Shown here: in pieces, positions 1 to 64,000 of the stretch
Position numbering within the stretch: the stretch's first letter is position 1
Layout of the letters: each line of letters opens with the position of its first letter
Source of the DNA: Bryobacterales bacterium KBS 96
Lineage (GTDB): Bacteria; Acidobacteriota; Terriglobia; Bryobacterales; Bryobacteraceae
Direction of reading: 5' to 3'
Assembly: GCA_000381625.1 (NCBI GenBank)
Contig: KB906767.1
Span: forward strand, 5,509,357 to 5,573,356
DNA: 64,000 nt
Program-made: the position numbers and the translations under genes
The notes under the pieces: generated by a model
What the model saw: only the letters and a program-made list of their open reading frames with translations
Databases searched by the model: none
What the model was told of the DNA's origin: nothing

Positions 1-1531
1 CTACTATCGCGAGCCCGCCGGGGTTCACCGGAGTATAGCCAAGGGCGGTTGTCACGAGAGTGCTGGTGATCGACGTGAGAAAGCCGGAGTCGTTCGTCAG
101 GGCGGATGTAGCGGTCGGAATCGTGGGAGTCCCGCTCAAAGATGTATACGGGAGCTTGCCGATAACATCGCTTGCCAGATCGACCAGACCCCAAGAGGGA
201 CTAGTTCCGCCGTGAAGGACGCCAGTTCCTTTTGCCAGCCGAGACGGAGCGCCTGAAACCCCGCCAAAGATCATGTCTCCGGCAGCATTCATAGGATTGG
301 TCATCCCTCCGCCCCCACCGCCGCAGGTCACATAGGAGAAGTTTCCGGAGCCGTCATTATTGAGACAGCCCACGGAATCGGTTAGAGGCTTCACCAGAAA
401 TCTGCTGTCATTGGTGAGATCGGAAGTCTTGCTCGGAATGCTTGGCTTACCCGTCAAACTCGCATACGTGCCGGCCGTAGCGACAGATGCCAGACTCGAA
501 GGATTCACAGGGGAATACCCGAGTGCCCCGGTAACATTCAAGCTGGTAATACTCGACAGAAAGCCGGAGTCATTGGTCAATTGACTGACCGCCGTGGGAA
601 TCGTCGGCTTGCCCGTCAGATCACTATAGAGGCCGGAAGTTGCCACAGTCGCCAAACTGGATGCTGTGGCGTAGCCTGCTCCATTCGTCAGAGCATTGTT
701 GTTCGTTGGAATGCTTGGCTTATTGGTCAGATCGAGATAGCTGCCTGAAGTGGCAACAGTCGAAAGCCCGGTAATCTGGCTCGGTAACAGACTCGGTATA
801 TCGCCTGCGACCAGCGCCCGGAATCCCGGCGCCGCGGAGACTCCAGATACCGGGCCAGCGAATACAGTGTTTGCCGCCTGCGATACGAGGGAGCCTGTCA
901 GAGTCCCTGCACTCGTGACCGGTGAATTGCTCACCGAGAAAATACCCGGCAGAGACAGACCGACACTCGTAACTGTCCCGCTACCACTTGAGCCGGAGCC
1001 CGAGACAGTTCCCCATCGAATACCGAGAGGCTGCGAGGAGTCGGCAATGGGTACAGTTCCATTTGCCCCCACGTGTAGAGGCTTGGTCACCGTCCCGTTG
1101 AATACGCCGATATCACCTTTGGCCGTCAGCCGAACGACTGGCGGAGTATTGACTCCATCCTCGACTACGAGAGCCTGCACGATCTGAGGATCAGTCGAAG
1201 TTGGCACTTGCCAAGAGGCTCTGCTGGGAGACTGCCCTTTGAGGTCATACTGAACGCTATACGAGAACTCCGGGGTAGCCGTGTCGGTCGGCTCAAGGCT
1301 CACCGAGAATGAACCGTCTGCTCCTACTGTGACCTTCTTGTAGCCCGCTGGAACTGCTCGCCCTGTCGTGCTCGTGAATCTAGGCCAGGAGATCGTAATG
1401 GTTCCGGCCGTCGCTACAGATCCATCAGCGAGATAGACGGTATCTGTGATTGGCGTTAGTTCCGCCGGCCGCGCCAACATCGGAGCGAGAAAGAGAATGA
1501 CCGAGACAAGTATCGAGTAAATATGCTTCAT
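1..1531 (-). CDS. Phage tail fibre with collagen-like repeated module, 3' end outside window
   Basis: The minus strand is open from an ATG at 1531 to the window edge, so the C-terminus is missing. The first 24 residues look like a signal peptide (MKHIYSILVSVILFLAP, then LARPAE), which is unusual for a virion fibre. The middle holds at least four copies of a module of the form YxDLTGKPTIPT...LTNDSGFL, encoded near nt 680-770, 530-650, 400-490 and 60-160, together with the phrase ALGYTPVNP. Such modules are typical of trimeric phage side-tail fibres. It is the last visible gene of the late operon. The fibre call is good; the receptor-binding tip cannot be seen. Confidence 0.8.
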   Translation of the reverse strand, partial: MKHIYSILVSVILFLAPMLARPAELTPITDTVYLADGSVATAGTITISWPRFTSTTGRAVPAGYKKVTVGADGSFSVSLEPTDTATPEFSYSVQYDLKGQSPSRASWQVPTSTDPQIVQALVVEDGVNTPPVVRLTAKGDIGVFNGTVTKPLHVGANGTVPIADSSQPLGIRWGTVSGSGSSGSGTVTSVGLSLPGIFSVSNSPVTSAGTLTGSLVSQAANTVFAGPVSGVSAAPGFRALVAGDIPSLLPSQITGLSTVATSGSYLDLTNKPSIPTNNNALTNGAGYATASSLATVATSGLYSDLTGKPTIPTAVSQLTNDSGFLSSITSLNVTGALGYSPVNPSSLASVATAGTYASLTGKPSIPSKTSDLTNDSRFLVKPLTDSVGCLNNDGSGNFSYVTCGGGGGGMTNPMNAAGDMIFGGVSGAPSRLAKGTGVLHGGTSPSWGLVDLASDVIGKLPYTSLSGTPTIPTATSALTNDSGFLTSITSTLVTTALGYTPVNPGGLAIV

Positions 1532-1596
1532 TTTGTGATGTCCAATAAGATCGTGTGGATCTGGCGCTTTGTCCTCTTCGGGATCAAAGCCTTCGA

Positions 1597-2385
1597 TCAT
1601 GCTGCTTTCCGTGCTTTGTACTTCCGATGGCCGTACAGCCGTGAACCGTAACTGAACTGACCGCCCGTAATGGTGACCGGATACAGACTGAACTCTCCAC
1701 CGGGTCTGACTTCGACAATTCCAAAGCCGTTATTCCAGGTGTTTGCCCGGTTCTTCCCGTAACTTGGTGCTCTGTTACAGAGGCAAGGTAAAACTGTCGC
1801 CGTCCAGCGTTCTTCCATGTGAACCGGAGACGCTTTAGTCCATGCTTGATAGCTGTGACTGTGGCCCATTACGACTGACGCACAATAAGTCTCAACAGCT
1901 TTCTTGGAGTGATTCTGGCCGCCGCCGATGGTATCGCCGTGAATGGCGAATAGATTACTGGCGAGCTTAAAATGACCACCTTGGGGAATAACGTTCCAGT
2001 GTCGCTCTTGCAGCCGTAAGTGAGACTCGACCGAGAACATACCTTCTAATGCCGGTGATTCCTCGAATAATGCTGTACACCATGCATCATGGTTGCCTGT
2101 CAGCCACACTCGCTCTGCTCCCGGAGGGAGGAGCCTCTCTACTTGAGAGAGAATGTCTCGATCAAAGGCTTTCAGGTTTCTGTCGAGTGCTCCACGTTCC
2201 TGGAACAGTGGCTTCCCTTTGTTCCAGTGCGATATCTCGGCCATATCATTTTGATCTCCGCCGAATAAGAAGCCGTCTACTCGGTTGTGCTTTAAGAAGT
2301 CCAGCACGGCATCCCACGATGGAACATGATGCACGGGATGGTGCAAGTCGTATGCAAGTACCCAGAGCTTTGGGCTAGATGGCAT
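1597..2385 (-). CDS. Calcineurin-like metallophosphoesterase (phage)
   Basis: This 262-residue protein carries the metal-binding motifs of the calcineurin-like phosphoesterase fold: GGDQND (42-47), GNHD (97-100), IHGD (148-151) and GHSH (174-177). The first motif, usually DxH, is read here as YDLHH (12-16). Such enzymes hydrolyse phosphomono- or diesters with two divalent metals. In phages they act in nucleotide or RNA end processing or are of unknown role, so the substrate is not assigned. The stop codon of the upstream neighbour at 2386 directly abuts this start, so translational coupling is likely. Confidence 0.8.
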   Translation of the reverse strand: MPSSPKLWVLAYDLHHPVHHVPSWDAVLDFLKHNRVDGFLFGGDQNDMAEISHWNKGKPLFQERGALDRNLKAFDRDILSQVERLLPPGAERVWLTGNHDAWCTALFEESPALEGMFSVESHLRLQERHWNVIPQGGHFKLASNLFAIHGDTIGGGQNHSKKAVETYCASVVMGHSHSYQAWTKASPVHMEERWTATVLPCLCNRAPSYGKNRANTWNNGFGIVEVRPGGEFSLYPVTITGGQFSYGSRLYGHRKYKARKAA

Positions 2386-2742
2386 TTAGGCAATCACCTT
2401 CATTCGTCGATCTGTACTCTGTGCGATCTGCTCTCGTATGCTCCGGGGCAGAACGATACAGCCCTCTGAAGCCGTGTGAGTCGAGTTGTCACCGTGGATC
2501 AGGAATCCACCGCGGCCAAACATGACATTGGAAATATCAGGAGAGAGTCTCATCGTGATTGGTCCGGTATGAGGATGCGTGTATTGCACTCCGATCTGGT
2601 ACAGACCCTCTGGGAGCGGTCCGACATTCGGGACACTTTCCATCGCCGGATTGTCCAGCCCGGCGCCGCGGCCGGAATAGCCTGTGCCGATATCTTCGCC
2701 GTCGTGATACAGCCTGCCAGTCGATTGAGAATATGTCCACAT
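2386..2742 (-). CDS. Tlde1/DUF2778-like L,D-transpeptidase-type cell-wall protein
   Basis: This 118-residue protein resembles the Tlde1/DUF2778 domain. It has an N-terminal WTYSQSTGRLYHDG, a PNVGPLPEGLYQIG stretch, then H83 in FLIHGDN and the nucleophile motif SEGC with C95. His and Cys match the catalytic pair of L,D-transpeptidase-like folds. Family members attack or exchange the peptide stems of peptidoglycan and are best known as type VI secretion toxins. In this phage cassette, next to membrane proteins and a lipoprotein, it could be a lysis enzyme, a wall-remodelling factor or a superinfection factor. No signal peptide is visible, so delivery would need a holin or the virion. Function is inferred from motifs only. 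Confidence 0.65.
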   Translation of the reverse strand: MWTYSQSTGRLYHDGEDIGTGYSGRGAGLDNPAMESVPNVGPLPEGLYQIGVQYTHPHTGPITMRLSPDISNVMFGRGGFLIHGDNSTHTASEGCIVLPRSIREQIAQSTDRRMKVIA

Positions 2743-2745
2743 GGT

Positions 2746-3165
2746 CTATTCGGCCCGTCTTTCCGGGAACCAGCGACTAGCGATATTGCCGTTGTAAAAC
2801 GCTCTTTGGCCGTCTGGTAACTGAGCATGGAGTACGTCTCGGACGAACTGCTCACGTGTCTCCTGGTAGCTCATCTCTCGCTTGTTCTGGCAGATATGGA
2901 GAATCTCTCGCCTATAGTTCTCCGGCCCGGCCGCTTTCACTTGAGCCTTTAACTCATCGCATGAGCCGAAGTAGTCACGCCAGTTGGACTGTTTGACCGT
3001 CCATGTCTTGCGAGTCTTCCCCGGAGCCCGCTTAGATGTACGGCTGTAGAAGCATTTCTTGCCGATATATTGCTTGCCAGATCGCAGGTCAGTAATCAAA
3101 TAGACGTACCCGACCGAGCCCGCCGGCGGACTGGTCAGAGCTTCACCGTGGTAGAGCCAGGCCAT
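2746..3165 (-). CDS. GIY-YIG (Seg-like) homing endonuclease
   Basis: The 139-residue protein has the paired GIY-YIG motifs as GYVYL (19-23) and QYIGKK (32-37). A basic stretch KRAPGKTRKTW follows, then WRDYFGS and NYRREIL, the pattern of stand-alone Seg-like phage homing endonucleases. The fold makes site-specific DNA breaks and usually spreads its own gene. It lies in the late operon between a candidate lysis protein and the Tlde1-like gene, a common location for free-standing phage endonucleases. The target site is unknown. Confidence 0.75.
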   Translation of the reverse strand: MAWLYHGEALTSPPAGSVGYVYLITDLRSGKQYIGKKCFYSRTSKRAPGKTRKTWTVKQSNWRDYFGSCDELKAQVKAAGPENYRREILHICQNKREMSYQETREQFVRDVLHAQLPDGQRAFYNGNIASRWFPERRAE

Positions 3166-3167
3166 AT

Positions 3168-3446
3168 TTATTTGCCGACTCCCAGATGGAAGAGAAGAGA
3201 TACGACACCGCCGGTAGAGGCTGCCGCCCCAAGCAAGTACCAGCGAAATGCTTTCAGGCGGTCCACTGATTCCTCAAGTAAAGTTAGGCGTCCCTTTTGT
3301 CCATTCCCGATAATGGTTTTCATTCCAACCTCTAGCGCCGCGAGTCGCTCTCCGGTAGCACGAGAGAACTCGCTGTGGTCTGCTTTTAGAGCCTGAAGCT
3401 CCGAGAGGATCATGTTCTGTATGGCGGTGTCTTGGGACAAGGGCAT
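3168..3446 (-). CDS. Small coiled-coil membrane protein, XhlA/holin-like
   Basis: The protein has 92 residues. Residues 8-65 are predicted from composition to be helical and coiled-coil-like (LSELQALKADHSEF...LEESVDRLKAF). They are followed by a single hydrophobic segment WYLLGAAASTGGVVSLLFHLG at the C-terminus. This layout resembles XhlA-type hemolysin accessory proteins and other phage lysis-associated anchors. It is placed directly upstream of wall-active and nuclease genes in a lysis-like cassette. A holin accessory role is plausible but rests on architecture and position, not on recognised sequence motifs. Confidence 0.5.
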   Translation of the reverse strand: MPLSQDTAIQNMILSELQALKADHSEFSRATGERLAALEVGMKTIIGNGQKGRLTLLEESVDRLKAFRWYLLGAAASTGGVVSLLFHLGVGK

Positions 3447-3469
3447 TGAGTTACTCCGGTGATGCGGTT

Positions 3470-3697
3470 CTAGGTGACCGGCGTAATAGTGTGTAGCTTG
3501 CTCAGATCGATCGGTGAGCCAAGAGCCGCTTGATGAGCAGCCATCGCCTGAAGGATAATCGTCTCCAGAGCGGTGGCGATCTTCGCTCCCAGTGCAACAT
3601 CAGGGGCAATCGGGCCAGCCAGGGGAGCCAGCAGACCGGCTAGGATCGTTCCTTCTTGGACTATCGTTTCGATGTTCTGTAGCGTTGTTTGGTCCAT
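3470..3697 (-). CDS. Small hydrophobic phage protein, function unknown
   Basis: This protein of 75 residues contains one long apolar stretch (AGLLAPLAGPIAPDVALGAK) between polar ends. It has no recognised domain. The two proline-rich turns inside the apolar stretch would suit a hairpin in the membrane, so a holin-like role is one possibility given its position beside the lipoprotein and the XhlA-like gene. It ends two bases before the lipoprotein stop-start region, in keeping with one operon. Confidence that it is a gene is moderate; its function is not assigned. Confidence 0.5.
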   Translation of the reverse strand: MDQTTLQNIETIVQEGTILAGLLAPLAGPIAPDVALGAKIATALETIILQAMAAHQAALGSPIDLSKLHTITPVT

Positions 3698-3699
3698 GA

Positions 3700-4086
3700 T
3701 TACTTGCTCTCCTTTGCCGCCGCGGCCGGCTTGAATGACTCTCCGAGTTGCTGGATATGTGCTTCGAGAGCCAACACCATCACCTGAAGATCGAGAATGT
3801 CTTGCGGATGGGCAACGTTGATATTCTTCGACTTCTCATACGCCAGGAATGCTTGGTTTGCCACGTTGTACGAGGCAATCGCCTGATTGAGTTGCGTCTT
3901 GATCTCCGGGAACTCAACAGCCTCGCTCTTGAGATCTTCGAGAGCCGTCTGAGCGGTTACCAGATCGGCGTACACTTGCTGCTCGACCGAGGCCGGCTGC
4001 GATGGGCTGAATACGGTTATGGGCTTGTGGCAAGCTGCCGAAAGCATTAGCAGCGTGACGGCCGCTGTAATCTTGAATGTGTTCAT
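3700..4086 (-). CDS. Phage-encoded lipoprotein (possible outer spanin or surface protein)
   Basis: The N-terminus MNTFKITAAVTLLMLSAAC is a clear lipoprotein signal with lipobox LSAAC and C19 as the lipidated residue. The mature part, about 110 residues, is charged and helical with Ala and Lys at the end (KPAAAAKESK). A lipoprotein inside a phage late operon beside membrane proteins suggests an o-spanin, which links inner and outer membranes at lysis, or a superinfection-exclusion factor. It is longer than most o-spanins and not especially proline-rich, so the spanin idea is tentative. Confidence 0.65.
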   Translation of the reverse strand: MNTFKITAAVTLLMLSAACHKPITVFSPSQPASVEQQVYADLVTAQTALEDLKSEAVEFPEIKTQLNQAIASYNVANQAFLAYEKSKNINVAHPQDILDLQVMVLALEAHIQQLGESFKPAAAAKESK

Positions 4087-4099
4087 CGTGGTGAATCTC

Positions 4100-4441
4100 C
4101 TAAAGCGAATGCGCGAAAACCGGTTCTTTGTTGGCCAACGTCGCTAACAGAGCGCCCATATTCATCCCGGTTGTGGCGCCCCATGAAGCGTAAGCGTCAA
4201 TGACCCGCTGATCCAGTGGTGACGGGTCGAATGTCAACGGACATATCAACACGCGAGGATCTTGCTTCGCGGCGTCGATTTGAAGCGCACTGGTATACAT
4301 CTGGACCAAAGTCCACCCGTCATCGGTCGCTGGAATCGTCGGACAGTGCCAATGACCAGTGCTGTAAGCACGACATACCGGAACCCGCATGTTCAGCGCC
4401 GCGTCGTGGAAGAATTGTGATAAAGCCCAACGTACTTGCAT
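4100..4441 (-). CDS. Phage hypothetical protein
   Basis: An open frame of 113 residues sits between the tail tip gene and the lipoprotein, with 9 and 13 base gaps, as expected of an operon member. It has scattered His, Cys and Trp (GHWHCPTIPATDDGW) and no signal peptide or membrane segment. I do not recognise the family. The compact placement and matching strand support a real gene. A virion or lysis-related role would fit the position, but nothing in the sequence shows it. Confidence 0.5.
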   Translation of the reverse strand: MQVRWALSQFFHDAALNMRVPVCRAYSTGHWHCPTIPATDDGWTLVQMYTSALQIDAAKQDPRVLICPLTFDPSPLDQRVIDAYASWGATTGMNMGALLATLANKEPVFAHSL

Positions 4442-4450
4442 TAACTTGTC

Positions 4451-7400
4451 CTAACAAGGGAGAATTGGGTAATTGTGAATGAGTAACGGAACGCCAGAGA
4501 GTAGATAATAGTTTTGTTCGTCATATTCATCAGAGGCCACGGACATGAGTATCTTAGTGCCGAGGAACTCATCGACCGTTGCGCCAGTAACGCGATATGC
4601 CGGGACCCATTCACCGTCCCAATAGACGGACTCGCACGGGCTGACACGATGACCGTTGATCATGCGCCACGCAACGGATGCCTCAGTTGAGATCTGTAGG
4701 ACTTCCCGGTATACGTCTTCGCCAGTCTTGATCGACTTGCCCTTAATCTTGTCGCCGGGCTTCACGTCGCCAGCCATAATCTGACCTTTGCCCTCGATAT
4801 CCACTAACTCATTGGCTTCAGGGCAGAGTCCACTTCCGCCGCCAGTTCCGCTTCCAGTGCCGTCATTACTCAGGTCTAGAGTAGTAACCATGATTGGGCC
4901 GACTGGAACGTATCCGTCATTTGCCATCGTTGCCGCGTAATAGCTGTTTGGAGCTAGTGGCGGATAGCCGGTGAATGTGACTCCCAGCGCGCCCGTGCTT
5001 GCATTGACGCGCCAGTATGTGTAGTGGTCACGCGATGGGGCAAGCCCGGTGTAATTTAGTGAGCCGGCCGGAACGCTAATAGACGAACCATCGGATCTTA
5101 CAATCGATTGTGCCAACCAGGTAAAGCTGATCGAGTTTTTGGTGTACGTGTAATTGATCTGAATGGTTTGATTGGGCAAGATCGATCCTTGAGTGCTCAA
5201 GATCGAAGACGACCCATAAACTTGGTTGCAGAAGACATCATCAAAGTGGCAGTCGCAAGAGATACCGCCCGCTGTTGCTTGAGTGCTACCCGTGTTGAAC
5301 GCTGCACACTCCATCTGAATGTATGAGGCATTGCTCGGAATCGTCACGACACCAGCGACAAGTGTCCACGAAAATCCAGGAATGACCGTTCCGTTTCCGA
5401 CCGCGACTTGATCTGGAGGGTAGACATCGCCTAACCATCCGCCGTTTGCATCTGTGTAGATAAGTCCGATACGCTGTTGAATGACTAAGCCAGAGGTCAA
5501 CGGGTTGCCCGCTGAAGACGTTTGCGCGAGCTTTCCGCCAATGTAATACTGTGATCCGGGTATCACAGGAATCGCTGGAGACACAACACGAGCCGTTGCG
5601 CCCGCTGCCATCGTTTGAGCACCCGCCACTCGAAGTAACAGACTGTTATTGCCTGAGTTGCTGTATCCGTAGGACACATAGACTTCAAAGCCGCTTCCGG
5701 TCGCCGCGACTTTCCAGTCATCCGTTGCCGACCAATTGGTTGACAATATCGCGTTCAACGCCGAACCGACTTTGTTTGACTCAAATGAAGGGTTCGATAT
5801 GAAATTGGAGCCATAGCTTTTGCCGGAAATGATGCCAGCTACGAGTTGGTTCCCTTTGACCCGGCTGTACGTTCCACCGTCCGTTAAAATGTCAATACTT
5901 TTGCCTGTCGTTATCTCTGCCCCGGATTCAGCAGGTCTGAGAGCTTCGACCGAGATGCCAGTCGAGTACTGGAGATTGGCAGCATGTTTATTCGCCACGT
6001 CGGCTGAACTGAAGTCAACGAAGTTCTTACTCGCCAGAGATCCAAGTCCGCTGATATGCCCGATGGTGATGTTCGATACGGCTGTAGAACTGACAACATG
6101 GTTCAGAGCCGTGGTCCAATCGCTCGATGCTCCATTGGATCTGATCGCACGGATACGAACGTTGTACGTGACTCCGCAGACCACGCCCGTCATGAAATAG
6201 ATATTGGTGGTCGGACCGAAGTATCCGAGAGAATGCCAGTTTGCTGTATCGTTTGCCCACTGCCATTGGATCTCCAGGTGTCCGCCGGAAAGTGTAAACG
6301 GGTCGTCTGGCTCGATCCACGTAATCTGTATACGGGGTATCGTCACGCCGTCAGTTCCGACTACCGCTGAATCAAGGCCGGACTCCAGGATCAGGTTCGT
6401 GGGCGGATTGACCGACCAGCGATTAGCGATTGCCGGAGAAGTCGAATTTTCAGGGGTTCTCTCTTCGGAGGTGGACCAGAGATATACTGACGGGTCTGTC
6501 TCACATACCTGTACCTCGCACTGGAGAGTAGGCACGTCCTGCTGGCTGCTATCGCCTGAGCCGCTATCGCTCGAACTGCCTGAAGAAATGAACCGGAGAG
6601 ATTGAATCTCTAGGTATTTGGCATCCCAGGAGAACCCGGCAAAAGTCTGCTGGATCACGTCTCCGGCTGTGGCGAGATATGCCGACAGAGACATCTTCAG
6701 CGTGCCTGAGCCTTGCTGACGATTCCGCATCAGATCGATCTTCATGAGCCGTTGGGCCATGCTGACCGACGTACAGAAACGATAGGAGCGAGAGGTGTAG
6801 AGCTTTACATTTCCATCCGCTGTTAGATTGGCGTCGGAGTCATAACCGTGAGCAACATCTTGGGCATATTCAGGAGCATCGGCAGGCTGCCAATCGGAGC
6901 CGAAAATCGAAGAGTCACGGTGATCCTGGTCGTAGCCGACCGTTGCGTAGGGATGCTTTGGGGCTATGTAAGTCGCTCGAATGGCATTGTTGAGATCGCG
7001 ATACTTTCTCTTCGGAGACCATTTGACCGGGCCAACGATATCGTAATCCCAGAACTCCAGGCCGGAGCCATACCAGGCGCCCACGAGGATCTGGAACTTA
7101 CCGCCCTGGTAGGAGAGTCGACCAGCACAGCAAGCGAGCATGGCATCAATAATGTCTCCGGGAGTGCTCGAAGTATCGAAGAAGCCATTGAGCGTATACC
7201 GGCTTTCCGTTCCGCCCGCCGCCAGAGCGACTTGCTCATCACATAGATTGGCAGCCGTGATGAGAGCATCCTCATCGATTCGGGTAGCATAATCGCATCC
7301 AAGGCCGAACTCGCTATTGCAGAGCACGTCGGCGATTATCAGAGCGGCATTGTTGGTGTATCCCCGAGTGCCGGTCCGAGGATCGTATATGTCATTCTTG

Positions 7401-8014
7401 CCGTGGATATTCGCTTTGATACCCGGCTGGCTCGGAAATACAGTCTGGTCGAACTCGCAGCGAATATACGATGCTGTCAGACCATCAAGCGTACAGGCAC
7501 TCGACCAATTACTATCTCGCCCGCCGAGATCGCTGAAATACGTTCCAGGGACCGGCCCAAGCGAATGGCTGAAGTGACCTTTTCCCTTGAAGTCGTAACT
7601 GTTGCCCGAATCATCGAAGTGTGTACCGGAGTCGCCGCTCGTGAATAGCGCCCGACCATCGAGATACAGAGTGTCAATGCTTTGGCAAGCGTGAGCAGCC
7701 CATACGATGACTTGGTTGAGCATTTTATTGTCGTCGCTCGAACCCTCGTAAACAATCGTGCCTGCTACACGCATCTGACCGTATACGATCTGCCGGTATG
7801 CTGACGGTTGTTTGATCGAGAACTCTAGGGACGGCCCGGCTTGTAGAGCTTGGGAGATTCCACCGAGTAGCAGGGACGCGCCCAGACTTACAGCCGTGCC
7901 AGCGATAGCGACACCCCAGGCCGTGAGCAGTAATGGAGACGCGAGGCCGCCAGTGAGAACAGTAGCGATTACCGCGCCAGCAATCAGGGCCGCCCCTTCT
8001 ACGATTTTTGCCAT
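4451..8014 (-). CDS. Tail tip attachment protein J (TipJ) with C-terminal Hint domain
   Basis: This 1,187-residue protein occupies the position of the lambda host-specificity protein J, directly after the DUF6950 gene. Residues 5-60 are strongly hydrophobic and Gly/Ala rich (GAVIATVLTGGLASP), as in many TipJ proteins. The body holds the phage tail hub region (YCGQM-like VYGQMRVAGTIVYEG), then fibronectin-like segments (PPTNLILESG, TYNVRIRAIRSNG). After a Gly/Ser linker (GTGSGTGGGSG) the last 124 residues form a Hint domain. The central tip forms the hub that contacts the host surface. The Hint extension is atypical and is listed separately. Confidence 0.85.
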   Translation of the reverse strand: MAKIVEGAALIAGAVIATVLTGGLASPLLLTAWGVAIAGTAVSLGASLLLGGISQALQAGPSLEFSIKQPSAYRQIVYGQMRVAGTIVYEGSSDDNKMLNQVIVWAAHACQSIDTLYLDGRALFTSGDSGTHFDDSGNSYDFKGKGHFSHSLGPVPGTYFSDLGGRDSNWSSACTLDGLTASYIRCEFDQTVFPSQPGIKANIHGKNDIYDPRTGTRGYTNNAALIIADVLCNSEFGLGCDYATRIDEDALITAANLCDEQVALAAGGTESRYTLNGFFDTSSTPGDIIDAMLACCAGRLSYQGGKFQILVGAWYGSGLEFWDYDIVGPVKWSPKRKYRDLNNAIRATYIAPKHPYATVGYDQDHRDSSIFGSDWQPADAPEYAQDVAHGYDSDANLTADGNVKLYTSRSYRFCTSVSMAQRLMKIDLMRNRQQGSGTLKMSLSAYLATAGDVIQQTFAGFSWDAKYLEIQSLRFISSGSSSDSGSGDSSQQDVPTLQCEVQVCETDPSVYLWSTSEERTPENSTSPAIANRWSVNPPTNLILESGLDSAVVGTDGVTIPRIQITWIEPDDPFTLSGGHLEIQWQWANDTANWHSLGYFGPTTNIYFMTGVVCGVTYNVRIRAIRSNGASSDWTTALNHVVSSTAVSNITIGHISGLGSLASKNFVDFSSADVANKHAANLQYSTGISVEALRPAESGAEITTGKSIDILTDGGTYSRVKGNQLVAGIISGKSYGSNFISNPSFESNKVGSALNAILSTNWSATDDWKVAATGSGFEVYVSYGYSNSGNNSLLLRVAGAQTMAAGATARVVSPAIPVIPGSQYYIGGKLAQTSSAGNPLTSGLVIQQRIGLIYTDANGGWLGDVYPPDQVAVGNGTVIPGFSWTLVAGVVTIPSNASYIQMECAAFNTGSTQATAGGISCDCHFDDVFCNQVYGSSSILSTQGSILPNQTIQINYTYTKNSISFTWLAQSIVRSDGSSISVPAGSLNYTGLAPSRDHYTYWRVNASTGALGVTFTGYPPLAPNSYYAATMANDGYVPVGPIMVTTLDLSNDGTGSGTGGGSGLCPEANELVDIEGKGQIMAGDVKPGDKIKGKSIKTGEDVYREVLQISTEASVAWRMINGHRVSPCESVYWDGEWVPAYRVTGATVDEFLGTKILMSVASDEYDEQNYYLLSGVPLLIHNYPILPC
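4454..4825 (-). other. Hint (intein/hedgehog-like, BIL-type) domain coding segment
   Basis: Residues 1064-1187 of the tail tip protein read as an autoprocessing Hint domain. Cys1064 follows a Gly/Ser linker. A block-A-like stretch ends in VKPGDKIKG, a block-B-like stretch contains GHRVSP and WVPAYRV, and the end has YYLLSG followed by LLIHN. The terminal His-Asn is the intein block G signature. The residue after Asn is Tyr, not Cys, Ser or Thr, and only six residues follow (YPILPC). Protein splicing is therefore unlikely, while N-terminal or Asn-dependent cleavage is possible, as in bacterial intein-like domains. There is no room for a homing endonuclease. Confidence 0.75.
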
Positions 8015-8469
8015 TAGTTGCCGACTCTCCAGGCTTTAGAGCATTTCTTGACGGCGAGTTTGCTCAGTCCCTTGTCCCCGACGAACACGGCATTACGGCC
8101 GTCCAGATAGACCACACCGAGTGCTGGTCCTTCGGAGCCATCGAAGAGCACCATGTCTCCCCGCTGGGCGAATAACACTGAGGGAAGAGCTTGCATCTCA
8201 TATTGGGCTGCTACATGGACTGCAACGTCCTCGACACTGGATCCACCTGTAATCTCTTTGATCGATTTCAATGCGCCGGTCTGTGTGCTGTATTTGCCCC
8301 GGAACTCCGCGGCGATATCAGTCCCGGTCATCGCTTCGATGGCATCGGCGGTGAACGTGGCGCAATCTGTACCTGTCGCTGGATCGTAGGAGAAAGCAAC
8401 GCCTTTCTTCGAGTCGATGTATTGGTGAAGGGCCAACTGCCAGTGATCTATTCTTTTGAGGGCAGCCAT
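8014..8469 (-). CDS. DUF6950-type tail assembly protein (NlpC/P60-related)
   Basis: The 151-residue protein contains GTDCATFTADAIEAMTG, the Cys motif seen in DUF6950 phage proteins that lie next to gpJ and take the place of lambda gpK. The C-terminal part has GPALGVVYLDGRNAVFVGDKGL, where NlpC/P60 peptidases would carry a catalytic His; none is evident. The family is probably a structural or degenerate peptidase component of the tail tip. Its ATG overlaps the preceding stop, and its stop overlaps the TipJ start, which indicates coupled translation in the L-K-J order. Confidence 0.7.
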   Translation of the reverse strand: MAALKRIDHWQLALHQYIDSKKGVAFSYDPATGTDCATFTADAIEAMTGTDIAAEFRGKYSTQTGALKSIKEITGGSSVEDVAVHVAAQYEMQALPSVLFAQRGDMVLFDGSEGPALGVVYLDGRNAVFVGDKGLSKLAVKKCSKAWRVGN

Positions 8470-9026
8470 TACGAGTTACCCCACTGAATGAACTTGTCTT
8501 GAATCTGTGAGACGAACTTGAGCCCGCCATCATTCGGATGCCTTGCTCTCTGGTCGGCATCCGTGAGCCGGCCGCCACGTGCCCGCTGAAGATCTGAGAG
8601 CTTGTTTTCGACAGCTATTGAGATCGTTGTCGTCTCTGTGGACATGTCGATCTCCGGGGCGTCAAGCTCACCGATGTAAGCCGGTATCGGATCTCCAATG
8701 AGATTCCCGGATGAGTCCATGAATGCCAGGAATACTTGAGCTATCCCAGAAGTCGATACATGGTTGAGAGCATCTTGCAAATACTGATTCGGGATACCGG
8801 AAAGACTCAGTGTGATCCCTTGAGCCTGAGTCTCGGTCGTCTCGACTATCGGCGATATGTTGCCAAGCGTTCCGACACCCTTGAACGTCGTCCCGCTCCA
8901 CACAAAGTCACCAACGCCAGACCAGACGGCAATAGATTCATTGGCAAATTGGAGAGTGACGAGAAAGAGCGGTCGAATGACGTTGGAGACTATTTGCTCT
9001 TGAGCGGCTATGGATATATCTCTCAT
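8469..9026 (-). CDS. Tail tip protein, gpL/DUF2163-like
   Basis: This 185-residue protein begins MRDISIAAQEQIVSNVIRPLFLVTLQF and ends with RLTDADQRARHPNDGGL, a phrase typical of DUF2163/gpL-type tail tip proteins in which a (R/K)FTDxDQxxxxPxD segment sits near the C-terminus. In lambda-like tails gpL is part of the distal hub complex. It overlaps both neighbours by one codon or less. The missing Cys-rich C-terminus of lambda gpL means the [4Fe-4S]-binding feature cannot be claimed here. Confidence 0.7.
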   Translation of the reverse strand: MRDISIAAQEQIVSNVIRPLFLVTLQFANESIAVWSGVGDFVWSGTTFKGVGTLGNISPIVETTETQAQGITLSLSGIPNQYLQDALNHVSTSGIAQVFLAFMDSSGNLIGDPIPAYIGELDAPEIDMSTETTTISIAVENKLSDLQRARGGRLTDADQRARHPNDGGLKFVSQIQDKFIQWGNS

Positions 9027-9655
9027 TAGCGAGCTTCGACCGCCTTAAATGCGACTGAGTAGACTTTCATTTGGTTGACCGACCAGGATCGAGCATTGTC
9101 AGAGAGCCGGAATAAGCCAGTGGTTCCCTGAGTTACTACCGTCACGCCATCGGCTATTGCTTCCCGGAGCGATGGCCAGACTTCAATGCTGGCTTTCCCC
9201 GCGGCGTCGGCATTGACATCTTGGAGAACCATGTGCAGCCGGTATCCCACGGTGATGTAGTCGCCAGCGAGCAGCACGCCTTGAGCATTCGCCGTCCAGC
9301 CGCGCGTGTTGAGCGTAATTGCGGAGGCTAAGTGTGTTCCATCGGTTACCGGGGTTCCTGATCGAGAGCCTTGCGGATGCAAGCCTAAGACATCCTGGTA
9401 TTGGAATACATTGGCCTTACCTCTCATGGCAGCAAGCCAGGCGATCCACTTCACGGCATCGCCCCGCTTCATCGGCGGTAAGCTGAGATCCAATTCCCAA
9501 TAATCGGCACCGGACCAGATTTGAGTTTGGCTCTGCTGAGTGAATGGCGAAATAACCTGCCCAACGCTGTCGTGCATGGTCAGGCTCGCAGTCCGGAATG
9601 CTGGTCCAGACGGGAGAGACACAAGATTCCAGCCGAGGACTTGGGGATAAGACAT
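9026..9655 (-). CDS. Distal tail protein (gpM/DUF2460-like position)
   Basis: A 209-residue protein sits between the tape measure gene and the gpL-like gene, the place of gpM or a distal tail protein. It contains WELDLSLPPMKRGDAVKWIAWLAAMRGKANVFQY, in which the paired Trp and the phrase about sheet-forming residues recall proteins of the tail tip adaptor. A later VGYRLHMVLQDVNADAAGKASIEVWPSLRE also matches hub-like beta domains. The identification rests on gene order and general similarity, so the exact homology to gpM is uncertain. Confidence 0.65.
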   Translation of the reverse strand: MSYPQVLGWNLVSLPSGPAFRTASLTMHDSVGQVISPFTQQSQTQIWSGADYWELDLSLPPMKRGDAVKWIAWLAAMRGKANVFQYQDVLGLHPQGSRSGTPVTDGTHLASAITLNTRGWTANAQGVLLAGDYITVGYRLHMVLQDVNADAAGKASIEVWPSLREAIADGVTVVTQGTTGLFRLSDNARSWSVNQMKVYSVAFKAVEAR

Positions 9656-12084
9656 TACGCGAATTTGCTCCTTGGCATGCGTCTTTTCATTTCGGCTTGC
9701 ACTGCTACAGAGCCTTGGATTGCAGATCCATGAACTTGCGCGAGAGCACGCTGGACACGAGATTCCACGTCGGCAGCATTGGCGCCGCGGGCATCGACGT
9801 AATACATTGCGCCAGATCCACCAGAAACACTCTTCAGCTTGTTATTCGGGGTGATGTTGCCACTGACTCCAGGAGCGAATAGCTCTGGTCCGTTCTCGCC
9901 AACCATGTAGAACTTGCTGGCATCGATTCCGCCACCAATCGCTCGGCCGCCGCCGAATAGCTTGCTCGTGAATCCGACGATGCTACTGAGGAATCCACCA
10001 CCGCCGGATTTACTGCCGCTATTGCTACCGAACAGGCTGCCGAAAAGATTGCCTTCGAGTTTGTTCAGCCCGATATTGGCGATCTGAGAGGCCAGGCCGG
10101 CGAAGAAGCCCGACCAGGATGTTTTCTGCCCCGATACCAGAGCACCAAGTTGGTCATTGAGGCCGGAGAAAGCATTACCGAGGACATCGTGAACACTTTT
10201 CGCAGTCGATTGGACGTTATCTTTCATCTCGCTGAAGTAACGAGTCGCTCCGTCGCGTGCAGTCCCGCCAAGCATCTGCTGACTGTCTTGCAGTTGGTTC
10301 TGAGCTTTCAGAGCCTTTACTTGAGCGTCAATAACATCAGGAGACTGCCCACTATTGCGGATATTGTTGATAGCAGCCTGTCTCTGAGCATCACGTCCGA
10401 GATTGGCTACAGCATTGAGTCTCTGAGTGGCTTCGGTCTGCCGATTGAGATTAGCGACTGATTCAGCGATGCCAGCGTTATGTTCCGCCAGAGTCTTACG
10501 CTTATCGGCCATTTGCTCCGGCGTGCCGGTCGGCATGGCGTTGTAATTGCCCCGGAAGATTGCATCTGCTCCCTTACTGGCATTGGCCGCCGTTCGGTTG
10601 ATCTCATCGATCTGGAGTTGAACCTGACGGAGGTGCTCTACTTGCCGGATGTAGGCTTCTCGGTCTTTCTCCTGCATGTCTTGAGATTCAGAGGCGATCT
10701 GCTGGAGAGTGGTCTGCCATTCCTTCTGCTTTTGCTGTTTCAGTTCAGCGAGGGCGATCTGATCGTGCAGAATGGTGATCTGTGATTGCTGACCGAGCGT
10801 TAGCTTGGTCTGGCCTTGGTTCAGTGAGCTAATCTCCTTGGCTGCGTCCCCGTATCCTTTGGCGAGAGCTTGAGCCATTGAGTCACCGGCGGGAGCAGAC
10901 GCGAGAGCATTGACACCAGCGAGTTGGGCTTTGAGTGCTGCTATCCGATCAGCGAATGGATTCGATGCGGCCGTGCCGTGCTTGGAGAGAGTGAGAACAT
11001 CTTTCGTGCCTTGAAGTTTGACGTTCTTGTCAGTTAGGCCGACGAAAGTATCCTGTGTGTAAAGAGATCGCAGATAGCCTTGGAGATCGGCTTGAATTGC
11101 TGCCTGATCGCCTGCTTTCCGGGCCGCCAGTGTCCGAGCCGAGTACTCGCTGTACGACATGCCGGATTGCTGCCAGCCGACAGTGAGTAGGCCACGGTCT
11201 TTCTGAACTTTATCGACTGCCGCCTTTTGCGCCGCTACTCGCTGGATCTCCGTAGCGTAAAGACTGCCGAGAGTAGAGTTGAGAGCATCGCGAGCAGCAT
11301 TCGCCGCCTCTGGAGTCTTGGCATTGTGGACGGCTGCATTACCGGAGAGCGTGGCATCATTGACTTTCTTCTCGAAGTCGGCAATCTGTTTCTCGACATC
11401 GCCGGTTTCAGCCTTGCCCATAATCCGGCCAAATAGCCCGATCTTGTTTTGGGCGAGTAACTGATCGACACCTGCCAGATCCTTGCTGAGAGACGCGCCT
11501 AGTTTGTCGGCTTCAATTCGCGCGTCATAGATGGCAGTAGCTAGGTTATTGGTCGGCTTGCCTTGCAGAAGATTGATGTCGTTCTGGAGCTTGGCATTGG
11601 CTTTGCCTAGCTCGTCATTCTGTTGCTGGATTGGATCGTTGATCGCGCGGAACGCCTGAGCGATATGCTCCGGAGCGTCTGAGAGATTCTTGAGCGCCTC
11701 CCGGAACTCGTTAACCTTATTGATCCAATTTGTAACGATGTCTCCGAGGGCAAGAGCACCGAAGATCGGGAAGAGCTTCTGAAAGGCAGGGCCTAATTGC
11801 AAAGTAGTCGCGAGAAACCGTTCGCCAGCCCTGAAGTTCTGGGCGCCTTCGAGAGCACGAAGAGCAGCCGATGTACCCTGTACTGCGGTAATCGTCTCAT
11901 GGGCTTCTTTTTTGATCGACTTGAAGCCGTTAGTTGCTCCACCATTGCCGATCTCCCGGAGCTTCATATTGACGCTCTTGGAGAAGCCGGCCATCTTGGC
12001 TTCCGCCCGCGAGAGATCCACGGAGAACTTAGCCGTGTTTGCTCCCATCGTAATGACTACATTGCCGACAGATGTTTGACTCAT
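9655..12084 (-). CDS. Tail length tape measure protein
   Basis: This is the longest helical protein of the tail cluster, 809 residues, rich in Ala, Gln and Lys with long coiled-coil stretches. The C-terminal region has LGNAFSGLNDQLGALVSG and a Gly/Ser-rich part, then FYMVGENGPELFAPG, the hallmark of many siphovirus tape measure proteins. It sets tail length and is later ejected. It begins inside the last codons of the T chaperone frame (12081-12084), as in lambda. No peptidase domain is visible. At 0.15 kb of gene per nm typical scaling, a tail of ordinary siphovirus length is expected; this is inference. Confidence 0.88.
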   Translation of the reverse strand: MSQTSVGNVVITMGANTAKFSVDLSRAEAKMAGFSKSVNMKLREIGNGGATNGFKSIKKEAHETITAVQGTSAALRALEGAQNFRAGERFLATTLQLGPAFQKLFPIFGALALGDIVTNWINKVNEFREALKNLSDAPEHIAQAFRAINDPIQQQNDELGKANAKLQNDINLLQGKPTNNLATAIYDARIEADKLGASLSKDLAGVDQLLAQNKIGLFGRIMGKAETGDVEKQIADFEKKVNDATLSGNAAVHNAKTPEAANAARDALNSTLGSLYATEIQRVAAQKAAVDKVQKDRGLLTVGWQQSGMSYSEYSARTLAARKAGDQAAIQADLQGYLRSLYTQDTFVGLTDKNVKLQGTKDVLTLSKHGTAASNPFADRIAALKAQLAGVNALASAPAGDSMAQALAKGYGDAAKEISSLNQGQTKLTLGQQSQITILHDQIALAELKQQKQKEWQTTLQQIASESQDMQEKDREAYIRQVEHLRQVQLQIDEINRTAANASKGADAIFRGNYNAMPTGTPEQMADKRKTLAEHNAGIAESVANLNRQTEATQRLNAVANLGRDAQRQAAINNIRNSGQSPDVIDAQVKALKAQNQLQDSQQMLGGTARDGATRYFSEMKDNVQSTAKSVHDVLGNAFSGLNDQLGALVSGQKTSWSGFFAGLASQIANIGLNKLEGNLFGSLFGSNSGSKSGGGGFLSSIVGFTSKLFGGGRAIGGGIDASKFYMVGENGPELFAPGVSGNITPNNKLKSVSGGSGAMYYVDARGANAADVESRVQRALAQVHGSAIQGSVAVQAEMKRRMPRSKFA

Positions 12085-12802
12085 TTGTTCTCCTTTCTCG
12101 CGTTTGTTTGGGCCATTAAGAAGATCCTCAAGTTTCTATCGATCTGCTTGCGACTGACTCTTTGTTTCTTCTCCGGCTTCTCTTTCGTCGTTGAAGGCAT
12201 GAAGTCTGCCGGACTCGCTGGCTTCTTCGGGGCTCCCATCGAGAAGTTGCACACGGTCGAAGCAACGATGCCGGTTAATAACTCCTCGTATCGTCGCTGC
12301 TCCCGATGGCGTTCCATTAACAGGTGAAACTGTCGAGGAGTAAGCCGGAAGAACTCATCGTCTGTAAGCCTCAGATAGAACCGTGCAGCCGACCAGCACG
12401 ATTCCCAAGTCTCCTGATTGCTTACTCGCTCGCCGGAGCCAGCGGCGTTTCGTCGTTTGGGTCCGGTTCATCCGTTTGATCCGGCATCGAGGCTGTCCAC
12501 GTATCGACAATCGCCTGAGTGATCTTCGCCATGTTCGCGAGGCTGAACATCTTGCTGACATCGGCAAGAGTCATCTTGGGTTGAGCTTTGAGCACGCAGC
12601 CAAAGAACAGACCCCTTAACTGATTCGCATTCATGCCAGCGAGCGAGAACGCCGACAAGAGATTGATACCTGTAATCGACTCTGCCAGGGCAATGTTCCC
12701 GAAGTCGTAAGCGAGCTTTAGGTGCTGACCATCGATATCAACCTTGATATAACGAATCGTCGGATCTTCGGCCGTGCCGGCCACTGTTTTGGGTTTGGGC
12801 AT
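12081..12802 (-). CDS. Tail assembly chaperone GT, made by -1 frameshift
   Basis: The zero frame gives gpG-like protein of 126 residues (12802-12422). The T frame is open downstream from about 12471 to 12081 and reads NQETWESCWSAARFYLRLTDDEFFRL, typical of the T part. The heptamer CCCAAAC lies in phase (C CCA AAC) at 12461-12455, after the last T-frame stop and before the G stop. A -1 slip there gives about 116 residues of G plus 124 of T, 240 in all. G and GT act with the tape measure during tail assembly and are absent from virions. Frameshifting is read from sequence and family precedent. Confidence 0.85.
12422..12802 (-). CDS. Tail assembly chaperone G (unshifted product)
   Basis: The unshifted product has 126 residues starting MPKPKTVAGTAEDPTIRYIKVDIDG and ending in an acidic, proline-rich tail (PDQTDEPDPNDETP). 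It has the small mixed fold pattern of gpG-like tail chaperones, DUF-type proteins that bind the tape measure. Abundance relative to GT is set by the slip frequency at CCCAAAC, 11 codons before the stop. It lies 62 bases after the tail tube gene, the normal order in siphoviruses. Confidence 0.8.
   Translation of the reverse strand: MPKPKTVAGTAEDPTIRYIKVDIDGQHLKLAYDFGNIALAESITGINLLSAFSLAGMNANQLRGLFFGCVLKAQPKMTLADVSKMFSLANMAKITQAIVDTWTASMPDQTDEPDPNDETPLAPASE
12455..12461 (-). promoter_or_regulatory. -1 ribosomal frameshift slippery heptamer CCCAAAC
   Basis: On the minus strand the heptamer reads C CCA AAC in the G frame, a perfect X_XXY_YYZ site with X = C and Y = A. The T frame has a TGA only three codons before it and stays open after it, while the G frame stops (TAA, 12424-12422) 10 codons after it. 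A slip is therefore needed at or near this site to join G and T. A stimulating stem or pseudoknot downstream was not modelled. Confidence 0.85.
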
Positions 12803-12863
12803 ATAAAGTGACTAATTGATCTGAGAGGTAAGAGGGACGGATACTCCGTCCCTCAGTCATTGA

Positions 12864-13316
12864 CTAGCTACCCGCGGTGAACGCCAGAGGGCCTGAGATC
12901 TTGAGCTTGCCGGAGATTGCTTGGCCTTTGGTCGGAGCGAACGAGAGGCCGTCATCGGTCACAAGCGCTTTGAATGCCCAGGTATCGCCTGTGGTCTGAG
13001 TGCCCGTCTTCGGCGCGACAACAGTGAAGTTGTGGGACGCCAGTGCAGCGAATGCTGTAGAGAGATTCTGCTGGCCGGCGTCACCGCTGATGCGAGAGCC
13101 GCTGAAGCTCCACTCACCAGGGGTGATGATCGTCGCGATGAACTCTTCCTCTTCCGAATCAAAGTTAGTTGCGTCATCTGTCTGGGCTTGCCTACCTGTA
13201 AGCTCCAAGCTGTTTAATTCCGATATCTTCGTGAATACTTCGGGCGAGGCTCCATCCCCGATGCTGAGGACCATTCCTTTCGCGGTCCGCCTCTGCGTTC
13301 CAACGTAACTGGGCAT
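12864..13316 (-). CDS. Major tail tube protein
   Basis: Start is placed at 13316 (MPSYVGTQRRTAKG) because AGGAG lies 8-12 bases upstream; a longer frame would overlap the preceding gene by about 85 bases. The 150-residue product has beta-rich segments (FIATIITPGEWSFSGSRISG, GDTWAFKALVTDDGLSFAPT, SGKLKISGPLAFTAG) of the tail tube fold. It sits between the DUF3168 completion protein and the G/GT chaperones, as expected. It polymerises around the tape measure to form the tail tube. Confidence 0.8.
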   Translation of the reverse strand: MPSYVGTQRRTAKGMVLSIGDGASPEVFTKISELNSLELTGRQAQTDDATNFDSEEEEFIATIITPGEWSFSGSRISGDAGQQNLSTAFAALASHNFTVVAPKTGTQTTGDTWAFKALVTDDGLSFAPTKGQAISGKLKISGPLAFTAGS

Positions 13317-13329
13317 ATTGTTATTTCTC

Positions 13330-13713
13330 CTAAGTGAAAGTGATGATGTATTCCGCCATGACGCGAAACACTCTACTGCTGTCTGCCCAGTCATCGAGTA
13401 CGACGCCGGGAACACTGCTAATTACTCGCGTGCCATCGGCAAGCTGTCCCTCGTATCCATCGAGGAGACTTGCCAGGGCAGCCTCTAATTCCTTTGCCGC
13501 CGGGTATGTGGTCGCCCAACAGTCAAACTGGACACGTCGCTCTTTTGCCGCCGCGCTGTCTAGGGCGATGTCGATTGAGCCGCTTACAGTCTGATAACTG
13601 AGGCACGGATACTCTGTGCTCTCCGGTACGACGACTTGATAGATCCTCGATCCGACCAGGGCCGCGATATCCGAATCATTGGAGAGCAGAGCTTGTAGGC
13701 CCTCGGAGAACAT
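13330..13713 (-). CDS. Tail completion protein, DUF3168/gpU-like
   Basis: The 127-residue protein begins MFSEGLQALLSNDSDIAALVGSRIYQVVVPES and contains YPCLSYQTVSG, the phrase that marks DUF3168 (gpU-like) proteins. These cap the head-proximal end of the tail tube and allow joining to the head. The gene is followed at once by the tube protein gene and preceded by an HK97 gp10-like gene with overlapping stop and start codons. Confidence 0.82.
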   Translation of the reverse strand: MFSEGLQALLSNDSDIAALVGSRIYQVVVPESTEYPCLSYQTVSGSIDIALDSAAAKERRVQFDCWATTYPAAKELEAALASLLDGYEGQLADGTRVISSVPGVVLDDWADSSRVFRVMAEYIITFT

Positions 13714-14171
13714 TACGCTGCCCTCTTCGATGACTTACTTGCTGACTTCTCAATCTCTTCCCGCATCGTCTCGACAAAGGCGTCTACAGCCTTTTGCTTG
13801 CCCGAATCAAATGCGATCCGCATGAACGGATTGGCCGGGACATGCTTGCCGGTGTCCTTCTTGTGCGGCTTGTGCCCAACAATGCGATGGCCAAACTCCA
13901 AGAAGCGGGCGATATGTGATTGCCAGCCGAAGCCCACTGCTCCGATTGCCGCCGCGCCCTCTTTATCGACTTGTACCGTCGTAACAAGTGATTGCTTGAG
14001 CAGGCCGGTATCAGTCGGAGTACGAGCAGCTACCTCTTCAGCCATCACAGTAATTCCGGATTGGACAGCCTTACGGACTATTCGCCGCTCGATGTCCTGC
14101 CCGAGAGCATGGAGATTACGGGCGATCTCATCCATGCCGGTAATCTTGACTGTGACGAAGTTATCCGACAT
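13713..14171 (-). CDS. HK97 gp10-like head-tail completion protein
   Basis: This 152-residue protein has GMDEIARNLHALGQDIERRIVRKAVQSG, ARTPTDTGLLKQSL and VPANPFMRIAFDSGK, the three conserved stretches of the HK97-gp10-like family. Family members act at the head-tail interface or as tail completion proteins. The basic C-terminus (SASKSSKRAA) is usual. It overlaps the head closure gene by 11 bases and touches the DUF3168 gene. Confidence 0.85.
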   Translation of the reverse strand: MSDNFVTVKITGMDEIARNLHALGQDIERRIVRKAVQSGITVMAEEVAARTPTDTGLLKQSLVTTVQVDKEGAAAIGAVGFGWQSHIARFLEFGHRIVGHKPHKKDTGKHVPANPFMRIAFDSGKQKAVDAFVETMREEIEKSASKSSKRAA

Positions 14172-14520
14172 GGGTTTGGCTCTCCAGGAGATACAGCTTG
14201 AGAATCGTTCGGCACTTGTCCGGGTCCAGAGCGGCTTGAATCTCGTATACCTTCGATGCGAATATCAGCCTCATTCCGGCCGTGATCGTCACCGATACCG
14301 GGTAACGCATCGTGAAAACATCAGTAACCTGAGTGCTCAGTTGATTGGCTTGGAACTGCTCTTTAGCCGTCAGGCTGGAGAATCCACCCCAGGGAGACAG
14401 AACATCGGTCCACGTCGGAATAAGCTGACCGTATGCGTCCGGCTGGTCTGCTCGCTGTTGAATCTTGACCAAGTGACGGAGAGATCCGATATCTACTGTC
14501 GTTTCGCGGCGTGTCAGCAT
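14161..14520 (-). CDS. Head closure protein (phage head-tail joining)
   Basis: The product starting at ATG 14520 has 119 residues and contains IGSLRHLVKIQQRADQPDAYGQ with a following PTWTDVLSPWGGF, the pattern of the phage head-tail joining family (SPP1 gp16-like). A frame four codons longer exists, but the ATG at 14520 forms a compact start-stop overlap with the upstream gene and has a G-rich stretch (GGGGCGG) before it. The protein closes the portal channel after packaging. Confidence 0.75.
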   Translation of the reverse strand: MLTRRETTVDIGSLRHLVKIQQRADQPDAYGQLIPTWTDVLSPWGGFSSLTAKEQFQANQLSTQVTDVFTMRYPVSVTITAGMRLIFASKVYEIQAALDPDKCRTILKLYLLESQTHVG

Positions 14521-15116
14521 CCGCCGCCCCATCTGTAGTTCAGGATTAGCGAATCAACACCAATCTGTAGCCTGATCGTGGTCAGCGTTGCGGCAGCAAT
14601 TACCTCTTCTGTTCTGTTGTCGTAGAGTGCTCCGAGGAGCAAGAGAATTGCTTGCCTGAGAGGAGCCGCTACATCGTCCGGGGAATCAACACCAGCCGTA
14701 TATCGGAGGTGGATTCGACCATCGGGCGCCCCACTGAGGAATCGTACTTCGCAGGGCTCACTGAGGAGATCAATTACGTACTTCGAGGAATCGATTGCTG
14801 TAGCCGTGCCGGAGTCATCGATTGACTCGACAGCATCGACTGAGCTTACCGGGCCGCGGGGAATCTTGATTGAGAAGGGCCGGCCGTAATACTCGTAATG
14901 CCGAAAGTGTCTGGAGGTCCAGTAATCCCACGTCTGGGTAATCAGAGCGAGATCGGTCCATTGCTCGATCTGGGTACGAGCAACAGTGATAAGAGATTCA
15001 ATCGAGGTATCAAATGCAGTGTCGGACTCACGAAGATGGGCCTTCGCAGCCGTGAGGTCGATAGGCTCGACGGTCGGCTGAGTATAGATCTTCTCCGAGT
15101 ATGAGTACGTGTGCAT
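14514..15116 (-). CDS. Head-tail connector, HK97 gp6-like
   Basis: The 200-residue protein has PTVEPIDLTAAKAHLRES near the N-terminus, then SLITVARTQIEQWTDLALITQTWDYW, the fingerprint of gp6-like connector proteins, and a C-terminal APLRQAILLLLGALYDNR. It stacks under the portal as the first connector ring. It is placed 66 bases after the major capsid gene, as in HK97-like phages. Confidence 0.87.
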   Translation of the reverse strand: MHTYSYSEKIYTQPTVEPIDLTAAKAHLRESDTAFDTSIESLITVARTQIEQWTDLALITQTWDYWTSRHFRHYEYYGRPFSIKIPRGPVSSVDAVESIDDSGTATAIDSSKYVIDLLSEPCEVRFLSGAPDGRIHLRYTAGVDSPDDVAAPLRQAILLLLGALYDNRTEEVIAAATLTTIRLQIGVDSLILNYRWGGGC

Positions 15117-15182
15117 TGAAGTGATTGAGAGTCGAGAGAGGATACAGACCGGTAAGCCCGTATCCTCTGCTCTGGGGAGTTA

Positions 15183-16343
15183 CTAGCTAGCCGGGTGAGT
15201 CAGGACACTGACCGCTTTGGCGATGGCGAGCTTGCCGTCAGCGCGAAGGGTCGCCTTGAACACAACGCCGTCTTTCATGAAGGCCACTTCAGTCGAAACC
15301 TTGAACTGGACTCCACGAACCTGACGAACGATCAGCTTGCTGAAGTCGCCGTAAGCGATGGACTTCGCACTCGCGCCGATGTCGGGCATCGAGTTGTTGA
15401 TACACACGGCCTGACCGAAGAGCATGTCTTCCGCACCCGCCGAGGCCGGGAAGATAATCGGGCGATTGGTCGTGTCGTGGATCTGCACCAACTCCCCGAA
15501 GGTCGTATCGTTCAGCATCCAGATGGCATTCTTCCGGTACGCTTTGTTCGTGCCGTACTTTAGACCAACCAAGTCGCCGTAGGACACCGCAGCCGCGGCA
15601 GCCGCCGCTTTCGCCGTACCTTGCGATAAGAAACCAGTCGGCTTGCTCGATCCATCGCCAACAGTCAGATCCTCATTGAGGCCGTCGGCAATATCAACCG
15701 CCAACAGAGAAGCCAATTCAGCGGAGATATTCACCCCGTTGTCGTTCAGAAGCTCTTCGGAGAGAGTCACAACCGAGGGGTACTTGTAGGCTTTCAGCAC
15801 GACTTGGCCAAACACGCGGTCGGTGTTGGACATCGTTGTGCCTTCAGCCGTGGCAGCCGCTTTGCTCGCCGTGTTGTCGTTCGTCGGTACGGGCAGATCA
15901 ACGCCCGTCTCGGTCGTCAGTAGCCGGCCAACGTTGAAGGGGCCATCGACGTATTTCAGGGCAACCACAAGCTGGTTATAGAAGCCAGTCGGAACGATAT
16001 CGCCGCCGCCCGTGGTCGAACTCTTCAGGTTGTCGCGATACTCGTAGGGGATCTTGCCTTTGGACCGGACGTGAGCCTCGAAAGCCGCATCGGCAGTCTC
16101 AGAGTTACCCTGACCCTGACGATTGCGCTGCTCAGTCGCCTCTTCGAGCGAACGCTCCAGACCTTCGTGAGCCTCGATGGCTTCGATGGTCGAACGCAGT
16201 TCCTTCTCTTCGGCCAACATGCGGTCGAAGGCTTCTTTCTCTTCGGCGTTCAGACTCCGCTTTTCGGCGGACGCTTTGGCAGTGTACTCGCCCATATCGG
16301 CGATCAATTTGGCGCGTTTCTGACGCAATTCAAGACTCTTCAT
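15183..16343 (-). CDS. Major capsid protein, HK97 fold
   Basis: The product has 386 residues. Residues 1-75 are charged and coiled-coil-like (ELRQKRAKLIADMGEYTAKA...EATEQRN), matching the delta domain that works as an internal scaffold and is removed by the protease. The rest has the HK97 pattern: GDIVPTGFYNQLVVALKY, the E-loop and P-domain region with PVPTNDNTASKAAATAEG, and FKATLRADGKLAIAKAVSVL at the end. It follows the prohead protease gene directly, with a 25-base gap. Confidence 0.93.
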   Translation of the reverse strand: MKSLELRQKRAKLIADMGEYTAKASAEKRSLNAEEKEAFDRMLAEEKELRSTIEAIEAHEGLERSLEEATEQRNRQGQGNSETADAAFEAHVRSKGKIPYEYRDNLKSSTTGGGDIVPTGFYNQLVVALKYVDGPFNVGRLLTTETGVDLPVPTNDNTASKAAATAEGTTMSNTDRVFGQVVLKAYKYPSVVTLSEELLNDNGVNISAELASLLAVDIADGLNEDLTVGDGSSKPTGFLSQGTAKAAAAAAAVSYGDLVGLKYGTNKAYRKNAIWMLNDTTFGELVQIHDTTNRPIIFPASAGAEDMLFGQAVCINNSMPDIGASAKSIAYGDFSKLIVRQVRGVQFKVSTEVAFMKDGVVFKATLRADGKLAIAKAVSVLTHPAS

Positions 16344-16368
16344 AGCTTTCTCCTATGTGAAAATGTGA

Positions 16369-16962
16369 TTACCAATTCCGCAGAACTTCGATGTACTGCG
16401 TCAGAGGCGTGATATCGATGTCGGTCTGTTCCGGCACGACATCATGGGCCGGTTTCTTACTGCGGAACTCTTCAAATACTTCTTTCGCCGACCGGGCCGA
16501 TACAGACGTATTCGTGTAGGCCGGATTGGTCACGATGCTGATATCGAATAACTTGACCTTGAGCAGCGTCCGAGTCTCGGTGTCGTAATCCCAGTTCTCT
16601 TCGACAGCCTGAAAGCCGAACGAACAGCCTGAGATATCTCGACGCTGAACAGATACGAGCAGATCGCGAGCTACTTGGGTGTCGGGTAGATCAATTTCGA
16701 AATAGAGACCGCGAGTATCTTCTCGGAGAGCCAACGTACCGGCCATGTTTCGACCGAGCACTAAATTGTCGTCATGATTGAAGAGGGCAACAATGTTGTC
16801 GGCCGCGAGTGTTTCCGTGAATGCTCCGGCAGCAATCGTCTCGGTGAAGTACCCGCCGATCTCGGTCGGAAAGTCGAACGTCGCAGCGTATCCGACTAGC
16901 TTGCTTGGGTTATCTTCGGCAGCCCGTAGCTCCGGTGCAGACAGCCTGTATTCTTTATTCAT
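16369..16962 (-). CDS. Prohead protease, HK97 family
   Basis: This 197-residue serine protease has LVGYAATFDFPTEIGGYFTETIAAGAF, then VALFNHDDNLVLGRN with the catalytic His and ISGCSFGF with the catalytic Ser, followed by LFDISIVTNPAYTNTSV, the end signature of family U35-type prohead proteases. It cleaves the capsid delta domain during maturation. The start overlaps the portal stop by eight bases. Confidence 0.92.
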   Translation of the reverse strand: MNKEYRLSAPELRAAEDNPSKLVGYAATFDFPTEIGGYFTETIAAGAFTETLAADNIVALFNHDDNLVLGRNMAGTLALREDTRGLYFEIDLPDTQVARDLLVSVQRRDISGCSFGFQAVEENWDYDTETRTLLKVKLFDISIVTNPAYTNTSVSARSAKEVFEEFRSKKPAHDVVPEQTDIDITPLTQYIEVLRNW

Positions 16963-18265
16963 TGGCTGGAGCCTCCGTGTTAGTTGATTTGCCGGCAGTC
17001 TTGCCGGGTCCGCGCCATTGGATTCCAGCGTCTTTGAGTTTCACGAGGGAGGCATTGGCGACTAATTCATCTCCGGCAGGATCATGCGGCAGATTCTCTT
17101 TACGCCTTGCTTCGGAGGGCTTGAGGACCCCGGACGTTACGCCAGTCGCATACTGCTCGAATCGAGTCTTTGAGTCGGTCCGAAGTAATACATCAGGATC
17201 AAAGCCGATCTTGTAGACTTTGCGCTCAGACGATGAGAGCAGGGTATTGTGGATCTCAGCCTCGATATTGGACATTAGAGGCTGGAGCCCATAAACCAGG
17301 AACTCGATAGCATTCTGTTCGGCGTTCCCTTGGGTCTGAGTGACCAATCCCATCGCCGCCGGGTGGATACCGAAGAGGATGCAGACTTCTTGGAGAGACA
17401 TCCTGCGAGTCTCGACAAATTGGAGATCCTGCATCGTAAGGCCGGTACGGACATACTCGACATTGGCCTCTAGCAGAGGAGTACGGAAAGCATTATGAGC
17501 GCCACGAGCTTTGCGCGAGAGAGCTTCCTCGACTTTGCCGCGGGTCTTGTCATTCATGCCGACGGCCTTGAAGAAGCCGGGCTGGATCAGACCATTACCG
17601 AATAGTTGGGCAGAAGCTTCTTCACTCGCTTGGGCTAGACCGAGAGTGTTACGGAAGGCCGCGATAGTGGAGAGGCCGATACCCAGGTCGTTCGATTCCA
17701 GGTTTCGAAAGTGAATGACAGAGTTGCTCGTGTATTCGCGGGTAACACCATCTGGCTCCAGAATGAGATACCGGAGAGAGCCATCAGTCTGGGGCATCGT
17801 AGTGACTCGATCCCAGTGGTACGGCTGGATGCTGGTAACTCTGCCATTTGTCGAGACTGAATACTTCGCCAGAGCATTACCCCGAAGTAGGATCTGCTCG
17901 ACGATGAATCTCTTGGCGCGGAAACTAGTCCAAGACGGATTGAAGCTTTCACCGAGTAGGGGAGACAGGTAATGATTCGGTTCCGCCTGCTGCCCATTCT
18001 CCGGCGTCTCCCGGAGAACTTCTAGCGGCATCATTGCCAGACAGCCTGAGATCAGATTGACAGCGCGATAAACAGCCGAGATCGACAGGGCCGAAGTCTC
18101 AGTTACTCTTTGGCCGGCCGTACTGGAGTACCCGCCAATGATAATTGATTCGCCGTCGTGATTGCCCCAAGTATCGCTACCGGGCGCAAAAGCGGACCGA
18201 GACTCTACATCTAAGAGGCTCGGTTGTCCTGTATTCGTGATGAGGCTGTTTAAGGAACTAATCAC
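16955..18265 (-). CDS. Portal protein, HK97 family
   Basis: This 436-residue protein matches HK97-type portals: VSAVYRAVNLISGCLAMMPLEVLRE-like text near residue 60, HYLSPLLGESFNPSWTSFRAKRFIVEQILLRGNA, then QFVETRRMSLQEVCILFGIHPAAMG and the C-terminal PHDPAGDELV. It forms the ring through which DNA enters. It lies between the large terminase and the protease, in the usual order. The C-terminus overlaps the protease start. Confidence 0.92.
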   Translation of the reverse strand: MISSLNSLITNTGQPSLLDVESRSAFAPGSDTWGNHDGESIIIGGYSSTAGQRVTETSALSISAVYRAVNLISGCLAMMPLEVLRETPENGQQAEPNHYLSPLLGESFNPSWTSFRAKRFIVEQILLRGNALAKYSVSTNGRVTSIQPYHWDRVTTMPQTDGSLRYLILEPDGVTREYTSNSVIHFRNLESNDLGIGLSTIAAFRNTLGLAQASEEASAQLFGNGLIQPGFFKAVGMNDKTRGKVEEALSRKARGAHNAFRTPLLEANVEYVRTGLTMQDLQFVETRRMSLQEVCILFGIHPAAMGLVTQTQGNAEQNAIEFLVYGLQPLMSNIEAEIHNTLLSSSERKVYKIGFDPDVLLRTDSKTRFEQYATGVTSGVLKPSEARRKENLPHDPAGDELVANASLVKLKDAGIQWRGPGKTAGKSTNTEAPANE

Positions 18266-18331
18266 TAATTCGTGGGGCTCTAAAGTATATGTAGGCGAAG
18301 GACTAGCCTACTGCGACGGAAAGTGACTGAC

Positions 18332-19888
18332 TTAGTAGTCAACCATCACAACATCGTGGCCGTCGGCATACGGATCTGGATTGTCGTAACCGTGTCGAAT
18401 GGCTCGATCCAAGGCCATAATCGTGGCTACAATTGGGTCGATTCTCTTGTCTGACTTGTTATAGGCCGGTTTGGCCGGCTGGATGTTGCCTGAATGGTCC
18501 GTCTTGAGGTCGAGGCAGGATGCTGACCACTGGAGTAATGGATGTCCGCCGTGTCGTAACTTGGCATCTCTGACCAGTTCGAGGAATCGCTTGGTCGGCT
18601 GAGTCATCCCGGATATATTCTGCGGGATCGGGATAACTGTGAAGCCGTCTTTCTCCAGCCGGGCTGTAAGCTCGTCCATGCCCCACCGATCGACAGCGAT
18701 CTCCTGCACTTCGTACTGCTCTGATAGCTCTTTGACCTTGGCGAGAATGTCATCGGTACGGATTACCCGCCCTTCGCACGTCAGTAAATGGCCGTGCTTG
18801 TGCCACTTCTCGTATGGCACTTTATCTCTTTGTCCCGCTTTGGGCAGCATCTCCGAGGGCAGCCAGGACCATGTTTCTACGTCGAAGGTGCCGGTATCGT
18901 AGTCAGGCCAGACTGCCGACAGAGCGGAGAGATCGAGTCTCGATGAAAGATCGATTGCCAGAAAGCAGGGCCGTTCTTTGCGATCTCCCCGGAGAGCCTC
19001 AGAGCAGAGCTTCCAATCTGCCAGCTCAATCGCGCCCTCGACTACCGAAGACAGCCATGTATTCAGGTGGAAGCGCCGGAATGAACGCTCTGCTACAGGG
19101 TCACCGAGAGCAGCCCGGTATATCTCCCGGAGAGCCTCGATGTCCATGTATCCGCCGTTTTCTTTGAGGGACGGATTGACTTTTACCCAGTTCGATTCGT
19201 CCTGGAAGTCATCCTCCGGCCCGAGTCCGAACACGAGAGGGTAGAACGTAGGATCTTGGATCTTACCCTCAAGTATCGCCATCGCCCGGTTGTGCATCGA
19301 CAGAGCGAGCGGTGACTCGTCGGCGGATCCGGCCGTAGTGATGATTACCCGGAGCGGTTCTTTGAGAGTGGTGCCGGCCTTCTTTATGACTTCCCACAGG
19401 GCAAGCTGAGACTCAGCGTGCCATCGGTGAAGTTCATCGACCAGGACGTGCCCGCCGAATCCGTCATTCTTTCCGCCGTCGGCTGAGATGGCCCGAAAAT
19501 AACTGAGCAGATCATTCCGCTTCTGAATCCATTTCGTCGCCGCGAGCGGTTTGAGGATGGTCCGGAGGATTGGAGACTGGGTAACGTAATTGAGCGAGAC
19601 GTCAAATATGTTCTTCGTCTGGTTCTTGGTCGCCGCGGCAACAGTAACTTGGTTGTGCTCTTCGCCGCCGTAGAGTGCGAGGTAGATACCGAGCCCACCG
19701 AGCAGGACTGATTTTCCATTCCTACCGGGAACCTCAATATAGATCGTTCGGTATTGGCGCCGGCCGTCCGGTCGAAGTGTCCCGAAGACATCAGAGATAC
19801 ACTTCTGCTGCCAGGGCGGAAGTTTGACATTCAGCACCTTGTGAAAGAAGTTGAGCGCGTGTTTCGCTTTCTGTTGGCTGAAGGGCAA
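18332..19888 (-). CDS. Terminase large subunit
   Basis: This 518-residue packaging motor shows the ATPase motifs PGRNGKS (Walker A, about residue 53), HVLVDELHRW (Walker B) and ITTAGS (coupling motif), then the nuclease residues in FLAIDLSSRLD and VDRWGMDEL and a final KRIDPIVATIMALDRA. It translocates DNA into the prohead and cuts it. The group pairs with P27-type small subunits, as here. The small subunit stop at 19894 lies 6 bases before its start. Confidence 0.95.
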   Translation of the reverse strand: MPFSQQKAKHALNFFHKVLNVKLPPWQQKCISDVFGTLRPDGRRQYRTIYIEVPGRNGKSVLLGGLGIYLALYGGEEHNQVTVAAATKNQTKNIFDVSLNYVTQSPILRTILKPLAATKWIQKRNDLLSYFRAISADGGKNDGFGGHVLVDELHRWHAESQLALWEVIKKAGTTLKEPLRVIITTAGSADESPLALSMHNRAMAILEGKIQDPTFYPLVFGLGPEDDFQDESNWVKVNPSLKENGGYMDIEALREIYRAALGDPVAERSFRRFHLNTWLSSVVEGAIELADWKLCSEALRGDRKERPCFLAIDLSSRLDLSALSAVWPDYDTGTFDVETWSWLPSEMLPKAGQRDKVPYEKWHKHGHLLTCEGRVIRTDDILAKVKELSEQYEVQEIAVDRWGMDELTARLEKDGFTVIPIPQNISGMTQPTKRFLELVRDAKLRHGGHPLLQWSASCLDLKTDHSGNIQPAKPAYNKSDKRIDPIVATIMALDRAIRHGYDNPDPYADGHDVVMVDY

Positions 19889-19893
19889 AGAGA

Positions 19894-20331
19894 TTACTCG
19901 GGCTCGGTATCGTCATCGTCTAAGAGGAGATCAAGCTCGGCTTGTGCATCAAAGTTGGCGTCCGCCAGGCGAACTCGTGATGCCGGAGTGAGGCCGAACT
20001 CAGTGCAGAACTTCCGCATCTGATCGAGGGCTGTATTGGCGATTCCCACATGCGGGCTATTTATGGGATAGCCTGACTTCGGCGACTTGACGACCGTTCC
20101 ATATTTTTGGCAGGCCAGCTCGGCTGCGATCCACCGGGAATAGCTGGAACAATAGGCTGCCAGTGCAGCACGATCAACCGCGGTAATCAATCCCCAGGGA
20201 GCAAGCTCTTTGACGATGCGTTTCCATTCGGCCTTGGCGATCTTATCCAAGTGGGCCGGGCATGAAGGAACACCGGTAGGCTTTGGAGCGCCTTTCTTTC
20301 CGGGGTCTGGGGTAGGTTTACGTCCAACCAT
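19894..20331 (-). CDS. Terminase small subunit, P27 family
   Basis: I place the start at 20331 (MVGRKPTPDPGKKGAPKPTG), which has AGGAG 11 bases upstream and follows the previous stop by two bases; a frame 13 codons longer overlaps the neighbour. The 145-residue protein has WKRIVKELAPWGLITAVDRAALAAYC and GIANTALDQMRKFCTEFGLTPASR, the P27 family signature. It recognises packaging DNA. An acidic tail (LLLDDDDTEPE) closes it. In phages that hypermodify cytosine the same family is often found beside the modification genes. Confidence 0.88.
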   Translation of the reverse strand: MVGRKPTPDPGKKGAPKPTGVPSCPAHLDKIAKAEWKRIVKELAPWGLITAVDRAALAAYCSSYSRWIAAELACQKYGTVVKSPKSGYPINSPHVGIANTALDQMRKFCTEFGLTPASRVRLADANFDAQAELDLLLDDDDTEPE

Positions 20332-20332
20332 G

Positions 20333-20563
20333 TTATTGTGTTTCTCCTCGACTCTGGCGAAAGAGGACATCTATATCGCCGTATTCCTCGAACTCTTTGC
20401 TCTCAACCCACAGGACAATGCAATCCAGCGGGCGATCATAGCTGGCGTCAACGATTCTGGCGTCCCGAGGTAGACCTTCAGCGGTAATCCCGGGCGGAAC
20501 TGGATGCCGGAGGAACTCGACCAGTAACTCAGGTGTTATTAGGAGTCGTTTTCTTCCGATCAT
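20333..20563 (-). CDS. Small phage protein of unknown function
   Basis: The ATG at 20563 overlaps the TAA of the glycosyltransferase gene as TAATG, so translation is probably coupled; a start eight codons earlier is less likely. The 76 residues (MIGRKRLLITPELLVEFLRHP...) are mixed, with an acidic end (EEYGDIDVLF). No family is recognised. Its place between the glycosyltransferase and the small terminase suggests a part in DNA modification or packaging, by position only. Confidence 0.6.
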   Translation of the reverse strand: MIGRKRLLITPELLVEFLRHPVPPGITAEGLPRDARIVDASYDRPLDCIVLWVESKEFEEYGDIDVLFRQSRGETQ

Positions 20564-21438
20564 TATTTGCCCCCTGCTATCTTGCACAGGCTCATGCCGT
20601 AGTCGTTCGGCCCTTCGGGGATCACGATACCCTCTTTGCGCTTTAGCTGGTTGCGCCGAAAGGGCCGGTAATCTACGTGGTGGTGATCGCGGCCAAACTT
20701 ATGGGCGTGACGGGCGTACTCCGGGTAAAGGTCGACCAGCATCTTGCTCTTCGGGTAGGTCCCTCCCACATAAATCGTGTCGGTGTTACCGCCTTTTACC
20801 GTCTGTGTGGTCAATTTCTTCTGCTGGAAAGTGTTAAACAATGCCGTACACCAACCATCCCGGAGCATGTCGAGAGACAAGATGGTGTCCTCGTTGTAGC
20901 GTCCGCGCCAGCGATACGGAATGTCGTTTCGAATCAAGTTACAGGAATAAATCCGAGTGTTGAACACTACCGGCGAATGCTTCTGCTTGCGGGGGACGAA
21001 CATCTCATAGTTCGGGCCCGCCATGCCCACGTTCTCGTAGCGCAAACAGAAGTCTTCCATCACACGAAAGAAAGCCCCGTCCAGCACTTCATAGCGGAGG
21101 TTATTGGTGTAACGGAGGAAACGAACAATGTTGTCATCCATGATCCAGTGCCACGGATAACCCATCTCGATGCTCGTGTCCCAAATGAAGTTACGAGCCG
21201 GGCCGGAGCCAGTGGATTTAGCCGTGCCGAGGGCATCAAGCGTCTGGTAACTCTGCTTGTACGCCATGTCGAGTGTGAGGATATGCTCCTTCGGAATCAC
21301 TGCGGCGTACATCTCATACTCCTGTGGCTCGACTACCGCATACCACTTCTCGATGTTCATGCGTTGGAGAGCCTTAATCGTCAGGCGACTATCGTAGCGG
21401 GAAAGCGTTGGGATGAATATGGGGAATTGAGGCTGCAT
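20563..21438 (-). CDS. TET-associated-type glycosyltransferase (TAGT), DNA hypermodification candidate
   Basis: This 291-residue protein resembles the TAGT glycosyltransferases of phages with TET/JBP-derived base modification: an N-terminal IFIPTLSRYDSRLT, then GPARNFIWD (79-87), WIMDDNI (98-104) with an acidic DxD-like metal site, and RGRYNEDTILSLDMLRDGW (178-196) with a probable catalytic acid. Known members transfer sugar to 5-hydroxymethylcytosine in DNA. It is one base from the ParB-like gene and next to the P27 terminase, a combination known from such phages. No TET-type dioxygenase is present in the window, so the acceptor is unknown. Confidence 0.72.
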   Translation of the reverse strand: MQPQFPIFIPTLSRYDSRLTIKALQRMNIEKWYAVVEPQEYEMYAAVIPKEHILTLDMAYKQSYQTLDALGTAKSTGSGPARNFIWDTSIEMGYPWHWIMDDNIVRFLRYTNNLRYEVLDGAFFRVMEDFCLRYENVGMAGPNYEMFVPRKQKHSPVVFNTRIYSCNLIRNDIPYRWRGRYNEDTILSLDMLRDGWCTALFNTFQQKKLTTQTVKGGNTDTIYVGGTYPKSKMLVDLYPEYARHAHKFGRDHHHVDYRPFRRNQLKRKEGIVIPEGPNDYGMSLCKIAGGK

Positions 21439-22080
21439 TTATTCCGTCACGTACTTCTCGCTCTGTAGCTCTGCCCGGTCCTCTTTCGGGAACCAGAGAT
21501 ACTTCGTCTGAGGACTAATGGTCTGACTCAGAAGCTTCGCAAACTCCTGTACCGCGGCGTCGCTCTGGAAATGTATGATAATGTCCCGCACGCCTGTTTG
21601 GTCTTCGTTCGTGTAATCAGGCATCCCGACATATTCAGCGTTGGGGTCGGTCGGCGTTACCTCCTCACCGATCGCATCGGCTAACTCGGCATCCGTGAAG
21701 AATGGCTGGAGATCCTCAGTCGGGAACTCCGAGAGAATCGCCGGGTCCCATTCAAGGCCGATCTCAGCAGTCCGGTTGTCTGCTATGGCAAGCTGTCGAG
21801 CCTTGGCGTCGTCCAGATCCAAGTCGGTACGCTGGACAACTACGAGCTTGGTTCCGTCGGTCGGCACAACAATGCAGTCATCGGAGAGGCCGGCAGCCTG
21901 AGCATTGGCCGCAGTTTTATTGCCCGCAATGATGTTGCCTGACTTGTCCACGACAATAGATCGGCCGGCGCCGTACTTGGCGAGCGATTCTTTGACCAGT
22001 TCGTGACCACGTACAGTCCCTTTATTGGCGTTGTTGGGGTCGGGTTGGAGATCGGACAGGGTGAGTTTGGGTCGTAACAT
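21439..22080 (-). CDS. ParB-like nuclease-fold protein linked to DNA modification
   Basis: This 213-residue protein starts with LTLSDLQPDPNNANKGTVRG and carries the ParB/Srx-fold core AKYGAGRSIVVDKSGNIIAGNKT (about 34-56), followed by LAIADNRTAEIGLEWD. The C-terminal third has YVGMPDYTNEDQTGVRDIIIHF, a module that accompanies the ParB fold in phage modification islands. It probably binds DNA or NTP and may guide the glycosyltransferase encoded one base downstream. No partner ParA or centromere-like repeat was seen, so a plasmid-type partition role is unlikely. Confidence 0.72.
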   Translation of the reverse strand: MLRPKLTLSDLQPDPNNANKGTVRGHELVKESLAKYGAGRSIVVDKSGNIIAGNKTAANAQAAGLSDDCIVVPTDGTKLVVVQRTDLDLDDAKARQLAIADNRTAEIGLEWDPAILSEFPTEDLQPFFTDAELADAIGEEVTPTDPNAEYVGMPDYTNEDQTGVRDIIIHFQSDAAVQEFAKLLSQTISPQTKYLWFPKEDRAELQSEKYVTE

Positions 22081-22240
22081 GATGTAACATTGAGGTTTAA
22101 CGAATAACCCCTCGGTTCATTTATCCGTTTTTACAAATTAAAGCGGTGTGTGGTCTACCGATGGGCGTAACAAACATATTCAACCTCCCCAGGGGGCATC
22201 TGTATGTTATTGATACTGATAGAGATAGCTGCATACACAG

Positions 22241-22588
22241 TTATCGATCCCAGATGACTGGCCCGTATAGCTTGAGATCCTGCTTTGATTTGAGTTGGTG
22301 GCAGGCAACGCACATACTTTGGTGGTTCTCTGGATCGAGGACTGCTCCTCCGGCTGATATCGGGATCTTGTGATCCACTAAGAAGGCCAGAGTTACTCTG
22401 TTCTCACGTTCACATAGTTCACAGAGCGGATGAGAGATGAGATATTCTGCTCTGGCTTTCTGCCATGCTCTTCCGTATCCTCTCTTCGCCGCGGTCGGTC
22501 TGTACTCCGCCGCTTGTGGCTTGTGCATCTGACAGAACTTGCCAAAGCTTATGAGTCGGGAGCAGGTAGAGTTACCACAGGGTTTCAC
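22241..22588 (-). CDS. HNH endonuclease (packaging-associated type)
   Basis: This 115-residue protein has a zinc knuckle CxxxxC near the N-terminus, LCELCERENRV in the middle, then FLVDHKIPISAGGAVLDPENHQSMCVACHQLKSKQD, a complete HNH/zinc site. Such small HNH proteins lie near terminase genes in many HK97-type phages and help terminase cut DNA. The gene is separated from terminase by the modification genes. The start overlaps the previous stop by four bases (ATGA). Confidence 0.85.
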   Translation of the reverse strand: MKPCGNSTCSRLISFGKFCQMHKPQAAEYRPTAAKRGYGRAWQKARAEYLISHPLCELCERENRVTLAFLVDHKIPISAGGAVLDPENHQSMCVACHQLKSKQDLKLYGPVIWDR

Positions 22589-22830
22589 TGGTTGGATGTC
22601 TCCTGTATCCGGTAACTCTGTCTGAGTCTATTGGCTAGAGTTTCTTCCTTCTCTTCTGTCTCTGGCTTGCCCGCGGCCGGAATGATAAAGGCACGAGAGA
22701 TCTCCTGGAGATACCTATTGACCAGATCCCGGTAGAGATCGGCAAATGAATCACTCGGACCACAATCACCCGAGCGGGAATTTAGACCCGCGTCGGCAGC
22801 GACCATAGTCCGAGTGAAGAGTCGCATCAT
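22585..22830 (-). CDS. Small phage protein; N-terminus related to 23143-23334
   Basis: This is an 81-residue frame with ATGA coupling to the HNH gene. Residues 5-31 (FTRTMVAADAG...GDCGPSDS) match in phase the segment TRTTVSDRGPGDS of the small frame at 23143-23334. The same DNA can fold into a hairpin with 9-base arms. The rest has a charged helix (FADLYRDLVNRYLQEI). No family is recognised. It may be a real small gene or coding forced by a DNA element. Confidence 0.5.
   Translation of the reverse strand: MMRLFTRTMVAADAGLNSRSGDCGPSDSFADLYRDLVNRYLQEISRAFIIPAAGKPETEEKEETLANRLRQSYRIQETSNQ
22752..22816. repeat. Hairpin element copy 1 (arms CACTCGGAC / GTCCGAGTG)
   Basis: Two perfect 9-base arms, 22752-22760 and 22808-22816, enclose 47 bases that include an inner stem GCGGG/CCCGC around AATTTAGA. 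The outer part (GAATCACTCGGACCAC and ACCATAGTCCGAGTG) matches the copy at 23268-23302, in which both arms have changed together (T to C and A to G), so pairing is kept. It overlaps the start of the 81-residue frame. Confidence 0.55.
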
Positions 22831-22833
22831 CCC

Positions 22834-23121
22834 CTACAGCAACGGCTGAATAAACGACACCGACGCCGTGCTGCTTGCGACAATCGCGTATAAGTCATGA
22901 GGATTGCTGCCAACGCTCGGCACACGTACAGAGTCACCAGCCGCGACAGGATAACCGCCCGTACTTGTTTCATCCGGCGTTACAGTCGAACTGCCGAGAT
23001 AGACGGTAACTGTTCCCTGATTCTTTACGAGGATTCCGTCGTTCTGTGATGCAACGGTCGCCAGTAATGTCGCCGTGGTGCCGATTGACACTGTGCCGTG
23101 GGAATAGCTAGAGTTTGGCAT
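22834..23121 (-). CDS. Small virion protein, decoration/fibre-like
   Basis: The 95-residue product is rich in Thr, Ser and Val with the pattern GTVSIGTTATLLATV...GILVKNQGTVTVYLGSSTVT...GYPVAAGDSVRVPS...LYAIVASSTASVSFI. This beta-rich layout is common in small phage proteins annotated as head fibre or capsid decoration proteins. It has no signal peptide. It lies in a strip of small genes upstream of the packaging genes. The role is inferred from pattern and context. Confidence 0.6.
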   Translation of the reverse strand: MPNSSYSHGTVSIGTTATLLATVASQNDGILVKNQGTVTVYLGSSTVTPDETSTGGYPVAAGDSVRVPSVGSNPHDLYAIVASSTASVSFIQPLL

Positions 23122-23142
23122 GTTATCTTGTGATCCTTTGTT

Positions 23143-23334
23143 TCATGAGTTGTCTAATTGGTTCGGAGAAGTGGCTGCCTGCTCGTTTGCCCGCCTGTCC
23201 CGGAGATTGTCGAGATAGGCTGCTCGCTGTGGGCAGTCATCTTTGGATCTGGGTATCGCGACAGAATCACCCGGACCACGATCAGATACCGTAGTCCGGG
23301 TGGCGAGCAGATTGGAGGTGGAGGACGATTGCAC
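23143..23334 (-). CDS. Possible small phage protein
   Basis: A 63-residue frame fills the gap between the sigma-like gene and the decoration-like gene. Its residues 11-24 (ATRTTVSDRGPGDS) are related to those of the frame at 22585-22830, in the same codon phase, which argues for a real paralogous coding segment. A competing 70-residue frame overlaps on the same strand (23154-23366) and cannot be ruled out. No function can be given. Confidence 0.35.
   Translation of the reverse strand: MQSSSTSNLLATRTTVSDRGPGDSVAIPRSKDDCPQRAAYLDNLRDRRANEQAATSPNQLDNS
23268..23302. repeat. Hairpin element copy 2 (arms CACCCGGAC / GTCCGGGTG)
   Basis: Perfect 9-base arms at 23268-23276 and 23294-23302 enclose 17 bases. 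Compared with copy 1 at 22752-22816 the fourth base of one arm and its partner in the other arm differ in a compensating way, a sign that the paired structure matters. The inner insertion of copy 1 is missing. The element could act as DNA (protein site) or as RNA in the late transcript. Confidence 0.55.
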
Positions 23335-23371
23335 TTGCGGGGCTCACTGTACATGTAGTGAGCCACTCTGG

Positions 23372-23926
23372 TTACTGCGACGGATTATTTGCTCCTGCGG
23401 CAGATCGGAGTAACTGCATGGCTACTTCGATCTCATGTCTTATTTGCCGCTCCGGAGTGTTGAGCGCCTTGGCGATCTGGCGATAACCCATTGCTGGTTC
23501 CGTCAAACCGAGGTTGAGGGAGAGTATCTGTTGCTGTCTCTCACTGAGTCTGGCCCATAGTGTTTCTGCCGTGAGAGCATCCTCGTATGACTCTGTGGGA
23601 TCGTCTTGGAGCTTCTCGGTTACGGCTGTGTATTCCCCGCCGCCCGAGAATAACTGGCAGTGTTTATCGGAGTAGGCGATACATCTCTGCCTCTGTCGTC
23701 TTGCCGCGCGACGGATGACTGTACGGCAGTATTCCGGGTGTGGCCGGCAATCCTGAGTGATTGCGATGAGGTCGAGTCGACATACTTGAGCAATGTCGTC
23801 TCTGTCTGATCGTGTTACCCCGCGAGTGGACTTCTCCAGGCTTGCAGCTACCTTGCGGATGTATGGGTCGTACTGCGCCAGAAGCTCCTCATCTGATATA
23901 TAGGGTGCTGGTGTAGGTGCAGCCAT
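23372..23926 (-). CDS. Phage sigma-70-like transcription factor
   Basis: The 184-residue protein has a region-2-like helix set (LLAQYDPYIRKVAASLEKS, DRDDIAQVCRLDLI, VIRRAARRQRQRCIAY) and a C-terminal region-4-like helix-turn-helix (LSERQQQILSLNLGL...GYRQIAKALNTPERQIRHEIEVAMQLL). Such small sigma-like factors often switch on late phage genes. It is coded at the head of the minus-strand morphogenesis block and is coupled by TAATG to the zinc-ribbon gene before it. That it drives the late operon is an inference. Confidence 0.75.
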   Translation of the reverse strand: MAAPTPAPYISDEELLAQYDPYIRKVAASLEKSTRGVTRSDRDDIAQVCRLDLIAITQDCRPHPEYCRTVIRRAARRQRQRCIAYSDKHCQLFSGGGEYTAVTEKLQDDPTESYEDALTAETLWARLSERQQQILSLNLGLTEPAMGYRQIAKALNTPERQIRHEIEVAMQLLRSAAGANNPSQ

Positions 23927-24204
23927 TACAGCAACCCCAGAATTGCAGCCGCACAGAGTATCGTCGCAGCACCAGCGCCGAGAAAGAACGAGGGGAGTCC
24001 GTATGCTACGAAATTGTCAATATCCGGGTGGAGTCTCAGATATTTGCCGATTCGCTCGATTATTCCTTTTCTCTTTGAGTCGCCCGCGGCCGGGCTGTCG
24101 AATAAGCTGCCGCAAGTCCGGCAGTAATAAGACGCTATATCTTTCTCGCACGAGTTGGACGATTCTACAGCGCGTTGGCTGTCACACGTAGGGCATATCG
24201 GCAT
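23926..24204 (-). CDS. Zinc-ribbon protein with C-terminal membrane segment
   Basis: Residues 4-33 hold two Cys pairs (CPTCDS and YCRTCGSLF), a small zinc ribbon, and the C-terminus ends in a hydrophobic run (FFLGAGAATILCAAAILGLL) that could cross the membrane. The protein has 92 residues. Start and stop overlap both neighbours as TAATG. It may be a membrane-anchored regulator or a superinfection factor; nothing decides this. Confidence 0.6.
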   Translation of the reverse strand: MPICPTCDSQRAVESSNSCEKDIASYYCRTCGSLFDSPAAGDSKRKGIIERIGKYLRLHPDIDNFVAYGLPSFFLGAGAATILCAAAILGLL

Positions 24205-24488
24205 TACTGGATTCCTGCTTTCTTGATTGATTTCTTGGCGGCCTTTACTTGGTCGGCAGCATCTTGGGCGGTCAGATTGATGATTCGGCGAATCTGTCGA
24301 GTCATGTGCCGCTCTTCTGGCCTCGTCTCCCGGAGTCGTCGCTGAACTGCCAGGAGTACTTCGTTGCTCTGTCGATCGGTGAGCCGACGCTCGATCTTGA
24401 GTGTCTGGACGGCCATCTGTTCGTGAGCTAGGTGCAGATCGATCAGAGCCACGTCGGAGATCTGGTCGCTAGGCTGCTGACGCTGCAT
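24204..24488 (-). CDS. Small basic helical phage protein
   Basis: I choose the ATG at 24488 (MQRQQPSDQISDVALIDLHL) because AGGAG sits seven bases before it; an ATG 17 codons earlier overlaps the HNH/AP2 gene by 71 bases without a good ribosome site. The 94-residue product is Arg/Lys-rich and helical (LTDRQSNEVLLAVQRRLRETRPEERHMTRQIRRI), ending KAAKKSIKKAGIQ, so nucleic-acid binding is possible. The family is not recognised. Confidence 0.55.
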   Translation of the reverse strand: MQRQQPSDQISDVALIDLHLAHEQMAVQTLKIERRLTDRQSNEVLLAVQRRLRETRPEERHMTRQIRRIINLTAQDAADQVKAAKKSIKKAGIQ

Positions 24489-25086
24489 TGGCGATCTCCT
24501 GTACGGCCGGTATCTGCATTGCGGTGCCCCTGCTGCCATCAGGCTGGATTACTTTGGCCAAGACGGGGAAGTTCAGGGAGGCGAAGTCTCCGTGCCGGAA
24601 GATCGCCCCAAGATCCCGGACAATGGCAGCATCGACCAAATCAGCGTATGTACCGAGATACTTGACTCGGCGATCGGTCGTAATGGTGGCTACCCATTTA
24701 TCTCCGGTGAGAGATCGTGTGACTCCCAGATAGCCTGACTTATTGCTCTTCGGCTTCCGTCGATTACGATTGTTTTCCGCCGTTGTCGCCGGCCGTAGAT
24801 TGTCCGAGCAGTAATTGAGCGTGTCTCTGTCTCTGTGATCGACCAGCTTGCCGTCTGTGGGACATAAATACTGGTGCAAGTATTCATTTTTCTGGTCGGC
24901 CGTCTTGCGGTATGCGTAACATCGGCTGCCCTGCCGCATCAGTGTCCATTGGTGCCGAGATACTCGCTCGACATCTGCCAGATCGATCCTGAACTCTACA
25001 GGCCTGTCGTATCGGTCGAATATGACCAGTCGGCAGCCGTTCTCTGGGGCTGCCCAGATTTCATTGCGATGATAATTGCGTGTCAT
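24469..25086 (-). CDS. HNH endonuclease with AP2-type DNA-binding domain
   Basis: The 205-residue protein has an HNH_3-type core (LHQYLCPTDGKLVDHRDRDTLNYCSDNLRPATTAENNRN) followed by an AP2-like module (SGYLGVTRSLTGDKWVATITTDRRVKYLGTYADLVDAAIVRD). This combination is typical of phage homing endonucleases. It is the first gene of the minus-strand block and faces the control region at 25087-25674. A role in transcription control through the AP2 part cannot be excluded. Confidence 0.82.
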   Translation of the reverse strand: MTRNYHRNEIWAAPENGCRLVIFDRYDRPVEFRIDLADVERVSRHQWTLMRQGSRCYAYRKTADQKNEYLHQYLCPTDGKLVDHRDRDTLNYCSDNLRPATTAENNRNRRKPKSNKSGYLGVTRSLTGDKWVATITTDRRVKYLGTYADLVDAAIVRDLGAIFRHGDFASLNFPVLAKVIQPDGSRGTAMQIPAVQEIANAASAA

Positions 25087-25298
25087 TTATGATTCCCCTG
25101 AACGGTCCGGAAACATCTAACTGTTTCTCTGTCGTTCGCTATTTTGGTAATATTCCGGATCGCATATCGACTTTTGCTGTATTTCAAGCCAGGCGCTCTT
25201 AGGCCATTGAAAACAAAGCAAAAATAAATATGCTGACTTTCTTGTTTTCACCACTTCACTTTTCGACTCTGTGGCAGTTGTGTTAGATTTCTGCCATT

Positions 25299-25315
25299 TG
25301 AGTCTCCGAGACTCA
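25299..25315. promoter_or_regulatory. Inverted repeat TGAGTCTC-C-GAGACTCA (operator candidate)
   Basis: Eight-base arms with a one-base centre give a 17-base perfect palindrome, the size of a dimeric repressor site. It lies 210 bases before the minus-strand HNH/AP2 gene and 376 before the primase ATG. Confidence 0.5.
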
Positions 25316-25429
25316 TTCTCTATATCTGCGGATCTCGACTGACATTCCGGTCGAATGGCAAAATAAAGTGAAGAAAAGCGGCGGAAGTGTGCCTATGTGG
25401 ACGGCGGTTCTATATACTAGAAATAGATA

Positions 25430-25469
25430 TGAGCAGCCGGTGAGGCTTAACCTCTTCCCTTGCTGCTCA
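25430..25469. promoter_or_regulatory. Nested hairpin TGAGCAGC...GAGG/CCTC...GCTGCTCA
   Basis: Eight-base outer arms (25430-25437, 25462-25469) enclose a small inner stem GAGG-CTTAA-CCTC (25442-25454). It lies 12 bases after a TATACT box and would form in a plus-strand leader transcript, so it may be a leader structure or an operator. Confidence 0.45.
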
Positions 25470-25515
25470 CATTAAGGGTCCTTCGACAAAGAAATATCGT
25501 CGCAGGTTGCCTAGA

Positions 25516-25535
25516 CAATGACTACATAGTCATTG
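25516..25535. promoter_or_regulatory. 20-base perfect palindrome CAATGACTACATAGTCATTG
   Basis: Nine-base arms around CA read the same on both strands. It is the strongest palindrome in the control region, 140 bases before the likely primase start. It is a good operator candidate; its protein is unknown. Confidence 0.55.
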
Positions 25536-25674
25536 AAGCCCCTCATACGGGCTGCCCTCCGCAGTCACTTTATTTGTCTCTTTTCGGGTGTGTGGGTCGC
25601 CGGCCAGCGGCCCAGACGCTTTTAGTCCCGGAATCGAGAAAGTAGTGCCGGAGAACGAAAACGAGACATATAAA

Positions 25675-27486
25675 ATGATTCGATCAGAAATCAATCCATA
25701 TATCCCACCTGCTCTCAGAGCGGGTTCATTTTGCGCTTGGCGCTATTTGTCAGCCTTACCCTCGGGAAAGATCCCCAAGGCTCCGTTTGATCCTCGTAAT
25801 GGCTTCAAGCTGAAGCCGAACAGACCGACTACGTGGTTATCCATCGGATCGCTGATTGACTCGCTGACAGTCTCCAGTGGCTCCTATGCCGGTATTGGTC
25901 GACTCTGCACATATCCGACCGACCAGATCATCTCCGTTGATATAGACGATTGCTTCCTCGACGCCGGAGAACTGAAGCCTTGGGCTGCTCCGTATGCTCT
26001 CTCCGGGAGCTATACCGAGATCTCTCCTTCCGGCCGCGGGCTGAGAGTTTTCGTCCGGGGCGAGCTTCCCGCTGATATCGCTGTCGTCGGGTCGAAGAAG
26101 ATCCACCAAAAGAACACAATTCCGGGATCTCCCGATTCCGAAGTCATGATCTCCCTGCGATCGGTCTACGTGACACTGACCGGCCGCCAGTATGGCTCTG
26201 CCACTGACGTGGCGCTTAACCAACCGTTTGTTGATTCTCTGGTAGCTCCGATCTTGGCTTCAGGGAAGAAATGCCCAAAGAAGAAAGAACAACCCCAACA
26301 CCACAAATGTGAATTATTCTTAGCTGTCACCCCTGTTGTTTCCCCCGCTGAAATTGATTCCGCAATCGAATTATTGAGCCGGCCGGAAGTCGATAAATTC
26401 TTCGGCCCCGATTGGACCGGTAGTGGAACACGTAAGGATCAGTCTCCGAGCGGCATGATGGCTACCATTATTTCGGCCTGCTCTCGTGTCGGATATTCCG
26501 AGGCAGTCGCTCGTAGAATCTGGGAGAAATGGTGCGATCTGCATTCCCATAAGTTCCGGGTTGCTCAGTGGTGGACTTCATGGGAAAAGTTAAATCCCCA
26601 AAACCACAACCACTGTGAATTATTCTTATCTGTCACCTTCTCTGAGAATCCTACCCTGGAAAATGCCATTGATCTGGTATTTCCAGACAGTTACAGCCTT
26701 TCATCTCGGATACAGGCTATTTTCTATCGCTGCTTTTCCGCCGGCCTGAGCGAATCCGATGCTGTCTGGGCCGCAGGGCAAGAGATCTGCAAGTCTGGTG
26801 AGGATCTACTCATCCTGCCTCACCATGTCACTCACTGGTCGAAATGGGCGAATACGCTGCTCAATACCCATAGCAAGGGATTCCGCAACCGGAAGAAGAG
26901 AGGTCCCAGTGAGCAAGTTCAAAAAGGCGCTGCTCTCCGGAACGCTGGAAAGTCGGCAAAAGAGATCGCCGAAGAAACTGGAATTGCTTATTCGACGGTC
27001 AAAAAGCAGATATCGAGAGCCAAACAATATGGACTTTTGACGATTGAGTGCTCAATCGAAGTCGAGAACCCCAACACCAACACCTGTGAACTATTCTTAG
27101 CTGTCACCTCATCCGAGGATTCCACCCCAGAAGAAAATCTCCAAAACATATTTGAGCGTCACAGCCTTTATTTCACCTGGAGCGACACCGGCGAAATGGA
27201 ATATGAGGAATGGCTGAACTGGTATTCGTCCCTGTCTGCCAATGCCCAGGATTATTATTTGGTGGACCTCGATCAGCAGGAGCTTATTGCCGCCGGTGAA
27301 CGGGAAAAGGAATGCAAGGATACGTATTTCGCCTGTGAGACCGCATGGTACACGGGGATGAATGGACTCGATACTGAGCTTTGGGGCCGAGAGAAAGAAG
27401 CCGCCATTGAAGAGATCGGGCCGGTCGACTTCGAGGTGTTGGCGCAGTGGTTCCCGGGTCTGGTAGCTCGATATCGGGCCGCCTGA
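25675..27486 (+). CDS. AEP primase-polymerase-like replication protein with internal repeats
   Basis: With the ATG at 25675 the product has 603 residues; an ATG at 25588 adds 29 unrelated-looking residues. The N-terminal half reads WRYLSALPSGKIPKAPFDPRNG, then IISVDIDDC (acidic motif), SGSYTEISPSGRGLRVFVRG, the pattern of phage primase-polymerases of the AEP group (NrS-1-like). The C-terminal half has two related helical modules (GYSEAVARRIWEKW; GLSESDAVWAAGQE) and a helix-turn-helix (GKSAKEIAEETGIAYSTVKKQISRA). Three near-identical DNA repeats encode (C)ELFLAVT between modules. It probably starts phage DNA replication. Confidence 0.72.
   Translation: MIRSEINPYIPPALRAGSFCAWRYLSALPSGKIPKAPFDPRNGFKLKPNRPTTWLSIGSLIDSLTVSSGSYAGIGRLCTYPTDQIISVDIDDCFLDAGELKPWAAPYALSGSYTEISPSGRGLRVFVRGELPADIAVVGSKKIHQKNTIPGSPDSEVMISLRSVYVTLTGRQYGSATDVALNQPFVDSLVAPILASGKKCPKKKEQPQHHKCELFLAVTPVVSPAEIDSAIELLSRPEVDKFFGPDWTGSGTRKDQSPSGMMATIISACSRVGYSEAVARRIWEKWCDLHSHKFRVAQWWTSWEKLNPQNHNHCELFLSVTFSENPTLENAIDLVFPDSYSLSSRIQAIFYRCFSAGLSESDAVWAAGQEICKSGEDLLILPHHVTHWSKWANTLLNTHSKGFRNRKKRGPSEQVQKGAALRNAGKSAKEIAEETGIAYSTVKKQISRAKQYGLLTIECSIEVENPNTNTCELFLAVTSSEDSTPEENLQNIFERHSLYFTWSDTGEMEYEEWLNWYSSLSANAQDYYLVDLDQQELIAAGEREKECKDTYFACETAWYTGMNGLDTELWGREKEAAIEEIGPVDFEVLAQWFPGLVARYRAA
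26308..26331 (+). repeat. Direct repeat copy 1 inside the primase gene
   Basis: The 24-base core begins TGTGAATTATTCTTAG and ends CTGTCACC; it encodes CELFLAVT in frame and is preceded by a C/A-rich tract from 26291 (ACCCCAACACCACAA). It is richer in A/T than the codons around it. Copies 2 and 3 lie at 26614 and 27085. Confidence 0.75.
26614..26637 (+). repeat. Direct repeat copy 2 inside the primase gene
   Basis: It differs from copy 1 by a single base in the 24-base core (G to T, giving CELFLSVT). It is preceded by ATCCCCAAAACCACAACCAC. It lies 306 bases (102 codons) after copy 1. Confidence 0.75.
27085..27108 (+). repeat. Direct repeat copy 3 inside the primase gene
   Basis: It differs from copy 1 by a single silent base in the core (TTA to CTA, Leu). 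It is preceded by AACCCCAACACCAACACC. It lies 471 bases (157 codons) after copy 2. Confidence 0.75.
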
Positions 27487-27575
27487 AAATAAATTCTCTG
27501 ATCGTCGGACTTTTCCAGGAATCCCGCAGATACAGCTTTCGTAGGCCAGATTTAGGCCTCGGAAAGCGAAGTTAA

Positions 27576-27866
27576 ATGCAAGTTGTTGAGTTTGGGCCGG
27601 AGATCGTATCCGGTCTGGTAGCGGCCGCGATTGAACAATCTGAGCGGGAGACGAAACTCCTAGATTCCCTTCGATTGGCGATCCAGAGCCGCCGGGTGAA
27701 CGAGATTATCCGGCTGTCATCAGTACTGGTCGGAGTTGATGGATTCACTACAGATGTTCCTGATATAGTAGAGATCTATGAGCCAGCAGGCAGTAGCACT
27801 GATTCGGGTGTCCTCCGAAGAGCAGGCCCAAGAGGGTCTCGGAGGGATCGAGCGGCAGCGGCGTGA
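27576..27866 (+). CDS. Small phage protein before the integrase
   Basis: This 96-residue frame starts with MQVVEFGPEIVSGLVAAAIEQSERETKLL and is helical for the first 60 residues. Its last 30 residues overlap the integrase start by 89 bases in another frame. A purine-rich stretch (GGAAAGCGAAG) precedes the ATG. It could be a recombination directionality factor by position, but it shows no recognised motif, so this is only a guess from context. Confidence 0.45.
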   Translation: MQVVEFGPEIVSGLVAAAIEQSERETKLLDSLRLAIQSRRVNEIIRLSSVLVGVDGFTTDVPDIVEIYEPAGSSTDSGVLRRAGPRGSRRDRAAAA

Positions 27867-29340
27867 TATCGCAGCTATCGCAGCGCGAGAGAACCTGACG
27901 ATTGCGGAGACGTTCACACTTGAGGGCGTCTCCGGCAGCACGGTAAAACTAAACCCGCAGTTCCAGAGGATGCTCAAGGCAGTGAGCGGCGCCGGAATTG
28001 CGGGTTTAATCGTCTCTAGCCCGGATCGTTTGATGCGCTGTAGCGATCTCTCGGATCTGGCAGTGCTCGCCCCATTTGGAACTGAGGCTCTCCCTCGATT
28101 GATCTGGACAGCCGACACGACATACAACCTCTCTCGGTTTGAATCCCAGATTATGTTCGTCATGCACACTTTGATGGGTGGACATGAGAAGAGGCAAATA
28201 ATAAAGCGTACCCAGGATGGCAAGATTCTCAGCCGGGAACGTGGCGATAAATGCGCCGAGAAGCCGCCGATCGGTGTTGAGTTTGTTGTTCTCGACCCGA
28301 AGGCGCGTACTGGAGTCTATCGCTACACTGCCGAGAGCAAGCGAATCCAGAAAGCCTTCTATCGCGTGCTCGACAGGGACATCTCAATCAAGTCCCTTGC
28401 AAAAGAAGTTGGCTTCTCGTGTTACCAGTCGCTCCGGCTGCAACTCATGAATCCTATATGGACTGGTGTTCGCGAGTACACCAAGAAGAGAGAGAAGCTC
28501 TCGCCCGGACCAGACGGACAGCTACGCTCTCGCAAGGTTCCCCGGCTGACTCCGCTCCGGGTAAAAATGAATCTCGAAGGTGAGCCGCTGATCCCTCAGA
28601 ACGTCTTCGACGAAGTTCAGCAGATCCTAGCGGGAATCAATAAACAGCATGTGAGCCGGAGATCTGGCAAGAGCAAATTTGAACTCTCCGGCCTGCTACG
28701 TTGTCCCTGCGGCCAAAGGTATTACTCCAAGCACGATGAGCGAGACGGAAAGAGCGGCTACTATGTGTGCAAGAGCGGCTACTTCTCAGCGCCGAAGGGA
28801 TGCGGCTATCCGATACTCGCCCGAGCAACCACAGACGCCACAGTGACCGATACGATTGTCTCCCTGCTTGGCACTCAAGAGACGCTGACAGCGATGCTCA
28901 CAGTCGCCACGACTCCGAAAGATCATCACGCGCTCAAGGCCGAACGTGACCAGATCCGCCACCATGTCGAGACTCTCACCAATCGACGGACCAAGCTGAT
29001 TGATCGGATTGCAGATGGCATCATTACGGAGGATGAAGCCGGCCGATCGATGGCAAAGATTCGGTCGGAGATCGAGACAGCCAACGGTCGACTCGCGGAG
29101 ATCGAGAGTAAGCTCCGGGGCGCCCAGATCCCTGATATCGGCTCAGTCGTTACGGCCGTCGTGAAGCTCTTCCATCGGTTGAAGTTCCAGCCGGCAGATC
29201 GGCGGAAAGTCGTGATCCGGCAGATCGTTCAAGAAGTCCACATGGGCCCGAACAAGCAAGTCTTGGCTCTCCGGATCAAGGTTGGAGAAGGGCAGTCTGT
29301 AGTGCTCCAACCGGAGCCCGCCAAAGTAGTTGCTGCGTAG
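27778..29340 (+). CDS. Large serine recombinase (phage integrase)
   Basis: The 520-residue protein has the N-terminal resolvase fold with the catalytic serine in LIRVSS (S12), then GLGGIERQRRDIAAIA and SPDRLMRCSDLSDL. A recombinase domain follows (PIWTGVREYTKKREKLS). Its zinc ribbon uses Cys residues near 309, 311, 331 and 341 (CPCGQRYYSK...VCKSG...GCGYP), and a coiled coil spans about 380-450. It joins attP and attB without host factors. The gene ends 55 bases from the junction with host comM, the usual place for such an integrase. Confidence 0.93.
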   Translation: MSQQAVALIRVSSEEQAQEGLGGIERQRRDIAAIAARENLTIAETFTLEGVSGSTVKLNPQFQRMLKAVSGAGIAGLIVSSPDRLMRCSDLSDLAVLAPFGTEALPRLIWTADTTYNLSRFESQIMFVMHTLMGGHEKRQIIKRTQDGKILSRERGDKCAEKPPIGVEFVVLDPKARTGVYRYTAESKRIQKAFYRVLDRDISIKSLAKEVGFSCYQSLRLQLMNPIWTGVREYTKKREKLSPGPDGQLRSRKVPRLTPLRVKMNLEGEPLIPQNVFDEVQQILAGINKQHVSRRSGKSKFELSGLLRCPCGQRYYSKHDERDGKSGYYVCKSGYFSAPKGCGYPILARATTDATVTDTIVSLLGTQETLTAMLTVATTPKDHHALKAERDQIRHHVETLTNRRTKLIDRIADGIITEDEAGRSMAKIRSEIETANGRLAEIESKLRGAQIPDIGSVVTAVVKLFHRLKFQPADRRKVVIRQIVQEVHMGPNKQVLALRIKVGEGQSVVLQPEPAKVVAA

Positions 29341-29383
29341 GGAGATTCGATACCTGCTATGATTAGATTGATGTCTGTGTCTG

Positions 29384-30463
29384 TTAAACAGTTAATCCAT
29401 GTGGACAGGGGTTCATCGCGGCGACGAGCATCAGGCGCGCGGGGAAGGTGAGAGTACCATTGCTGCGGGCGATCATGACCGTTCCCTCTTCGAGAGGCTG
29501 TCGCAGCTGTTCGAGCACGTGGCGTGGAAACTCAGGAAGTTCATCAAGGAAAAGGACGCCTTGGTGCGCCAGGCTGACCTCTCCGGGCCGGGGGATTCCC
29601 ATGCCGCCGCCAATGAGGCCGGCATCGGAAATGCTGTGATGCGGCGCCCGGAATGGCCGCTGACGCAGAATACCGATTCCCGGCGGCAGCACGCCGGCAA
29701 CGCTGTGTACTTGCGTGGCTTCCAGCGCCTCTCGAAACGTGAGCTTGGGGAGAATGCCCGAGAGCCTACGGGCCAGCATCGTCTTACCGGAACCGGGTGG
29801 CCCGATCAAAAGCAGGTTGTGGTTTCCGGCGGCGGCGACTTCGAGCGCGCGTTTGGCCATGGTCTGTCCGCGCACATCCCTGAAGTCGGGATCGTCTGCG
29901 CCGGTTGCGGCGAAATCGGAAATCGCCGGCGGGGTTGCTGTGAAGCTGGCGGGCTCCTTCAGGAATTGGACCACTTCGCTGAGATGGCGCAATCCGAACA
30001 CACAGACGCCCTCGGCAACGGCTGCCTCCGCGGCATTTTCAAGAGGAACCAGAAGATTGCGAATGCCACGCTGGGCGGCGCAGACGGCTATCGACAGTAC
30101 GCCGCGCACGGGCCGCAAACTGCCGTCGAGCGAGAGTTCCCCCACCAGAAGATAATCGTCGGCGCGCGCGACCTCACCCATAGCGCCCAGGATGGCGGCG
30201 GCCATCGGGAGATCGAACCCCGCGCCTTCTTTACGCACATTCGCGGGAGCCAGATTAATCGTGACGGAGCGCGTTGGATAGCCAAAGCCGGAGTTAATGA
30301 GGGCCGACTTGATGCGTTCACGGCTCTCCTTCACGGCCGTATCGGGCATGCCCACGGTGATGAAATCGCGCTGCGTCCCCGACGGATACATATCCACCTC
30401 GACATCGATCAGGTGCGCATCAATGCCGTATACAGCCGCGCTCTGGGTGCGAAAGAGTGCCAC
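29384..30463 (-). pseudogene. comM: comM/yifB (Mg-chelatase-like AAA+ ATPase), 5' fragment cut by the prophage
   Basis: The start is GTG at 30463 ([23 protein letters not shown]). The fragment keeps the Lon-protease-like N-terminal domain, the Walker A motif GPPGSGKT (221-228) and the Walker B motif LFLDELPE (303-310), and it ends at 359 residues, against about 500 for intact ComM. The helicase sensor regions and C-terminal domain are lost. ComM drives branch migration during natural transformation in several bacteria. The 3' part should be found beyond the left end of the prophage, and excision would restore the gene. Confidence 0.88.
29387..29412. other. Prophage-host junction (attachment site) inside comM
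   Basis: On the minus strand the host frame reads ...AAMNPCPHG and then leaves the family pattern as LTV followed by a stop at 29384-29386. The conserved ComM text normally continues after NPCPCG. The crossover should therefore lie near 29393-29405. The core dinucleotide cannot be fixed without the other end, which is outside the window. Confidence 0.65.
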
Positions 30464-30830
30464 GAGAGATAGTCGCGGCCCGAGAATATTCCTCTCAGGC
30501 GGAAAGGAATATAGGGTAGATGCAGGATGTAAGAAAACGGCAAAGCCCTGCCTTTACCGTGCCTGAAGTGAGGCGGACCCGGTGATCGCGATACCGCTCA
30601 CCTTTTTCGCAAAGGCTCGCCCGAATCACTGCCCGGCCATGAGGGAGGGGACTGTAGCGGTGCTTTACGCTTGTTTTTTCTGAGCAACCGCGAAGGAGTA
30701 AACCATGGCCCGGCGGGCCACCAAAGGTGATGAAGGCGGCGGGATGCTAGCACCGAACCGCGACTGTCAAGGAGCGGACGTTTTTGCGGCCGTCTTCAAG
30801 GAGGGACGCCTTCAACGAATTGGTTAGCGG
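30464..30830. other. Intergenic region upstream of comM, with dispersed repeat
   Basis: The 367 bases between the comM start and the Gfo/Idh gene hold no tRNA or convincing conserved gene. The right half is a dispersed repeat (30704-30819), described separately. An ATG at 30705 with GGAG nine bases before it opens a 40-codon frame ending at 30827, but the same sequence recurs as a repeat elsewhere, so it is treated as chance or repeat-borne coding. Confidence 0.4.
30704..30819 (+). repeat. Dispersed repeat A copy 1
   Basis: This segment shares GCGGGCCACCAA, GCACCGAACCGCGAC and GGAGCGGACGTTT, in order, with 58710-58806 near the PadR gene. Both copies carry an ATG followed by Arg-Ala-Thr-(Lys/Asn)-Gly. 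The spacing between the blocks differs by short gaps. It is a multi-copy intergenic repeat of this genome by inference from two copies. Confidence 0.6.
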
Positions 30831-32081
30831 CTACCCTTGTACCGTCATGTTCACTGGGTCCCATCCCACAATCTTGCGTTTGAAGTAGCTCGTATTCGTC
30901 AGCAATGCCGGACCCGCCGCCCGCAATCCGAACGTCGGGTCTTCAATCATCGGGGCGTCTTCGCGTATCGAGCGGTAAAAATTCTTGTGATGTTCGAGCT
31001 GCGGATTCACGTCAGAGCTATATTTCTGCTCGCCATCGGGCCGAAGCGTGGCAACCGTCTGTTCAGGATGCTTATCCTCCCATGCCTTTCGCAACCGCTC
31101 CTGCATGGAATCAGCCAGGCTGCCAATGGTGTAGTCGAACTCCTGCCGCCGCGGAACGCGCTGCACTTGCATATCGGAAAAGCTCACCGACATGCTTCCT
31201 TCGCTGCCGATGAACCGAACGCCAAAATTCTCGTCCACGCCGCTCTTAAAATTGACTCGCAGAACCATGTTGAACGCAGGATTCTCCGCCGTTTTCGGAT
31301 AGTCCATGGTGGCCAGCATGACATCGGGTACGTCGCGGCCATCTTTCCAGTAACGCAACCCGCCGGTCGCGTAAATGCGGTTGGGCCCATCCGAAGCCGT
31401 CACGGTATGCAGGCCGGTAATAAGATGCACAAAGAGATCGCCCGCGACGCCCTCGCCATAATCGCTATAATTGCGCCAGCGGAAAAAGCGCTTGGGATCC
31501 CAGGGATGCTTTGGGGCATCGCCTTGAAATTGCGTCCAGTCGCAGGTCGTCGTATTCGCGTCGGGAGGAATGGTATATTCCCAAGCGCCGGTCGCGGTGT
31601 TCCGATCGAGCCACGCTTCGACCATGTTTAGCTCCCCAATAGCTCCGGCCTTGTAAAGTTCGTGCGCTTTCAAATACATCAGCGAGCTGCGATATTGGCT
31701 GCCGACCTGAAACACTTTACCCGACTTCTTTTGGGCGTCGATAACGCCCTTGCCCTCTTCGATCTCGTGGACCATCGGCTTTTCGCAGTACACGTGCTTG
31801 CCGCCGTTCATGCAATCGATCGAGATCCGCGAATGCCAGTGGTCGGGCGTCGCGACAATGACGGCGTCGATATCGTTGCGGTCGACAATCTCCTTGTAAT
31901 TCCGCGTCGTAAGCGTATCCGGCCCGTAAACCTCTTTCATGTGCTGCAGACGGCCGTCATAACAATCACAGGCCGCGATCAATTTCACGCCGGGAAGGGA
32001 AGTCGCTAGGTGCGCGTCGCCTTGGCCCATGCCGCCGCAGCCGATTAAGGCGATCTGAATCTTATCGTTGGGTGAGTACAT
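30831..32081 (-). CDS. Gfo/Idh/MocA family oxidoreductase without signal peptide
   Basis: This 416-residue protein has the N-terminal Rossmann motif IALIGCGGMGQGD, then ATPDHWHS and YCEKPMVHEIEEG (the EKP motif with its conserved Lys), and a C-terminal alpha/beta domain. Such enzymes oxidise or reduce sugar-type substrates with NAD(P). It is closely related to the neighbouring gene at 32091-33461, sharing GAIGELNM.EAW.DRN, TTTCDW.QFQGDAPK and DGRDVPDVM, so the two arose by tandem duplication. Unlike its neighbour it has no Tat leader, so it would stay in the cytoplasm. Confidence 0.88.
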   Translation of the reverse strand: MYSPNDKIQIALIGCGGMGQGDAHLATSLPGVKLIAACDCYDGRLQHMKEVYGPDTLTTRNYKEIVDRNDIDAVIVATPDHWHSRISIDCMNGGKHVYCEKPMVHEIEEGKGVIDAQKKSGKVFQVGSQYRSSLMYLKAHELYKAGAIGELNMVEAWLDRNTATGAWEYTIPPDANTTTCDWTQFQGDAPKHPWDPKRFFRWRNYSDYGEGVAGDLFVHLITGLHTVTASDGPNRIYATGGLRYWKDGRDVPDVMLATMDYPKTAENPAFNMVLRVNFKSGVDENFGVRFIGSEGSMSVSFSDMQVQRVPRRQEFDYTIGSLADSMQERLRKAWEDKHPEQTVATLRPDGEQKYSSDVNPQLEHHKNFYRSIREDAPMIEDPTFGLRAAGPALLTNTSYFKRKIVGWDPVNMTVQG

Positions 32082-32090
32082 GGCCGCTCT

Positions 32091-33461
32091 CTATGCCTCC
32101 ACCAGTTTCATATTCACCGGATCCCAGCGAACGATTTTCTTTTCGAAATAGCTCATGTTCGATAACAGCGCCGGCCCCGCCGCCCGGAAGCCGAACGCGG
32201 CATCTTCCACTACCGGCTTTCGCGAGCGAACGGCGTGCGCCCAGTTGAGTACATGATCGTATTGGTCGTTGTAGCGCGGGGGTGCCGAAAAAACCTGGTG
32301 CCGGTCGGGCCGCATACTCCCAGCCGTCGGCCGGTAATTGGGATTGTACTGGCTGTGCGGATATTTGGCGGCGTACGCCTTCTTGATCTCGTCCTGCGTC
32401 TTGTTTGCAAACGTGCCGATAGTCAGGCCCGGTTCCGCCTCTTCGGGAGACGCGCTCAGGGTGACGTCGCGGCCCACCGTCATGACGCCTTTGCTTCCGA
32501 TGAAGCGGAAGCCTTGATTCTCCTCGCCGCCATCCACGAAGTTCGTCCGCATTGCGAGATTGAACGCGGGATGCTGCGCGGTCTTGGGGTAATCGAACAG
32601 GCCGACCATGACATCGGGAACGTCCCGGCCGTCCTTCCAGAAGCGCAGTCCACCGGTGGTGTATACGCGCTCCGGTCCGAGCGAACTCGTGATGAAGTGC
32701 AGCCCGGAGAACAAGTGCACCCACAAGTCGCCCGCAACACCGGTTCCATAGTCGCGATAGCAGCGCCAGCGAAAGAACCGGTGCGGGTCCCAGTCGGTTT
32801 TGGGCGCATCGCCCTGAAATTGCGGCCAGTCGCAGGTCGTTGTATCCGCATCGAGCGGAACCGTGTACTCCCAGGCGCCTACGGCCGAGTTCCGGTCGTA
32901 CCAGGCCTCCGCCATATTCAGTTCTCCGATAGCGCCTTGGCGGAAGAGATCGCGTGCTTTCGCATAAACCACCGAACTCACGCGCTGACTGCCGACTTGC
33001 AAAATGCGGCCGGTCTGGCGCTGCGTATCGACAACCGCGTGTCCTTCCTCCACGGCGTGCACCATCGGTTTTTCGCAGTAGACGTCTTTCCCTGCCTTCA
33101 TTGCCGCGATGGCGATCGGCTGATGCCAGTGATCCGGCGTGCCGATAAGCACGGCATCGATATCCTTGCGATCCAGAATCTCCTGGTATCTCTTGGTGGT
33201 AAAGATGTCGCGCCCGTATTGCTCCTTCATGTGCTCCAGGCGTCCGTCATAGCAATCGCAGGCTGCGACGACCTTCGTCAAGCCCGTCGACGCGGCGGTT
33301 TTAGTATCGCTCTGTCCCTGGCCGCCGCACCCGATGAGGGCAATTTGTATCTTGTCGTTAGAGGAAGTCTTCTGGGCGGCCGGATGCGCCTGAGCGGCGA
33401 GCAAGGGTACACCGAGGCTCGCCCCGGCTACTCCGAGGAAGTGTCGTCTCGAGGAGGTCAT
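32091..33461 (-). CDS. Gfo/Idh/MocA family oxidoreductase with Tat signal
   Basis: The 456-residue product starts MTSSRRHFLGVAGASLG, a twin-arginine signal, followed by a signal cleavage region AAQAHPAAQ. The Rossmann motif GCGGQGQSD, HWHQP and YCEKPMVHAVEEG follow. Export in folded form with bound cofactor is the usual reason for a Tat leader in this family, and Acidobacteria encode many such enzymes for sugar metabolism. It is nine bases upstream of its paralogue, as one transcription unit. Confidence 0.9.
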   Translation of the reverse strand: MTSSRRHFLGVAGASLGVPLLAAQAHPAAQKTSSNDKIQIALIGCGGQGQSDTKTAASTGLTKVVAACDCYDGRLEHMKEQYGRDIFTTKRYQEILDRKDIDAVLIGTPDHWHQPIAIAAMKAGKDVYCEKPMVHAVEEGHAVVDTQRQTGRILQVGSQRVSSVVYAKARDLFRQGAIGELNMAEAWYDRNSAVGAWEYTVPLDADTTTCDWPQFQGDAPKTDWDPHRFFRWRCYRDYGTGVAGDLWVHLFSGLHFITSSLGPERVYTTGGLRFWKDGRDVPDVMVGLFDYPKTAQHPAFNLAMRTNFVDGGEENQGFRFIGSKGVMTVGRDVTLSASPEEAEPGLTIGTFANKTQDEIKKAYAAKYPHSQYNPNYRPTAGSMRPDRHQVFSAPPRYNDQYDHVLNWAHAVRSRKPVVEDAAFGFRAAGPALLSNMSYFEKKIVRWDPVNMKLVEA

Positions 33462-33464
33462 CCA

Positions 33465-33776
33465 TTACGTTTTATCAGATGACGAACTCGATGTTGTGCT
33501 CGTGGATGGGGTTGTGTCCGTTTTTCCGGGCTTTGCCGGAGCGGATTCGGCGCCTGAAGTGTTGCCGTTGGTTTTGCTTTCACTGGTTCCGGAAGAGCCT
33601 TTTGCGTAATCGTTGACGTACCATCCGCTTCCTTTAAAACGAAGCGCCGGCGCCGAGATCCGGCGGTGTACGGGACCGCCGCACTTCTCATGTACGGTCA
33701 ACGGATCGTCTGCAAACTTCTGCATCACTTCGAATACATCACCGCAGTTTTCGCATTCGTACTCATAGAGAGGCAT
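33465..33776 (-). CDS. FmdB-type zinc-ribbon protein
   Basis: This 103-residue protein begins MPLYEYECENCGDVFEVMQKF and has a second Cys site at KCGGPVHRRISAPALRFKGSGWYVNDY, the full FmdB regulatory domain signature. The rest is a low-complexity tail of Ser, Thr, Gly and Pro (SSGTSESKTNG...). Its gene lies between the S41 protease homologue and the Tat-type dehydrogenase. The family is thought to act in regulation or as a metal-binding helper; the real role here is unknown. Confidence 0.85.
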   Translation of the reverse strand: MPLYEYECENCGDVFEVMQKFADDPLTVHEKCGGPVHRRISAPALRFKGSGWYVNDYAKGSSGTSESKTNGNTSGAESAPAKPGKTDTTPSTSTTSSSSSDKT

Positions 33777-33780
33777 GTTC

Positions 33781-35073
33781 TTAGTTTTGTGGAGGTACGT
33801 CGTTCTTCTGAAGAATGGGGGCTTCCTGCTGATCCACGTTGATCGTCACCGGCTCCGGATTCTTTAGTTGAGCGACGGTGCTCTTTCCGGTAACGAGTTG
33901 GATCGCGTTCTTAAGAAGATTGTCCTGAACGTTCTTTGGCTCGCTCCCCGGAATCGGGTTGCCGCTTTCATCATAGTCGGGCGTCGTATCGGTTTCGGCC
34001 ACCTGTACCGTCGGAACGACGCCGGTGTCCTGAATGGCTTTGCCGGAAGGCGAGAAGTACTTTGCCACCGAGAGAATCACGGCCGCGCCATCTTCCATTT
34101 CGACCGGTCTGCGGACACCTGCATCGCCGTAGGTTCGCTCGCCCACAACCTGCGCGCGCTTGCTGTCCAGCAAGGCCGCGGCCGCGATCTCGGCTCCACC
34201 TGCTGTCGCACGGTTGGTGATGACCACCAGCGGCCCGCTCCAAACCTCGTCTCCGGGCTTCGCGTCGAACTGTTTCTTGTCCACTCGCTGGCCCTGGAGC
34301 GCTGTAATTTCGCCTTTATCGATAAAGAGGTTCGCGAGTGGTACGCCATTTTGCAAGTCGCCCGTGGAGCAGTGGCGCAGATCGAGAACCATGTATTTAG
34401 CGCCCTGCTTCTTCAGGTCTTCCACTTTCGCTTTTACCTCGTCCGCGCGATTGCCTTCGAGGCTCTCCACCTGAAGGTAACCTACGCTGTCGGGCATCAG
34501 CTTCGCCGTGACCGCCGGATACTGGACCGCGGTTCTGGTAAGCGTCACCTTCGACGGCTGCGGATTCTTGAGTCGCAGAACCGTGATTTCGATCGTCGAA
34601 TTCGGAGCGCCGCGCAGCAATTGCTCCGCGTACGCAAGCGGCATATCCCGCGTGCCCACGCCGTTGATGCTGTCGATCAAGTCTCCGGTGGATAGATTGG
34701 CCTTCGCCGCCGGCGATCCCGGTACGGCATCGACAATCGCCACGTATCCATACCGTTTCGCAAGCACCAGACCTACGTCCGCTAGCTTCTCATCCTGCAT
34801 CTTTTGGTATTGCTTGTACTGATCCGGATTGAGATAGCTGGCGAAAGGATCGACGGATTCAAGCAAACCGTTGATCGCGCCCAGCGTCACGTTCTTCATG
34901 TTGGGCTCTTCAACGTACTCGAGCTTGATTCGCTGCAAGACCTCGGAATAGACCTTCAAGTGCCCGTACACGTCGTCCGGGGATACTGCGCGCCCGTTGA
35001 TTGCGCCAAAAAGAAGCAAAACGACGACACATGTCGATGTGCCAACAACGGTCCATTTAAAACGGCTTGTCAT
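33781..35073 (-). CDS. S41 C-terminal-processing protease homologue, probably inactive
   Basis: The 430-residue protein has an N-terminal anchor (WTVVGTSTCVVVLLLFGAI), the CtpA-type cap YVEEPNMKNVTLGAINGLLESVDPFASYL, a PDZ domain (about 98-170, GLVLAKRYGYVAIVDAVPGSPA) and the S41 core. The catalytic Ser of the family, in TAS-ASEI, is replaced: residues 287-296 read NRATAGGAEI. The catalytic Lys in GKG is also gone: 311-319 read GERTYGDAG. Nearby core text (VAKYFSPSGKAIQDTGVVPT) is conserved. It may act as a binding or scaffold protein in the periplasm. Confidence 0.85.
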   Translation of the reverse strand: MTSRFKWTVVGTSTCVVVLLLFGAINGRAVSPDDVYGHLKVYSEVLQRIKLEYVEEPNMKNVTLGAINGLLESVDPFASYLNPDQYKQYQKMQDEKLADVGLVLAKRYGYVAIVDAVPGSPAAKANLSTGDLIDSINGVGTRDMPLAYAEQLLRGAPNSTIEITVLRLKNPQPSKVTLTRTAVQYPAVTAKLMPDSVGYLQVESLEGNRADEVKAKVEDLKKQGAKYMVLDLRHCSTGDLQNGVPLANLFIDKGEITALQGQRVDKKQFDAKPGDEVWSGPLVVITNRATAGGAEIAAAALLDSKRAQVVGERTYGDAGVRRPVEMEDGAAVILSVAKYFSPSGKAIQDTGVVPTVQVAETDTTPDYDESGNPIPGSEPKNVQDNLLKNAIQLVTGKSTVAQLKNPEPVTINVDQQEAPILQKNDVPPQN

Positions 35074-35286
35074 GAGGGTATGGGACGCTTATTTATAAGT
35101 ATAGCGGGGAAAAGTCCGACACCTCATTGGACGCGCGAGAGTTTCCGGAGTTGCTCTAGGAAAGTTCGCGGATTATCAATCCGTTAATCAAGTCAACGGT
35201 TTGAAAAGAAAAGAGATCGTCCCGTTGGGTTCGTTCGTTCAGTTGCGGAGGCAAGCCTAAGCGGGCAAATTGATACACTTCGGCAC

Positions 35287-36039
35287 ATGACAATCCAGGA
35301 AGAGGCCGCCGAAATCCGGACACAGACCGGGCCTATGCGGGCACTGCTCCTCCGCCCGTCGGCTGGCGGCAAATACCCGGGTGTGGTGCTCTATTCCGAG
35401 ATCTTCCAAATCACCGGGCCCATCCGGCGTACGGCCGCGCTGATCGCCGGGCACGGTTATCTGGTTGCCGTCCCAGAGATTTACCACGAACTTGAGCCAG
35501 CCGGGACCGTCCTCCCCTACGACCAGGCGGGCGCCGATAAAGGCAACGCCAACAAGATCGCGAAGGAGATCTCGTCGTACGATTCGGACGCACGGACCGC
35601 TCTGGACTATCTGAAATTACGGAACGACTGTACCGGGCATCTCGGCGTGATGGGCATCTGCATCGGCGGCCATCTGGCGTTCCGCGCGGCCATGAACCCG
35701 GACGTTCTGGCGGCGGCGTGCTTTTACGCCACGGATATTCACAAACACAGTCTCGGCAAAGGAATGAACGACGACTCATTGCAGCGAGCCGGTGAGATTA
35801 AGGGCGAATTGCTGCACATCTGGGGGCGTCAGGATCCGCACGTGCCTCTCGAAGGACGCAACCTGATCAAGGCTCGGCTGGAGGAGGTCGGCGCGAACTA
35901 TCAGTGGTTCGAGGTAAACGGCCAGCACGCATTCCTGCGCGACGAAGGTCCGCGCTATGACCCCGCTCTGGCACATCAATGCTACGGACTGGCTCTCGAA
36001 TTATTTCACCGGCGCCTCGGATCCGGCGGCATCCAGTAG
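35287..36039 (+). CDS. Dienelactone hydrolase family protein
   Basis: This 250-residue alpha/beta hydrolase has the nucleophile elbow GICIGG (123-128) with C125, an Asp in RQDPHVP (D183) and a His in NGQHAFLRDEG (H214), the DLH triad. The group opens lactone or ester rings, for example in aromatic degradation, though many members have other substrates. No signal peptide is seen. The marC gene follows after 9 bases on the same strand. Confidence 0.87.
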   Translation: MTIQEEAAEIRTQTGPMRALLLRPSAGGKYPGVVLYSEIFQITGPIRRTAALIAGHGYLVAVPEIYHELEPAGTVLPYDQAGADKGNANKIAKEISSYDSDARTALDYLKLRNDCTGHLGVMGICIGGHLAFRAAMNPDVLAAACFYATDIHKHSLGKGMNDDSLQRAGEIKGELLHIWGRQDPHVPLEGRNLIKARLEEVGANYQWFEVNGQHAFLRDEGPRYDPALAHQCYGLALELFHRRLGSGGIQ

Positions 36040-36048
36040 CGTTCCCCC

Positions 36049-36729
36049 ATGAACGAGCAACTGGTCGATGTTGTCAAAAGCTGCATCCTCATCCTGGGAG
36101 CGCTGTTTCCGATCGTGAATCCGTTGGGCAACAGCCCGATCTTTCTTGGCCTGACGCGCGATTATTCGACCGAAGAACGCAACCTGCTCTCACGGAAGAT
36201 CGCGGTGAACGGCTTCATTCTGCTGGTTGTCTCGATACTGATTGGCACTCACATCCTGAGGTTCTTTGGCATTTCCTTGCCAGTTGTTCAGGTTGGCGGA
36301 GGACTGGTCGTTATCTCCACCGGGTGGGCCATGCTGAATCAGAAAGCCGGCACGCGGAAGGGGGCCGATGCCGACCGGCAGGATATCGATCGCGAAGACT
36401 TGTCGGCGCGCGCGTTCTATCCATTGACGCTGCCGCTCACGGTGGGGCCGGGCTCGATCTCGGTTGCGATTACGCTTGGCGCGAATGCGCCGCATTATCG
36501 TGGTGTCGAGGATTTGTTGCCCATTTTGCCCGCGGTCATCGGGCCGGCCCTCGTCGCCGTGACAATTTATCTGAGCTACCGCTTCGCCGAGCGTCTGGCT
36601 GAGCTTCTCGGGGAAACGGCGATGAGCGTCATTCTGCGGCTGTCGTCTTTCATTCTTGTTTGCATCGGCGTGCAGATCCTCTGGAATGGGATAGAGGCGC
36701 TGCTAAGGTCCGTGCCGGCGCTAAGATAG
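36049..36729 (+). CDS. MarC family integral membrane protein
   Basis: The protein has 226 residues with about six membrane segments and the MarC-type motif LFPIVNPLGNSPIFLGLT near the N-terminus; the second half-repeat reads AFYPLTLPLTVGPGSISVAITLG. The conserved NP residues in both halves are present. The family is not a resistance determinant despite its name; transport is suspected. It is probably co-transcribed with the hydrolase. Confidence 0.88.
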   Translation: MNEQLVDVVKSCILILGALFPIVNPLGNSPIFLGLTRDYSTEERNLLSRKIAVNGFILLVVSILIGTHILRFFGISLPVVQVGGGLVVISTGWAMLNQKAGTRKGADADRQDIDREDLSARAFYPLTLPLTVGPGSISVAITLGANAPHYRGVEDLLPILPAVIGPALVAVTIYLSYRFAERLAELLGETAMSVILRLSSFILVCIGVQILWNGIEALLRSVPALR

Positions 36730-36753
36730 CCACGCGGAGCTGGCGGAACGGCA

Positions 36754-36813
36754 AACCCGCTTGCTTGCGCAATGCGGCTCTGAGTGAAGGCAATCTACAC
36801 ACGGAGCCGCCGC
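36754..36813 (+). repeat. Dispersed repeat B copy 1
   Basis: This 60-base intergenic piece (AACCCGCTTGCTTGCGCA ... GCGGCTCTGAGTGAAGGCAA ... ACGGAGCCGCCGC) matches the reverse complement of 58601-58660 at about three bases in four. The ends GCGGCTC and GAGCCGC are complementary, so the unit can fold. It lies between the convergent marC and FAD oxidoreductase genes. Confidence 0.65.
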
Positions 36814-36875
36814 ACGTAAGTGCGCGGGTTGCGTGACTGTTCGAGAAGCCCGTTGTCCAGGCTGCCGCGTGTGGA

Positions 36876-38300
36876 TCAGCTTCTCTCCATCTCCAGTTGC
36901 GCCAGCTTCGCAGCGTGATACCCGCAAAGGCCATGCACGCCGCCGCCCGGTGGAGTTGACGCCGAGCAGAGATACACGCCTTTCAGCGGCGTCCGATACA
37001 GCGAGCGCGTTGGCCGCAATGCAAGTTGGCGCAGTGTCTGAGCGCCGCCCAAAATGTCCCCGCCCGTATAGTTTGGGTTGTACCGCTCAAAATCCGCTGG
37101 TGACATAATGTGACGCGCCAGAATCAGTTTTTGGAACCCGGGCGCAAAGCGCTCAACCTGCCGCTCAATGCGCTCGGTCATGTCGACCGTTGAACCGTTC
37201 GGTACATGGCAGTAGGCCCAGCCTATGTGTTTCCCGGCGGGGGCCCGTGTTTCATCGAACAGTGTCGGCTGTACGAACAGCACGAACGGCTGCTGGGGCG
37301 CGGCATTCTCCCATGGCGCGCGTTCGGACTCAATCACGTCTTCAAGGCTGCCGCCAAGGTGTACCGTGCCCGCGCGCGCACAGTCTCTATTTCGCCACGG
37401 AACCGGGCCGCTCAGCGCCCAGTCCACTTTGAACGCGGCCGGGCCCAGCTTATAGGATTCGAGTTTATGCGCAAAAGCCGGTGGCAGTTTCTCTCCCGCA
37501 ATTCTCAGGAATTCGCGCGGGCCAACGTCGCAAAGCACTGCATCGGCATCTCGAAACTCGTCAAGCGAGGGGACTCTTGTGCCGGTGGTTACGTTTCCGC
37601 CCAGCGACTGAAAGTATGACGCGAGCGCGTTCGTAATCTCTTGCGATCCGCCCCGCGGGATGGGCCAGCCTACGGCGTGCGCCGCCATTCCCAGCACCCA
37701 GCCGAACGCAGCCGATCCGGGCGATTCGAGCGGCCTCGCCGAGTGTGCCGAAAGTCCGGCGAACACGGCTTGCCCGCGCTGTGTTGAGAAGAGTTTTCTG
37801 GCTTCCCAGGATGCCGGCCGCAAAGCGTGCAGTCCGAAACGGCCGAGAAGCAGGGGACGCCGAGGAATCTTGAATGGCTTTAGCAGTTCGTCAGTCAGGA
37901 GCGACCAATCGTTCGCGAAACTTTTGGCCAAACGCCGGTATGGCTCGCGTGCGCCGAGGCGCGCCGCTGTCGCATCGACCGATCGTTCAATGACGCCGAT
38001 ATCGCCACTGTCGAGCGGATGCGCCACGGGCACCTCCGGATGAATCCAATGGAGTCCGTGTTCGGCGAGCGGATAGCTCTGGAAAACGGGTGAACTCACG
38101 CCGAGCGGGTGGACCGCCGAACAAACATCGTGGATGAAACCAGGCAAGGTCAACTCCGACGAGCGCGCTCCTCCGCCAATAAACGATTGCGCTTCAATCA
38201 CTGTCGTATGAACGCCGGCTCGCGCGAGTTCAATCGCCGCACTCAGGCCATTGGGTCCGGAGCCGATCACATACGCATGCTTTGCCTTGACCGAACTCAC
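36876..38300 (-). CDS. FAD-dependent NAD(P)/FAD oxidoreductase, phytoene desaturase-like
   Basis: This 474-residue protein starts with the dinucleotide site AYVIGSGPNGLSAAIELARAGVHTTVIE and has FIGGGARSSELTLPGFIHDVCSAVHPLG, the text of the CrtI-like desaturase group. The C-terminus closes with VYLCSASTPPGGGVHGLCGYHAAKLA. Members act on carotenoids or related isoprenoids, but many are of unknown substrate. No carotenoid gene is next to it. The stop is one base from the lipase maturation factor gene region, so the two may be co-transcribed. Confidence 0.85.
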   Translation of the reverse strand: MSSVKAKHAYVIGSGPNGLSAAIELARAGVHTTVIEAQSFIGGGARSSELTLPGFIHDVCSAVHPLGVSSPVFQSYPLAEHGLHWIHPEVPVAHPLDSGDIGVIERSVDATAARLGAREPYRRLAKSFANDWSLLTDELLKPFKIPRRPLLLGRFGLHALRPASWEARKLFSTQRGQAVFAGLSAHSARPLESPGSAAFGWVLGMAAHAVGWPIPRGGSQEITNALASYFQSLGGNVTTGTRVPSLDEFRDADAVLCDVGPREFLRIAGEKLPPAFAHKLESYKLGPAAFKVDWALSGPVPWRNRDCARAGTVHLGGSLEDVIESERAPWENAAPQQPFVLFVQPTLFDETRAPAGKHIGWAYCHVPNGSTVDMTERIERQVERFAPGFQKLILARHIMSPADFERYNPNYTGGDILGGAQTLRQLALRPTRSLYRTPLKGVYLCSASTPPGGGVHGLCGYHAAKLAQLEMERS

Positions 38301-38301
38301 G

Positions 38302-39798
38302 TCACCGTGCCGGCAGCCACCCTTCTTCGCGCAGCACTCGCTGCAATCCGGGGCTATCTAACGAGATGGCCGGAAAATAAGTGCTGATAAGCTTGCGCTT
38401 CCACCATGCATGCATGGCCCGGTGTTCTTCGGGCGTTGTGAAGTGATATTCATACAGCAGCGCGCGCACATAGCGCGGCGGATGGGCGGAGAATGGGTTG
38501 TATCGCAGCAGGCCCAGCGTTGCGGAGTCGCCTTCGAGCAGCTTGGCCATGAAATTCACGAACCATGGATAATTCTGATAATTCGACATTGCCGCGAACC
38601 ACATCAGCCAGTCGAGCCGCAGATGATACGGCGCGATCTGGGGAGGAGTGTACGTGGGATCCGTTGGTTTGCCCTTAAACTGGTAGATTCTCCATTGCGT
38701 CGCGCTGGTAATGACGGCGTCTTCGGTTCCTTCCACAACGACTTCATAACGCGGGCGCGTAACGCTTCCAAAGGCTCCGTACGTGCCGACCAGGTGGAAC
38801 GGGTTGTAATCGAAGTTCATCATCTGCCGGGCGGACAGCATGTTCACGACGACCGGGATGCTCATGATAAACACCAGTGCGCCGATCCCGATTTGAGCGT
38901 ACACCTCGGCGCGTAACGGCGCCTGTAGCTGCAACGGGTGGAGATGGAGAAGGGAGGACCAGATTCGGTCGTCGATGGTTGAAAACGCCAGCACGATTGT
39001 GATGAGATTCAGCCAAGAGAGATTTCCGCTGGCAAGGAGGACGAGTTGAAAGACGATCGTCAGAATGCCGGCGATCGACGCGACCGGCTGCGGCAGGAAA
39101 AAGCCGAACGGAACAATCAGCTCGACAAAGTGGTTGAAAAGAACACCGCCCTCGTGAACCCACGCCGGCGCCCAATGAAAATACCAACTAAGCGGATTCG
39201 GCATCGGCTGCGTCTCGAAATACCAGTTGAGGCACGTCAGATTGCGCCAGCACGGATCGCCCCGCAGCTTGATCAAGCCGGCGCCGAACATCACGCGGAA
39301 CAGCAGCCATCGCATCAGCCAAATGGGAATCTGCTGCGGCGTGGTGTGGCTCGATCCGAAAAAGATCGCGAAGAACATGGCTTCGAGCAGAATGGATTCC
39401 CAGCCAAACGAATAGAACGTCTGGCCCACGTTCACGAACGACATGTAGAGAACCCAGATCAGCGCCCAAGTCAGCATGGACATCCATGTGCCGTACCGGT
39501 CTGAGATGCCCGTAAGAACAAGGCAGGACAGAACCACTCCGGCCCACGCCGCTAGTGTGAAAGCGACGTCCTGCGGAAATAGGTAAAAAAGGCTGGGGCT
39601 TTGCCGGAAAGGCATCTGCTTCATGAAGTGTGAAGCCGGAAGCAGACCCCGCTCTCCGCAAAGAGCGCGGAACTGGTTCAGGGCCACCAGAAAGGCAAGC
39701 AGGCACACCAGGCCAAGCCCACGCAGAAGCACGAGCCGAGCGATCCAATAGCCGCGCGCGTCGAGCATACGAATGCCGCGTGTTGGACAGCGAGGCAC
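38302..39798 (-). CDS. Lipase maturation factor family membrane protein
   Basis: The product has 498 residues with many hydrophobic segments in the N-terminal 320 residues. The C-terminus carries the LMF signature: PPQIAPYHLRLDWLMWFAAM and PWFVNFMAKLLEGD, then PRYVRALLYEYHFT and WWKRKLISTYFPAISL. The animal homologues help dimeric lipases fold in the ER; in bacteria the role is unknown, maybe a secretion chaperone. It sits directly before the FAD oxidoreductase gene (one-base gap). Confidence 0.85.
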   Translation of the reverse strand: MPRCPTRGIRMLDARGYWIARLVLLRGLGLVCLLAFLVALNQFRALCGERGLLPASHFMKQMPFRQSPSLFYLFPQDVAFTLAAWAGVVLSCLVLTGISDRYGTWMSMLTWALIWVLYMSFVNVGQTFYSFGWESILLEAMFFAIFFGSSHTTPQQIPIWLMRWLLFRVMFGAGLIKLRGDPCWRNLTCLNWYFETQPMPNPLSWYFHWAPAWVHEGGVLFNHFVELIVPFGFFLPQPVASIAGILTIVFQLVLLASGNLSWLNLITIVLAFSTIDDRIWSSLLHLHPLQLQAPLRAEVYAQIGIGALVFIMSIPVVVNMLSARQMMNFDYNPFHLVGTYGAFGSVTRPRYEVVVEGTEDAVITSATQWRIYQFKGKPTDPTYTPPQIAPYHLRLDWLMWFAAMSNYQNYPWFVNFMAKLLEGDSATLGLLRYNPFSAHPPRYVRALLYEYHFTTPEEHRAMHAWWKRKLISTYFPAISLDSPGLQRVLREEGWLPAR

Positions 39799-39874
39799 CG
39801 GGCCCCGTTACTCGGGTAAGTGATGCTGCGACTAAGTTATTGATTTTATTGTGGCGCGAGCCTTAGCTTGCCGC

Positions 39875-39892
39875 CGTGGGCTTCAGCCCACG
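39875..39892. repeat. Short inverted repeat CGTGGGCTTCAGCCCACG
   Basis: Eight-base arms with a two-base loop lie downstream of the DUF420 gene and upstream of the LMF gene. No T-tract follows on either strand, so it is more likely a short palindromic repeat than an intrinsic terminator. Confidence 0.45.
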
Positions 39893-39966
39893 ACGCGGGC
39901 ACTGAACGGTCCGCCAGCGCTGTAAATCGTGCGCCATCGGGAGAGACTGCTCGCCTTTTATCGGGC

Positions 39967-40524
39967 TCAATGGATGTAAGGCTTTAGCATGAAATACACA
40001 ACAACGCCCGTGATCGACACGTAAAGCCAGATGGGAAACGTCCACCGGGCGATGCCCCGGTGAAAGCGAAATTGGCCGCGCAGTGCGTACCACAGGGTTG
40101 TGAACACCAGCGGCACGGTAACCATCGATAGGCAGATATGGCTGATAAGAACAGTGAAATAGACGGGGCGAATCCAGCCATGCCCCAGGAACAGCGTATC
40201 GCCGTGGAAATAGTGATACGTGATATAGCCGAGCAGAAAGAGCGCCGAAAACGTAACGGCGGACAGCATGAACCGCATGTGCACAACGCGTTTTTTCCGG
40301 CGAATGTTGATGTAACCCAGAATAAGGCAGATCGCGCTGAGCGAGTTGAACACAGCGTTAGCCGCTGGAAGGCTATCGGCCCATGCCGGGGCCGCTACTC
40401 TGCCCTTGAAATAGATCAGCCAGATAAGAAAACCGAGGACGAGGCCGCTCAACGCGAGAATGACAGGGAGCGGCTTGCGGGCCAGACGGCGTGAATCAAT
40501 CTGAGCGTTCGTCCCGGTAGGCAC
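39967..40524 (-). CDS. DUF420 membrane protein
   Basis: This 185-residue protein has about four to five membrane segments (LPVILALSGLVLGFLIWLIY, NAVFNSLSAICLILGYINIR, HMRFMLSAVTFSALFLLGY, ISHICLSMVTVPLVFTTLW, WLYVSITGVVVYFML). The helix pattern with conserved His residues in HMRFM, YHYFHG and ISHIC matches DUF420, which is linked to cytochrome oxidase assembly in other bacteria. No oxidase gene is adjacent here. The function is inferred from the family. Confidence 0.82.
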   Translation of the reverse strand: MPTGTNAQIDSRRLARKPLPVILALSGLVLGFLIWLIYFKGRVAAPAWADSLPAANAVFNSLSAICLILGYINIRRKKRVVHMRFMLSAVTFSALFLLGYITYHYFHGDTLFLGHGWIRPVYFTVLISHICLSMVTVPLVFTTLWYALRGQFRFHRGIARWTFPIWLYVSITGVVVYFMLKPYIH

Positions 40525-40534
40525 AAATCCAATC

Positions 40535-40702
40535 TTATCGTTCGTCCGTACTGGAGCCTTTATTGGCTGCCGCGGCGACAGGCCTGGATTTCGGCGGTTG
40601 AGCGCTCGCCTGTTCTTTAATTACGCGCCGTTGCGCCCGCCGGACGCGGCGGCGCTTCGCCAGCTTATCGTTGCGTGCCCGGTTGGTGTTCTTGGCAGCC
40701 AT
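40535..40702 (-). CDS. Small, very basic protein
   Basis: I choose the ATG at 40702 (MAAKNTNRARNDKLAKRRRVRRAQRR) because AGGAG lies 9-13 bases upstream; longer frames overlap the obg stop region. The 55 residues are about one-third Arg and Lys, then end SRPVAAAANKGSSTDER. It lacks a recognised family. High charge and placement after obg suggest RNA or ribosome association, but this is only inference. Confidence 0.55.
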   Translation of the reverse strand: MAAKNTNRARNDKLAKRRRVRRAQRRVIKEQASAQPPKSRPVAAAANKGSSTDER

Positions 40703-40790
40703 ATGTTGGTACTCCTCACAGCAAGTATTGCAGTAGCCGTGGTCAATGCAAAGTCGCGTATCTGTAAACGCCGATAATACTGAGATGAAA

Positions 40791-41798
40791 CTACGATGGA
40801 ACGGCTTCGACGAACAGCTTGCCGGCAATCGCGAACCGTAGCGCATCAATGCCGGTTCCGGTCACGCTGGAAATTTCGAGGAAATCGTGGCCGCGTTCTT
40901 TCGTTTTTTTTCTAACGGCCTCGATGCGTGCCGGGTCCTGGCATACGTCGATTTTCGTGGCAACCACTAACATAGGTTTTTCCGCGAGATGCTCGCTAAA
41001 GCTGCGAAGCTCATCGAGAATCACATCGAAATCGTGGGCTGGGTCGCGGCCGCTCATCTCCGAGACGTCCACGAGGTGTACTAATAGCCGTGTCCGTTCG
41101 ACGTGCCGCAGGAATTGGATGCCCAAGCCGTGTCCTTCATGAGCGCCTTCGATGAGTCCAGGGATATCGGCGACGACGAACGTACGCTCCCCTGCTTCGA
41201 CTACTCCAAGGTTCGGTTCCAGCGTAGTGAATGGGTAGTCCGCGATCTTGGGGCGCGCCGCGGAAATGCGTGAAATCAGCGTCGACTTGCCCGCGTTGGG
41301 GAACCCAACCAAACCCACATCGGCCAGCAGTTTCAATTCCAGGCGCAAACGCCGCTCGTCGCCGGGTTTGCCTTCTTCGTGTTCGGTAGGCGCCTGGTGC
41401 GTGGACGTAGCGAAACGTGCATTGCCGCGCCCTCCGCGGCCTCCACGGGCTACTAGAAACGTTTGATCCGCCGCCGTGAAATCGAAGAGTTCCTCGCGAG
41501 TCTCCGCGTCGTAGACCGTGGTGCCCACGGGCACGGCGACTTTGATTGAATGCCCTTCCCGGCCGGTCCGGTTGCTGCCTTCGCCGTGACGGCCACGCTC
41601 GGCCTTGTGCTCCGGATTGTAGCGAAGATGGAGCAGCGTGTTGTAGTGCGGATTCGCAATCAGCACTACGTCGCCGCCGCGCCCGCCGTCGCCGCCGCTG
41701 GGACCGCCGCGCGGAACGAATTTCTCCCGCCGAAAAGCCAGGCAGCCGTTTCCTCCGTCGCCGGCCTTCACGGAAATGATTACTTCGTCTATGAACAC
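40791..41798 (-). CDS. obg: GTPase Obg/CgtA
   Basis: The 335-residue protein starts with GTG at 41798 ([26 protein letters not shown]), the Obg fold glycine-rich domain, then the G motifs GFPNAGKS (G1), [16 protein letters not shown] (G3) and ATKIDV (G4), the full set. It acts in ribosome large-subunit assembly and stress control. It belongs to the rplU-rpmA-obg cluster. No clear ribosome site precedes the GTG. A terminator sits 33 bases upstream, so it may have limited or separate expression. Confidence 0.95.
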
Positions 41799-41830
41799 GG
41801 GATTGAACTTGCAGGGAGTGTCTGAACAGC

Positions 41831-41856
41831 AAAAAGGGGCGGCATTAGCCGTCCCC
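41831..41856 (-). terminator. Intrinsic terminator between rpmA and obg
   Basis: On the minus strand GGGGACGGC-TAAT-GCCGCCCC (41856-41836) pairs nearly perfectly and is followed at once by TTTTT (41835-41831). This is a standard rho-independent terminator placed after rpmA and only 33 bases before the obg start. Confidence 0.85.
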
Positions 41857-41879
41857 GAATAGATGCGGTAGGCGTTCCG

Positions 41880-42137
41880 CTAGCTCTGAGCGATAACGTT
41901 AACGTACTTCCCGAGGCGGCCGCGATCGCGAAATTCGACCGTTCCGGGGATCGCCGCGAACAAGGTGTCATCTTTGCCGAGACCGACGTTCTTGCCCGGC
42001 TTGTAGCGGGTGCCGCGCTGGCGCACGATAATGGAGCCCCCCGTCACGAATTCGCCCGAGAAAACCTTGATGCCCAGCCGCTGCGAGTTCGAGTCGCGGC
42101 CATTCTTGGAGCTGCCTAAACCTTTTTTATGTGCCAT
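41880..42137 (-). CDS. rpmA: Ribosomal protein bL27
   Basis: The 85-residue product begins [22 protein letters not shown] and has [31 protein letters not shown], the bL27 text. It contacts the tRNA ends at the peptidyl-transferase centre. It follows rplU by 24 bases and is followed by a strong terminator. Confidence 0.96.
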
Positions 42138-42161
42138 GACTATTTACCTCGTCAACTCGGC

Positions 42162-42470
42162 TTAGCCGATAATCTCTTCCACCTTTACCCGCGTGTAAGC
42201 CTGGCGATGGCCGATGGTGCGTTTGTATTGCTTCTTGCGCTTGAATTTAAAGACCAAGATCTTATCGCCGCGGCCGTGGGCGGTAATCTTACCGCGAACA
42301 CGGGCCGCCTTCACGGCGTCGCCGAGGGTTAGACCGTTGTCTCCGGAAACCGCTAGAACGCGATCGAATTCAACAGGGGCGCCGACCTCGCCAGCAAGCG
42401 TATCGACATCAATAGTTTGGCCGGGCGCAACGCGATACTGCTTTCCGCCCGTTTCAATTACAGCGTACAT
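42162..42470 (-). CDS. rplU: Ribosomal protein bL21
   Basis: The product has 102 residues: MYAVIETGGKQYRVAPGQ at the start and KFKRKKQYKRTIGHRQAYTRVKVEEI at the end, the bL21 pattern. It binds 23S rRNA domain V/VI. It is the first gene of the rplU-rpmA unit; a sigma-70-like promoter lies at 42565-42594. Confidence 0.96.
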   Translation of the reverse strand: MYAVIETGGKQYRVAPGQTIDVDTLAGEVGAPVEFDRVLAVSGDNGLTLGDAVKAARVRGKITAHGRGDKILVFKFKRKKQYKRTIGHRQAYTRVKVEEIIG

Positions 42471-42898
42471 AACGATAACCTTTTCTGCGGGTTAGCGGCC
42501 TTAATGCGCAACACCAGAAAGCTGGACACAACCCAGGTATAAGCAGCGCCGGCCGAACTCTTTCATCATACTCGATGGCTTACCCGTTTGTCACTTCCGG
42601 TACGGCAAAAGCGGGCAGTGATCAAGCAGCGCGCCCGTTTAGCGGTCCCCCGCGCAAACCGGGCGACTACTCATCGAAATGCTTTCGCTGAATGGTCTAT
42701 TATGTCTCAAGTGCGGACGAGCGCGGCGACGTATCCGCATGGCGCTGGTAAGGAGCGTACGGAGGAGTCCTCGCGCGCCCTTACGATTTGTGATCGCTGT
42801 GGCTGACGATCGGAAAGCGGCTTCACGAATGCCGGAAAGCCGGCGCTTGCTTACTTTGATGGAAACTGAATCGAGATTTGCCTCACGCTGCCGGCCAC
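42471..42898. other. Divergent intergenic region before rplU
   Basis: These 428 bases separate rplU (minus) from the kinase gene (plus). The part near rplU holds the promoter candidate at 42565-42594 and a leader of about 90 bases. The part near 42600-42890 contains only short frames with unlike composition and no conserved gene was recognised. Confidence 0.4.
42565..42594 (-). promoter_or_regulatory. Sigma-70-like promoter of rplU-rpmA
   Basis: On the minus strand GTGACA (42594-42589), an 18-base spacer and TATGAT (42570-42565) match TTGACA/TATAAT at five of six positions each. The start would lie near 42558, giving a leader of about 88 bases, room for autoregulation by a ribosomal protein, though no structure was modelled. 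Confidence 0.55.
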
Positions 42899-43453
42899 AT
42901 GTTGCGGATTGACATTCCCGTTCCCTCGGTTGTCGTTTTGATTGGCGCTTCCGGGGCTGGAAAGTCGTCGCTTGCACGAGCGCTTTTCAAGCAGACGGAA
43001 ATATTGTCGTCCGATCGATTTCGTGCGTTCATTTCGGACAACGAAAACGACCAGGCCGCCACTGCCGATGCATTCCAATTGCTTTATTTGGTGGCTCGAA
43101 AGCGGCTCCGGCGGAAACGGTTGTGCGTTATCGATGCGACGAACATTCGCGAACGAGACCGCGCAGGCTACGTCACGCTGGCTCGGGAGTTCGATTGTCC
43201 GGCCGTGGCGATCGTTTTAGATCCGGGGATCGATATCTGTATTGAAAGGACAACAGCGCGGCGGGATCGGGATATCTTGCCGGAAATTGTGCGGCAGCAG
43301 TACGCCGAACTGCGGCGGTCTCTGCATTCGCTCAACCACGAAGGGTATTCGCGGATATGGCTCCTGCGTGACTCTTTACCCGGAGCCGTTACTGTGTTTA
43401 GGCAGACTGCCTCGGTTCAAGCGCACACATCGCCAACTGGCGAAACGGTTTGA
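42899..43453 (+). CDS. AAA/P-loop kinase, polynucleotide-kinase-like
   Basis: With the ATG at 42899 the product has 184 residues; a TTG start 21 bases earlier is possible. It has a Walker A site GASGAGKSSLAR, SDRFRAFISDNEND and a later CVIDATNIRERDRAGYV, the pattern of small P-loop kinases related to the Pnkp kinase domain. It probably phosphorylates nucleic acid or a small metabolite. It overlaps the convergent FliT-like gene by 37 bases. Confidence 0.72.
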   Translation: MLRIDIPVPSVVVLIGASGAGKSSLARALFKQTEILSSDRFRAFISDNENDQAATADAFQLLYLVARKRLRRKRLCVIDATNIRERDRAGYVTLAREFDCPAVAIVLDPGIDICIERTTARRDRDILPEIVRQQYAELRRSLHSLNHEGYSRIWLLRDSLPGAVTVFRQTASVQAHTSPTGETV

Positions 43454-43746
43454 GATGGCGAATACGCCGCGATCACCGCTGCACCTGACTGACACTCGTT
43501 CAGAAGTTGCTGTATATGCGCGCGCTCGGAAGTTGCGATGAGGATCGCCTGCTGAATGCTGGCGCGGGCGTCGGCTCTGGCGAACGCAGTCATCTCTGGA
43601 GCTAGCGACGTCACGAGCGCGCGGTTTTCCGCGAGAAGATTCGTCAGACGCACATGGTCCCGTTGCGCAACGGCTGCCACGATTTCGGCATTTAGATGCC
43701 GCAGCCGTTCCTCGGAATTGGTGCTCACGCTGCTTTCAATTGCCAT
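43417..43746 (-). CDS. FliT-like small protein after fliD
   Basis: The start is placed at 43746 (MAIESSVSTNSEERLRHLNAEI), which overlaps the fliD stop by 11 bases and avoids a longer frame inside fliD. The 109-residue product is helical (VAAVAQRDHVRLTNLLAENRALV; ADARASIQQAILIATSERAHIQQLLNECQS). Genes in this place after fliD/fliS often encode FliT, the FliD chaperone. Sequence does not prove it. No fliS gene is visible in the window. Confidence 0.55.
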   Translation of the reverse strand: MAIESSVSTNSEERLRHLNAEIVAAVAQRDHVRLTNLLAENRALVTSLAPEMTAFARADARASIQQAILIATSERAHIQQLLNECQSGAAVIAAYSPSQTVSPVGDVCA

Positions 43747-45100
43747 TCGAGTTTTTGTTGTTCGTATTGAACAGGCCTTCATAGAAAGTGTTCTGCTGTT
43801 CGAGTTGGTAGATTGCGGCATCGGACTGAGAAAGCTGGGTCAGAAGCGTTTGTTGAAAATTGTTGATGTAATCGACCTGATCGCCGATCGTAGAGTTCAG
43901 GTTGTTTAGCGATGCCGTGAGTTGTTCTTCTTCGTTCTTGATGGCGCCGGTGACTGGATCTTCAAGATTTTGGAGAGCCGAGTTGGCGGCCTGTATGAAA
44001 CCCGACGTGCAAGTTCCCAAGTAGCTCGAAAGCGCGCTGAAACCCTGAGAGGCGGAAGCCTGGAATTCAGTCGAGTTGAATGTCAAGTGTCCGCTATTGT
44101 CCAGATCGAGCCCAAGGAACGAAAGTGGAGAAGAACTTCCGCCGGTGTAGCCATTAATGGCATGCAGCGCCGACTGGGCGCTAAACAAGACGCTGTCGCC
44201 CTGTAGCGCGTTCCCGCTCTGGCCGTGAGATTTGCCGAGTTGATCGGCCGTTGCGTTGTAAGCGGTCACAAACGACTGCAACGCCTTCTGGATCGCTGTT
44301 GTGTCCTGATTAATGGCAATCGTAGTGGGAGAACCGGTATTGGTTCCGAGCAGATTGACGGTTACCCCAGGTGAAAGCGTGATGGTATCGGAGTTACTGG
44401 TGATCGACGTCGGGAGCCCATCGAGTTTGTAGCTGGCCAGCGTGCCAGTGGCTACGGTGTCGAGTAGATCGTTCGCGCCGTCGTTCAATTGCACCGATAC
44501 GGGCCCCAGATCTTTCGATTGGAGGGCGAGCCTGTAATCGGGAGCGCTGCTGCCGCCGACATTCACGATGGAAGCGGTGACGCCAAGCGAAGAACTCCCA
44601 TTGATTGCGTCAACCAGCCCCTGAAGAGTGCTTTGTGCCGGAGTGACGCTTGTGTTCACTCCATCGACCGTTAAGGTGAAAGATGAGGCAGAGCTGATAT
44701 TTTGCGATGCCGGGTTGTTCACGGTCTGAAAACCGGAGGCGCTTACGGTCTGCGTGCGGGAGCCGAGATTGGTCACCTCAAGCGTGTAAACGCCCGTTGA
44801 CGCTCCGGCTGACAGTGAGACGCTAGCTACTGAAGGATTTCCGACCGAGGTCGAGAGCGACGCCAAACCCGTAGCGTTCGATAACGCCGCGACAGCGCTC
44901 TGCAGTCCCGTAAAAGTGTTGTCGAGCGATTGCAGCGCGTTCTGTTGCGCCTGCGCGTTTTGCTGCTGAATCTGCAGGTTTTGTAGATTCAGCGATTGCA
45001 ACTGCACGGCACGGGTGAGAACCTGCTGGAAATCCTGGGAATATTTGCTCTGGCCGCCGAACGTGGCCACGGTGATCAGGGGGTTAATTGAGGTTGACAT
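43736..45100 (-). CDS. fliD: Flagellar hook-associated protein 2, cap protein FliD
   Basis: The 454-residue protein starts MSTSINPLITVATFGGQSKYSQDFQQVLTRAVQLQS, then has the D2-type domains (GVYTLEVTNLGSRTQTVSA, DPASQNISSASSFTLTVDG) and the FliD_C region VTAYNATADQLGKSHG...LQGDSVLFSAQSAL...PLSFLGLDLDNSGHLTFN. The C-terminal helix (LLTQLSQSDAAIYQLEQQNTFYEGLF) is typical. It caps the flagellum and helps flagellin fold. No Sec signal, as expected for type III export. Confidence 0.92.
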   Translation of the reverse strand: MSTSINPLITVATFGGQSKYSQDFQQVLTRAVQLQSLNLQNLQIQQQNAQAQQNALQSLDNTFTGLQSAVAALSNATGLASLSTSVGNPSVASVSLSAGASTGVYTLEVTNLGSRTQTVSASGFQTVNNPASQNISSASSFTLTVDGVNTSVTPAQSTLQGLVDAINGSSSLGVTASIVNVGGSSAPDYRLALQSKDLGPVSVQLNDGANDLLDTVATGTLASYKLDGLPTSITSNSDTITLSPGVTVNLLGTNTGSPTTIAINQDTTAIQKALQSFVTAYNATADQLGKSHGQSGNALQGDSVLFSAQSALHAINGYTGGSSSPLSFLGLDLDNSGHLTFNSTEFQASASQGFSALSSYLGTCTSGFIQAANSALQNLEDPVTGAIKNEEEQLTASLNNLNSTIGDQVDYINNFQQTLLTQLSQSDAAIYQLEQQNTFYEGLFNTNNKNSNGN

Positions 45101-45158
45101 CTTGTACTCGCGATCGAGGTCGTCTATGAGTTTTCGGACCGGGAGCTATAGGACTAGT

Positions 45159-45224
45159 GCGAGGCATGCCTCGCCCTTACACGCTCCGGAGAGTTTTATT
45201 GTAGGGGCGTCGCATGCGACGCCC
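45159..45224. repeat. Two facing palindromes with GCATGC cores (REPIN-like)
   Basis: Palindrome 1 is GCGAGGCATGCCTCGC (45159-45174) and palindrome 2 is GGGCGTCGCATGCGACGCCC (45205-45224). With the flanks they read as two copies of one unit in opposite directions: GTA(A/G)GGGCG on the inner side of both. The arms differ by compensating changes (GAGG/CCTC against GTCG/CGAC). The pair lies between flagellin and fliD. Confidence 0.7.
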
Positions 45225-45311
45225 GCTCGGCCGCAAGTTACACAAAAGTGAGCTGGCATTTGGCCTCCAAGTTTATGATCGGCTGAGATTGGCATGTCAT
45301 TAGAAAGAGTT

Positions 45312-45344
45312 GAGGGGCCGCCGCGTTTCCCACGGCGCCCCCTC
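45312..45344 (-). terminator. Terminator-like hairpin after flagellin
   Basis: On the minus strand GAGGGGGCGCCGTG, loop GGAAA, CGCGGCGGCCCCTC (45344-45312) pairs over 12 of 14 positions plus one G-U. It lies 17 bases after the flagellin stop. The following AACTCTTTC is only partly T-rich, so termination may be incomplete. Confidence 0.65.
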
Positions 45345-45360
45345 CGAAGGCTCACTCAGA

Positions 45361-46200
45361 TTATTGGAGGAGCTTCAGGACGGACTGCGGGATCTGGTTC
45401 GCTTGCGACAGCGCAGCCATCGTAGACTGCATCAGGGTCTGAGACTTGGCCAGGTTAGCCGCCTCGGAAGCAATGTCGGCGTCGCGAATTCGGGATTCGT
45501 CAGCCGCATAGTTGGTTACCTGCGACTGTGCGAGGCCGATGGCGAAGTTGAGCTGGTTAATGCCGGCGCCGACCGTTCCCTGGACCTGACCGAGCGTGCC
45601 GATTGCGGCCGCGATGGTCGCAATAGCCGCTTGCGCAGCCGTTGCATCGCCAATAGTGACGCCATTCAGCGCGAGTCCGGTTGCATCGACTGCAGTCGCC
45701 GAGAGGTCAATTGATTCAGTCGCCTGTCCGATCTGGGCGCCGTTACTCGTGCCGAGACCACCGCCGATATAGACAGACAGGTTCGTCTTGAAGTCAGTCG
45801 ATCCTCCACCCAGGCCGATGTTGGCGGCTTGGCGTGTGATTTCCGCGACGTCGTTTTTGAATTCGTTATCCAGGGTGGCGTAATCGCCGGTGAACGTGCC
45901 GGAAGCACCCTGCACCGCCAGCGTCTTCAGACGGTCCAGAATCTGCGAAATATTCTGGGTGCCGCCATCGATGATCTGCAACTGACTGACGCCATCATTC
46001 GCATTGCGTATGCCCTGGCTCAGTTCAGTCCGCTGATTGCGGAGCGCATTGGCGATCGCCATCCCGGCGGGATCGTCGGCCGCACTGTTGATCCGGTACC
46101 CGGAGGTCAACCGGTTGATGGTGGTCTGCTGGAAGTTGCTGTTGACGGACAGATTCTGCTGGCCGTACAACGAAGCAATATTGGTTTGAATAGAAAGCAT
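45361..46200 (-). CDS. fliC: Flagellin
   Basis: The 279-residue flagellin has the conserved N-terminal D0/D1 part (NLSVNSNFQQTTINRLTSGYRINSAADDPAGMAIANALRNQ) and C-terminal part (NYAADESRIRDADIASEAANLAKSQTLMQSTMAALSQANQIPQSVLKLL). The middle is short, so D2/D3 are almost absent. It begins after a strong AAAGGAG. It forms the filament. A sigma-28 promoter-like site lies 88 bases upstream, and two probable glycan genes follow on the same strand upstream. Confidence 0.95.
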   Translation of the reverse strand: MLSIQTNIASLYGQQNLSVNSNFQQTTINRLTSGYRINSAADDPAGMAIANALRNQRTELSQGIRNANDGVSQLQIIDGGTQNISQILDRLKTLAVQGASGTFTGDYATLDNEFKNDVAEITRQAANIGLGGGSTDFKTNLSVYIGGGLGTSNGAQIGQATESIDLSATAVDATGLALNGVTIGDATAAQAAIATIAAAIGTLGQVQGTVGAGINQLNFAIGLAQSQVTNYAADESRIRDADIASEAANLAKSQTLMQSTMAALSQANQIPQSVLKLLQ

Positions 46201-46287
46201 TTTCGTTTTCTCCTTTGACTCTCAGCAGATTCTTCCGCCAGCTTCGTAGCTCTTGCTATTGCTGGCTGCCTTCTGCTGTCAGTAGCC

Positions 46288-46313
46288 TTATCGACGTTCC
46301 AGCAGGGGCTTTA
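46288..46313 (-). promoter_or_regulatory. Sigma-28 (FliA)-type promoter of flagellin
   Basis: The minus strand reads TAAAGCCC, ten bases, GTCGATAA, close to TAAAGTTT-N11-GCCGATAA, with the spacer one base shorter. It is 88 bases before the flagellin ATG, on the correct strand, as expected for class 3 flagellar genes. Confidence 0.65.
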
Positions 46314-46323
46314 GAAAAAATTG

Positions 46324-47637
46324 TCAGTGACAATTCCTTGCCGCGGCGCGGTAGGGGTGATCGGCCGTGTAGTAGTTCACGAGCCGCCCTTCGTGCTCGA
46401 GCAACACTTCGCAATCCAGGCCGAGCTTCTCCATTTCGGCAACGATGTCTTTTGCCCGCCACTGAGCCGCCACGATTACGAGGTCCACAGGTTCTTGCTT
46501 CAGCACGCGAGCCGGGCGAATCATCTGTCCGCTGCCGGGCACATACGTTCCGGTTTTCCCTTCGTCGGAATCCACAACCAGCGGGAATCTAAATGCATCT
46601 ATGCCGTAGGCATTCAGAAACGCAGCGCATTTGCCGACACCACCCCAAATAGCGGCGCGTTTTCCGCTACGGTAGATTTCGTCGAGCTGCCCGGAAATTT
46701 TCGCGGGAGATTTGCGGGCTGTACAAAAGAAATCCGTCGCGGCCCTCAGCCGCAAAACCTGATCCGCGAAATACTCGGTGCCGAGAAAGGCGTACACGAC
46801 CTCGCCGTTGTAGCCGTGACCTAGCTCTTCCAGCCGGAACTGCGAGCGCGCGAGCATCTTCTGAAACGACTGAGTGGTGAAGTGAGAATAGTGTTCGTAG
46901 TAGAAGTCGCCGAGCCGCCCGACTTCCACGGCGCGGTCAATGCAGGGAACTTCGAAATACAACTGAACCTCGCGCTGCAGCAGCGCTGCTGCGAAGTTGA
47001 TTCCCTGTAGAAGGCTGAGAGGGCTTGTCAGGTGCTCCAGAACGTGGCGGCTGACGATCATGTCCGGTTTCAGTTCGGGGATATGCCGGAATGGATCGAA
47101 TAGGGCGGCGCGAAGCTCAACGTTCGATGCGCCGGCATGCTGGGCGCCGTGCGGATCGAATCCGATATAGCGACCGGCCGGGCGCGCCTCCGCGAGCGCC
47201 GCCAGAAAATGACCGTCGCCATGACCGATCTCGACAATTGTGGGCGCAGCAGGAACACGAGCCAGCGTTTCTTCACGGAGCTGGCGAATAAATCCACTCC
47301 AGGACGCTCCGCGGTTGAACATCAGGTTTGGCTTCGCGGAGTAGGGGACGTTCGAATAGTCGAAGGCAGCGTTAAACACATGCCCGCAGTCGACGCAGCG
47401 AACGAAATCGAGTGGAAGCCGCGGCATGGTTTGGGCCTCCACCTGGCTCGCCGGCCAGGCGATCATCGCCAGAGGTTGTTTCCCTCCGTCGTAAAAGGGA
47501 GCCCCGACGTGGAAGCCGCACGCCGGGCATTCCGCGCTGCGCATCTGCCTCACTTGCGCGGAGATCTCCTGTCCGGAGAGCGCCGCGGCCGCATCATTAT
47601 TGGCGACACCAGCGGCTAAAGATTCCAAAGTAAGCAT
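46324..47637 (-). CDS. C-methyltransferase with zinc-binding N-terminus (sugar or peptide C-methylation)
   Basis: The 437-residue product has an N-terminal zinc site (ECPACGFHVG and CVDCGHVF), a SAM-binding core TIVEIGHGDGHFLAALA, then SRHVLEHLTSPLSLLQG and EVPCIDRAVEVGRLGDFYYEHYSHFT, and a C-terminal domain (GKCAAFLNAYGIDAF, VVDSDEGKTGTYVPGSG). This matches NDP-sugar C-methyltransferases. The 41-base overlap with the preceding gene suggests either coupling or a start at an internal Met near 47544. It probably works on flagellin glycan, by context. Confidence 0.78.
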   Translation of the reverse strand: MLTLESLAAGVANNDAAAALSGQEISAQVRQMRSAECPACGFHVGAPFYDGGKQPLAMIAWPASQVEAQTMPRLPLDFVRCVDCGHVFNAAFDYSNVPYSAKPNLMFNRGASWSGFIRQLREETLARVPAAPTIVEIGHGDGHFLAALAEARPAGRYIGFDPHGAQHAGASNVELRAALFDPFRHIPELKPDMIVSRHVLEHLTSPLSLLQGINFAAALLQREVQLYFEVPCIDRAVEVGRLGDFYYEHYSHFTTQSFQKMLARSQFRLEELGHGYNGEVVYAFLGTEYFADQVLRLRAATDFFCTARKSPAKISGQLDEIYRSGKRAAIWGGVGKCAAFLNAYGIDAFRFPLVVDSDEGKTGTYVPGSGQMIRPARVLKQEPVDLVIVAAQWRAKDIVAEMEKLGLDCEVLLEHEGRLVNYYTADHPYRAAARNCH

Positions 47638-49444
47638 TTTCTAGTCCCTCGACAAATAGCTTTGAATTGAATACCGGCGTATTGGTCAAATGCGGCCGGA
47701 GTTCCCGCCGCAGACGGGCTAGCGTGGCCGTGTCGTTCGCAAGGTGGCTGGCTCTATCCGTGTATTCTTGCGACGATTCGGCGATCAAGCCCGTCAGCCC
47801 GCTATAGGCCAGCAGTGAGCATCCAAACCTGCTCATCGGGTGCCCGCCCAGCAACCCGATTACCGGAACCCCCATCCAGAGCGCTTCGCAAGTGGTGGTC
47901 CCGCCGTTGTACGGCGAAGTGTCCAAAGCGATATCGACCTCTTCTGAATAGGTTGCGAGCACCTGTGTTCGGTTGCCGGCCCGCATTTCGATTCGTTTTT
48001 GATCGATATCCCGATCACGGAAGAGCCGGAGTAGCCGCTCCCTGGTAAATGGATCTTTGTAGTTGCCATACATCAACAGGAGTTTGGAATCCGGATTCGC
48101 TTTTAGAATGGCCGTCCAGATATCGGCGATTGCGGGACCGATCTTCGCGGGATTATTAAAGCAGCCGAACGTAATAAATCCATTCTTCTCAAATGGCGGA
48201 CCGCCTATTTTGGGAGCGTACGGGATTTGTTCAAAACAGACGCTGCTTGAGGGCAAGCGCAATGGTTCCTCAACAAAGGGCGAGGGCTCGTTTATCGGAG
48301 CGATCACTTCGTCCGCGATGACGTAGTCGACGGCCTCGAGCCCGGTTGAATCCAGATAGCCGCACCAGGTTGCCTGGACCGGCGCTGGTTTACGGGCCAT
48401 CAGGCACAATCGATGCCCGCCCGTATGGCCAGACAAGTCCACGAGAATATCGATCTTGGCTTCCTGAATGAGGCGGGCGGCATCCGCGTCGCTGGTGTCT
48501 AAAATCGATATCCAGTGATCCGCACTCTTTTTGATGTGGCCGCTGTAATCGTCTTCCCTATTGTTCGCAAAACAGAAAACTTCGACGTTTTCACGGCGGT
48601 GCGCGGCCAGAACGTGCTTCGTCCAGTAGGAGACTACATGATGGCGAAAGTCTCCGGATACATATCCGATTCGTAACCGGCGGTCGGCCGTTCGTTCATT
48701 CTTGTGATCGGGCCACTGGCTCTTGAAGCGTGCAGCGAACCGGTCTCCCCATTCTTTGTGCATTGCGCGGAGGCGAGCGCCCGTGATGCTGGGTTCGTAA
48801 TGCATCGTGAACAGCATTCCGCTGTGAAGAGCAGCATCGTAGGGACGCGCCGCCAGGTATTGCTCGTAATAAGGCATGGCGGTCTCCATGTCCCCAATGC
48901 GGGAATATCCCAAAGCAAGCGCTCCAATCGCATCGCTGCATTTCGAATCGAGGACCAGCGCGTGCGTCGCATGGATGAGCCCGGCGCTCACCCTTCCCTT
49001 ATTGATGAGGATGGCGCCCAAAGCTCCCAGCGGCCGTGCATCGTGCGGCTTTAGCTCGTGCGCTTTCAGCGCGTATTCTTCGGCCTTGTCGAGTTTGTTT
49101 GAAACCCGGCACGCAACAGACGCATTGACCAGAGCCTCGAACCGATTGGGGTCGATCGCGAGCGCTTTTTCGGAATAGACGATCGATTCTTCCGGGTTGG
49201 CCAGCAGCAGATGACAGTGGCCAATTGCGGCATAGATATTGGCTTCGCTGATTTTTAGACTTTCGAGCTTGCCCGCAACTTCCTCGAAAATCGCGAGCGC
49301 TTTGGTGTGCCTTCCCGCGGTCTGGAGCGCCACGCCTTCCTGAAAACGGGAATTGATACGTCGGAGAAGTGTGTGGTCGACGCCTCGGATAACCGGTTGT
49401 GCATGAAAGGGCGGCCCACCTTTCCGGCGCGCGGTTGACTTCAT
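47597..49444 (-). CDS. TPR and SPINDLY/OGT-type O-GlcNAc transferase-like glycosyltransferase
   Basis: The first 240 of 615 residues are TPR repeats (IYAAIGHCHLLLANPEESIVYSEKALAIDPN and following copies). The catalytic half reads IGYVSGDFRHHVVSY, DILVDLSGHTGGHRL, RKPAPVQATWCGYLDSTGL and PYNGGTTTCEALWMGVPVIGLLG, the glycosyltransferase family 41 signature. It would attach a sugar to Ser or Thr of protein. Its position between flagellin and a C-methyltransferase suggests flagellin glycosylation. Confidence 0.87.
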   Translation of the reverse strand: MKSTARRKGGPPFHAQPVIRGVDHTLLRRINSRFQEGVALQTAGRHTKALAIFEEVAGKLESLKISEANIYAAIGHCHLLLANPEESIVYSEKALAIDPNRFEALVNASVACRVSNKLDKAEEYALKAHELKPHDARPLGALGAILINKGRVSAGLIHATHALVLDSKCSDAIGALALGYSRIGDMETAMPYYEQYLAARPYDAALHSGMLFTMHYEPSITGARLRAMHKEWGDRFAARFKSQWPDHKNERTADRRLRIGYVSGDFRHHVVSYWTKHVLAAHRRENVEVFCFANNREDDYSGHIKKSADHWISILDTSDADAARLIQEAKIDILVDLSGHTGGHRLCLMARKPAPVQATWCGYLDSTGLEAVDYVIADEVIAPINEPSPFVEEPLRLPSSSVCFEQIPYAPKIGGPPFEKNGFITFGCFNNPAKIGPAIADIWTAILKANPDSKLLLMYGNYKDPFTRERLLRLFRDRDIDQKRIEMRAGNRTQVLATYSEEVDIALDTSPYNGGTTTCEALWMGVPVIGLLGGHPMSRFGCSLLAYSGLTGLIAESSQEYTDRASHLANDTATLARLRRELRPHLTNTPVFNSKLFVEGLENAYFGIFSRWCRQ

Positions 49445-49533
49445 ACCGCATGTATCGGCGGTTACACCGTTCGACTTCAGACCGCGCCGGAAGAATTACT
49501 CTACTTTGACATTTGTCCGGCTTGCTCCACTTC

Positions 49534-50013
49534 TCAATGTTCCGTCTTTCCCGCTAGTAGATCCAGCACGTGCGGTATTAGGTCGCGAATCGCATCAAGC
49601 GATTCCATTGCGCCCTTCGGCGAACCCGGCAAATTCACGATCAGCGTTTCGCCGCGAGTTCCGGTCACCCCGCGGGATAGCACAGCGAATTTCGTGTGCT
49701 TCCGGCCCTCGAAGCGCATCATCTCCTCCAGCCCTGGAATTTCACGGTCGATCACGGCGCGGGTCGCCTCCGGAGTCACGTCGCGAAGCGCCACTCCCGT
49801 TCCGCCGGTTGTCAGAATCAGCCTGCATGCTTTGCCGTCCGACCACGCGGCCAGGCGTTCTTTGATCTCGTCTGCGTTGTCGGAAACCGTTCGCTGATGG
49901 ACGACTTGCCAGCCAAGATCGTCGCACCGGGCGCGCAACGCTGGGCCGCTCAGATCTTCGCGCTTCCCCGCGGCCGCCGAATCGCTGACTGTCAGGATCG
50001 AAACGGTAATCAC
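49534..50013 (-). CDS. mogA: Molybdopterin adenylyltransferase MogA/MoaB
   Basis: The 159-residue protein has TVSILTVSDSAAAGKREDLSGPAL, LILTTGGTGVALRDVTPEAT and GTRGETLIVNLPGSPKGAMESL, the MogA/MoaB core. It activates molybdopterin by adenylation before metal insertion by MoeA. Its start overlaps the moaC stop by 4 bases. Confidence 0.92.
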   Translation of the reverse strand: MITVSILTVSDSAAAGKREDLSGPALRARCDDLGWQVVHQRTVSDNADEIKERLAAWSDGKACRLILTTGGTGVALRDVTPEATRAVIDREIPGLEEMMRFEGRKHTKFAVLSRGVTGTRGETLIVNLPGSPKGAMESLDAIRDLIPHVLDLLAGKTEH

Positions 50014-50492
50014 CTCCGGGCGACCTCGGTACGGCGGTACACTCCGCTTTTCCCGCCGGTCTTTTCCACCAGGTAGATCTCGCGGATCTCAATTCCCTTA
50101 TCGAGCGCTTTGGTCATGTCGTAGAGAGTAAGTGCGGCCACGCTGGCCGCCGTAAGCGCCTCCATCTCGACTCCGGTTTGTGCGGTAGTGCTCGCGCTCG
50201 CGGTAATCGTAATCCCGTCCCTTCGGATCTTGCATTGCACATCGACGTGCGACAGCGGCAGCGAATGGCAGAGCGGAATCAACTCCGATGTTTTCTTGGC
50301 TGCCTGGATGCCGGCTATCCGCGCGATCTCGAGCGGATCTCCCTTAGGATTATCGGGCAGCGCCTTCAAGACGGACCGGCTCATCGCCACAAATCCGTGC
50401 GCTGTCGCCGTCCGCTTTGTCTCGGCCTTTCCCGAGACGTCCACCATGGCCACACGCCCGTCCGAATCGTAGTGGCTCAATTTCATTTTCAT
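50010..50492 (-). CDS. moaC: Cyclic pyranopterin monophosphate synthase MoaC
   Basis: I place the start at 50492 (MKMKLSHYDSDGRVAMVDVSGK), which gives ATGA coupling to the moeA stop; a longer start at 50531 adds 13 residues unlike the family. The 160-residue product has RIAGIQAAKKTSELIPLCHSLPLSHV and GVEMEALTAASVAALTLYDMTKA, the MoaC active-site regions. It acts in the first step of molybdenum cofactor synthesis together with MoaA, which is not in the window. Confidence 0.92.
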   Translation of the reverse strand: MKMKLSHYDSDGRVAMVDVSGKAETKRTATAHGFVAMSRSVLKALPDNPKGDPLEIARIAGIQAAKKTSELIPLCHSLPLSHVDVQCKIRRDGITITASASTTAQTGVEMEALTAASVAALTLYDMTKALDKGIEIREIYLVEKTGGKSGVYRRTEVARR

Positions 50493-51703
50493 GGCTTTAG
50501 CAACACCCGGATGGAATCTCCTGCCACCCAACTCTCACGATTGTGGTCCGCGATTAGAAATACATTCGCGCGCGCGAGCGCCGGCAAATCGCTCGATCCC
50601 TGCCAAGGTTCGTGGCGCAGGCTTCCGTTCTCGCCAAGGCGTGCCGGAAGAAAGCGCGTGAGGCCCAGTCGGTGCTCGAAAGGAGCCTCGAATCTGGCTT
50701 CGACGATCGGCAGCAATGGTTCCCGGCGTCCGGATAACAGTTCGAGCGCTGCCTTGGCGAACAGCAGAAATGTCACCATTGAGGAGCCTGGGTTGCCCGG
50801 CAGCCCGAACACAAACTTGTCTCTTATGCGCCCAAACGCAACGGGCCTTCCCGGCTGGATCTTCACGCGCTCGAAAAGGAACTCCGCTCCCAACTGCCGC
50901 AGGCAGGGCTTCACCAGATCGTATTTCCCCGCGGATACGCCCCCGGAAATAAGCAGCAGATCGTAACGCAGGCCCTGCTCGAGTGACGACAGAAGTTCCG
51001 GTTCCGTGTCGCGGGCGACCGGCAGAATCACGGCCTTGCCGCCCGCCGCTATCACGAGGGCCGCCAATGAGTAGGAATTCGAGTTTCGAATCTGGTGCGG
51101 AGCCGGCGTCGAGCCGACGTCCACAAGTTCATCGCCGGTGGACAGTATCGCGACAGACGGTTTCCGGTACACGGCGGCGCCGGTATGTCCAGTCATCGCC
51201 AGCGTCCCGATATGGCTCGCATCGAGGCGTGCCCCTTCCGGAATGAGAGTGGTTCCTGCCTGTGCCTCCGCCCCTTGCCGGTTGATAAACTGTCCCACTC
51301 TCGCCGCTTGAGGGATCGTTACCTTTTCCCCCGAATGCTCGACGTGTTCCACCATCACTACCGCATCCGCGCCGCTGGGTACCGGCGCTCCGGTCATGAT
51401 TTCGACAGCATAGCCCCGAGCCAGCGCCGGCTGTCGGCCTTCTCCCGCGCGTGTCTCGCCGATAATGGAAACCGTGCCAGGGGCGTCCGCAGCATGGATC
51501 GCGAAACCGTCTCTTAAGGATCGGGCAATGGGTGGGTAGTCGCGATCAGCCTTGATGTCGGCGGCCAGAATCCGGCTGTGTGCCTGCGCCAGTGGCACGG
51601 TCTCGACTGGTGGGGGCCTTACGACGCCGCCCACCGTTTCGATCACAATGCGCCTCGCGTCTTCCCACTCAATGGCCGGTGCTGCCGAATTTGCGTGCCC
51701 CAC
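50489..51703 (-). CDS. moeA: Molybdopterin molybdenumtransferase MoeA
   Basis: The 404-residue protein shows SRILAADIKADRDYPPIARSLRDGFAI, EIMTGAPVPSGADAVVMVE and GDELVDVGSTPAPHQIRNSNSYSL, then LISGGVSAGKYDLV and FGLPGNPGSSMVTF, the complete MoeA pattern. It inserts molybdate. First gene of moeA-moaC-mogA, all overlapping by four bases, on the minus strand. Confidence 0.93.
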   Translation of the reverse strand: MGHANSAAPAIEWEDARRIVIETVGGVVRPPPVETVPLAQAHSRILAADIKADRDYPPIARSLRDGFAIHAADAPGTVSIIGETRAGEGRQPALARGYAVEIMTGAPVPSGADAVVMVEHVEHSGEKVTIPQAARVGQFINRQGAEAQAGTTLIPEGARLDASHIGTLAMTGHTGAAVYRKPSVAILSTGDELVDVGSTPAPHQIRNSNSYSLAALVIAAGGKAVILPVARDTEPELLSSLEQGLRYDLLLISGGVSAGKYDLVKPCLRQLGAEFLFERVKIQPGRPVAFGRIRDKFVFGLPGNPGSSMVTFLLFAKAALELLSGRREPLLPIVEARFEAPFEHRLGLTRFLPARLGENGSLRHEPWQGSSDLPALARANVFLIADHNRESWVAGDSIRVLLKP

Positions 51704-51795
51704 GTCTCGGATTGTACTGAACGGCGGCAGTTTAGCAACGGTAAATCGTCCTATTGAACCCCATTTGACACGGATAGGGGCTACAATGCGGAGCA

Positions 51796-52224
51796 GTGGC
51801 CGCCCTCCGTTTCGCCTGCCAGCCTGGTTGTACGCGCTGTTGCGAGGTTAAGGGGTACGTTTATCTCACCGAGGATGATCTCGTGCGCGCGGCGAGGTTT
51901 GTTAGCATGACGCCTGCCGCGTTTGAGGCGAAATACGTCATCCGTTATCGCCATCTGCTCCGGTTTCGGAAACCTCGCGGGGCGCAGTGCCATTTCCTGC
52001 AGGATGGGGGCTGCGGCATTCATTCCGTTAAACCTGCCCAGTGCCGCCTTTATCCGTTTTGGCCGGAACTCGTGGAAAACAGGACGGCTTGGATTCGCGA
52101 GAAGCACGAGTGTCCCGGTATCGGCAAAGGCGACTTGGTTCAAATTGGGACGGCATGTGAAGTTGCGTCCGAAATGAAACGCGCTTACCCGTCCATGTAC
52201 CCTCCGCCGGCATCTCCTAAGTAG
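51796..52224 (+). CDS. YkgJ family cysteine cluster protein
   Basis: With GTG at 51796 the product has 142 residues. The N-terminus has CQPGCTRCC (8-16) and later CHFLQDGGCGIHSVKPAQCRLYPFWPEL with further Cys, the YkgJ (CxxxCxxC) metal-binding pattern, likely a zinc or iron-sulfur site. The family's role is unknown. It is divergent from moeA and precedes the flagellar operon on the same strand by about 80 bases. Confidence 0.83.
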   Translation: MAALRFACQPGCTRCCEVKGYVYLTEDDLVRAARFVSMTPAAFEAKYVIRYRHLLRFRKPRGAQCHFLQDGGCGIHSVKPAQCRLYPFWPELVENRTAWIREKHECPGIGKGDLVQIGTACEVASEMKRAYPSMYPPPASPK

Positions 52225-52277
52225 TTCAGTTCTGTATTTCTAAGGAACAGCAAGCATTCCCACGCGGCGGCGCTGAT

Positions 52278-52293
52278 TGGCACGCTTCGTGCT
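52278..52293 (+). promoter_or_regulatory. Sigma-54 (RpoN)-type promoter of flgB
   Basis: TGGCACGCTTCGTGCT matches the -24/-12 consensus TGGCACGrNNNTTGCW at every fixed position except one T. The GG and GC are correctly spaced. The predicted start (about 12 bases after GC) falls near 52304, only about three bases before the flgB ATG at 52307. Sigma-54 control of middle flagellar genes is well known. Confidence 0.75.
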
Positions 52294-52306
52294 TTCTTCC
52301 CCGCGT

Positions 52307-52642
52307 ATGCTTGACCGAGTCTCGCAACAGCTTGAAAGATACATGGATCTGGTGGTGACGCGGCAAAAACTTGTCACCGCCAATATCGCGAACATCGATA
52401 CGCCGGGCTATCGGACCAAAGACATCCAGTTCCAGCAGGAGTTTCAGTCTCTCGTCGGCGGTGAGCAGCCGCGGATCGTCGGCGTCCCGAACCTAAAAGT
52501 GAAGAACGACGGCAACGACGTTAGCCTGGACCGGGAAGCCCGCATGCTTTCCGAAAACGATCTGCGCTTTACGCTGGCCGAAAACATTCTCCACGACCGC
52601 ATCAAAGAGATCCGGTCGGCCATACAGAACGGCGGCCAGTAA
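52307..52642 (+). CDS. flgB: Flagellar basal-body rod protein FlgB
   Basis: The start at 52307 (MLDRVSQQLERYMDLVVTRQKLVTANIANIDTPGY) matches the family; a TTG at 52277 would lie inside the promoter. The 111-residue product contains the TANIANIDTPGY rod-protein motif and ends with helix HDRIKEIRSAIQNGGQ. It forms the proximal rod. Its stop overlaps the flgC ATG by one base. Confidence 0.92.
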   Translation: MLDRVSQQLERYMDLVVTRQKLVTANIANIDTPGYRTKDIQFQQEFQSLVGGEQPRIVGVPNLKVKNDGNDVSLDREARMLSENDLRFTLAENILHDRIKEIRSAIQNGGQ

Positions 52643-53079
52643 TGAGCCTGTTTTCCGCTCTTTCGGTCAGTGCGTCGGGAATGTCGGCGCAGCGCTCCCG
52701 GGCGGAGTTGCTGGTCGAGAACCTCGCCAATGCAGAGACCACCCACACGCCTGATGGAGGGCCATATCGCCGCAAAGATGCGGTGTTTCAATCCACGGAC
52801 GTGTCCTCTTCCTTTGCGGATTTGTTTCAGGTCGAGATGAATCCCGAATCGGCGGGCGTTGAAGTGAGCAAAATCGTGGTCGATCAACGCGATCCCGAGA
52901 AGCGCTACATGCCCGGGCATCCGGACGCCGACAAGGACGGATATGTCTCGTTTCCACGTATAAATCCCTCTGAGGACATGGTCGATCTGATTGGCTCCAC
53001 TCGAAACTATGAAGGCAATATAGCCGCAATGTCGGCTGTCAAGGACATGATTCAACGTTCCATCGATTTATTACGCTAA
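52642..53079 (+). CDS. flgC: Flagellar basal-body rod protein FlgC
   Basis: The 145-residue protein reads LFSALSVSASGMSAQRSRAELLVENLANAETTHTPDGGPYRRK near the start and SEDMVDLIGSTRNYEGNIAAMSAVKDMIQRSIDLL at the end, the FlgC pattern. It forms the proximal rod with FlgB and FlgF. It is followed by a 208-base gap before fliE. Confidence 0.93.
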   Translation: MSLFSALSVSASGMSAQRSRAELLVENLANAETTHTPDGGPYRRKDAVFQSTDVSSSFADLFQVEMNPESAGVEVSKIVVDQRDPEKRYMPGHPDADKDGYVSFPRINPSEDMVDLIGSTRNYEGNIAAMSAVKDMIQRSIDLLR

Positions 53080-53287
53080 CCGGCAATTTATTGCGATCGC
53101 TAAGTACGCCGTTCCGCAAATACAATGGCGCATCGAAGAGCCGCTCTAAACCGTTTGCTGGCGGCGCGGCTCAGTTCAGAGCCACGGCCGCAAGGGAGTG
53201 GTCCCGTCGTAGGTCACCGTATTTATGGACAGTTGTACTAAGCAGAGAATTCATAACGAACAGCACAACAACGGATAAGGCTACAAA
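53080..53287. other. Spacer between flgC and fliE
   Basis: These 208 bases hold no convincing gene. A short frame at 53091-53291 has no family resemblance and no ribosome site. No sigma-54 or sigma-28 site of quality was found here, so fliE is probably read from the flgB promoter. Confidence 0.4.
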
Positions 53288-53599
53288 ATGACCGCACCCA
53301 TCTCTCCCGTGACACTTGCAAATCCCGCGACGGCCATTCAGGCCGCATCTCCCCTTGCCTCCGGCGATCCCAACGAGGGGAATGTCTTCCATTCGATGTT
53401 CAAGACCGCCGTGAATACAGTGGAGGGCTTCCAGGTTCAGGCGAATCAAAGCGTCGAAAATTTCCTCGCCGGCAAAAACGAAGACGTGCACACGGCCGTT
53501 CTCGCGACCCAACGCGCGGATTTGTCGTTCGAGCTCTTCATGCAAGTTCGAAATAAGGTCGTTTCGGCATATCAGGAAATTATGCGGATGCAGGTTTGA
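53288..53599 (+). CDS. fliE: Flagellar hook-basal body protein FliE
   Basis: This 103-residue protein ends VHTAVLATQRADLSFELFMQVRNKVVSAYQEIMRMQV, the FliE signature. The N-terminal part is low in complexity (ITLANPATAIQAASPLASG). FliE links the MS ring to the rod. The start follows AAGGCTACAAA, a weak ribosome site. Confidence 0.92.
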   Translation: MTAPISPVTLANPATAIQAASPLASGDPNEGNVFHSMFKTAVNTVEGFQVQANQSVENFLAGKNEDVHTAVLATQRADLSFELFMQVRNKVVSAYQEIMRMQV

Positions 53600-53641
53600 C
53601 ACGGATAGCGGCCATTCACCCGGCAAGTCCAGGCGCAGAGC

Positions 53642-55339
53642 ATGAACCAACTCCGCAAATTCGCCCAAGGTCTTAGCCTCAGGCAACGCATAAGCCTGTC
53701 GGTTACGGCGGTTCTCGTTTTGGCGGCTCTCTATGCCTTTACGCGGTGGAATCACGAACGCAACTTTAAGCCGCTCTATTCGGACCTCTCGGCGGAGGAC
53801 GCCGGCGCCGTCATCGCGAAGCTGGAAGAAGGCGGTGTGGAATACCGGTTCGGCGATAACAACTCGACACTGCTTGTTCCGTCCGGGAAGATTCCGGAGC
53901 TGCGGCTTCAGATGGCCTCGGCCGGCATTCCGAAAAGCGGACGGATTGGTTATGAGCTCTTCGACCGGACGAACCTGGGTACGACGGATTTTGCCGAACA
54001 AGTCAACTATCATCGCGCGGTGGAGGGCGAACTGGAGCGCTCCATCATGTCGATGAACGAAGTATCTCAAGCACGTGTCCATATCACTTTCCCGAAAGAC
54101 TCCGTGTTCACCGAGAACCGCCTTCCGGCAAAAGCCAGCGTGCTGGTGAAACTGAAACCGGGCGCTCATCTTTCAATGCAGAATGCCCAAGCGCTCACGC
54201 AACTCGTCGCGAGCGCAGTTGAAGGACTTACGCCTGAATCGATCTCCGTGATGGATATGCAGGGCAATCTGTTGATCCGCCCCAAGAAACCGGGCGATGG
54301 GTCGGAGCCATCGGAAGAATATCTCGTCTGGAAGAAACAGATGGAGGCCACGACGCTCGCGAAAATCAATTCCGTGCTCGACCCGCTTCTCGGGTCCGAG
54401 AAATACCGCGCGAGCGTCGATCTGGATTGCGACCAGACGAGCGGCGAGCAGAGCGAAGAGACCTTCGATCCGACGCATTCGGTAATCACCAATTCGCAAC
54501 GTACCGAGGAAGGGTCCATCAGCCGCGATACGGCGGGTGTGCCGGGCACTCAATCGAACCTGCCGAGGCCCACCATGCGAACCTCGGTCAACGGTGGGGG
54601 CGTCGCGAGGCGGACCGAAAACATGAATTACGAGACCAGTCGCATGGTCCGTAAGATGAAGCTCCCGCAAGGCATCGTCCGGCGCATGTCCATTTCGGTC
54701 CTGGTGGACCAAAACGTCAAATGGGAAGTGGCCAAAACAAAAGGCGCGTGGCCCAATAAGGTCCTTCAGGCCCCGTCGGCCGGCGAGCTGAAAGTGATTC
54801 ACGACGTCGTAGCGGCCGCGGCGGGATTCAACACAATCCGCGGCGATCAGCTAACGGTCGATACATTGCCGTTCGAAGCGACTCTTCATGCCCAGCCGCC
54901 CACCTGGATGGCGCCTCCTGCATCCCAAAATAGCGGTCAGCCAACCAAACCTTGGACGCGTGCGCCTGTACTGCTAGGGGCCGTCGTTCTGCTGCTGCTC
55001 GGCCTCATGGCGGCCATGCTGCTCGGCCGATCTCGCAAAAGGGCGCGGACCGCCATTGCCGAATTGCAAAAACAATTGGAGGCTGCTCAGCTAGCCCGAG
55101 AGGAACAGGGAATAGTCGCTGTTGACGGGTCGCATTCAGGTACGGAGACGGGAGATGCCGGGGCGCAAAACATGGACGAGCATGAAAAGCAAATCGCCGG
55201 CATACGGGAAGCATTTAAGTTGCCGCCGATGACGACAACCAAAACCGAAGTCCTCACTAACCAGGTGATGCAAGAGGCCCAGAAAGATCCAGTCGCGCTG
55301 GCGCAGATCATTCGCTCCTGGCTGAGCGAAGAAAAGTGA
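53642..55339 (+). CDS. fliF: Flagellar MS-ring protein FliF
   Basis: The 565-residue protein has one N-terminal membrane helix (SLSVTAVLVLAALYAF), ring-building motifs (NFKPLYSDLSAEDAGAVIAKLEEGGVEYRF, GRIGYELFDRTNLGTTDFAEQVNYHRAVEGEL, ARVHITFPKDSVF), a second helix near 455 (APVLLGAVVLLLLGLMAAMLLG) and the FliG-binding C-terminus (VLTNQVMQEAQKDPVALAQIIRSWL). It builds the MS ring. Confidence 0.95.
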   Translation: MNQLRKFAQGLSLRQRISLSVTAVLVLAALYAFTRWNHERNFKPLYSDLSAEDAGAVIAKLEEGGVEYRFGDNNSTLLVPSGKIPELRLQMASAGIPKSGRIGYELFDRTNLGTTDFAEQVNYHRAVEGELERSIMSMNEVSQARVHITFPKDSVFTENRLPAKASVLVKLKPGAHLSMQNAQALTQLVASAVEGLTPESISVMDMQGNLLIRPKKPGDGSEPSEEYLVWKKQMEATTLAKINSVLDPLLGSEKYRASVDLDCDQTSGEQSEETFDPTHSVITNSQRTEEGSISRDTAGVPGTQSNLPRPTMRTSVNGGGVARRTENMNYETSRMVRKMKLPQGIVRRMSISVLVDQNVKWEVAKTKGAWPNKVLQAPSAGELKVIHDVVAAAAGFNTIRGDQLTVDTLPFEATLHAQPPTWMAPPASQNSGQPTKPWTRAPVLLGAVVLLLLGLMAAMLLGRSRKRARTAIAELQKQLEAAQLAREEQGIVAVDGSHSGTETGDAGAQNMDEHEKQIAGIREAFKLPPMTTTKTEVLTNQVMQEAQKDPVALAQIIRSWLSEEK

Positions 55340-55354
55340 CCCTGAGGAGAAACC

Positions 55355-56419
55355 GTGAGTACGCAAGCAGTAACAGACGCGGCGAAGGCGATCGTGCCGG
55401 CGCCCGCGGAAATAGCGAAGCTGACCGGCATGCAGAAGGCCGCGGTTCTGATGGTCATCCTGGGAGAAGAGACTAGCGCCGCGGTCCTCCGAGAACTGGA
55501 TGAGGAGGAGGTGCAGCGCATCGGACGCGAAATCGCCAGTATCCCCAATATCACCAGCGAGATTGCCGAAGACGTCCTGAGCGAGTTCTATCAGATGTTG
55601 GTCGCGCAGGACTACGTTCTGAAAGGCGGAATGGACTACGCCCGCAAAATTCTGGTGCATGCCTTCGGCGCGGATCACGCGCGCCGCTTGCTCGATCGCG
55701 TAAGCAAGGCGCTTGGAGGCGACGCGGCGGGCTTCGACGTGCTGCAGAAAGCAGACCCACAACAACTCGCGAATTTCATTCACAGTGAGCATCCGCAGAC
55801 AATCGCATTGATCCTTTCGCATCTTGGATCGAAGCAAGCGGCCAATCTCCTGTATTCGTTGCCGTCCGAATTGAGGGCCGATGTCGCGGTTCGCATGGCC
55901 AGTCTCGACCAGATCTCACCCGAGTTCATCTCGAAGATTGCCGGGATCATCGGCCAGAAGCTGAAGTCGCTTGGCGAAACGAGCCGCGAAGCATACGGCG
56001 GCGTTCGCGCGGTTGCGGAAATGTTCAATCGTCTGGATCAGAATGCTTCCAAGGAAATACTCGAATCAATTGAAAACAACGATGCGCAGCTTGGCGAGAC
56101 CATTCGGCATCTGATGTTCGTCTTCGAAGACCTGTTGCGAGTTGACGGCGCGGGTATCCGTGAACTGTTGGCGCGGGTAGACCGAAAGGCGCTCACCGTT
56201 GCGCTCAAAGGCACAAGCGAATTGCTGCGCAATCACTTCCTGGAGGTAATGTCGCAACGCGGCGCGGAAATGCTGAAGGAAGACATGGATGCGATGGGGC
56301 CGGTGAAGGTGAAAGAAGTCGAGATGGCGCAGCAACAGATTATCGCCGCGGTCCGGTTGCTCGAAAGCGAAGGCGTCATCAGCCTGGGCGACGCGGCAAA
56401 CGACCAGTATGTCGACTAG
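55355..56419 (+). CDS. fliG: Flagellar motor switch protein FliG
   Basis: The 354-residue protein has the three FliG domains: KLTGMQKAAVLMVILGEETSAAVL, the middle FIHSEHPQTIALILSHLGSKQAANLLYSLP with EHPQTIA, and the C-terminal KALTVALKGTSELLRNHFLEVMSQRGAEMLKEDMD. It couples rotor and stator and sets direction. It overlaps fliH by 11 bases. Confidence 0.95.
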   Translation: MSTQAVTDAAKAIVPAPAEIAKLTGMQKAAVLMVILGEETSAAVLRELDEEEVQRIGREIASIPNITSEIAEDVLSEFYQMLVAQDYVLKGGMDYARKILVHAFGADHARRLLDRVSKALGGDAAGFDVLQKADPQQLANFIHSEHPQTIALILSHLGSKQAANLLYSLPSELRADVAVRMASLDQISPEFISKIAGIIGQKLKSLGETSREAYGGVRAVAEMFNRLDQNASKEILESIENNDAQLGETIRHLMFVFEDLLRVDGAGIRELLARVDRKALTVALKGTSELLRNHFLEVMSQRGAEMLKEDMDAMGPVKVKEVEMAQQQIIAAVRLLESEGVISLGDAANDQYVD

Positions 56420-57107
56420 GGTCATCGCGGGCGATCGTGCGGCGGCAATTCAGCCGATGGAGTGGCCGGCGCCAAGCAGTTCCGGAGCGGGCATCAACGA
56501 TCCGGAGCGCACCGAACGAGAGAGCGAAAGTACAGGCCAAGCCGCCAGCCTGGAGGAGCGGATCGAGGAACTCGAGCGGGAGATCTCGCAGACGCGGGAG
56601 GAGGGAGAAGCTAAGGCCAGCGAGGCGCTGGCTGCCGGGCGGGAACAGGGCGAAGCAGAACTACGCCAGACGCTTCAGCAAGAGTTGCACGCCGAGATCG
56701 GCAAGCTTTCGCGAATGATGCAAGATCTGGTTGCGGCCGGCCCGGTCCTGCGGCGCAATGCGGAAGACGAGCTTGTGCGTCTGGCTGTTGCGGTCGCAAG
56801 GCGCATCCTGCATCGGGAGATCGCAGTCGACGGAGAGGTTCTGCTCGGTCTCGTCAAAGCCGCTCTTGAAAAGATCGATCAGCGCGAGATTCATGTGATC
56901 CGGACGCATCCCGACACCGTGCCATTGCTCCGCCGCGTTCTCGAGCAGGGCGGAATTGAGCGGCGAATCGAAATTTCCGCGGATAGGCATCTTGATAGAG
57001 GGGCTCTAATCGTCGAGACAGAACGCGGCCAACTTGACGCCTCCATAGAAGCACAACTGCAGGAAATTGAGCGCGGCTTCGCCGACATTGTCGGCAATCA
57101 AGGATAG
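56409..57107 (+). CDS. fliH: Flagellar assembly protein FliH
   Basis: The 232-residue protein has a long charged coil (SLEERIEELEREISQTREEGEAKASEALAAGREQGEAEL) and a C-terminal domain (LVRLAVAVARRILHREIAVDGEVLLGLVKAALEKI, VIRTHPDTVPLLRR, IVETERGQLDASIEAQLQEIERGF), the FliH/SctL type. It regulates the FliI ATPase. It lies three bases before fliI. Confidence 0.88.
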   Translation: MSTRVIAGDRAAAIQPMEWPAPSSSGAGINDPERTERESESTGQAASLEERIEELEREISQTREEGEAKASEALAAGREQGEAELRQTLQQELHAEIGKLSRMMQDLVAAGPVLRRNAEDELVRLAVAVARRILHREIAVDGEVLLGLVKAALEKIDQREIHVIRTHPDTVPLLRRVLEQGGIERRIEISADRHLDRGALIVETERGQLDASIEAQLQEIERGFADIVGNQG

Positions 57108-57110
57108 ATC

Positions 57111-58454
57111 ATGAGATTGGATACGGTTTCGCAGCCGATCGATTTTGAACCATACTTTCGTTCGCTTGTGCGCAGCAAGGCGCTGCTGGCTGGCGGAGTG
57201 GTCACGCAAGTGGTCGGTTTGCTGATCGAATCGAAGGGGCCAGCGGCCGCCATCGGCGATTTCTGCGAGATTCGAACAGCCGCGGAGAGGCCGATCCGCG
57301 TACAGGTGATCGGTTTCCGCAACGGTCACGTCCTTTCGATGCCGCTCGAAGAGACCGGCGGCCTGCAACTCGGAAATCGCATTGTGGCCCGGAGCGACGA
57401 TGCGCGCGTCAGAGTGGGACCGGCGCTCCTCGGCCGCGTGCTTGACGGATTCGGCCGTCCGATCGACGGACGGGGCCCGGTGATCGCGGAGGCAAACTAT
57501 GAGCTGAATGCGACTCCGCCGGGACCCCTCGAACGCGAGAACATCGAGCAGCGGCTCACGACGGGAATTCGCGCTATTGATAGTTTGCTGCCGTGCGGGA
57601 AAGGCCAGCGCATCGGCATCTTCGGTGGAAGCGGTGTAGGAAAGAGCACGCTGCTCGGCGCAATGGCGAGGCACAGCTCCGCCGATGTCAACGTGATTGC
57701 CCTGATCGGGGAACGCAACCGGGAGGTTCGAGAGTTTCTTGAAAAGGAACTGAGCCCGGAAGGACTGGCTCGCTCGGTTGTGATTGTGGCGACCTCGGAC
57801 CGCCCGGCGCCGCTTCGTATTCGTGCCGCATTCGTGGCGCTGGCCGTCTCGGAGTATTTTCGCGATCAGGGCAAAGATGTGCTGCTGGTGATGGACTCCG
57901 TGACGCGCCTGGCGATGGCGCAGCGCGAGATCGGCCTCGCCGCGGGCGAGCCCCCGAGCCAGAAGGGCTACACGCCATCGGTCTTCGCGCTACTGCCGAA
58001 AGTCTTCGAGCGTTCGGGCAATTTTCCGAGAGGCTCTATCACCGGGTTCTTTACCGTTCTGGTGGAGGGAGATGATTTCAATGAACCGATCTGTGATGCT
58101 GTCCGAGCTATCCTGGACGGCCACATACAGCTATCGCGCGCCCTGGGAACTCGCGGCCATTATCCGGCCATCGATATACTTCACTCCGTCAGCCGGCTGG
58201 CTTCCCGTATTGCTACATCCGGCGAGCGAACCGCTTCGCAGCGAATCCGCGAGGCGCTTGCGATTCTCGAACGGTCGGAGGATCTGATCAATCTGGGAGC
58301 CTACGTCTCGGGCGCAAACCCAGAACTCGATGCCGCCCTGCGTCTGAGTTCCGATATCGACCATTTCCTAATGCAGGATGCCGAGGCAAGCGCCCCGCTC
58401 GAGACAACGCTCGATGAACTGAATCAACTCGCCGCCGCGATGCCGGCGCAGTGA
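57111..58454 (+). CDS. fliI: Flagellum-specific ATPase FliI
   Basis: The 447-residue protein has the Walker A site GIFGGSGVGKSTLL (about 172-179), the family segment GLARSVVIVATSDRPAPLRIRAAF, VLLVMDSVTRLAMAQREIGLAAGEPP and RLASRIATSGERTASQRIREALA, typical of T3S ATPases. It energises protein export. It is the last flagellar gene in this cluster: no fliJ follows, and repeats occupy the next 424 bases. Confidence 0.94.
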   Translation: MRLDTVSQPIDFEPYFRSLVRSKALLAGGVVTQVVGLLIESKGPAAAIGDFCEIRTAAERPIRVQVIGFRNGHVLSMPLEETGGLQLGNRIVARSDDARVRVGPALLGRVLDGFGRPIDGRGPVIAEANYELNATPPGPLERENIEQRLTTGIRAIDSLLPCGKGQRIGIFGGSGVGKSTLLGAMARHSSADVNVIALIGERNREVREFLEKELSPEGLARSVVIVATSDRPAPLRIRAAFVALAVSEYFRDQGKDVLLVMDSVTRLAMAQREIGLAAGEPPSQKGYTPSVFALLPKVFERSGNFPRGSITGFFTVLVEGDDFNEPICDAVRAILDGHIQLSRALGTRGHYPAIDILHSVSRLASRIATSGERTASQRIREALAILERSEDLINLGAYVSGANPELDAALRLSSDIDHFLMQDAEASAPLETTLDELNQLAAAMPAQ

Positions 58455-58600
58455 AGCGCGAGCAAGCGGGTGCGGACAATCGTGCCACCCGCACACTCTC
58501 CAGAAGCAGCGCGTAAGTGCATTTGCTTTCAACGCGAATTTTGGGCGCTGCTTTTGAGTCTAGCGACCTTGCGCCCCTCAGCATGATCTCCTACTGACGC

Positions 58601-58660
58601 GCGGCGGCTCCGTTTCCAGGTTGCCTCCATTCAGAGCCGCCTCGCGTGAGCGAGCGGGTT
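58601..58660 (-). repeat. Dispersed repeat B copy 2
   Basis: Read on the minus strand this is AACCCGCTCGCTCACGCGAG, GCGGCTCTGAATGGAGGCAA, then ACGGAGCCGCCGC, the same blocks as at 36754-36813. It lies upstream of the PadR operon. The two copies are in opposite orientation in the window. Confidence 0.65.
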
Positions 58661-58709
58661 CGGACAACCTGCCGCCCAGCGCTTTCAGATGCGTCTTCAA
58701 CGGAGTGTC

Positions 58710-58806
58710 CATGAGCCTGCGGGCCACCAACGGTCTCGAAGACGTCCGGTTGCCCTGCACCGAACCGCGACCGTGAGGGGCGGACGTTTATCCTGCCTTC
58801 AACGAA
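58710..58806 (+). repeat. Dispersed repeat A copy 2
   Basis: This copy shares blocks CATG...GCGGGCCACCAA, TGCACCGAACCGCGAC and GGGGCGGACGTTT with 30704-30819. It ends about 30 bases before the PadR operators. Confidence 0.6.
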
Positions 58807-58835
58807 GCGCAATTCTCGAATCTGAGCTCCGCACA

Positions 58836-58878
58836 GTAGTAGACCAGCTACTACCAAATGTGGTAGAACAGCTACTAC
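58836..58878 (+). promoter_or_regulatory. Two tandem PadR-type operators touching the padR start
   Basis: GTAGTAG-ACCAG-CTACTAC (58836-58854) and GTGGTAG-AACAG-CTACTAC (58860-58878) are 24 bases apart start to start, about two helical turns. The second one ends directly before the ATG at 58879, so there is no room for a ribosome-binding site. PadR proteins normally bind their own promoter at such palindromes. Confidence 0.75.
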
Positions 58879-59238
58879 ATGCCCACAAAGCGAAAAACAG
58901 ACCGGATCGAACTGGTTTACGGCACGCTCGACATGTTGGTTTTGCGCACTTTGCGCTGGGGACCGACGCACGGGCACGGTATCGCCAAGTCAATTGAGCG
59001 CATGTCCGACGACGCCCTGAAGGTGGAGCATGGCTCACTCTACCCGGCGCTGCAGCGGCTGCTGCAGGAGGGTTGGATTACGGCCGAGTGGGGTGTTTCT
59101 GAGAATAAGCAGCGGGCAAAATATTACCGCCTGACTCCCGCTGGGCGGCGGAAGCTCGTGGCCGAGACGTCCCGCTGGGAGCGATTTGTGCGGGCAATTA
59201 CCGGTGTCCTCACACCGGCGGAATCTAGGGAGGCGTAA
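58879..59238 (+). CDS. PadR family transcriptional regulator
   Basis: The 119-residue protein has the PadR winged helix: [57 protein letters not shown] and [13 protein letters not shown]. It probably represses itself and the following permease gene, since two palindromes cover its start. Start ATG at 58879 with no ribosome site. The stop overlaps the next ATG. Confidence 0.92.
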
Positions 59239-61937
59239 TGAGCTGGCGCCGTGAGTTTTCGAAAATCCAGGAGCTGTTTCGGCGGCGGAAGCCCGCCGAC
59301 GATGTCGAAGAAGAGATTCGCTCCCACCTCAAGATGGAAGAGCGGGAGAATCTCGAATCCGGCATGTCGCAAGAAGAAGCTTACCGTGCGGCGATGCGCC
59401 GGTTCGGCAATCGAACGCTTGCGCGGGAAAGGAGCAACGAGATGTGGGGTTGGAGTTCCGCTGAGACGTTGTTCCAGGATCTCCGTTTCGGATTCCGGCA
59501 GCTTCGCCGCAATCCCGGCTTCACGGCTGTAGCTGTGCTGACGCTCGCGCTCGGCATCGGCGCCACAACCGCGATTTTTTCCGTCGTCAATTCGGTTCTC
59601 TTGCAGCCGCTGCCGTTCAAAGATCCTGGACAACTGGTTCAATTCTTCGAAACCGAGCAAGCGCCGGGCAATTACCCACTCAGTGGCGCCGATTATCTGG
59701 ATTGGCAGACACAGAACCGGACTCTCGAAGCGACCAGTGTCTATTCCTGGCCAACGATCATGAACGCGAGCGGGGCGGGCGAGCCGGAATCGGCTGCTGT
59801 CGTCAATTCGCAAGCGAATTTCTTTGACGTGCTCGGTGTACAGCCCTTGGTTGGCCGCACGTTCGAGCCTGGCGAAGATGTCGCTGGTAAGAGCCGCGTT
59901 GCGGTTTTGAGTTACGGCTTTTGGCAACGGCATTTTGGGGGCGGAGCCGATACGCTCGGCAAAACGGTCGTTCTGAACGACGAGAAATACACCGTGGTCG
60001 GCGTGATGCCTCGCTGGTTCAATTTCCGGGCCGCAACGGATGTCTGGCTTCCATGCGATATGAGTCCCAAGGAACTTGGGCCGCGCGGCAATCATCATTG
60101 GAACGCGATGGGGCGATTGAAGCCCGGCGTTACGCTCGGTCGCGCTCGTGGCGACTTGCTGGCGATTTCACAGCGGCTCGAAAAACAGTATCCGGATACC
60201 AACAACAAAGTACACGCCGTCCTCACTCCCCTCAAGGACACATTGACCGGCGATTCCAAGGCTCCGCTGCTGATTCTTCTGGGGGCCGTGATGCTGATGC
60301 TGCTCGTGGCCTGTGTTAATGTCGCAAATCTGCAGCTCGCGCGCGCCAGCACGCGATATCGCGAAATGGCGCTAAGGGCCAGCCTTGGAGCTGGACGGTT
60401 GCGCCTAGTGCGCCAGATGCTCACAGAGAGCATTCTGCTCGCCCTTGCCGGCGCCGTGGTCGGGATACTGTTGGCATCGTGGTATGTGCGACTGCTCGAA
60501 TCCGCCAAGTCAATTCCCATTCCACGTGCGAATCCGGTCCAAATCGACGGCCCCGTGCTGCTGTTTGCGATTGCGGTGAGCGTTCTGGTGGGAATCTTGT
60601 TCGGGCTGGCTCCCGCGCTTCGAATTTCCGAGTTGGGTCTCAACGAGGAATTGAAGGCGGGTGCACAATCGGTGTTGAGCGCCGCGCAAACTCGCCAGAC
60701 GTTGCGTGATGCGCTCGTAGTAGCGGAAATATCCATTACACTGACGCTGCTGGTGGGCGCCGGGCTTTTACTGCGCAGTTTTGCGCGTCTGCGAAGTGCG
60801 GACGTCGGCGTGAATCCGCGCAACGTGCTGACCACGTTCATCAATCTCCCGGACACAAAATACACGACCCTTGCAAAACGGCGGCAGTTTTTCGATCAGT
60901 TGATGGAGCGTGTCCGGGCCGTGCCTGGCGTGAAATACGCCGCGGTCTCCATGGAGATTCCGATGCATGGCGGTAACAACGGTTACCTCAAAGTAGACGG
61001 CGAGACCGATCCGGCGCTATCGAACCAGCTCGTTGGATGGAACTACATCACCCCCGATTATTTCCGCACGTTGAGCATCCCGGTTCTTCAGGGAAGAAAT
61101 TTGGATGCCGAAGATCTGGATCGTGCGGCGGTGTCCTCGCAGAAGTTGTTTGACCTGTACAAGGCATCGCAAGGAGGCAAGCTAAAGGTTCCGCCGGACG
61201 TCGCCTTTGTTGCGGCCATCAGTCAAACGATGGCGCGAACCTTCTGGCGAAATCAAAACCCGGTTGGCAGGTCATTTCATTGGAACAACGTGAAAGTAAC
61301 GGTCATCGGCGTTGTTGGCGATGTAAAGGAGTACGGAATACGAGCGAAGGCGATGCCGCAAGCTTATTTTCCCTTTACGCTTACGCTTGCCTATGAAGGT
61401 TATGGCTATCTGACGGTGAAGACCCGAATCCCGCCGGCGGCGGTGCTGCCGACGATTCGCGGCCAAGTGCGGAGGCTGGACCCCAGTCTCGCTCTGTTCG
61501 AGCCGCAAACCATGGAAGAAGCCATCGCCGGCAATACACACGACGCGAGTGTTCAGGCGTTTCTGCTCGCCACGTTCGCGGTGCTGGCCCTCGTGCTGGC
61601 GGCTGTGGGCCTCTATGGCGTGATGTCGTATCTCGTGACCCAGCGCACGCGCGAGATCGGGATTCGCATGGCGCTCGGCGCGCAGCGATCGAACGTTTTG
61701 CGCCTCATCATGCGGCAGGGGGCGAAACTGACTCTGATCGGCATGGTGCTTGGGGCAATTGCCTCGCTGGCGCTTACGCGCTCTATGTCGAGTCTGCTTT
61801 ATGGCGTCAGTCCCTCCGACCCGCTTACATTTACCTGCGTGGCCGCGCTCCTCGCGTTGGTTGCACTGGCGGCATATTACATTCCAGCGCGCCGGGCGAC
61901 GAAAGTCGACCCGATACGAGCCTTGCGCTACGAGTAG
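59238..61937 (+). CDS. ABC-type permease of the acidobacterial duplicated orphan (ADOP) type
   Basis: This 899-residue protein begins with the ADOP N-terminal domain (EFSKIQELFRRRKPADDVEEEIRSHLKMEERENLESGMSQEEAYRAAMRRFG). Two MacB-like periplasmic domains and two FtsX membrane parts follow (GFTAVAVLTLALGIGATTAIFSVVNSVLLQPLPF; RTREIGIRMALGAQRSNVLRLIMRQ). ADOPs lack an adjacent ATPase gene and often pair with PadR, as here. The transported compound is unknown. Confidence 0.92.
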   Translation: MSWRREFSKIQELFRRRKPADDVEEEIRSHLKMEERENLESGMSQEEAYRAAMRRFGNRTLARERSNEMWGWSSAETLFQDLRFGFRQLRRNPGFTAVAVLTLALGIGATTAIFSVVNSVLLQPLPFKDPGQLVQFFETEQAPGNYPLSGADYLDWQTQNRTLEATSVYSWPTIMNASGAGEPESAAVVNSQANFFDVLGVQPLVGRTFEPGEDVAGKSRVAVLSYGFWQRHFGGGADTLGKTVVLNDEKYTVVGVMPRWFNFRAATDVWLPCDMSPKELGPRGNHHWNAMGRLKPGVTLGRARGDLLAISQRLEKQYPDTNNKVHAVLTPLKDTLTGDSKAPLLILLGAVMLMLLVACVNVANLQLARASTRYREMALRASLGAGRLRLVRQMLTESILLALAGAVVGILLASWYVRLLESAKSIPIPRANPVQIDGPVLLFAIAVSVLVGILFGLAPALRISELGLNEELKAGAQSVLSAAQTRQTLRDALVVAEISITLTLLVGAGLLLRSFARLRSADVGVNPRNVLTTFINLPDTKYTTLAKRRQFFDQLMERVRAVPGVKYAAVSMEIPMHGGNNGYLKVDGETDPALSNQLVGWNYITPDYFRTLSIPVLQGRNLDAEDLDRAAVSSQKLFDLYKASQGGKLKVPPDVAFVAAISQTMARTFWRNQNPVGRSFHWNNVKVTVIGVVGDVKEYGIRAKAMPQAYFPFTLTLAYEGYGYLTVKTRIPPAAVLPTIRGQVRRLDPSLALFEPQTMEEAIAGNTHDASVQAFLLATFAVLALVLAAVGLYGVMSYLVTQRTREIGIRMALGAQRSNVLRLIMRQGAKLTLIGMVLGAIASLALTRSMSSLLYGVSPSDPLTFTCVAALLALVALAAYYIPARRATKVDPIRALRYE

Positions 61938-61973
61938 AGAACATGACACGGTCGGAATGACCTACGTCTAAAA

Positions 61974-62032
61974 GGGGCTACGACTTCATATTTGGAATCG
62001 TTGGCCAAACTAATACGAGAACACGTAGCCCC
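61974..62032. repeat. Long-range inverted repeat GGGGCTACG/CGTAGCCCC
   Basis: Nine-base arms (61974-61982, 62024-62032) enclose 41 bases between two convergent genes. A role in termination or a simple intergenic repeat is possible. Confidence 0.45.
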
Positions 62033-62041
62033 GAGATAAGT

Positions 62042-62077
62042 CCCTGCCTGCCGGCTGTAATCGAGCCGGATGCAGGG
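62042..62077. terminator. Bidirectional hairpin between convergent genes
   Basis: CCCTGC-CTG-CCGGCT-(7-base loop)-AGCCGG-AT-GCAGGG forms a two-part stem between the ADOP stop (61937) and the receptor stop (62122). No T-tract follows on either strand, so the terminator call is tentative. Confidence 0.45.
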
Positions 62078-62121
62078 GCTCGCTTGCCCGAGCCGTCCGC
62101 TGAATCGGCCGGCTTCACTAA

Positions 62122-64000
62122 TTAAAAGTACAGCTTCAAGGCGAGTTGTAACTGGCGTGGCGTATTGAGCAGATCTCCGGAACTGGTCAGGCGGCCGAAA
62201 TTCGGATCTTGTAGTTGGGTGGATCCGGTTCCAAAGCGAACGCGATTGAACACGTTGAAGGCTTCGGCCCGAAACTCGAGTTGCACCGATTCGTGTATGG
62301 GAAACACGCGCGTGATCGACATGTTCTCCGTCAAATTTGGGAATTGCCGAAGTTTTGGATTGTACCGCGTCGCATTCCCGTATGCGTCCAGCGATGTTCC
62401 CGTACCCTGCAACGGGAATGGCCCGGAGCCGTAGGGAGAGAAGAAGCGGTCCACCGCGGGATTGAAGCTGCCGTTTGCCCACTGCGCGGGTTGCCAGCCT
62501 TCATACGACGTGACATAGGCGGGTGTGCGGCCGTTCGATAACGCCAGGCCATAACTCGTAGTGACGGCCACCGGTGTTCCACTCGAATAGAGGTTTACGC
62601 TCGTTATGCGCCAATTGCCCAGCACCCAGGAGGCCGGCCCTCGGGTCAAGTATCTTCGGCCTTGGCCAAAGGGCAAATCGTAAACAGCGGCAAATTTGAA
62701 ATTGTGAGTTACGTCAAATTGTCCGATCGACTTATCCAGCCGCCGGTTGTATTGGTCCGCTGCTTGACCGCTGCCCCAATAACTATCGGAGTCGGTGAGC
62801 AGTTTCGAAAATACATACGAACTCTGAATCGTAAGACCCGCGGTGTATCGCTTTTGGAAGCTAAGAATTAGCGCGTGATACGTGGAATGGCCGCTGTGAT
62901 CGCCACCGCCTGCATAGGTGTCGATTGACGAGTACTGCGGGTACGGACGGAGCGCCTGGGCGACCGTCGCGCGGCTTCCCCACTGTTTGATGAAGCCTGG
63001 ATAGGGCTCACCGATGCCCCATTCGTTGGCGAGCGGCGATCCCAGTTTGCTATTGAGAACACCGATGCTTTGCGCCACGGAACCGAAGGCTGTCAGATAG
63101 CTGCTAGGCACCTGATTGTAGTTCAGCAATTGCGATTGCAGGTGGGAACCCATCACGCCGTTATAACCGGCCTCCACCACCATGGAGCTTCCAATCTGGC
63201 GTTGGATAGAGAGATTGAAATTATTGAACTCCGGGGGTCGGGTTGCTTCTTGGCCCTGAAACCAGGAAACACTAGCGCCATTCGAAACCGACGGATTGAT
63301 GAACGGCGGAGGCGTCCAAGACGGCAGGCCTTGGTCGAACAGGAAGGTCGGATATAGTCCTCCCGAAGTATTGTTGAACGACTGCGTCAGAGTGAATCCC
63401 ATATTGTGGGTCGACCCGCTGACCGTCGTAATCGCGCCGAAAGACCTTGCGTAAGAGCCACGAATCACGGTCTTGGAATCTTTGGAATAGGCAAAACCGA
63501 CGTGGGGCCCGAAAGCATTGAAATAGGAATCCGCGAGGCGGCGCGAGCCGACGCGGCCGGCGCCGGAACCGGCAAAGATGACCGCCCCAGGACGGCCTGC
63601 TGCGCCGGGATTCGACGTCGTTGGAGAAAAATCGCTCCACTCGTCATTGAGGCCCGTTGGCGGAAGGGTTGTTTCCCAACGCAGGCCAAGGTTCAATACT
63701 AATTTACTTGTGATGCGCCAGTCGTCTTGAAAGTAGCCCGCGAAATAAGGCCATTGCTGTCCGATGAAACGGACGGTATCGAGCGAGCCGCTATCGGCAT
63801 AGCCGAGCAGAAACGAGGCGAATGGATTTCCTCCCGCGTTTGGATTCGTGCCATTGGGAACGCCGGTCTCCGTGTAGCTGAATCCGGCGCAACCGGCCAC
63901 GCATTGCCGGCCAAATCCGTTGTAGTGGCTCAATTGGTATTGTCCGCCGAATTTGAACGAATGATTGTTGTGTATCCAGGTGAAGTCATCGTTATATCCG
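62122..64000 (-). CDS. Oar-like TonB-dependent outer-membrane receptor, 5' end outside window
   Basis: The frame is open to the window edge, so the N-terminus (signal peptide, carboxypeptidase-like domain, plug) is missing. The visible 620 or so residues are a beta-barrel with alternating aromatic residues (FAGYFQDDWRITSKLVLNLGLRWETT; FVFSKLLTDSDSYWG; NWRITSVNLYSSGTPVAVTTSYG; QLEFRAEAFNVFNRVRFGT) and end LQLALKLYF, the usual C-terminal Phe. Such Oar-like receptors are numerous in Acidobacteria. Substrate unknown. Confidence 0.9.
   Translation of the reverse strand, partial: GYNDDFTWIHNNHSFKFGGQYQLSHYNGFGRQCVAGCAGFSYTETGVPNGTNPNAGGNPFASFLLGYADSGSLDTVRFIGQQWPYFAGYFQDDWRITSKLVLNLGLRWETTLPPTGLNDEWSDFSPTTSNPGAAGRPGAVIFAGSGAGRVGSRRLADSYFNAFGPHVGFAYSKDSKTVIRGSYARSFGAITTVSGSTHNMGFTLTQSFNNTSGGLYPTFLFDQGLPSWTPPPFINPSVSNGASVSWFQGQEATRPPEFNNFNLSIQRQIGSSMVVEAGYNGVMGSHLQSQLLNYNQVPSSYLTAFGSVAQSIGVLNSKLGSPLANEWGIGEPYPGFIKQWGSRATVAQALRPYPQYSSIDTYAGGGDHSGHSTYHALILSFQKRYTAGLTIQSSYVFSKLLTDSDSYWGSGQAADQYNRRLDKSIGQFDVTHNFKFAAVYDLPFGQGRRYLTRGPASWVLGNWRITSVNLYSSGTPVAVTTSYGLALSNGRTPAYVTSYEGWQPAQWANGSFNPAVDRFFSPYGSGPFPLQGTGTSLDAYGNATRYNPKLRQFPNLTENMSITRVFPIHESVQLEFRAEAFNVFNRVRFGTGSTQLQDPNFGRLTSSGDLLNTPRQLQLALKLYF

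Follow-up and report, generated by a model that had tools for sequence, protein, structure and literature searches.

A conserved ParB-TAGT gene pair in a Bryobacterales prophage and its relatives: a candidate DNA-glycosylation module

In a prophage of Bryobacterales bacterium KBS 96, the gene for a TAGT-family glycosyltransferase directly follows that for a ParB-like protein, and the pair is kept across about 300 loci in two classes of relatives, which excludes chance. On balance the two genes probably form one unit, a module for ParB-targeted DNA glycosylation around packaging, with an acceptor that would lie outside the two known routes. Although the TAGT family was named after TET, ParB is the near-constant partner in both large groups surveyed, and in class A the tie between ParB and TAGT extends to a common adapter domain, GMPE.

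The gene pair and its prophage

The window is the whole stretch of DNA that was analysed (64,000 nucleotides). Its relevant features are:

1..29395, no strand: part of the prophage within the window (from the split comM gene; approximate borders)
18332..19888, minus strand: TerL (Pfam PF03354, PF20441)
19894..20370, minus strand: TerS of the P27/Terminase_4 type (Pfam PF05119)
20333..20587, minus strand: 84-aa ORF between TAGT and TerS, overlapping both (weak PHROG match only)
20563..21438, minus strand: TAGT-family glycosyltransferase, 291 aa, predicted GT-A fold (Pfam, PHROG, AlphaFold2 model)
21439..22080, minus strand: ParB-like protein P0002, 213 aa (PHROG 620, predicted fold)
21442..21666, minus strand: GMPE domain (a name coined in this analysis) at the C-terminus of P0002 (alignment/profile)
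22241..22588, minus strand: HNH endonuclease, upstream of the pair (Pfam PF01844)
27778..29340, plus strand: serine recombinase and probable integrase, at the right edge (Pfam PF00239)

The original prediction had placed TAGT and ParB-like genes at 20563-22080, with a P27-type terminase and an HNH gene as neighbours, and all four are there; the stop codon of the ParB gene is followed at once by the ATG of TAGT. The glycosyltransferase falls inside PF20691 in a profile search, as had been claimed, over the full profile length (1-205; 133 bits where the cut-off is 27.5, E 1.7e-38), and matches PHROG 842 (E 4.8e-44). Its motifs HWIMDDN (DXD-type) and NED are conserved, HWIMDDNI being invariant across 27 aligned TAGT sequences. 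The AlphaFold2 model, made from an alignment of 27 (mean pLDDT 90.6), has a GT-A fold that carries the DXD-type motif, and its Foldseek neighbours are GT-A enzymes, which VIA-align superposed at Z 12.5 to 14.6 among the matches listed (14.6 over 224 residues). From its family, the putative activity of the protein is sugar transfer onto a hydroxylated or glucosylated DNA base. A TET neighbour, which is the origin of the TAGT name and no sequence criterion, is missing at the window locus.

GT-A enzymes that modify proteins and polysaccharides make up most of the fold neighbours, with protein O-glycosyltransferases among the best. This observation speaks against a DNA-directed module, the activity of the window enzyme being a predicted one.

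P0002 consists of an N-terminal ParB/Srx-type domain (residues ~1-135) and the C-terminal GMPE domain (~141-205), which has the signature W-x-G-M-P-E ... HF ... F ... Q ... TKxIWxP. Its ParB-like assignment was borne out by a best match to PHROG 620 (E 1.2e-19) and by a fold match to ParB. PF02195 (ParB_N) is matched by 20 of the 27 aligned partner proteins and not by P0002 itself; the partners in L031, L043 and L073 have divergent N-domains in the alignment. The CTP-site motifs of the partner ParBs differ from the canonical ones. The P0002 model (mean pLDDT 77.7) resembles CDP/CTP-bound ParB (7bnk, 6sdk) in Foldseek at E ~6e-4, with a whole-model TM of only ~0.35, and it is from this structural likeness only that CTP binding and a DNA-clamp role may be suggested. 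Structure prediction, which had been proposed as a check on both proteins, is in keeping with a GT-A enzyme and a ParB-like partner.

The prophage interrupts comM (yifB, Mg-chelatase type), the N-terminal half of which lies at 29384-30463 (minus strand) and the C-terminal half at 11793-12149 (minus strand) of L003. Since the halves flank the element, its size is ~37 kb, ~7.7 kb of which lies left of the window. A search for exact att repeats in the two comM junction regions gave nothing longer than a 9-base match, so the borders are approximate. Pfam families in the prophage were structural, lysis-type, HNH/GIY-YIG nuclease, metalloprotease and DUF4145; the scans took in 39 proteins together (24 matching families) and others separately, with small ORFs, a long ORF at 9655-12084 (tape-measure-like by eye) and a fibre-like ORF that spans the start of the window falling outside them. 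The Pfam scan of the 84-aa ORF gave no match, and in the PHROG scan of the prophage 25 of 49 families were among the matches listed.

No oxygenase, hydroxymethylase or nucleotide kinase was found among the Pfam-scanned prophage proteins, in line with the original prediction. That prediction had also supposed that an oxygenase might be encoded in the unseen left part; the 7.7 kb there proved to carry tail-fibre and metalloprotease-type genes instead, and no oxygenase was found there. The scanned prophage proteins likewise included no alpha/beta-GT family member and no product of a sugar-nucleotide gene, and for the latter reason donor sugars would come from the host.

Occurrence of the pair in relatives

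Class A comprises 134 distinct contigs, of which 127 are viral and 7 are genome contigs, drawn from two viral-contig scans (best 80 of 250 and best 80 of 452) and a genome scan (7 loci); the window prophage is itself represented among them by its IMG/VR copy (L005, G001). A gene for a GMPE-type partner, on the same strand as TAGT and no more than 1.5 kb upstream of it, was present in 127 of the 134 loci; five of the others are cut by a contig end and two have no partner (L083, L109), which gives 127/129 testable loci. The partner domain and TAGT matches were ≤ 200 nt apart in 109 of these 127. With identical TAGTs removed, ParB was upstream in 111/117 loci (cut loci counted), while ParB-like matches elsewhere in class-A loci numbered 2 in 1.14 Mb. 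For 90 of 110 pairs the stop-to-start gap fell in the range from -30 to +10, with start codons set by a simple rule, and such short gaps suggest that translation of ParB and TAGT is probably coupled. Among the 92 class-A loci having at least 3.5 kb of downstream sequence, 64 showed a TerL cluster there and 28 did not (six clusters, four checked by Pfam and two by eye).

In class B, TAGT identity is 20 to 29%. The scans, made with the TAGTs of the three phages named below, gave 222 loci, or 190 distinct ones after 32 duplicates were dropped, and ParB was upstream of TAGT in 175 of these; 13 were cut and two were without it (L202, L231), making 175/177 testable loci. ParB-like matches elsewhere numbered 10 in 1.34 Mb, and the gap was again between -30 and +10 in 147/173 pairs. 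The main terminase-like cluster, recognized by eye, occurred in 108/188 loci. The GMPE profile did not match the C-termini of class-B ParBs. Three named phages belong here, namely HHTV-2, Porphyromonas phage005 and MT835491 (~24 to 29% identity in aligned parts). As in the window, a ParB-like gene is directly upstream of TAGT and terminase genes are downstream; there is no PF12851 or PF00303 match and, unlike the window ParB, their ParB C-terminal regions have no GMPE profile match. HHTV-2 is an archaeal virus, in which the pair is gp21 (ParB) and gp22 (TAGT) and eight genes lie between TAGT and TerL.

Each of the 27 partner ParBs in the alignment has a common C-terminal stretch of ~70 residues, in which M, P, F, F and P are invariant. 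Across partners the ParB N-domain is variable while GMPE and TAGT are constant. Moreover, in isolated phages of Aeromonas, Vibrio, Tenacibaculum and Pectobacterium the same GMPE is fused to the N-terminus of a TAGT of 44 to 51% identity (Aeh1, POP12, NVP1076, NVP1124, Kuja, which has two copies, and PTm1); these are single polypeptides without a ParB domain, whereas the window encodes two proteins. In phage henriette the GMPE and TAGT parts sit in different frames. Such fusions are a Rosetta-stone argument for the ParB protein acting on TAGT or together with it.

Of 50,697 phage records, a single-sequence GMPE query (tblastn, E up to 1) picked out 12, each of them one of the 22 that bear TAGT, although it overlooked NVP1076, NVP1124, Kuja and henriette, all GMPE-positive by profile. 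The fetched loci, selected for TAGT, contained no GMPE away from TAGT. Exclusivity of GMPE to TAGT is thus drawn from one query of the phage collection and from loci chosen for TAGT, and as such a query overlooks divergent copies, the restriction is not firm.

In a 42-row tree the class-B rows clustered together (support 99/96), the class-A rows and the fused rows were poorly resolved from each other, and TET-linked and T6 rows were on long branches of unsure placement. The TET-linked rows correspond to a different arrangement. In Nonlabens phage P12024L (gp26-gp27), TAGT is directly downstream of its partner gene, as in the window, but the partner is a PF12851 oxygenase and no ParB adjoins. 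The same holds for its one testable relative, L181. As L180 is the IMG/VR copy of P12024L, the TET-linked loci counted as '2 of 2' amount to P12024L plus one relative. Conversely, phage Nigel has a ParB gene directly before a TET-like gene that scores below the Pfam cut-off. The original prediction had taken TAGT, ParB and TET to be a known set; the TET-TAGT pair does exist, but in the named phages examined it stands without ParB, and no examined locus had all three side by side.

Proposed function

In the proposed scheme, the ParB-like protein and TAGT would be made together and would bind each other through GMPE. ParB would bring TAGT to viral DNA, onto which the GT-A enzyme would transfer a sugar from a nucleotide-sugar donor, probably late, around packaging, and the product may shield the DNA from host nucleases. 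The acceptor would be an unmodified base or a group provided by an unrecognized enzyme. Here we infer the DNA substrate, GMPE binding, ParB targeting, timing and protective role, as well as the identity of sugar and acceptor.

Several observations bear on this scheme. The position of the pair upstream of terminase genes suggests action around packaging. That real sugar transfer takes place is supported by sugar-supply genes close to the pair: of the 134 class-A loci, 30 have an NAD-dependent epimerase, 13 a UDPG-dehydrogenase-like gene (seven on the same strand), 9 a cytidylyltransferase-like gene and 9 a second DXD glycosyltransferase, each cluster labelled from one scanned representative. 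Support for DNA as the substrate comes from the recurrence of ParB-type proteins with DNA-base modifiers: with the TET-like protein of Nigel, with the C5 methyltransferase of CL131, which adjoins the best phage-record match of P0002, and with CmoX, as described in the available part of PMC12783734. According to the same part of that source, ParBc proteins occur with phage cytosine-modifying CmoX and as DNA methyltransferase fusions, in a role that is unknown; ParBc is there, as here, a frequent neighbour of a DNA-base-modifying enzyme. CmoX, however, is a carboxymethyltransferase, and the word 'glycosyltransferase' does not occur in the main text of PMC12783734. In the available part of PMC6965579, phage Faze9 has a ParB-like protein among its DNA-modification genes. 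Counting against the scheme are the deviating CTP-site motifs and N-domains of partner ParBs, the scanned prophage proteins showing no sugar-nucleotide gene, and the class-A loci in which a TerL cluster was looked for downstream and not found.

A bolder version, which we consider unlikely as a whole, would have direct DNA glycosylation without prior hydroxylation in bacterial and archaeal tailed viruses. ParB would target chosen sites, and the sugar would be put onto the base itself (for example, on an exocyclic amine) shortly before packaging; where the DNA is hydroxylated, ParB would be dispensable and the GMPE adapter would stay fused to TAGT. If the acceptor is indeed an unmodified base, this would be new chemistry for DNA protection.

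The acceptor and other explanations

The absence of TET had been put forward as a peculiarity of this phage, which it is not: PF12851 (TET) had no match above cut-off in the 134 class-A records (127 viral and 7 genome) or in 52 distinct class-B records (50 plus the three named phages, with HHTV-2, whose IMG/VR copy is L262, counted once). The missing TET is a property of the widespread ParB-TAGT module. The host genome also gave no PF12851 match, in a search in which the control genomes were likewise silent. As for positive controls, P12024L matched clearly (E 2.8e-29), the Nigel protein fell below cut-off, and Actinoplanes phage phiAsp2, which we take to be a TET-bearing phage and which was intended as a control, gave no match. 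The sub-cut-off score of the Nigel protein means that divergent TET members can be missed. One class-A record (G132) had a sub-cut-off match to a protein that is better described as a PF13640 2OG oxygenase and is not beside TAGT.

PF00303 (thymidylate-synthase-type) was found in none of 97 class-A viral records, including G001, with the control positive in 9/14 genomes, and in none of the 52 distinct class-B records (0/50 and 0/3 named phages, HHTV-2 shared). It is present in five of the seven isolated phages with GMPE and TAGT, whose genomes are 107 to 233 kb; in these large phages it may be a plain thymidylate synthase. As the three acceptor-maker families profiled across records (PF12851, PF00303 and PF00145) were searched for mostly in fragments, absences are no proof. 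On these profiles the acceptor appears not to be made by a recognizable TET or thymidylate-synthase-type enzyme, and glycosylation of something other than 5hmC may be considered. That no acceptor-maker was found counts against a DNA module.

Two other general sources of an acceptor were rejected. 5-Methylcytosine is an improbable general precursor, C5 methyltransferase (PF00145) being present in only 4/48 viral class-A records, and a radical SAM cluster (one representative scanned) occurs in only 16/188 class-B loci.

Alternatively, TAGT may follow the conventional route and glycosylate 5hmC or a similar hydroxylated base. The maker of that base, be it a thymidylate-synthase-type hydroxymethylase, a TET or some other oxygenase, would be encoded by the host or diverge too far for the profiles to recognize. 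TAGT beside TET in P12024L, the PF00303 proteins of the fused phages, the PF13640 record and the possibility that a divergent TET, like that of Nigel, escapes the profile all fit this. So does phage T6, whose ggt (beta-glucosyl-HMC-alpha-glucosyltransferase) is likewise a PF20691 member (35.8 bits against the cut-off of 27.5) and adjoins dCMP hydroxymethylase, with no TET beside it. However, ggt is so remote that it does not match the class-A profile (E 0.22), and as it is only a remote relative, carrying over the T6 acceptor is weak; moreover, it adds a second sugar onto an already glucosylated base, and the window prophage proteins that were scanned include no hydroxymethylase. Against the silence of PF12851 and PF00303 in both classes, of PF12851 in the host genome and of the prophage scan for oxygenases, and with the PF00303 proteins of large phages open to a plainer reading, we regard the conventional route as quite improbable.

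About as little probability attaches to a protein substrate, in which case the target of TAGT would be terminase, portal, capsid or a host factor, with ParB serving as a packaging scaffold or regulator. The O-glycosyltransferases among its best structural neighbours and the position beside TerS, TerL and portal are what such a role would lead one to expect. In phage DLP3, a ParB-like protein is encoded beside the portal gene and was detected in virions, according to the available part of PMC7326821, an observation in line with such proteins serving in structure or packaging and one that counts against a DNA module. Nevertheless, the acceptor cannot be read from a common fold, DNA-base-modifying enzymes repeatedly have ParB-type domains next to or fused to them (in part from the available text of PMC12783734), and the T4-like phages POP12 and Aeh1 have no annotated packaging gene within 5 kb of GMPE-TAGT.

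Very unlikely, finally, is a site-specific packaging mark by which ParB would load at a pac- or cos-like site and TAGT would modify only there, gating terminase much as methylation controls pac cleavage in phage P1: the order ParB-TAGT-TerS-TerL in the window (with the 84-aa ORF between) and in Porphyromonas phage005, the downstream terminase genes of classes A and B and the variable N-domain beside constant GMPE and TAGT agree with it, but this region of phage genomes commonly hosts accessory genes and eight genes separate TAGT from TerL in HHTV-2.

In the literature on ParB with TAGT and on phage DNA glycosylation we found no description of the pair, though an earlier one (Iyer 2013, Burke 2021) is possible; none is given in the available parts of PMC7326821 and PMC12373910, and the words ParB and terminase are absent from the main text of PMC13216743. 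That study, in its available part, models T6 ggt as GT-A, has it act on phage DNA in T6 and reports TAGT homologues without alpha- or beta-GT in 288/753 phage genomes, possibly novel transferases. The near-constant partnership with ParB offers a handle on the role of these homologues (PMC13216743), and also on that of ParBc proteins beside DNA-modifying enzymes (PMC12783734). HHTV-2, as an isolated virus carrying the pair, makes the module directly testable.

Glycosyltransferase and radical SAM genes beside TAGT

The TAGT gene occurs as two closely spaced copies in some relatives, among them three class-A loci and an isolated phage:

L019 (class A), 406-2633: paired TAGT genes
L070 (class A), 49-2358: paired TAGT genes
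L083 (class A), 1-1624: paired TAGT genes
L164 (phage Kuja), 4587-7275: paired TAGT genes

This arrangement suggests that two sugars are added in succession. A second DXD glycosyltransferase, whose representative matches PF04488, directly precedes TAGT in class-A locus L013 (1572-2222) and eight similar loci, the order in L013 being ParB, this gene and then TAGT. A radical SAM gene adjoins TAGT in 16 of the 188 class-B loci, for example:

L193, 3026-3994: radical SAM gene beside TAGT
L176, about 4939-5901: radical SAM gene beside TAGT

Unusual GMPE partners

At the ParB position, L031, L043 and L073 encode GMPE partners with a divergent N-domain (DGHxRL). GmrSD_N (PF03235), a type IV restriction domain family whose target is glucosylated DNA, was matched by one of the 27 aligned GMPE partner proteins. 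In Vibrio phage henriette 12B8 (L165, about 4700-5790), the GMPE domain and TAGT, the latter unannotated in the record, sit in separate frames, reflecting either a frameshift or a sequencing error.

Insertion site and other prophage genes

The serine-recombinase prophage is inserted in comM/yifB, which it splits. L003 is the stretch that includes its left arm.

Window 29384-30463: comM/yifB part flanking the prophage
L003 11793-12149: comM/yifB part flanking the prophage
L003 12425-13876 (+), left arm: two small metalloprotease-like genes
Window 4451-8014 (-): tail-fibre J-like protein

One metalloprotease-like gene matches Peptidase_M10 (matrixin) and the other, by eye, encodes an M41-like HEAGH protein; a DUF4145 gene lies nearby. 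The metalloprotease-like pair is possibly prophage cargo. The C-terminus of the tail-fibre protein resembles, also by eye, a putative Hint/intein-type domain.
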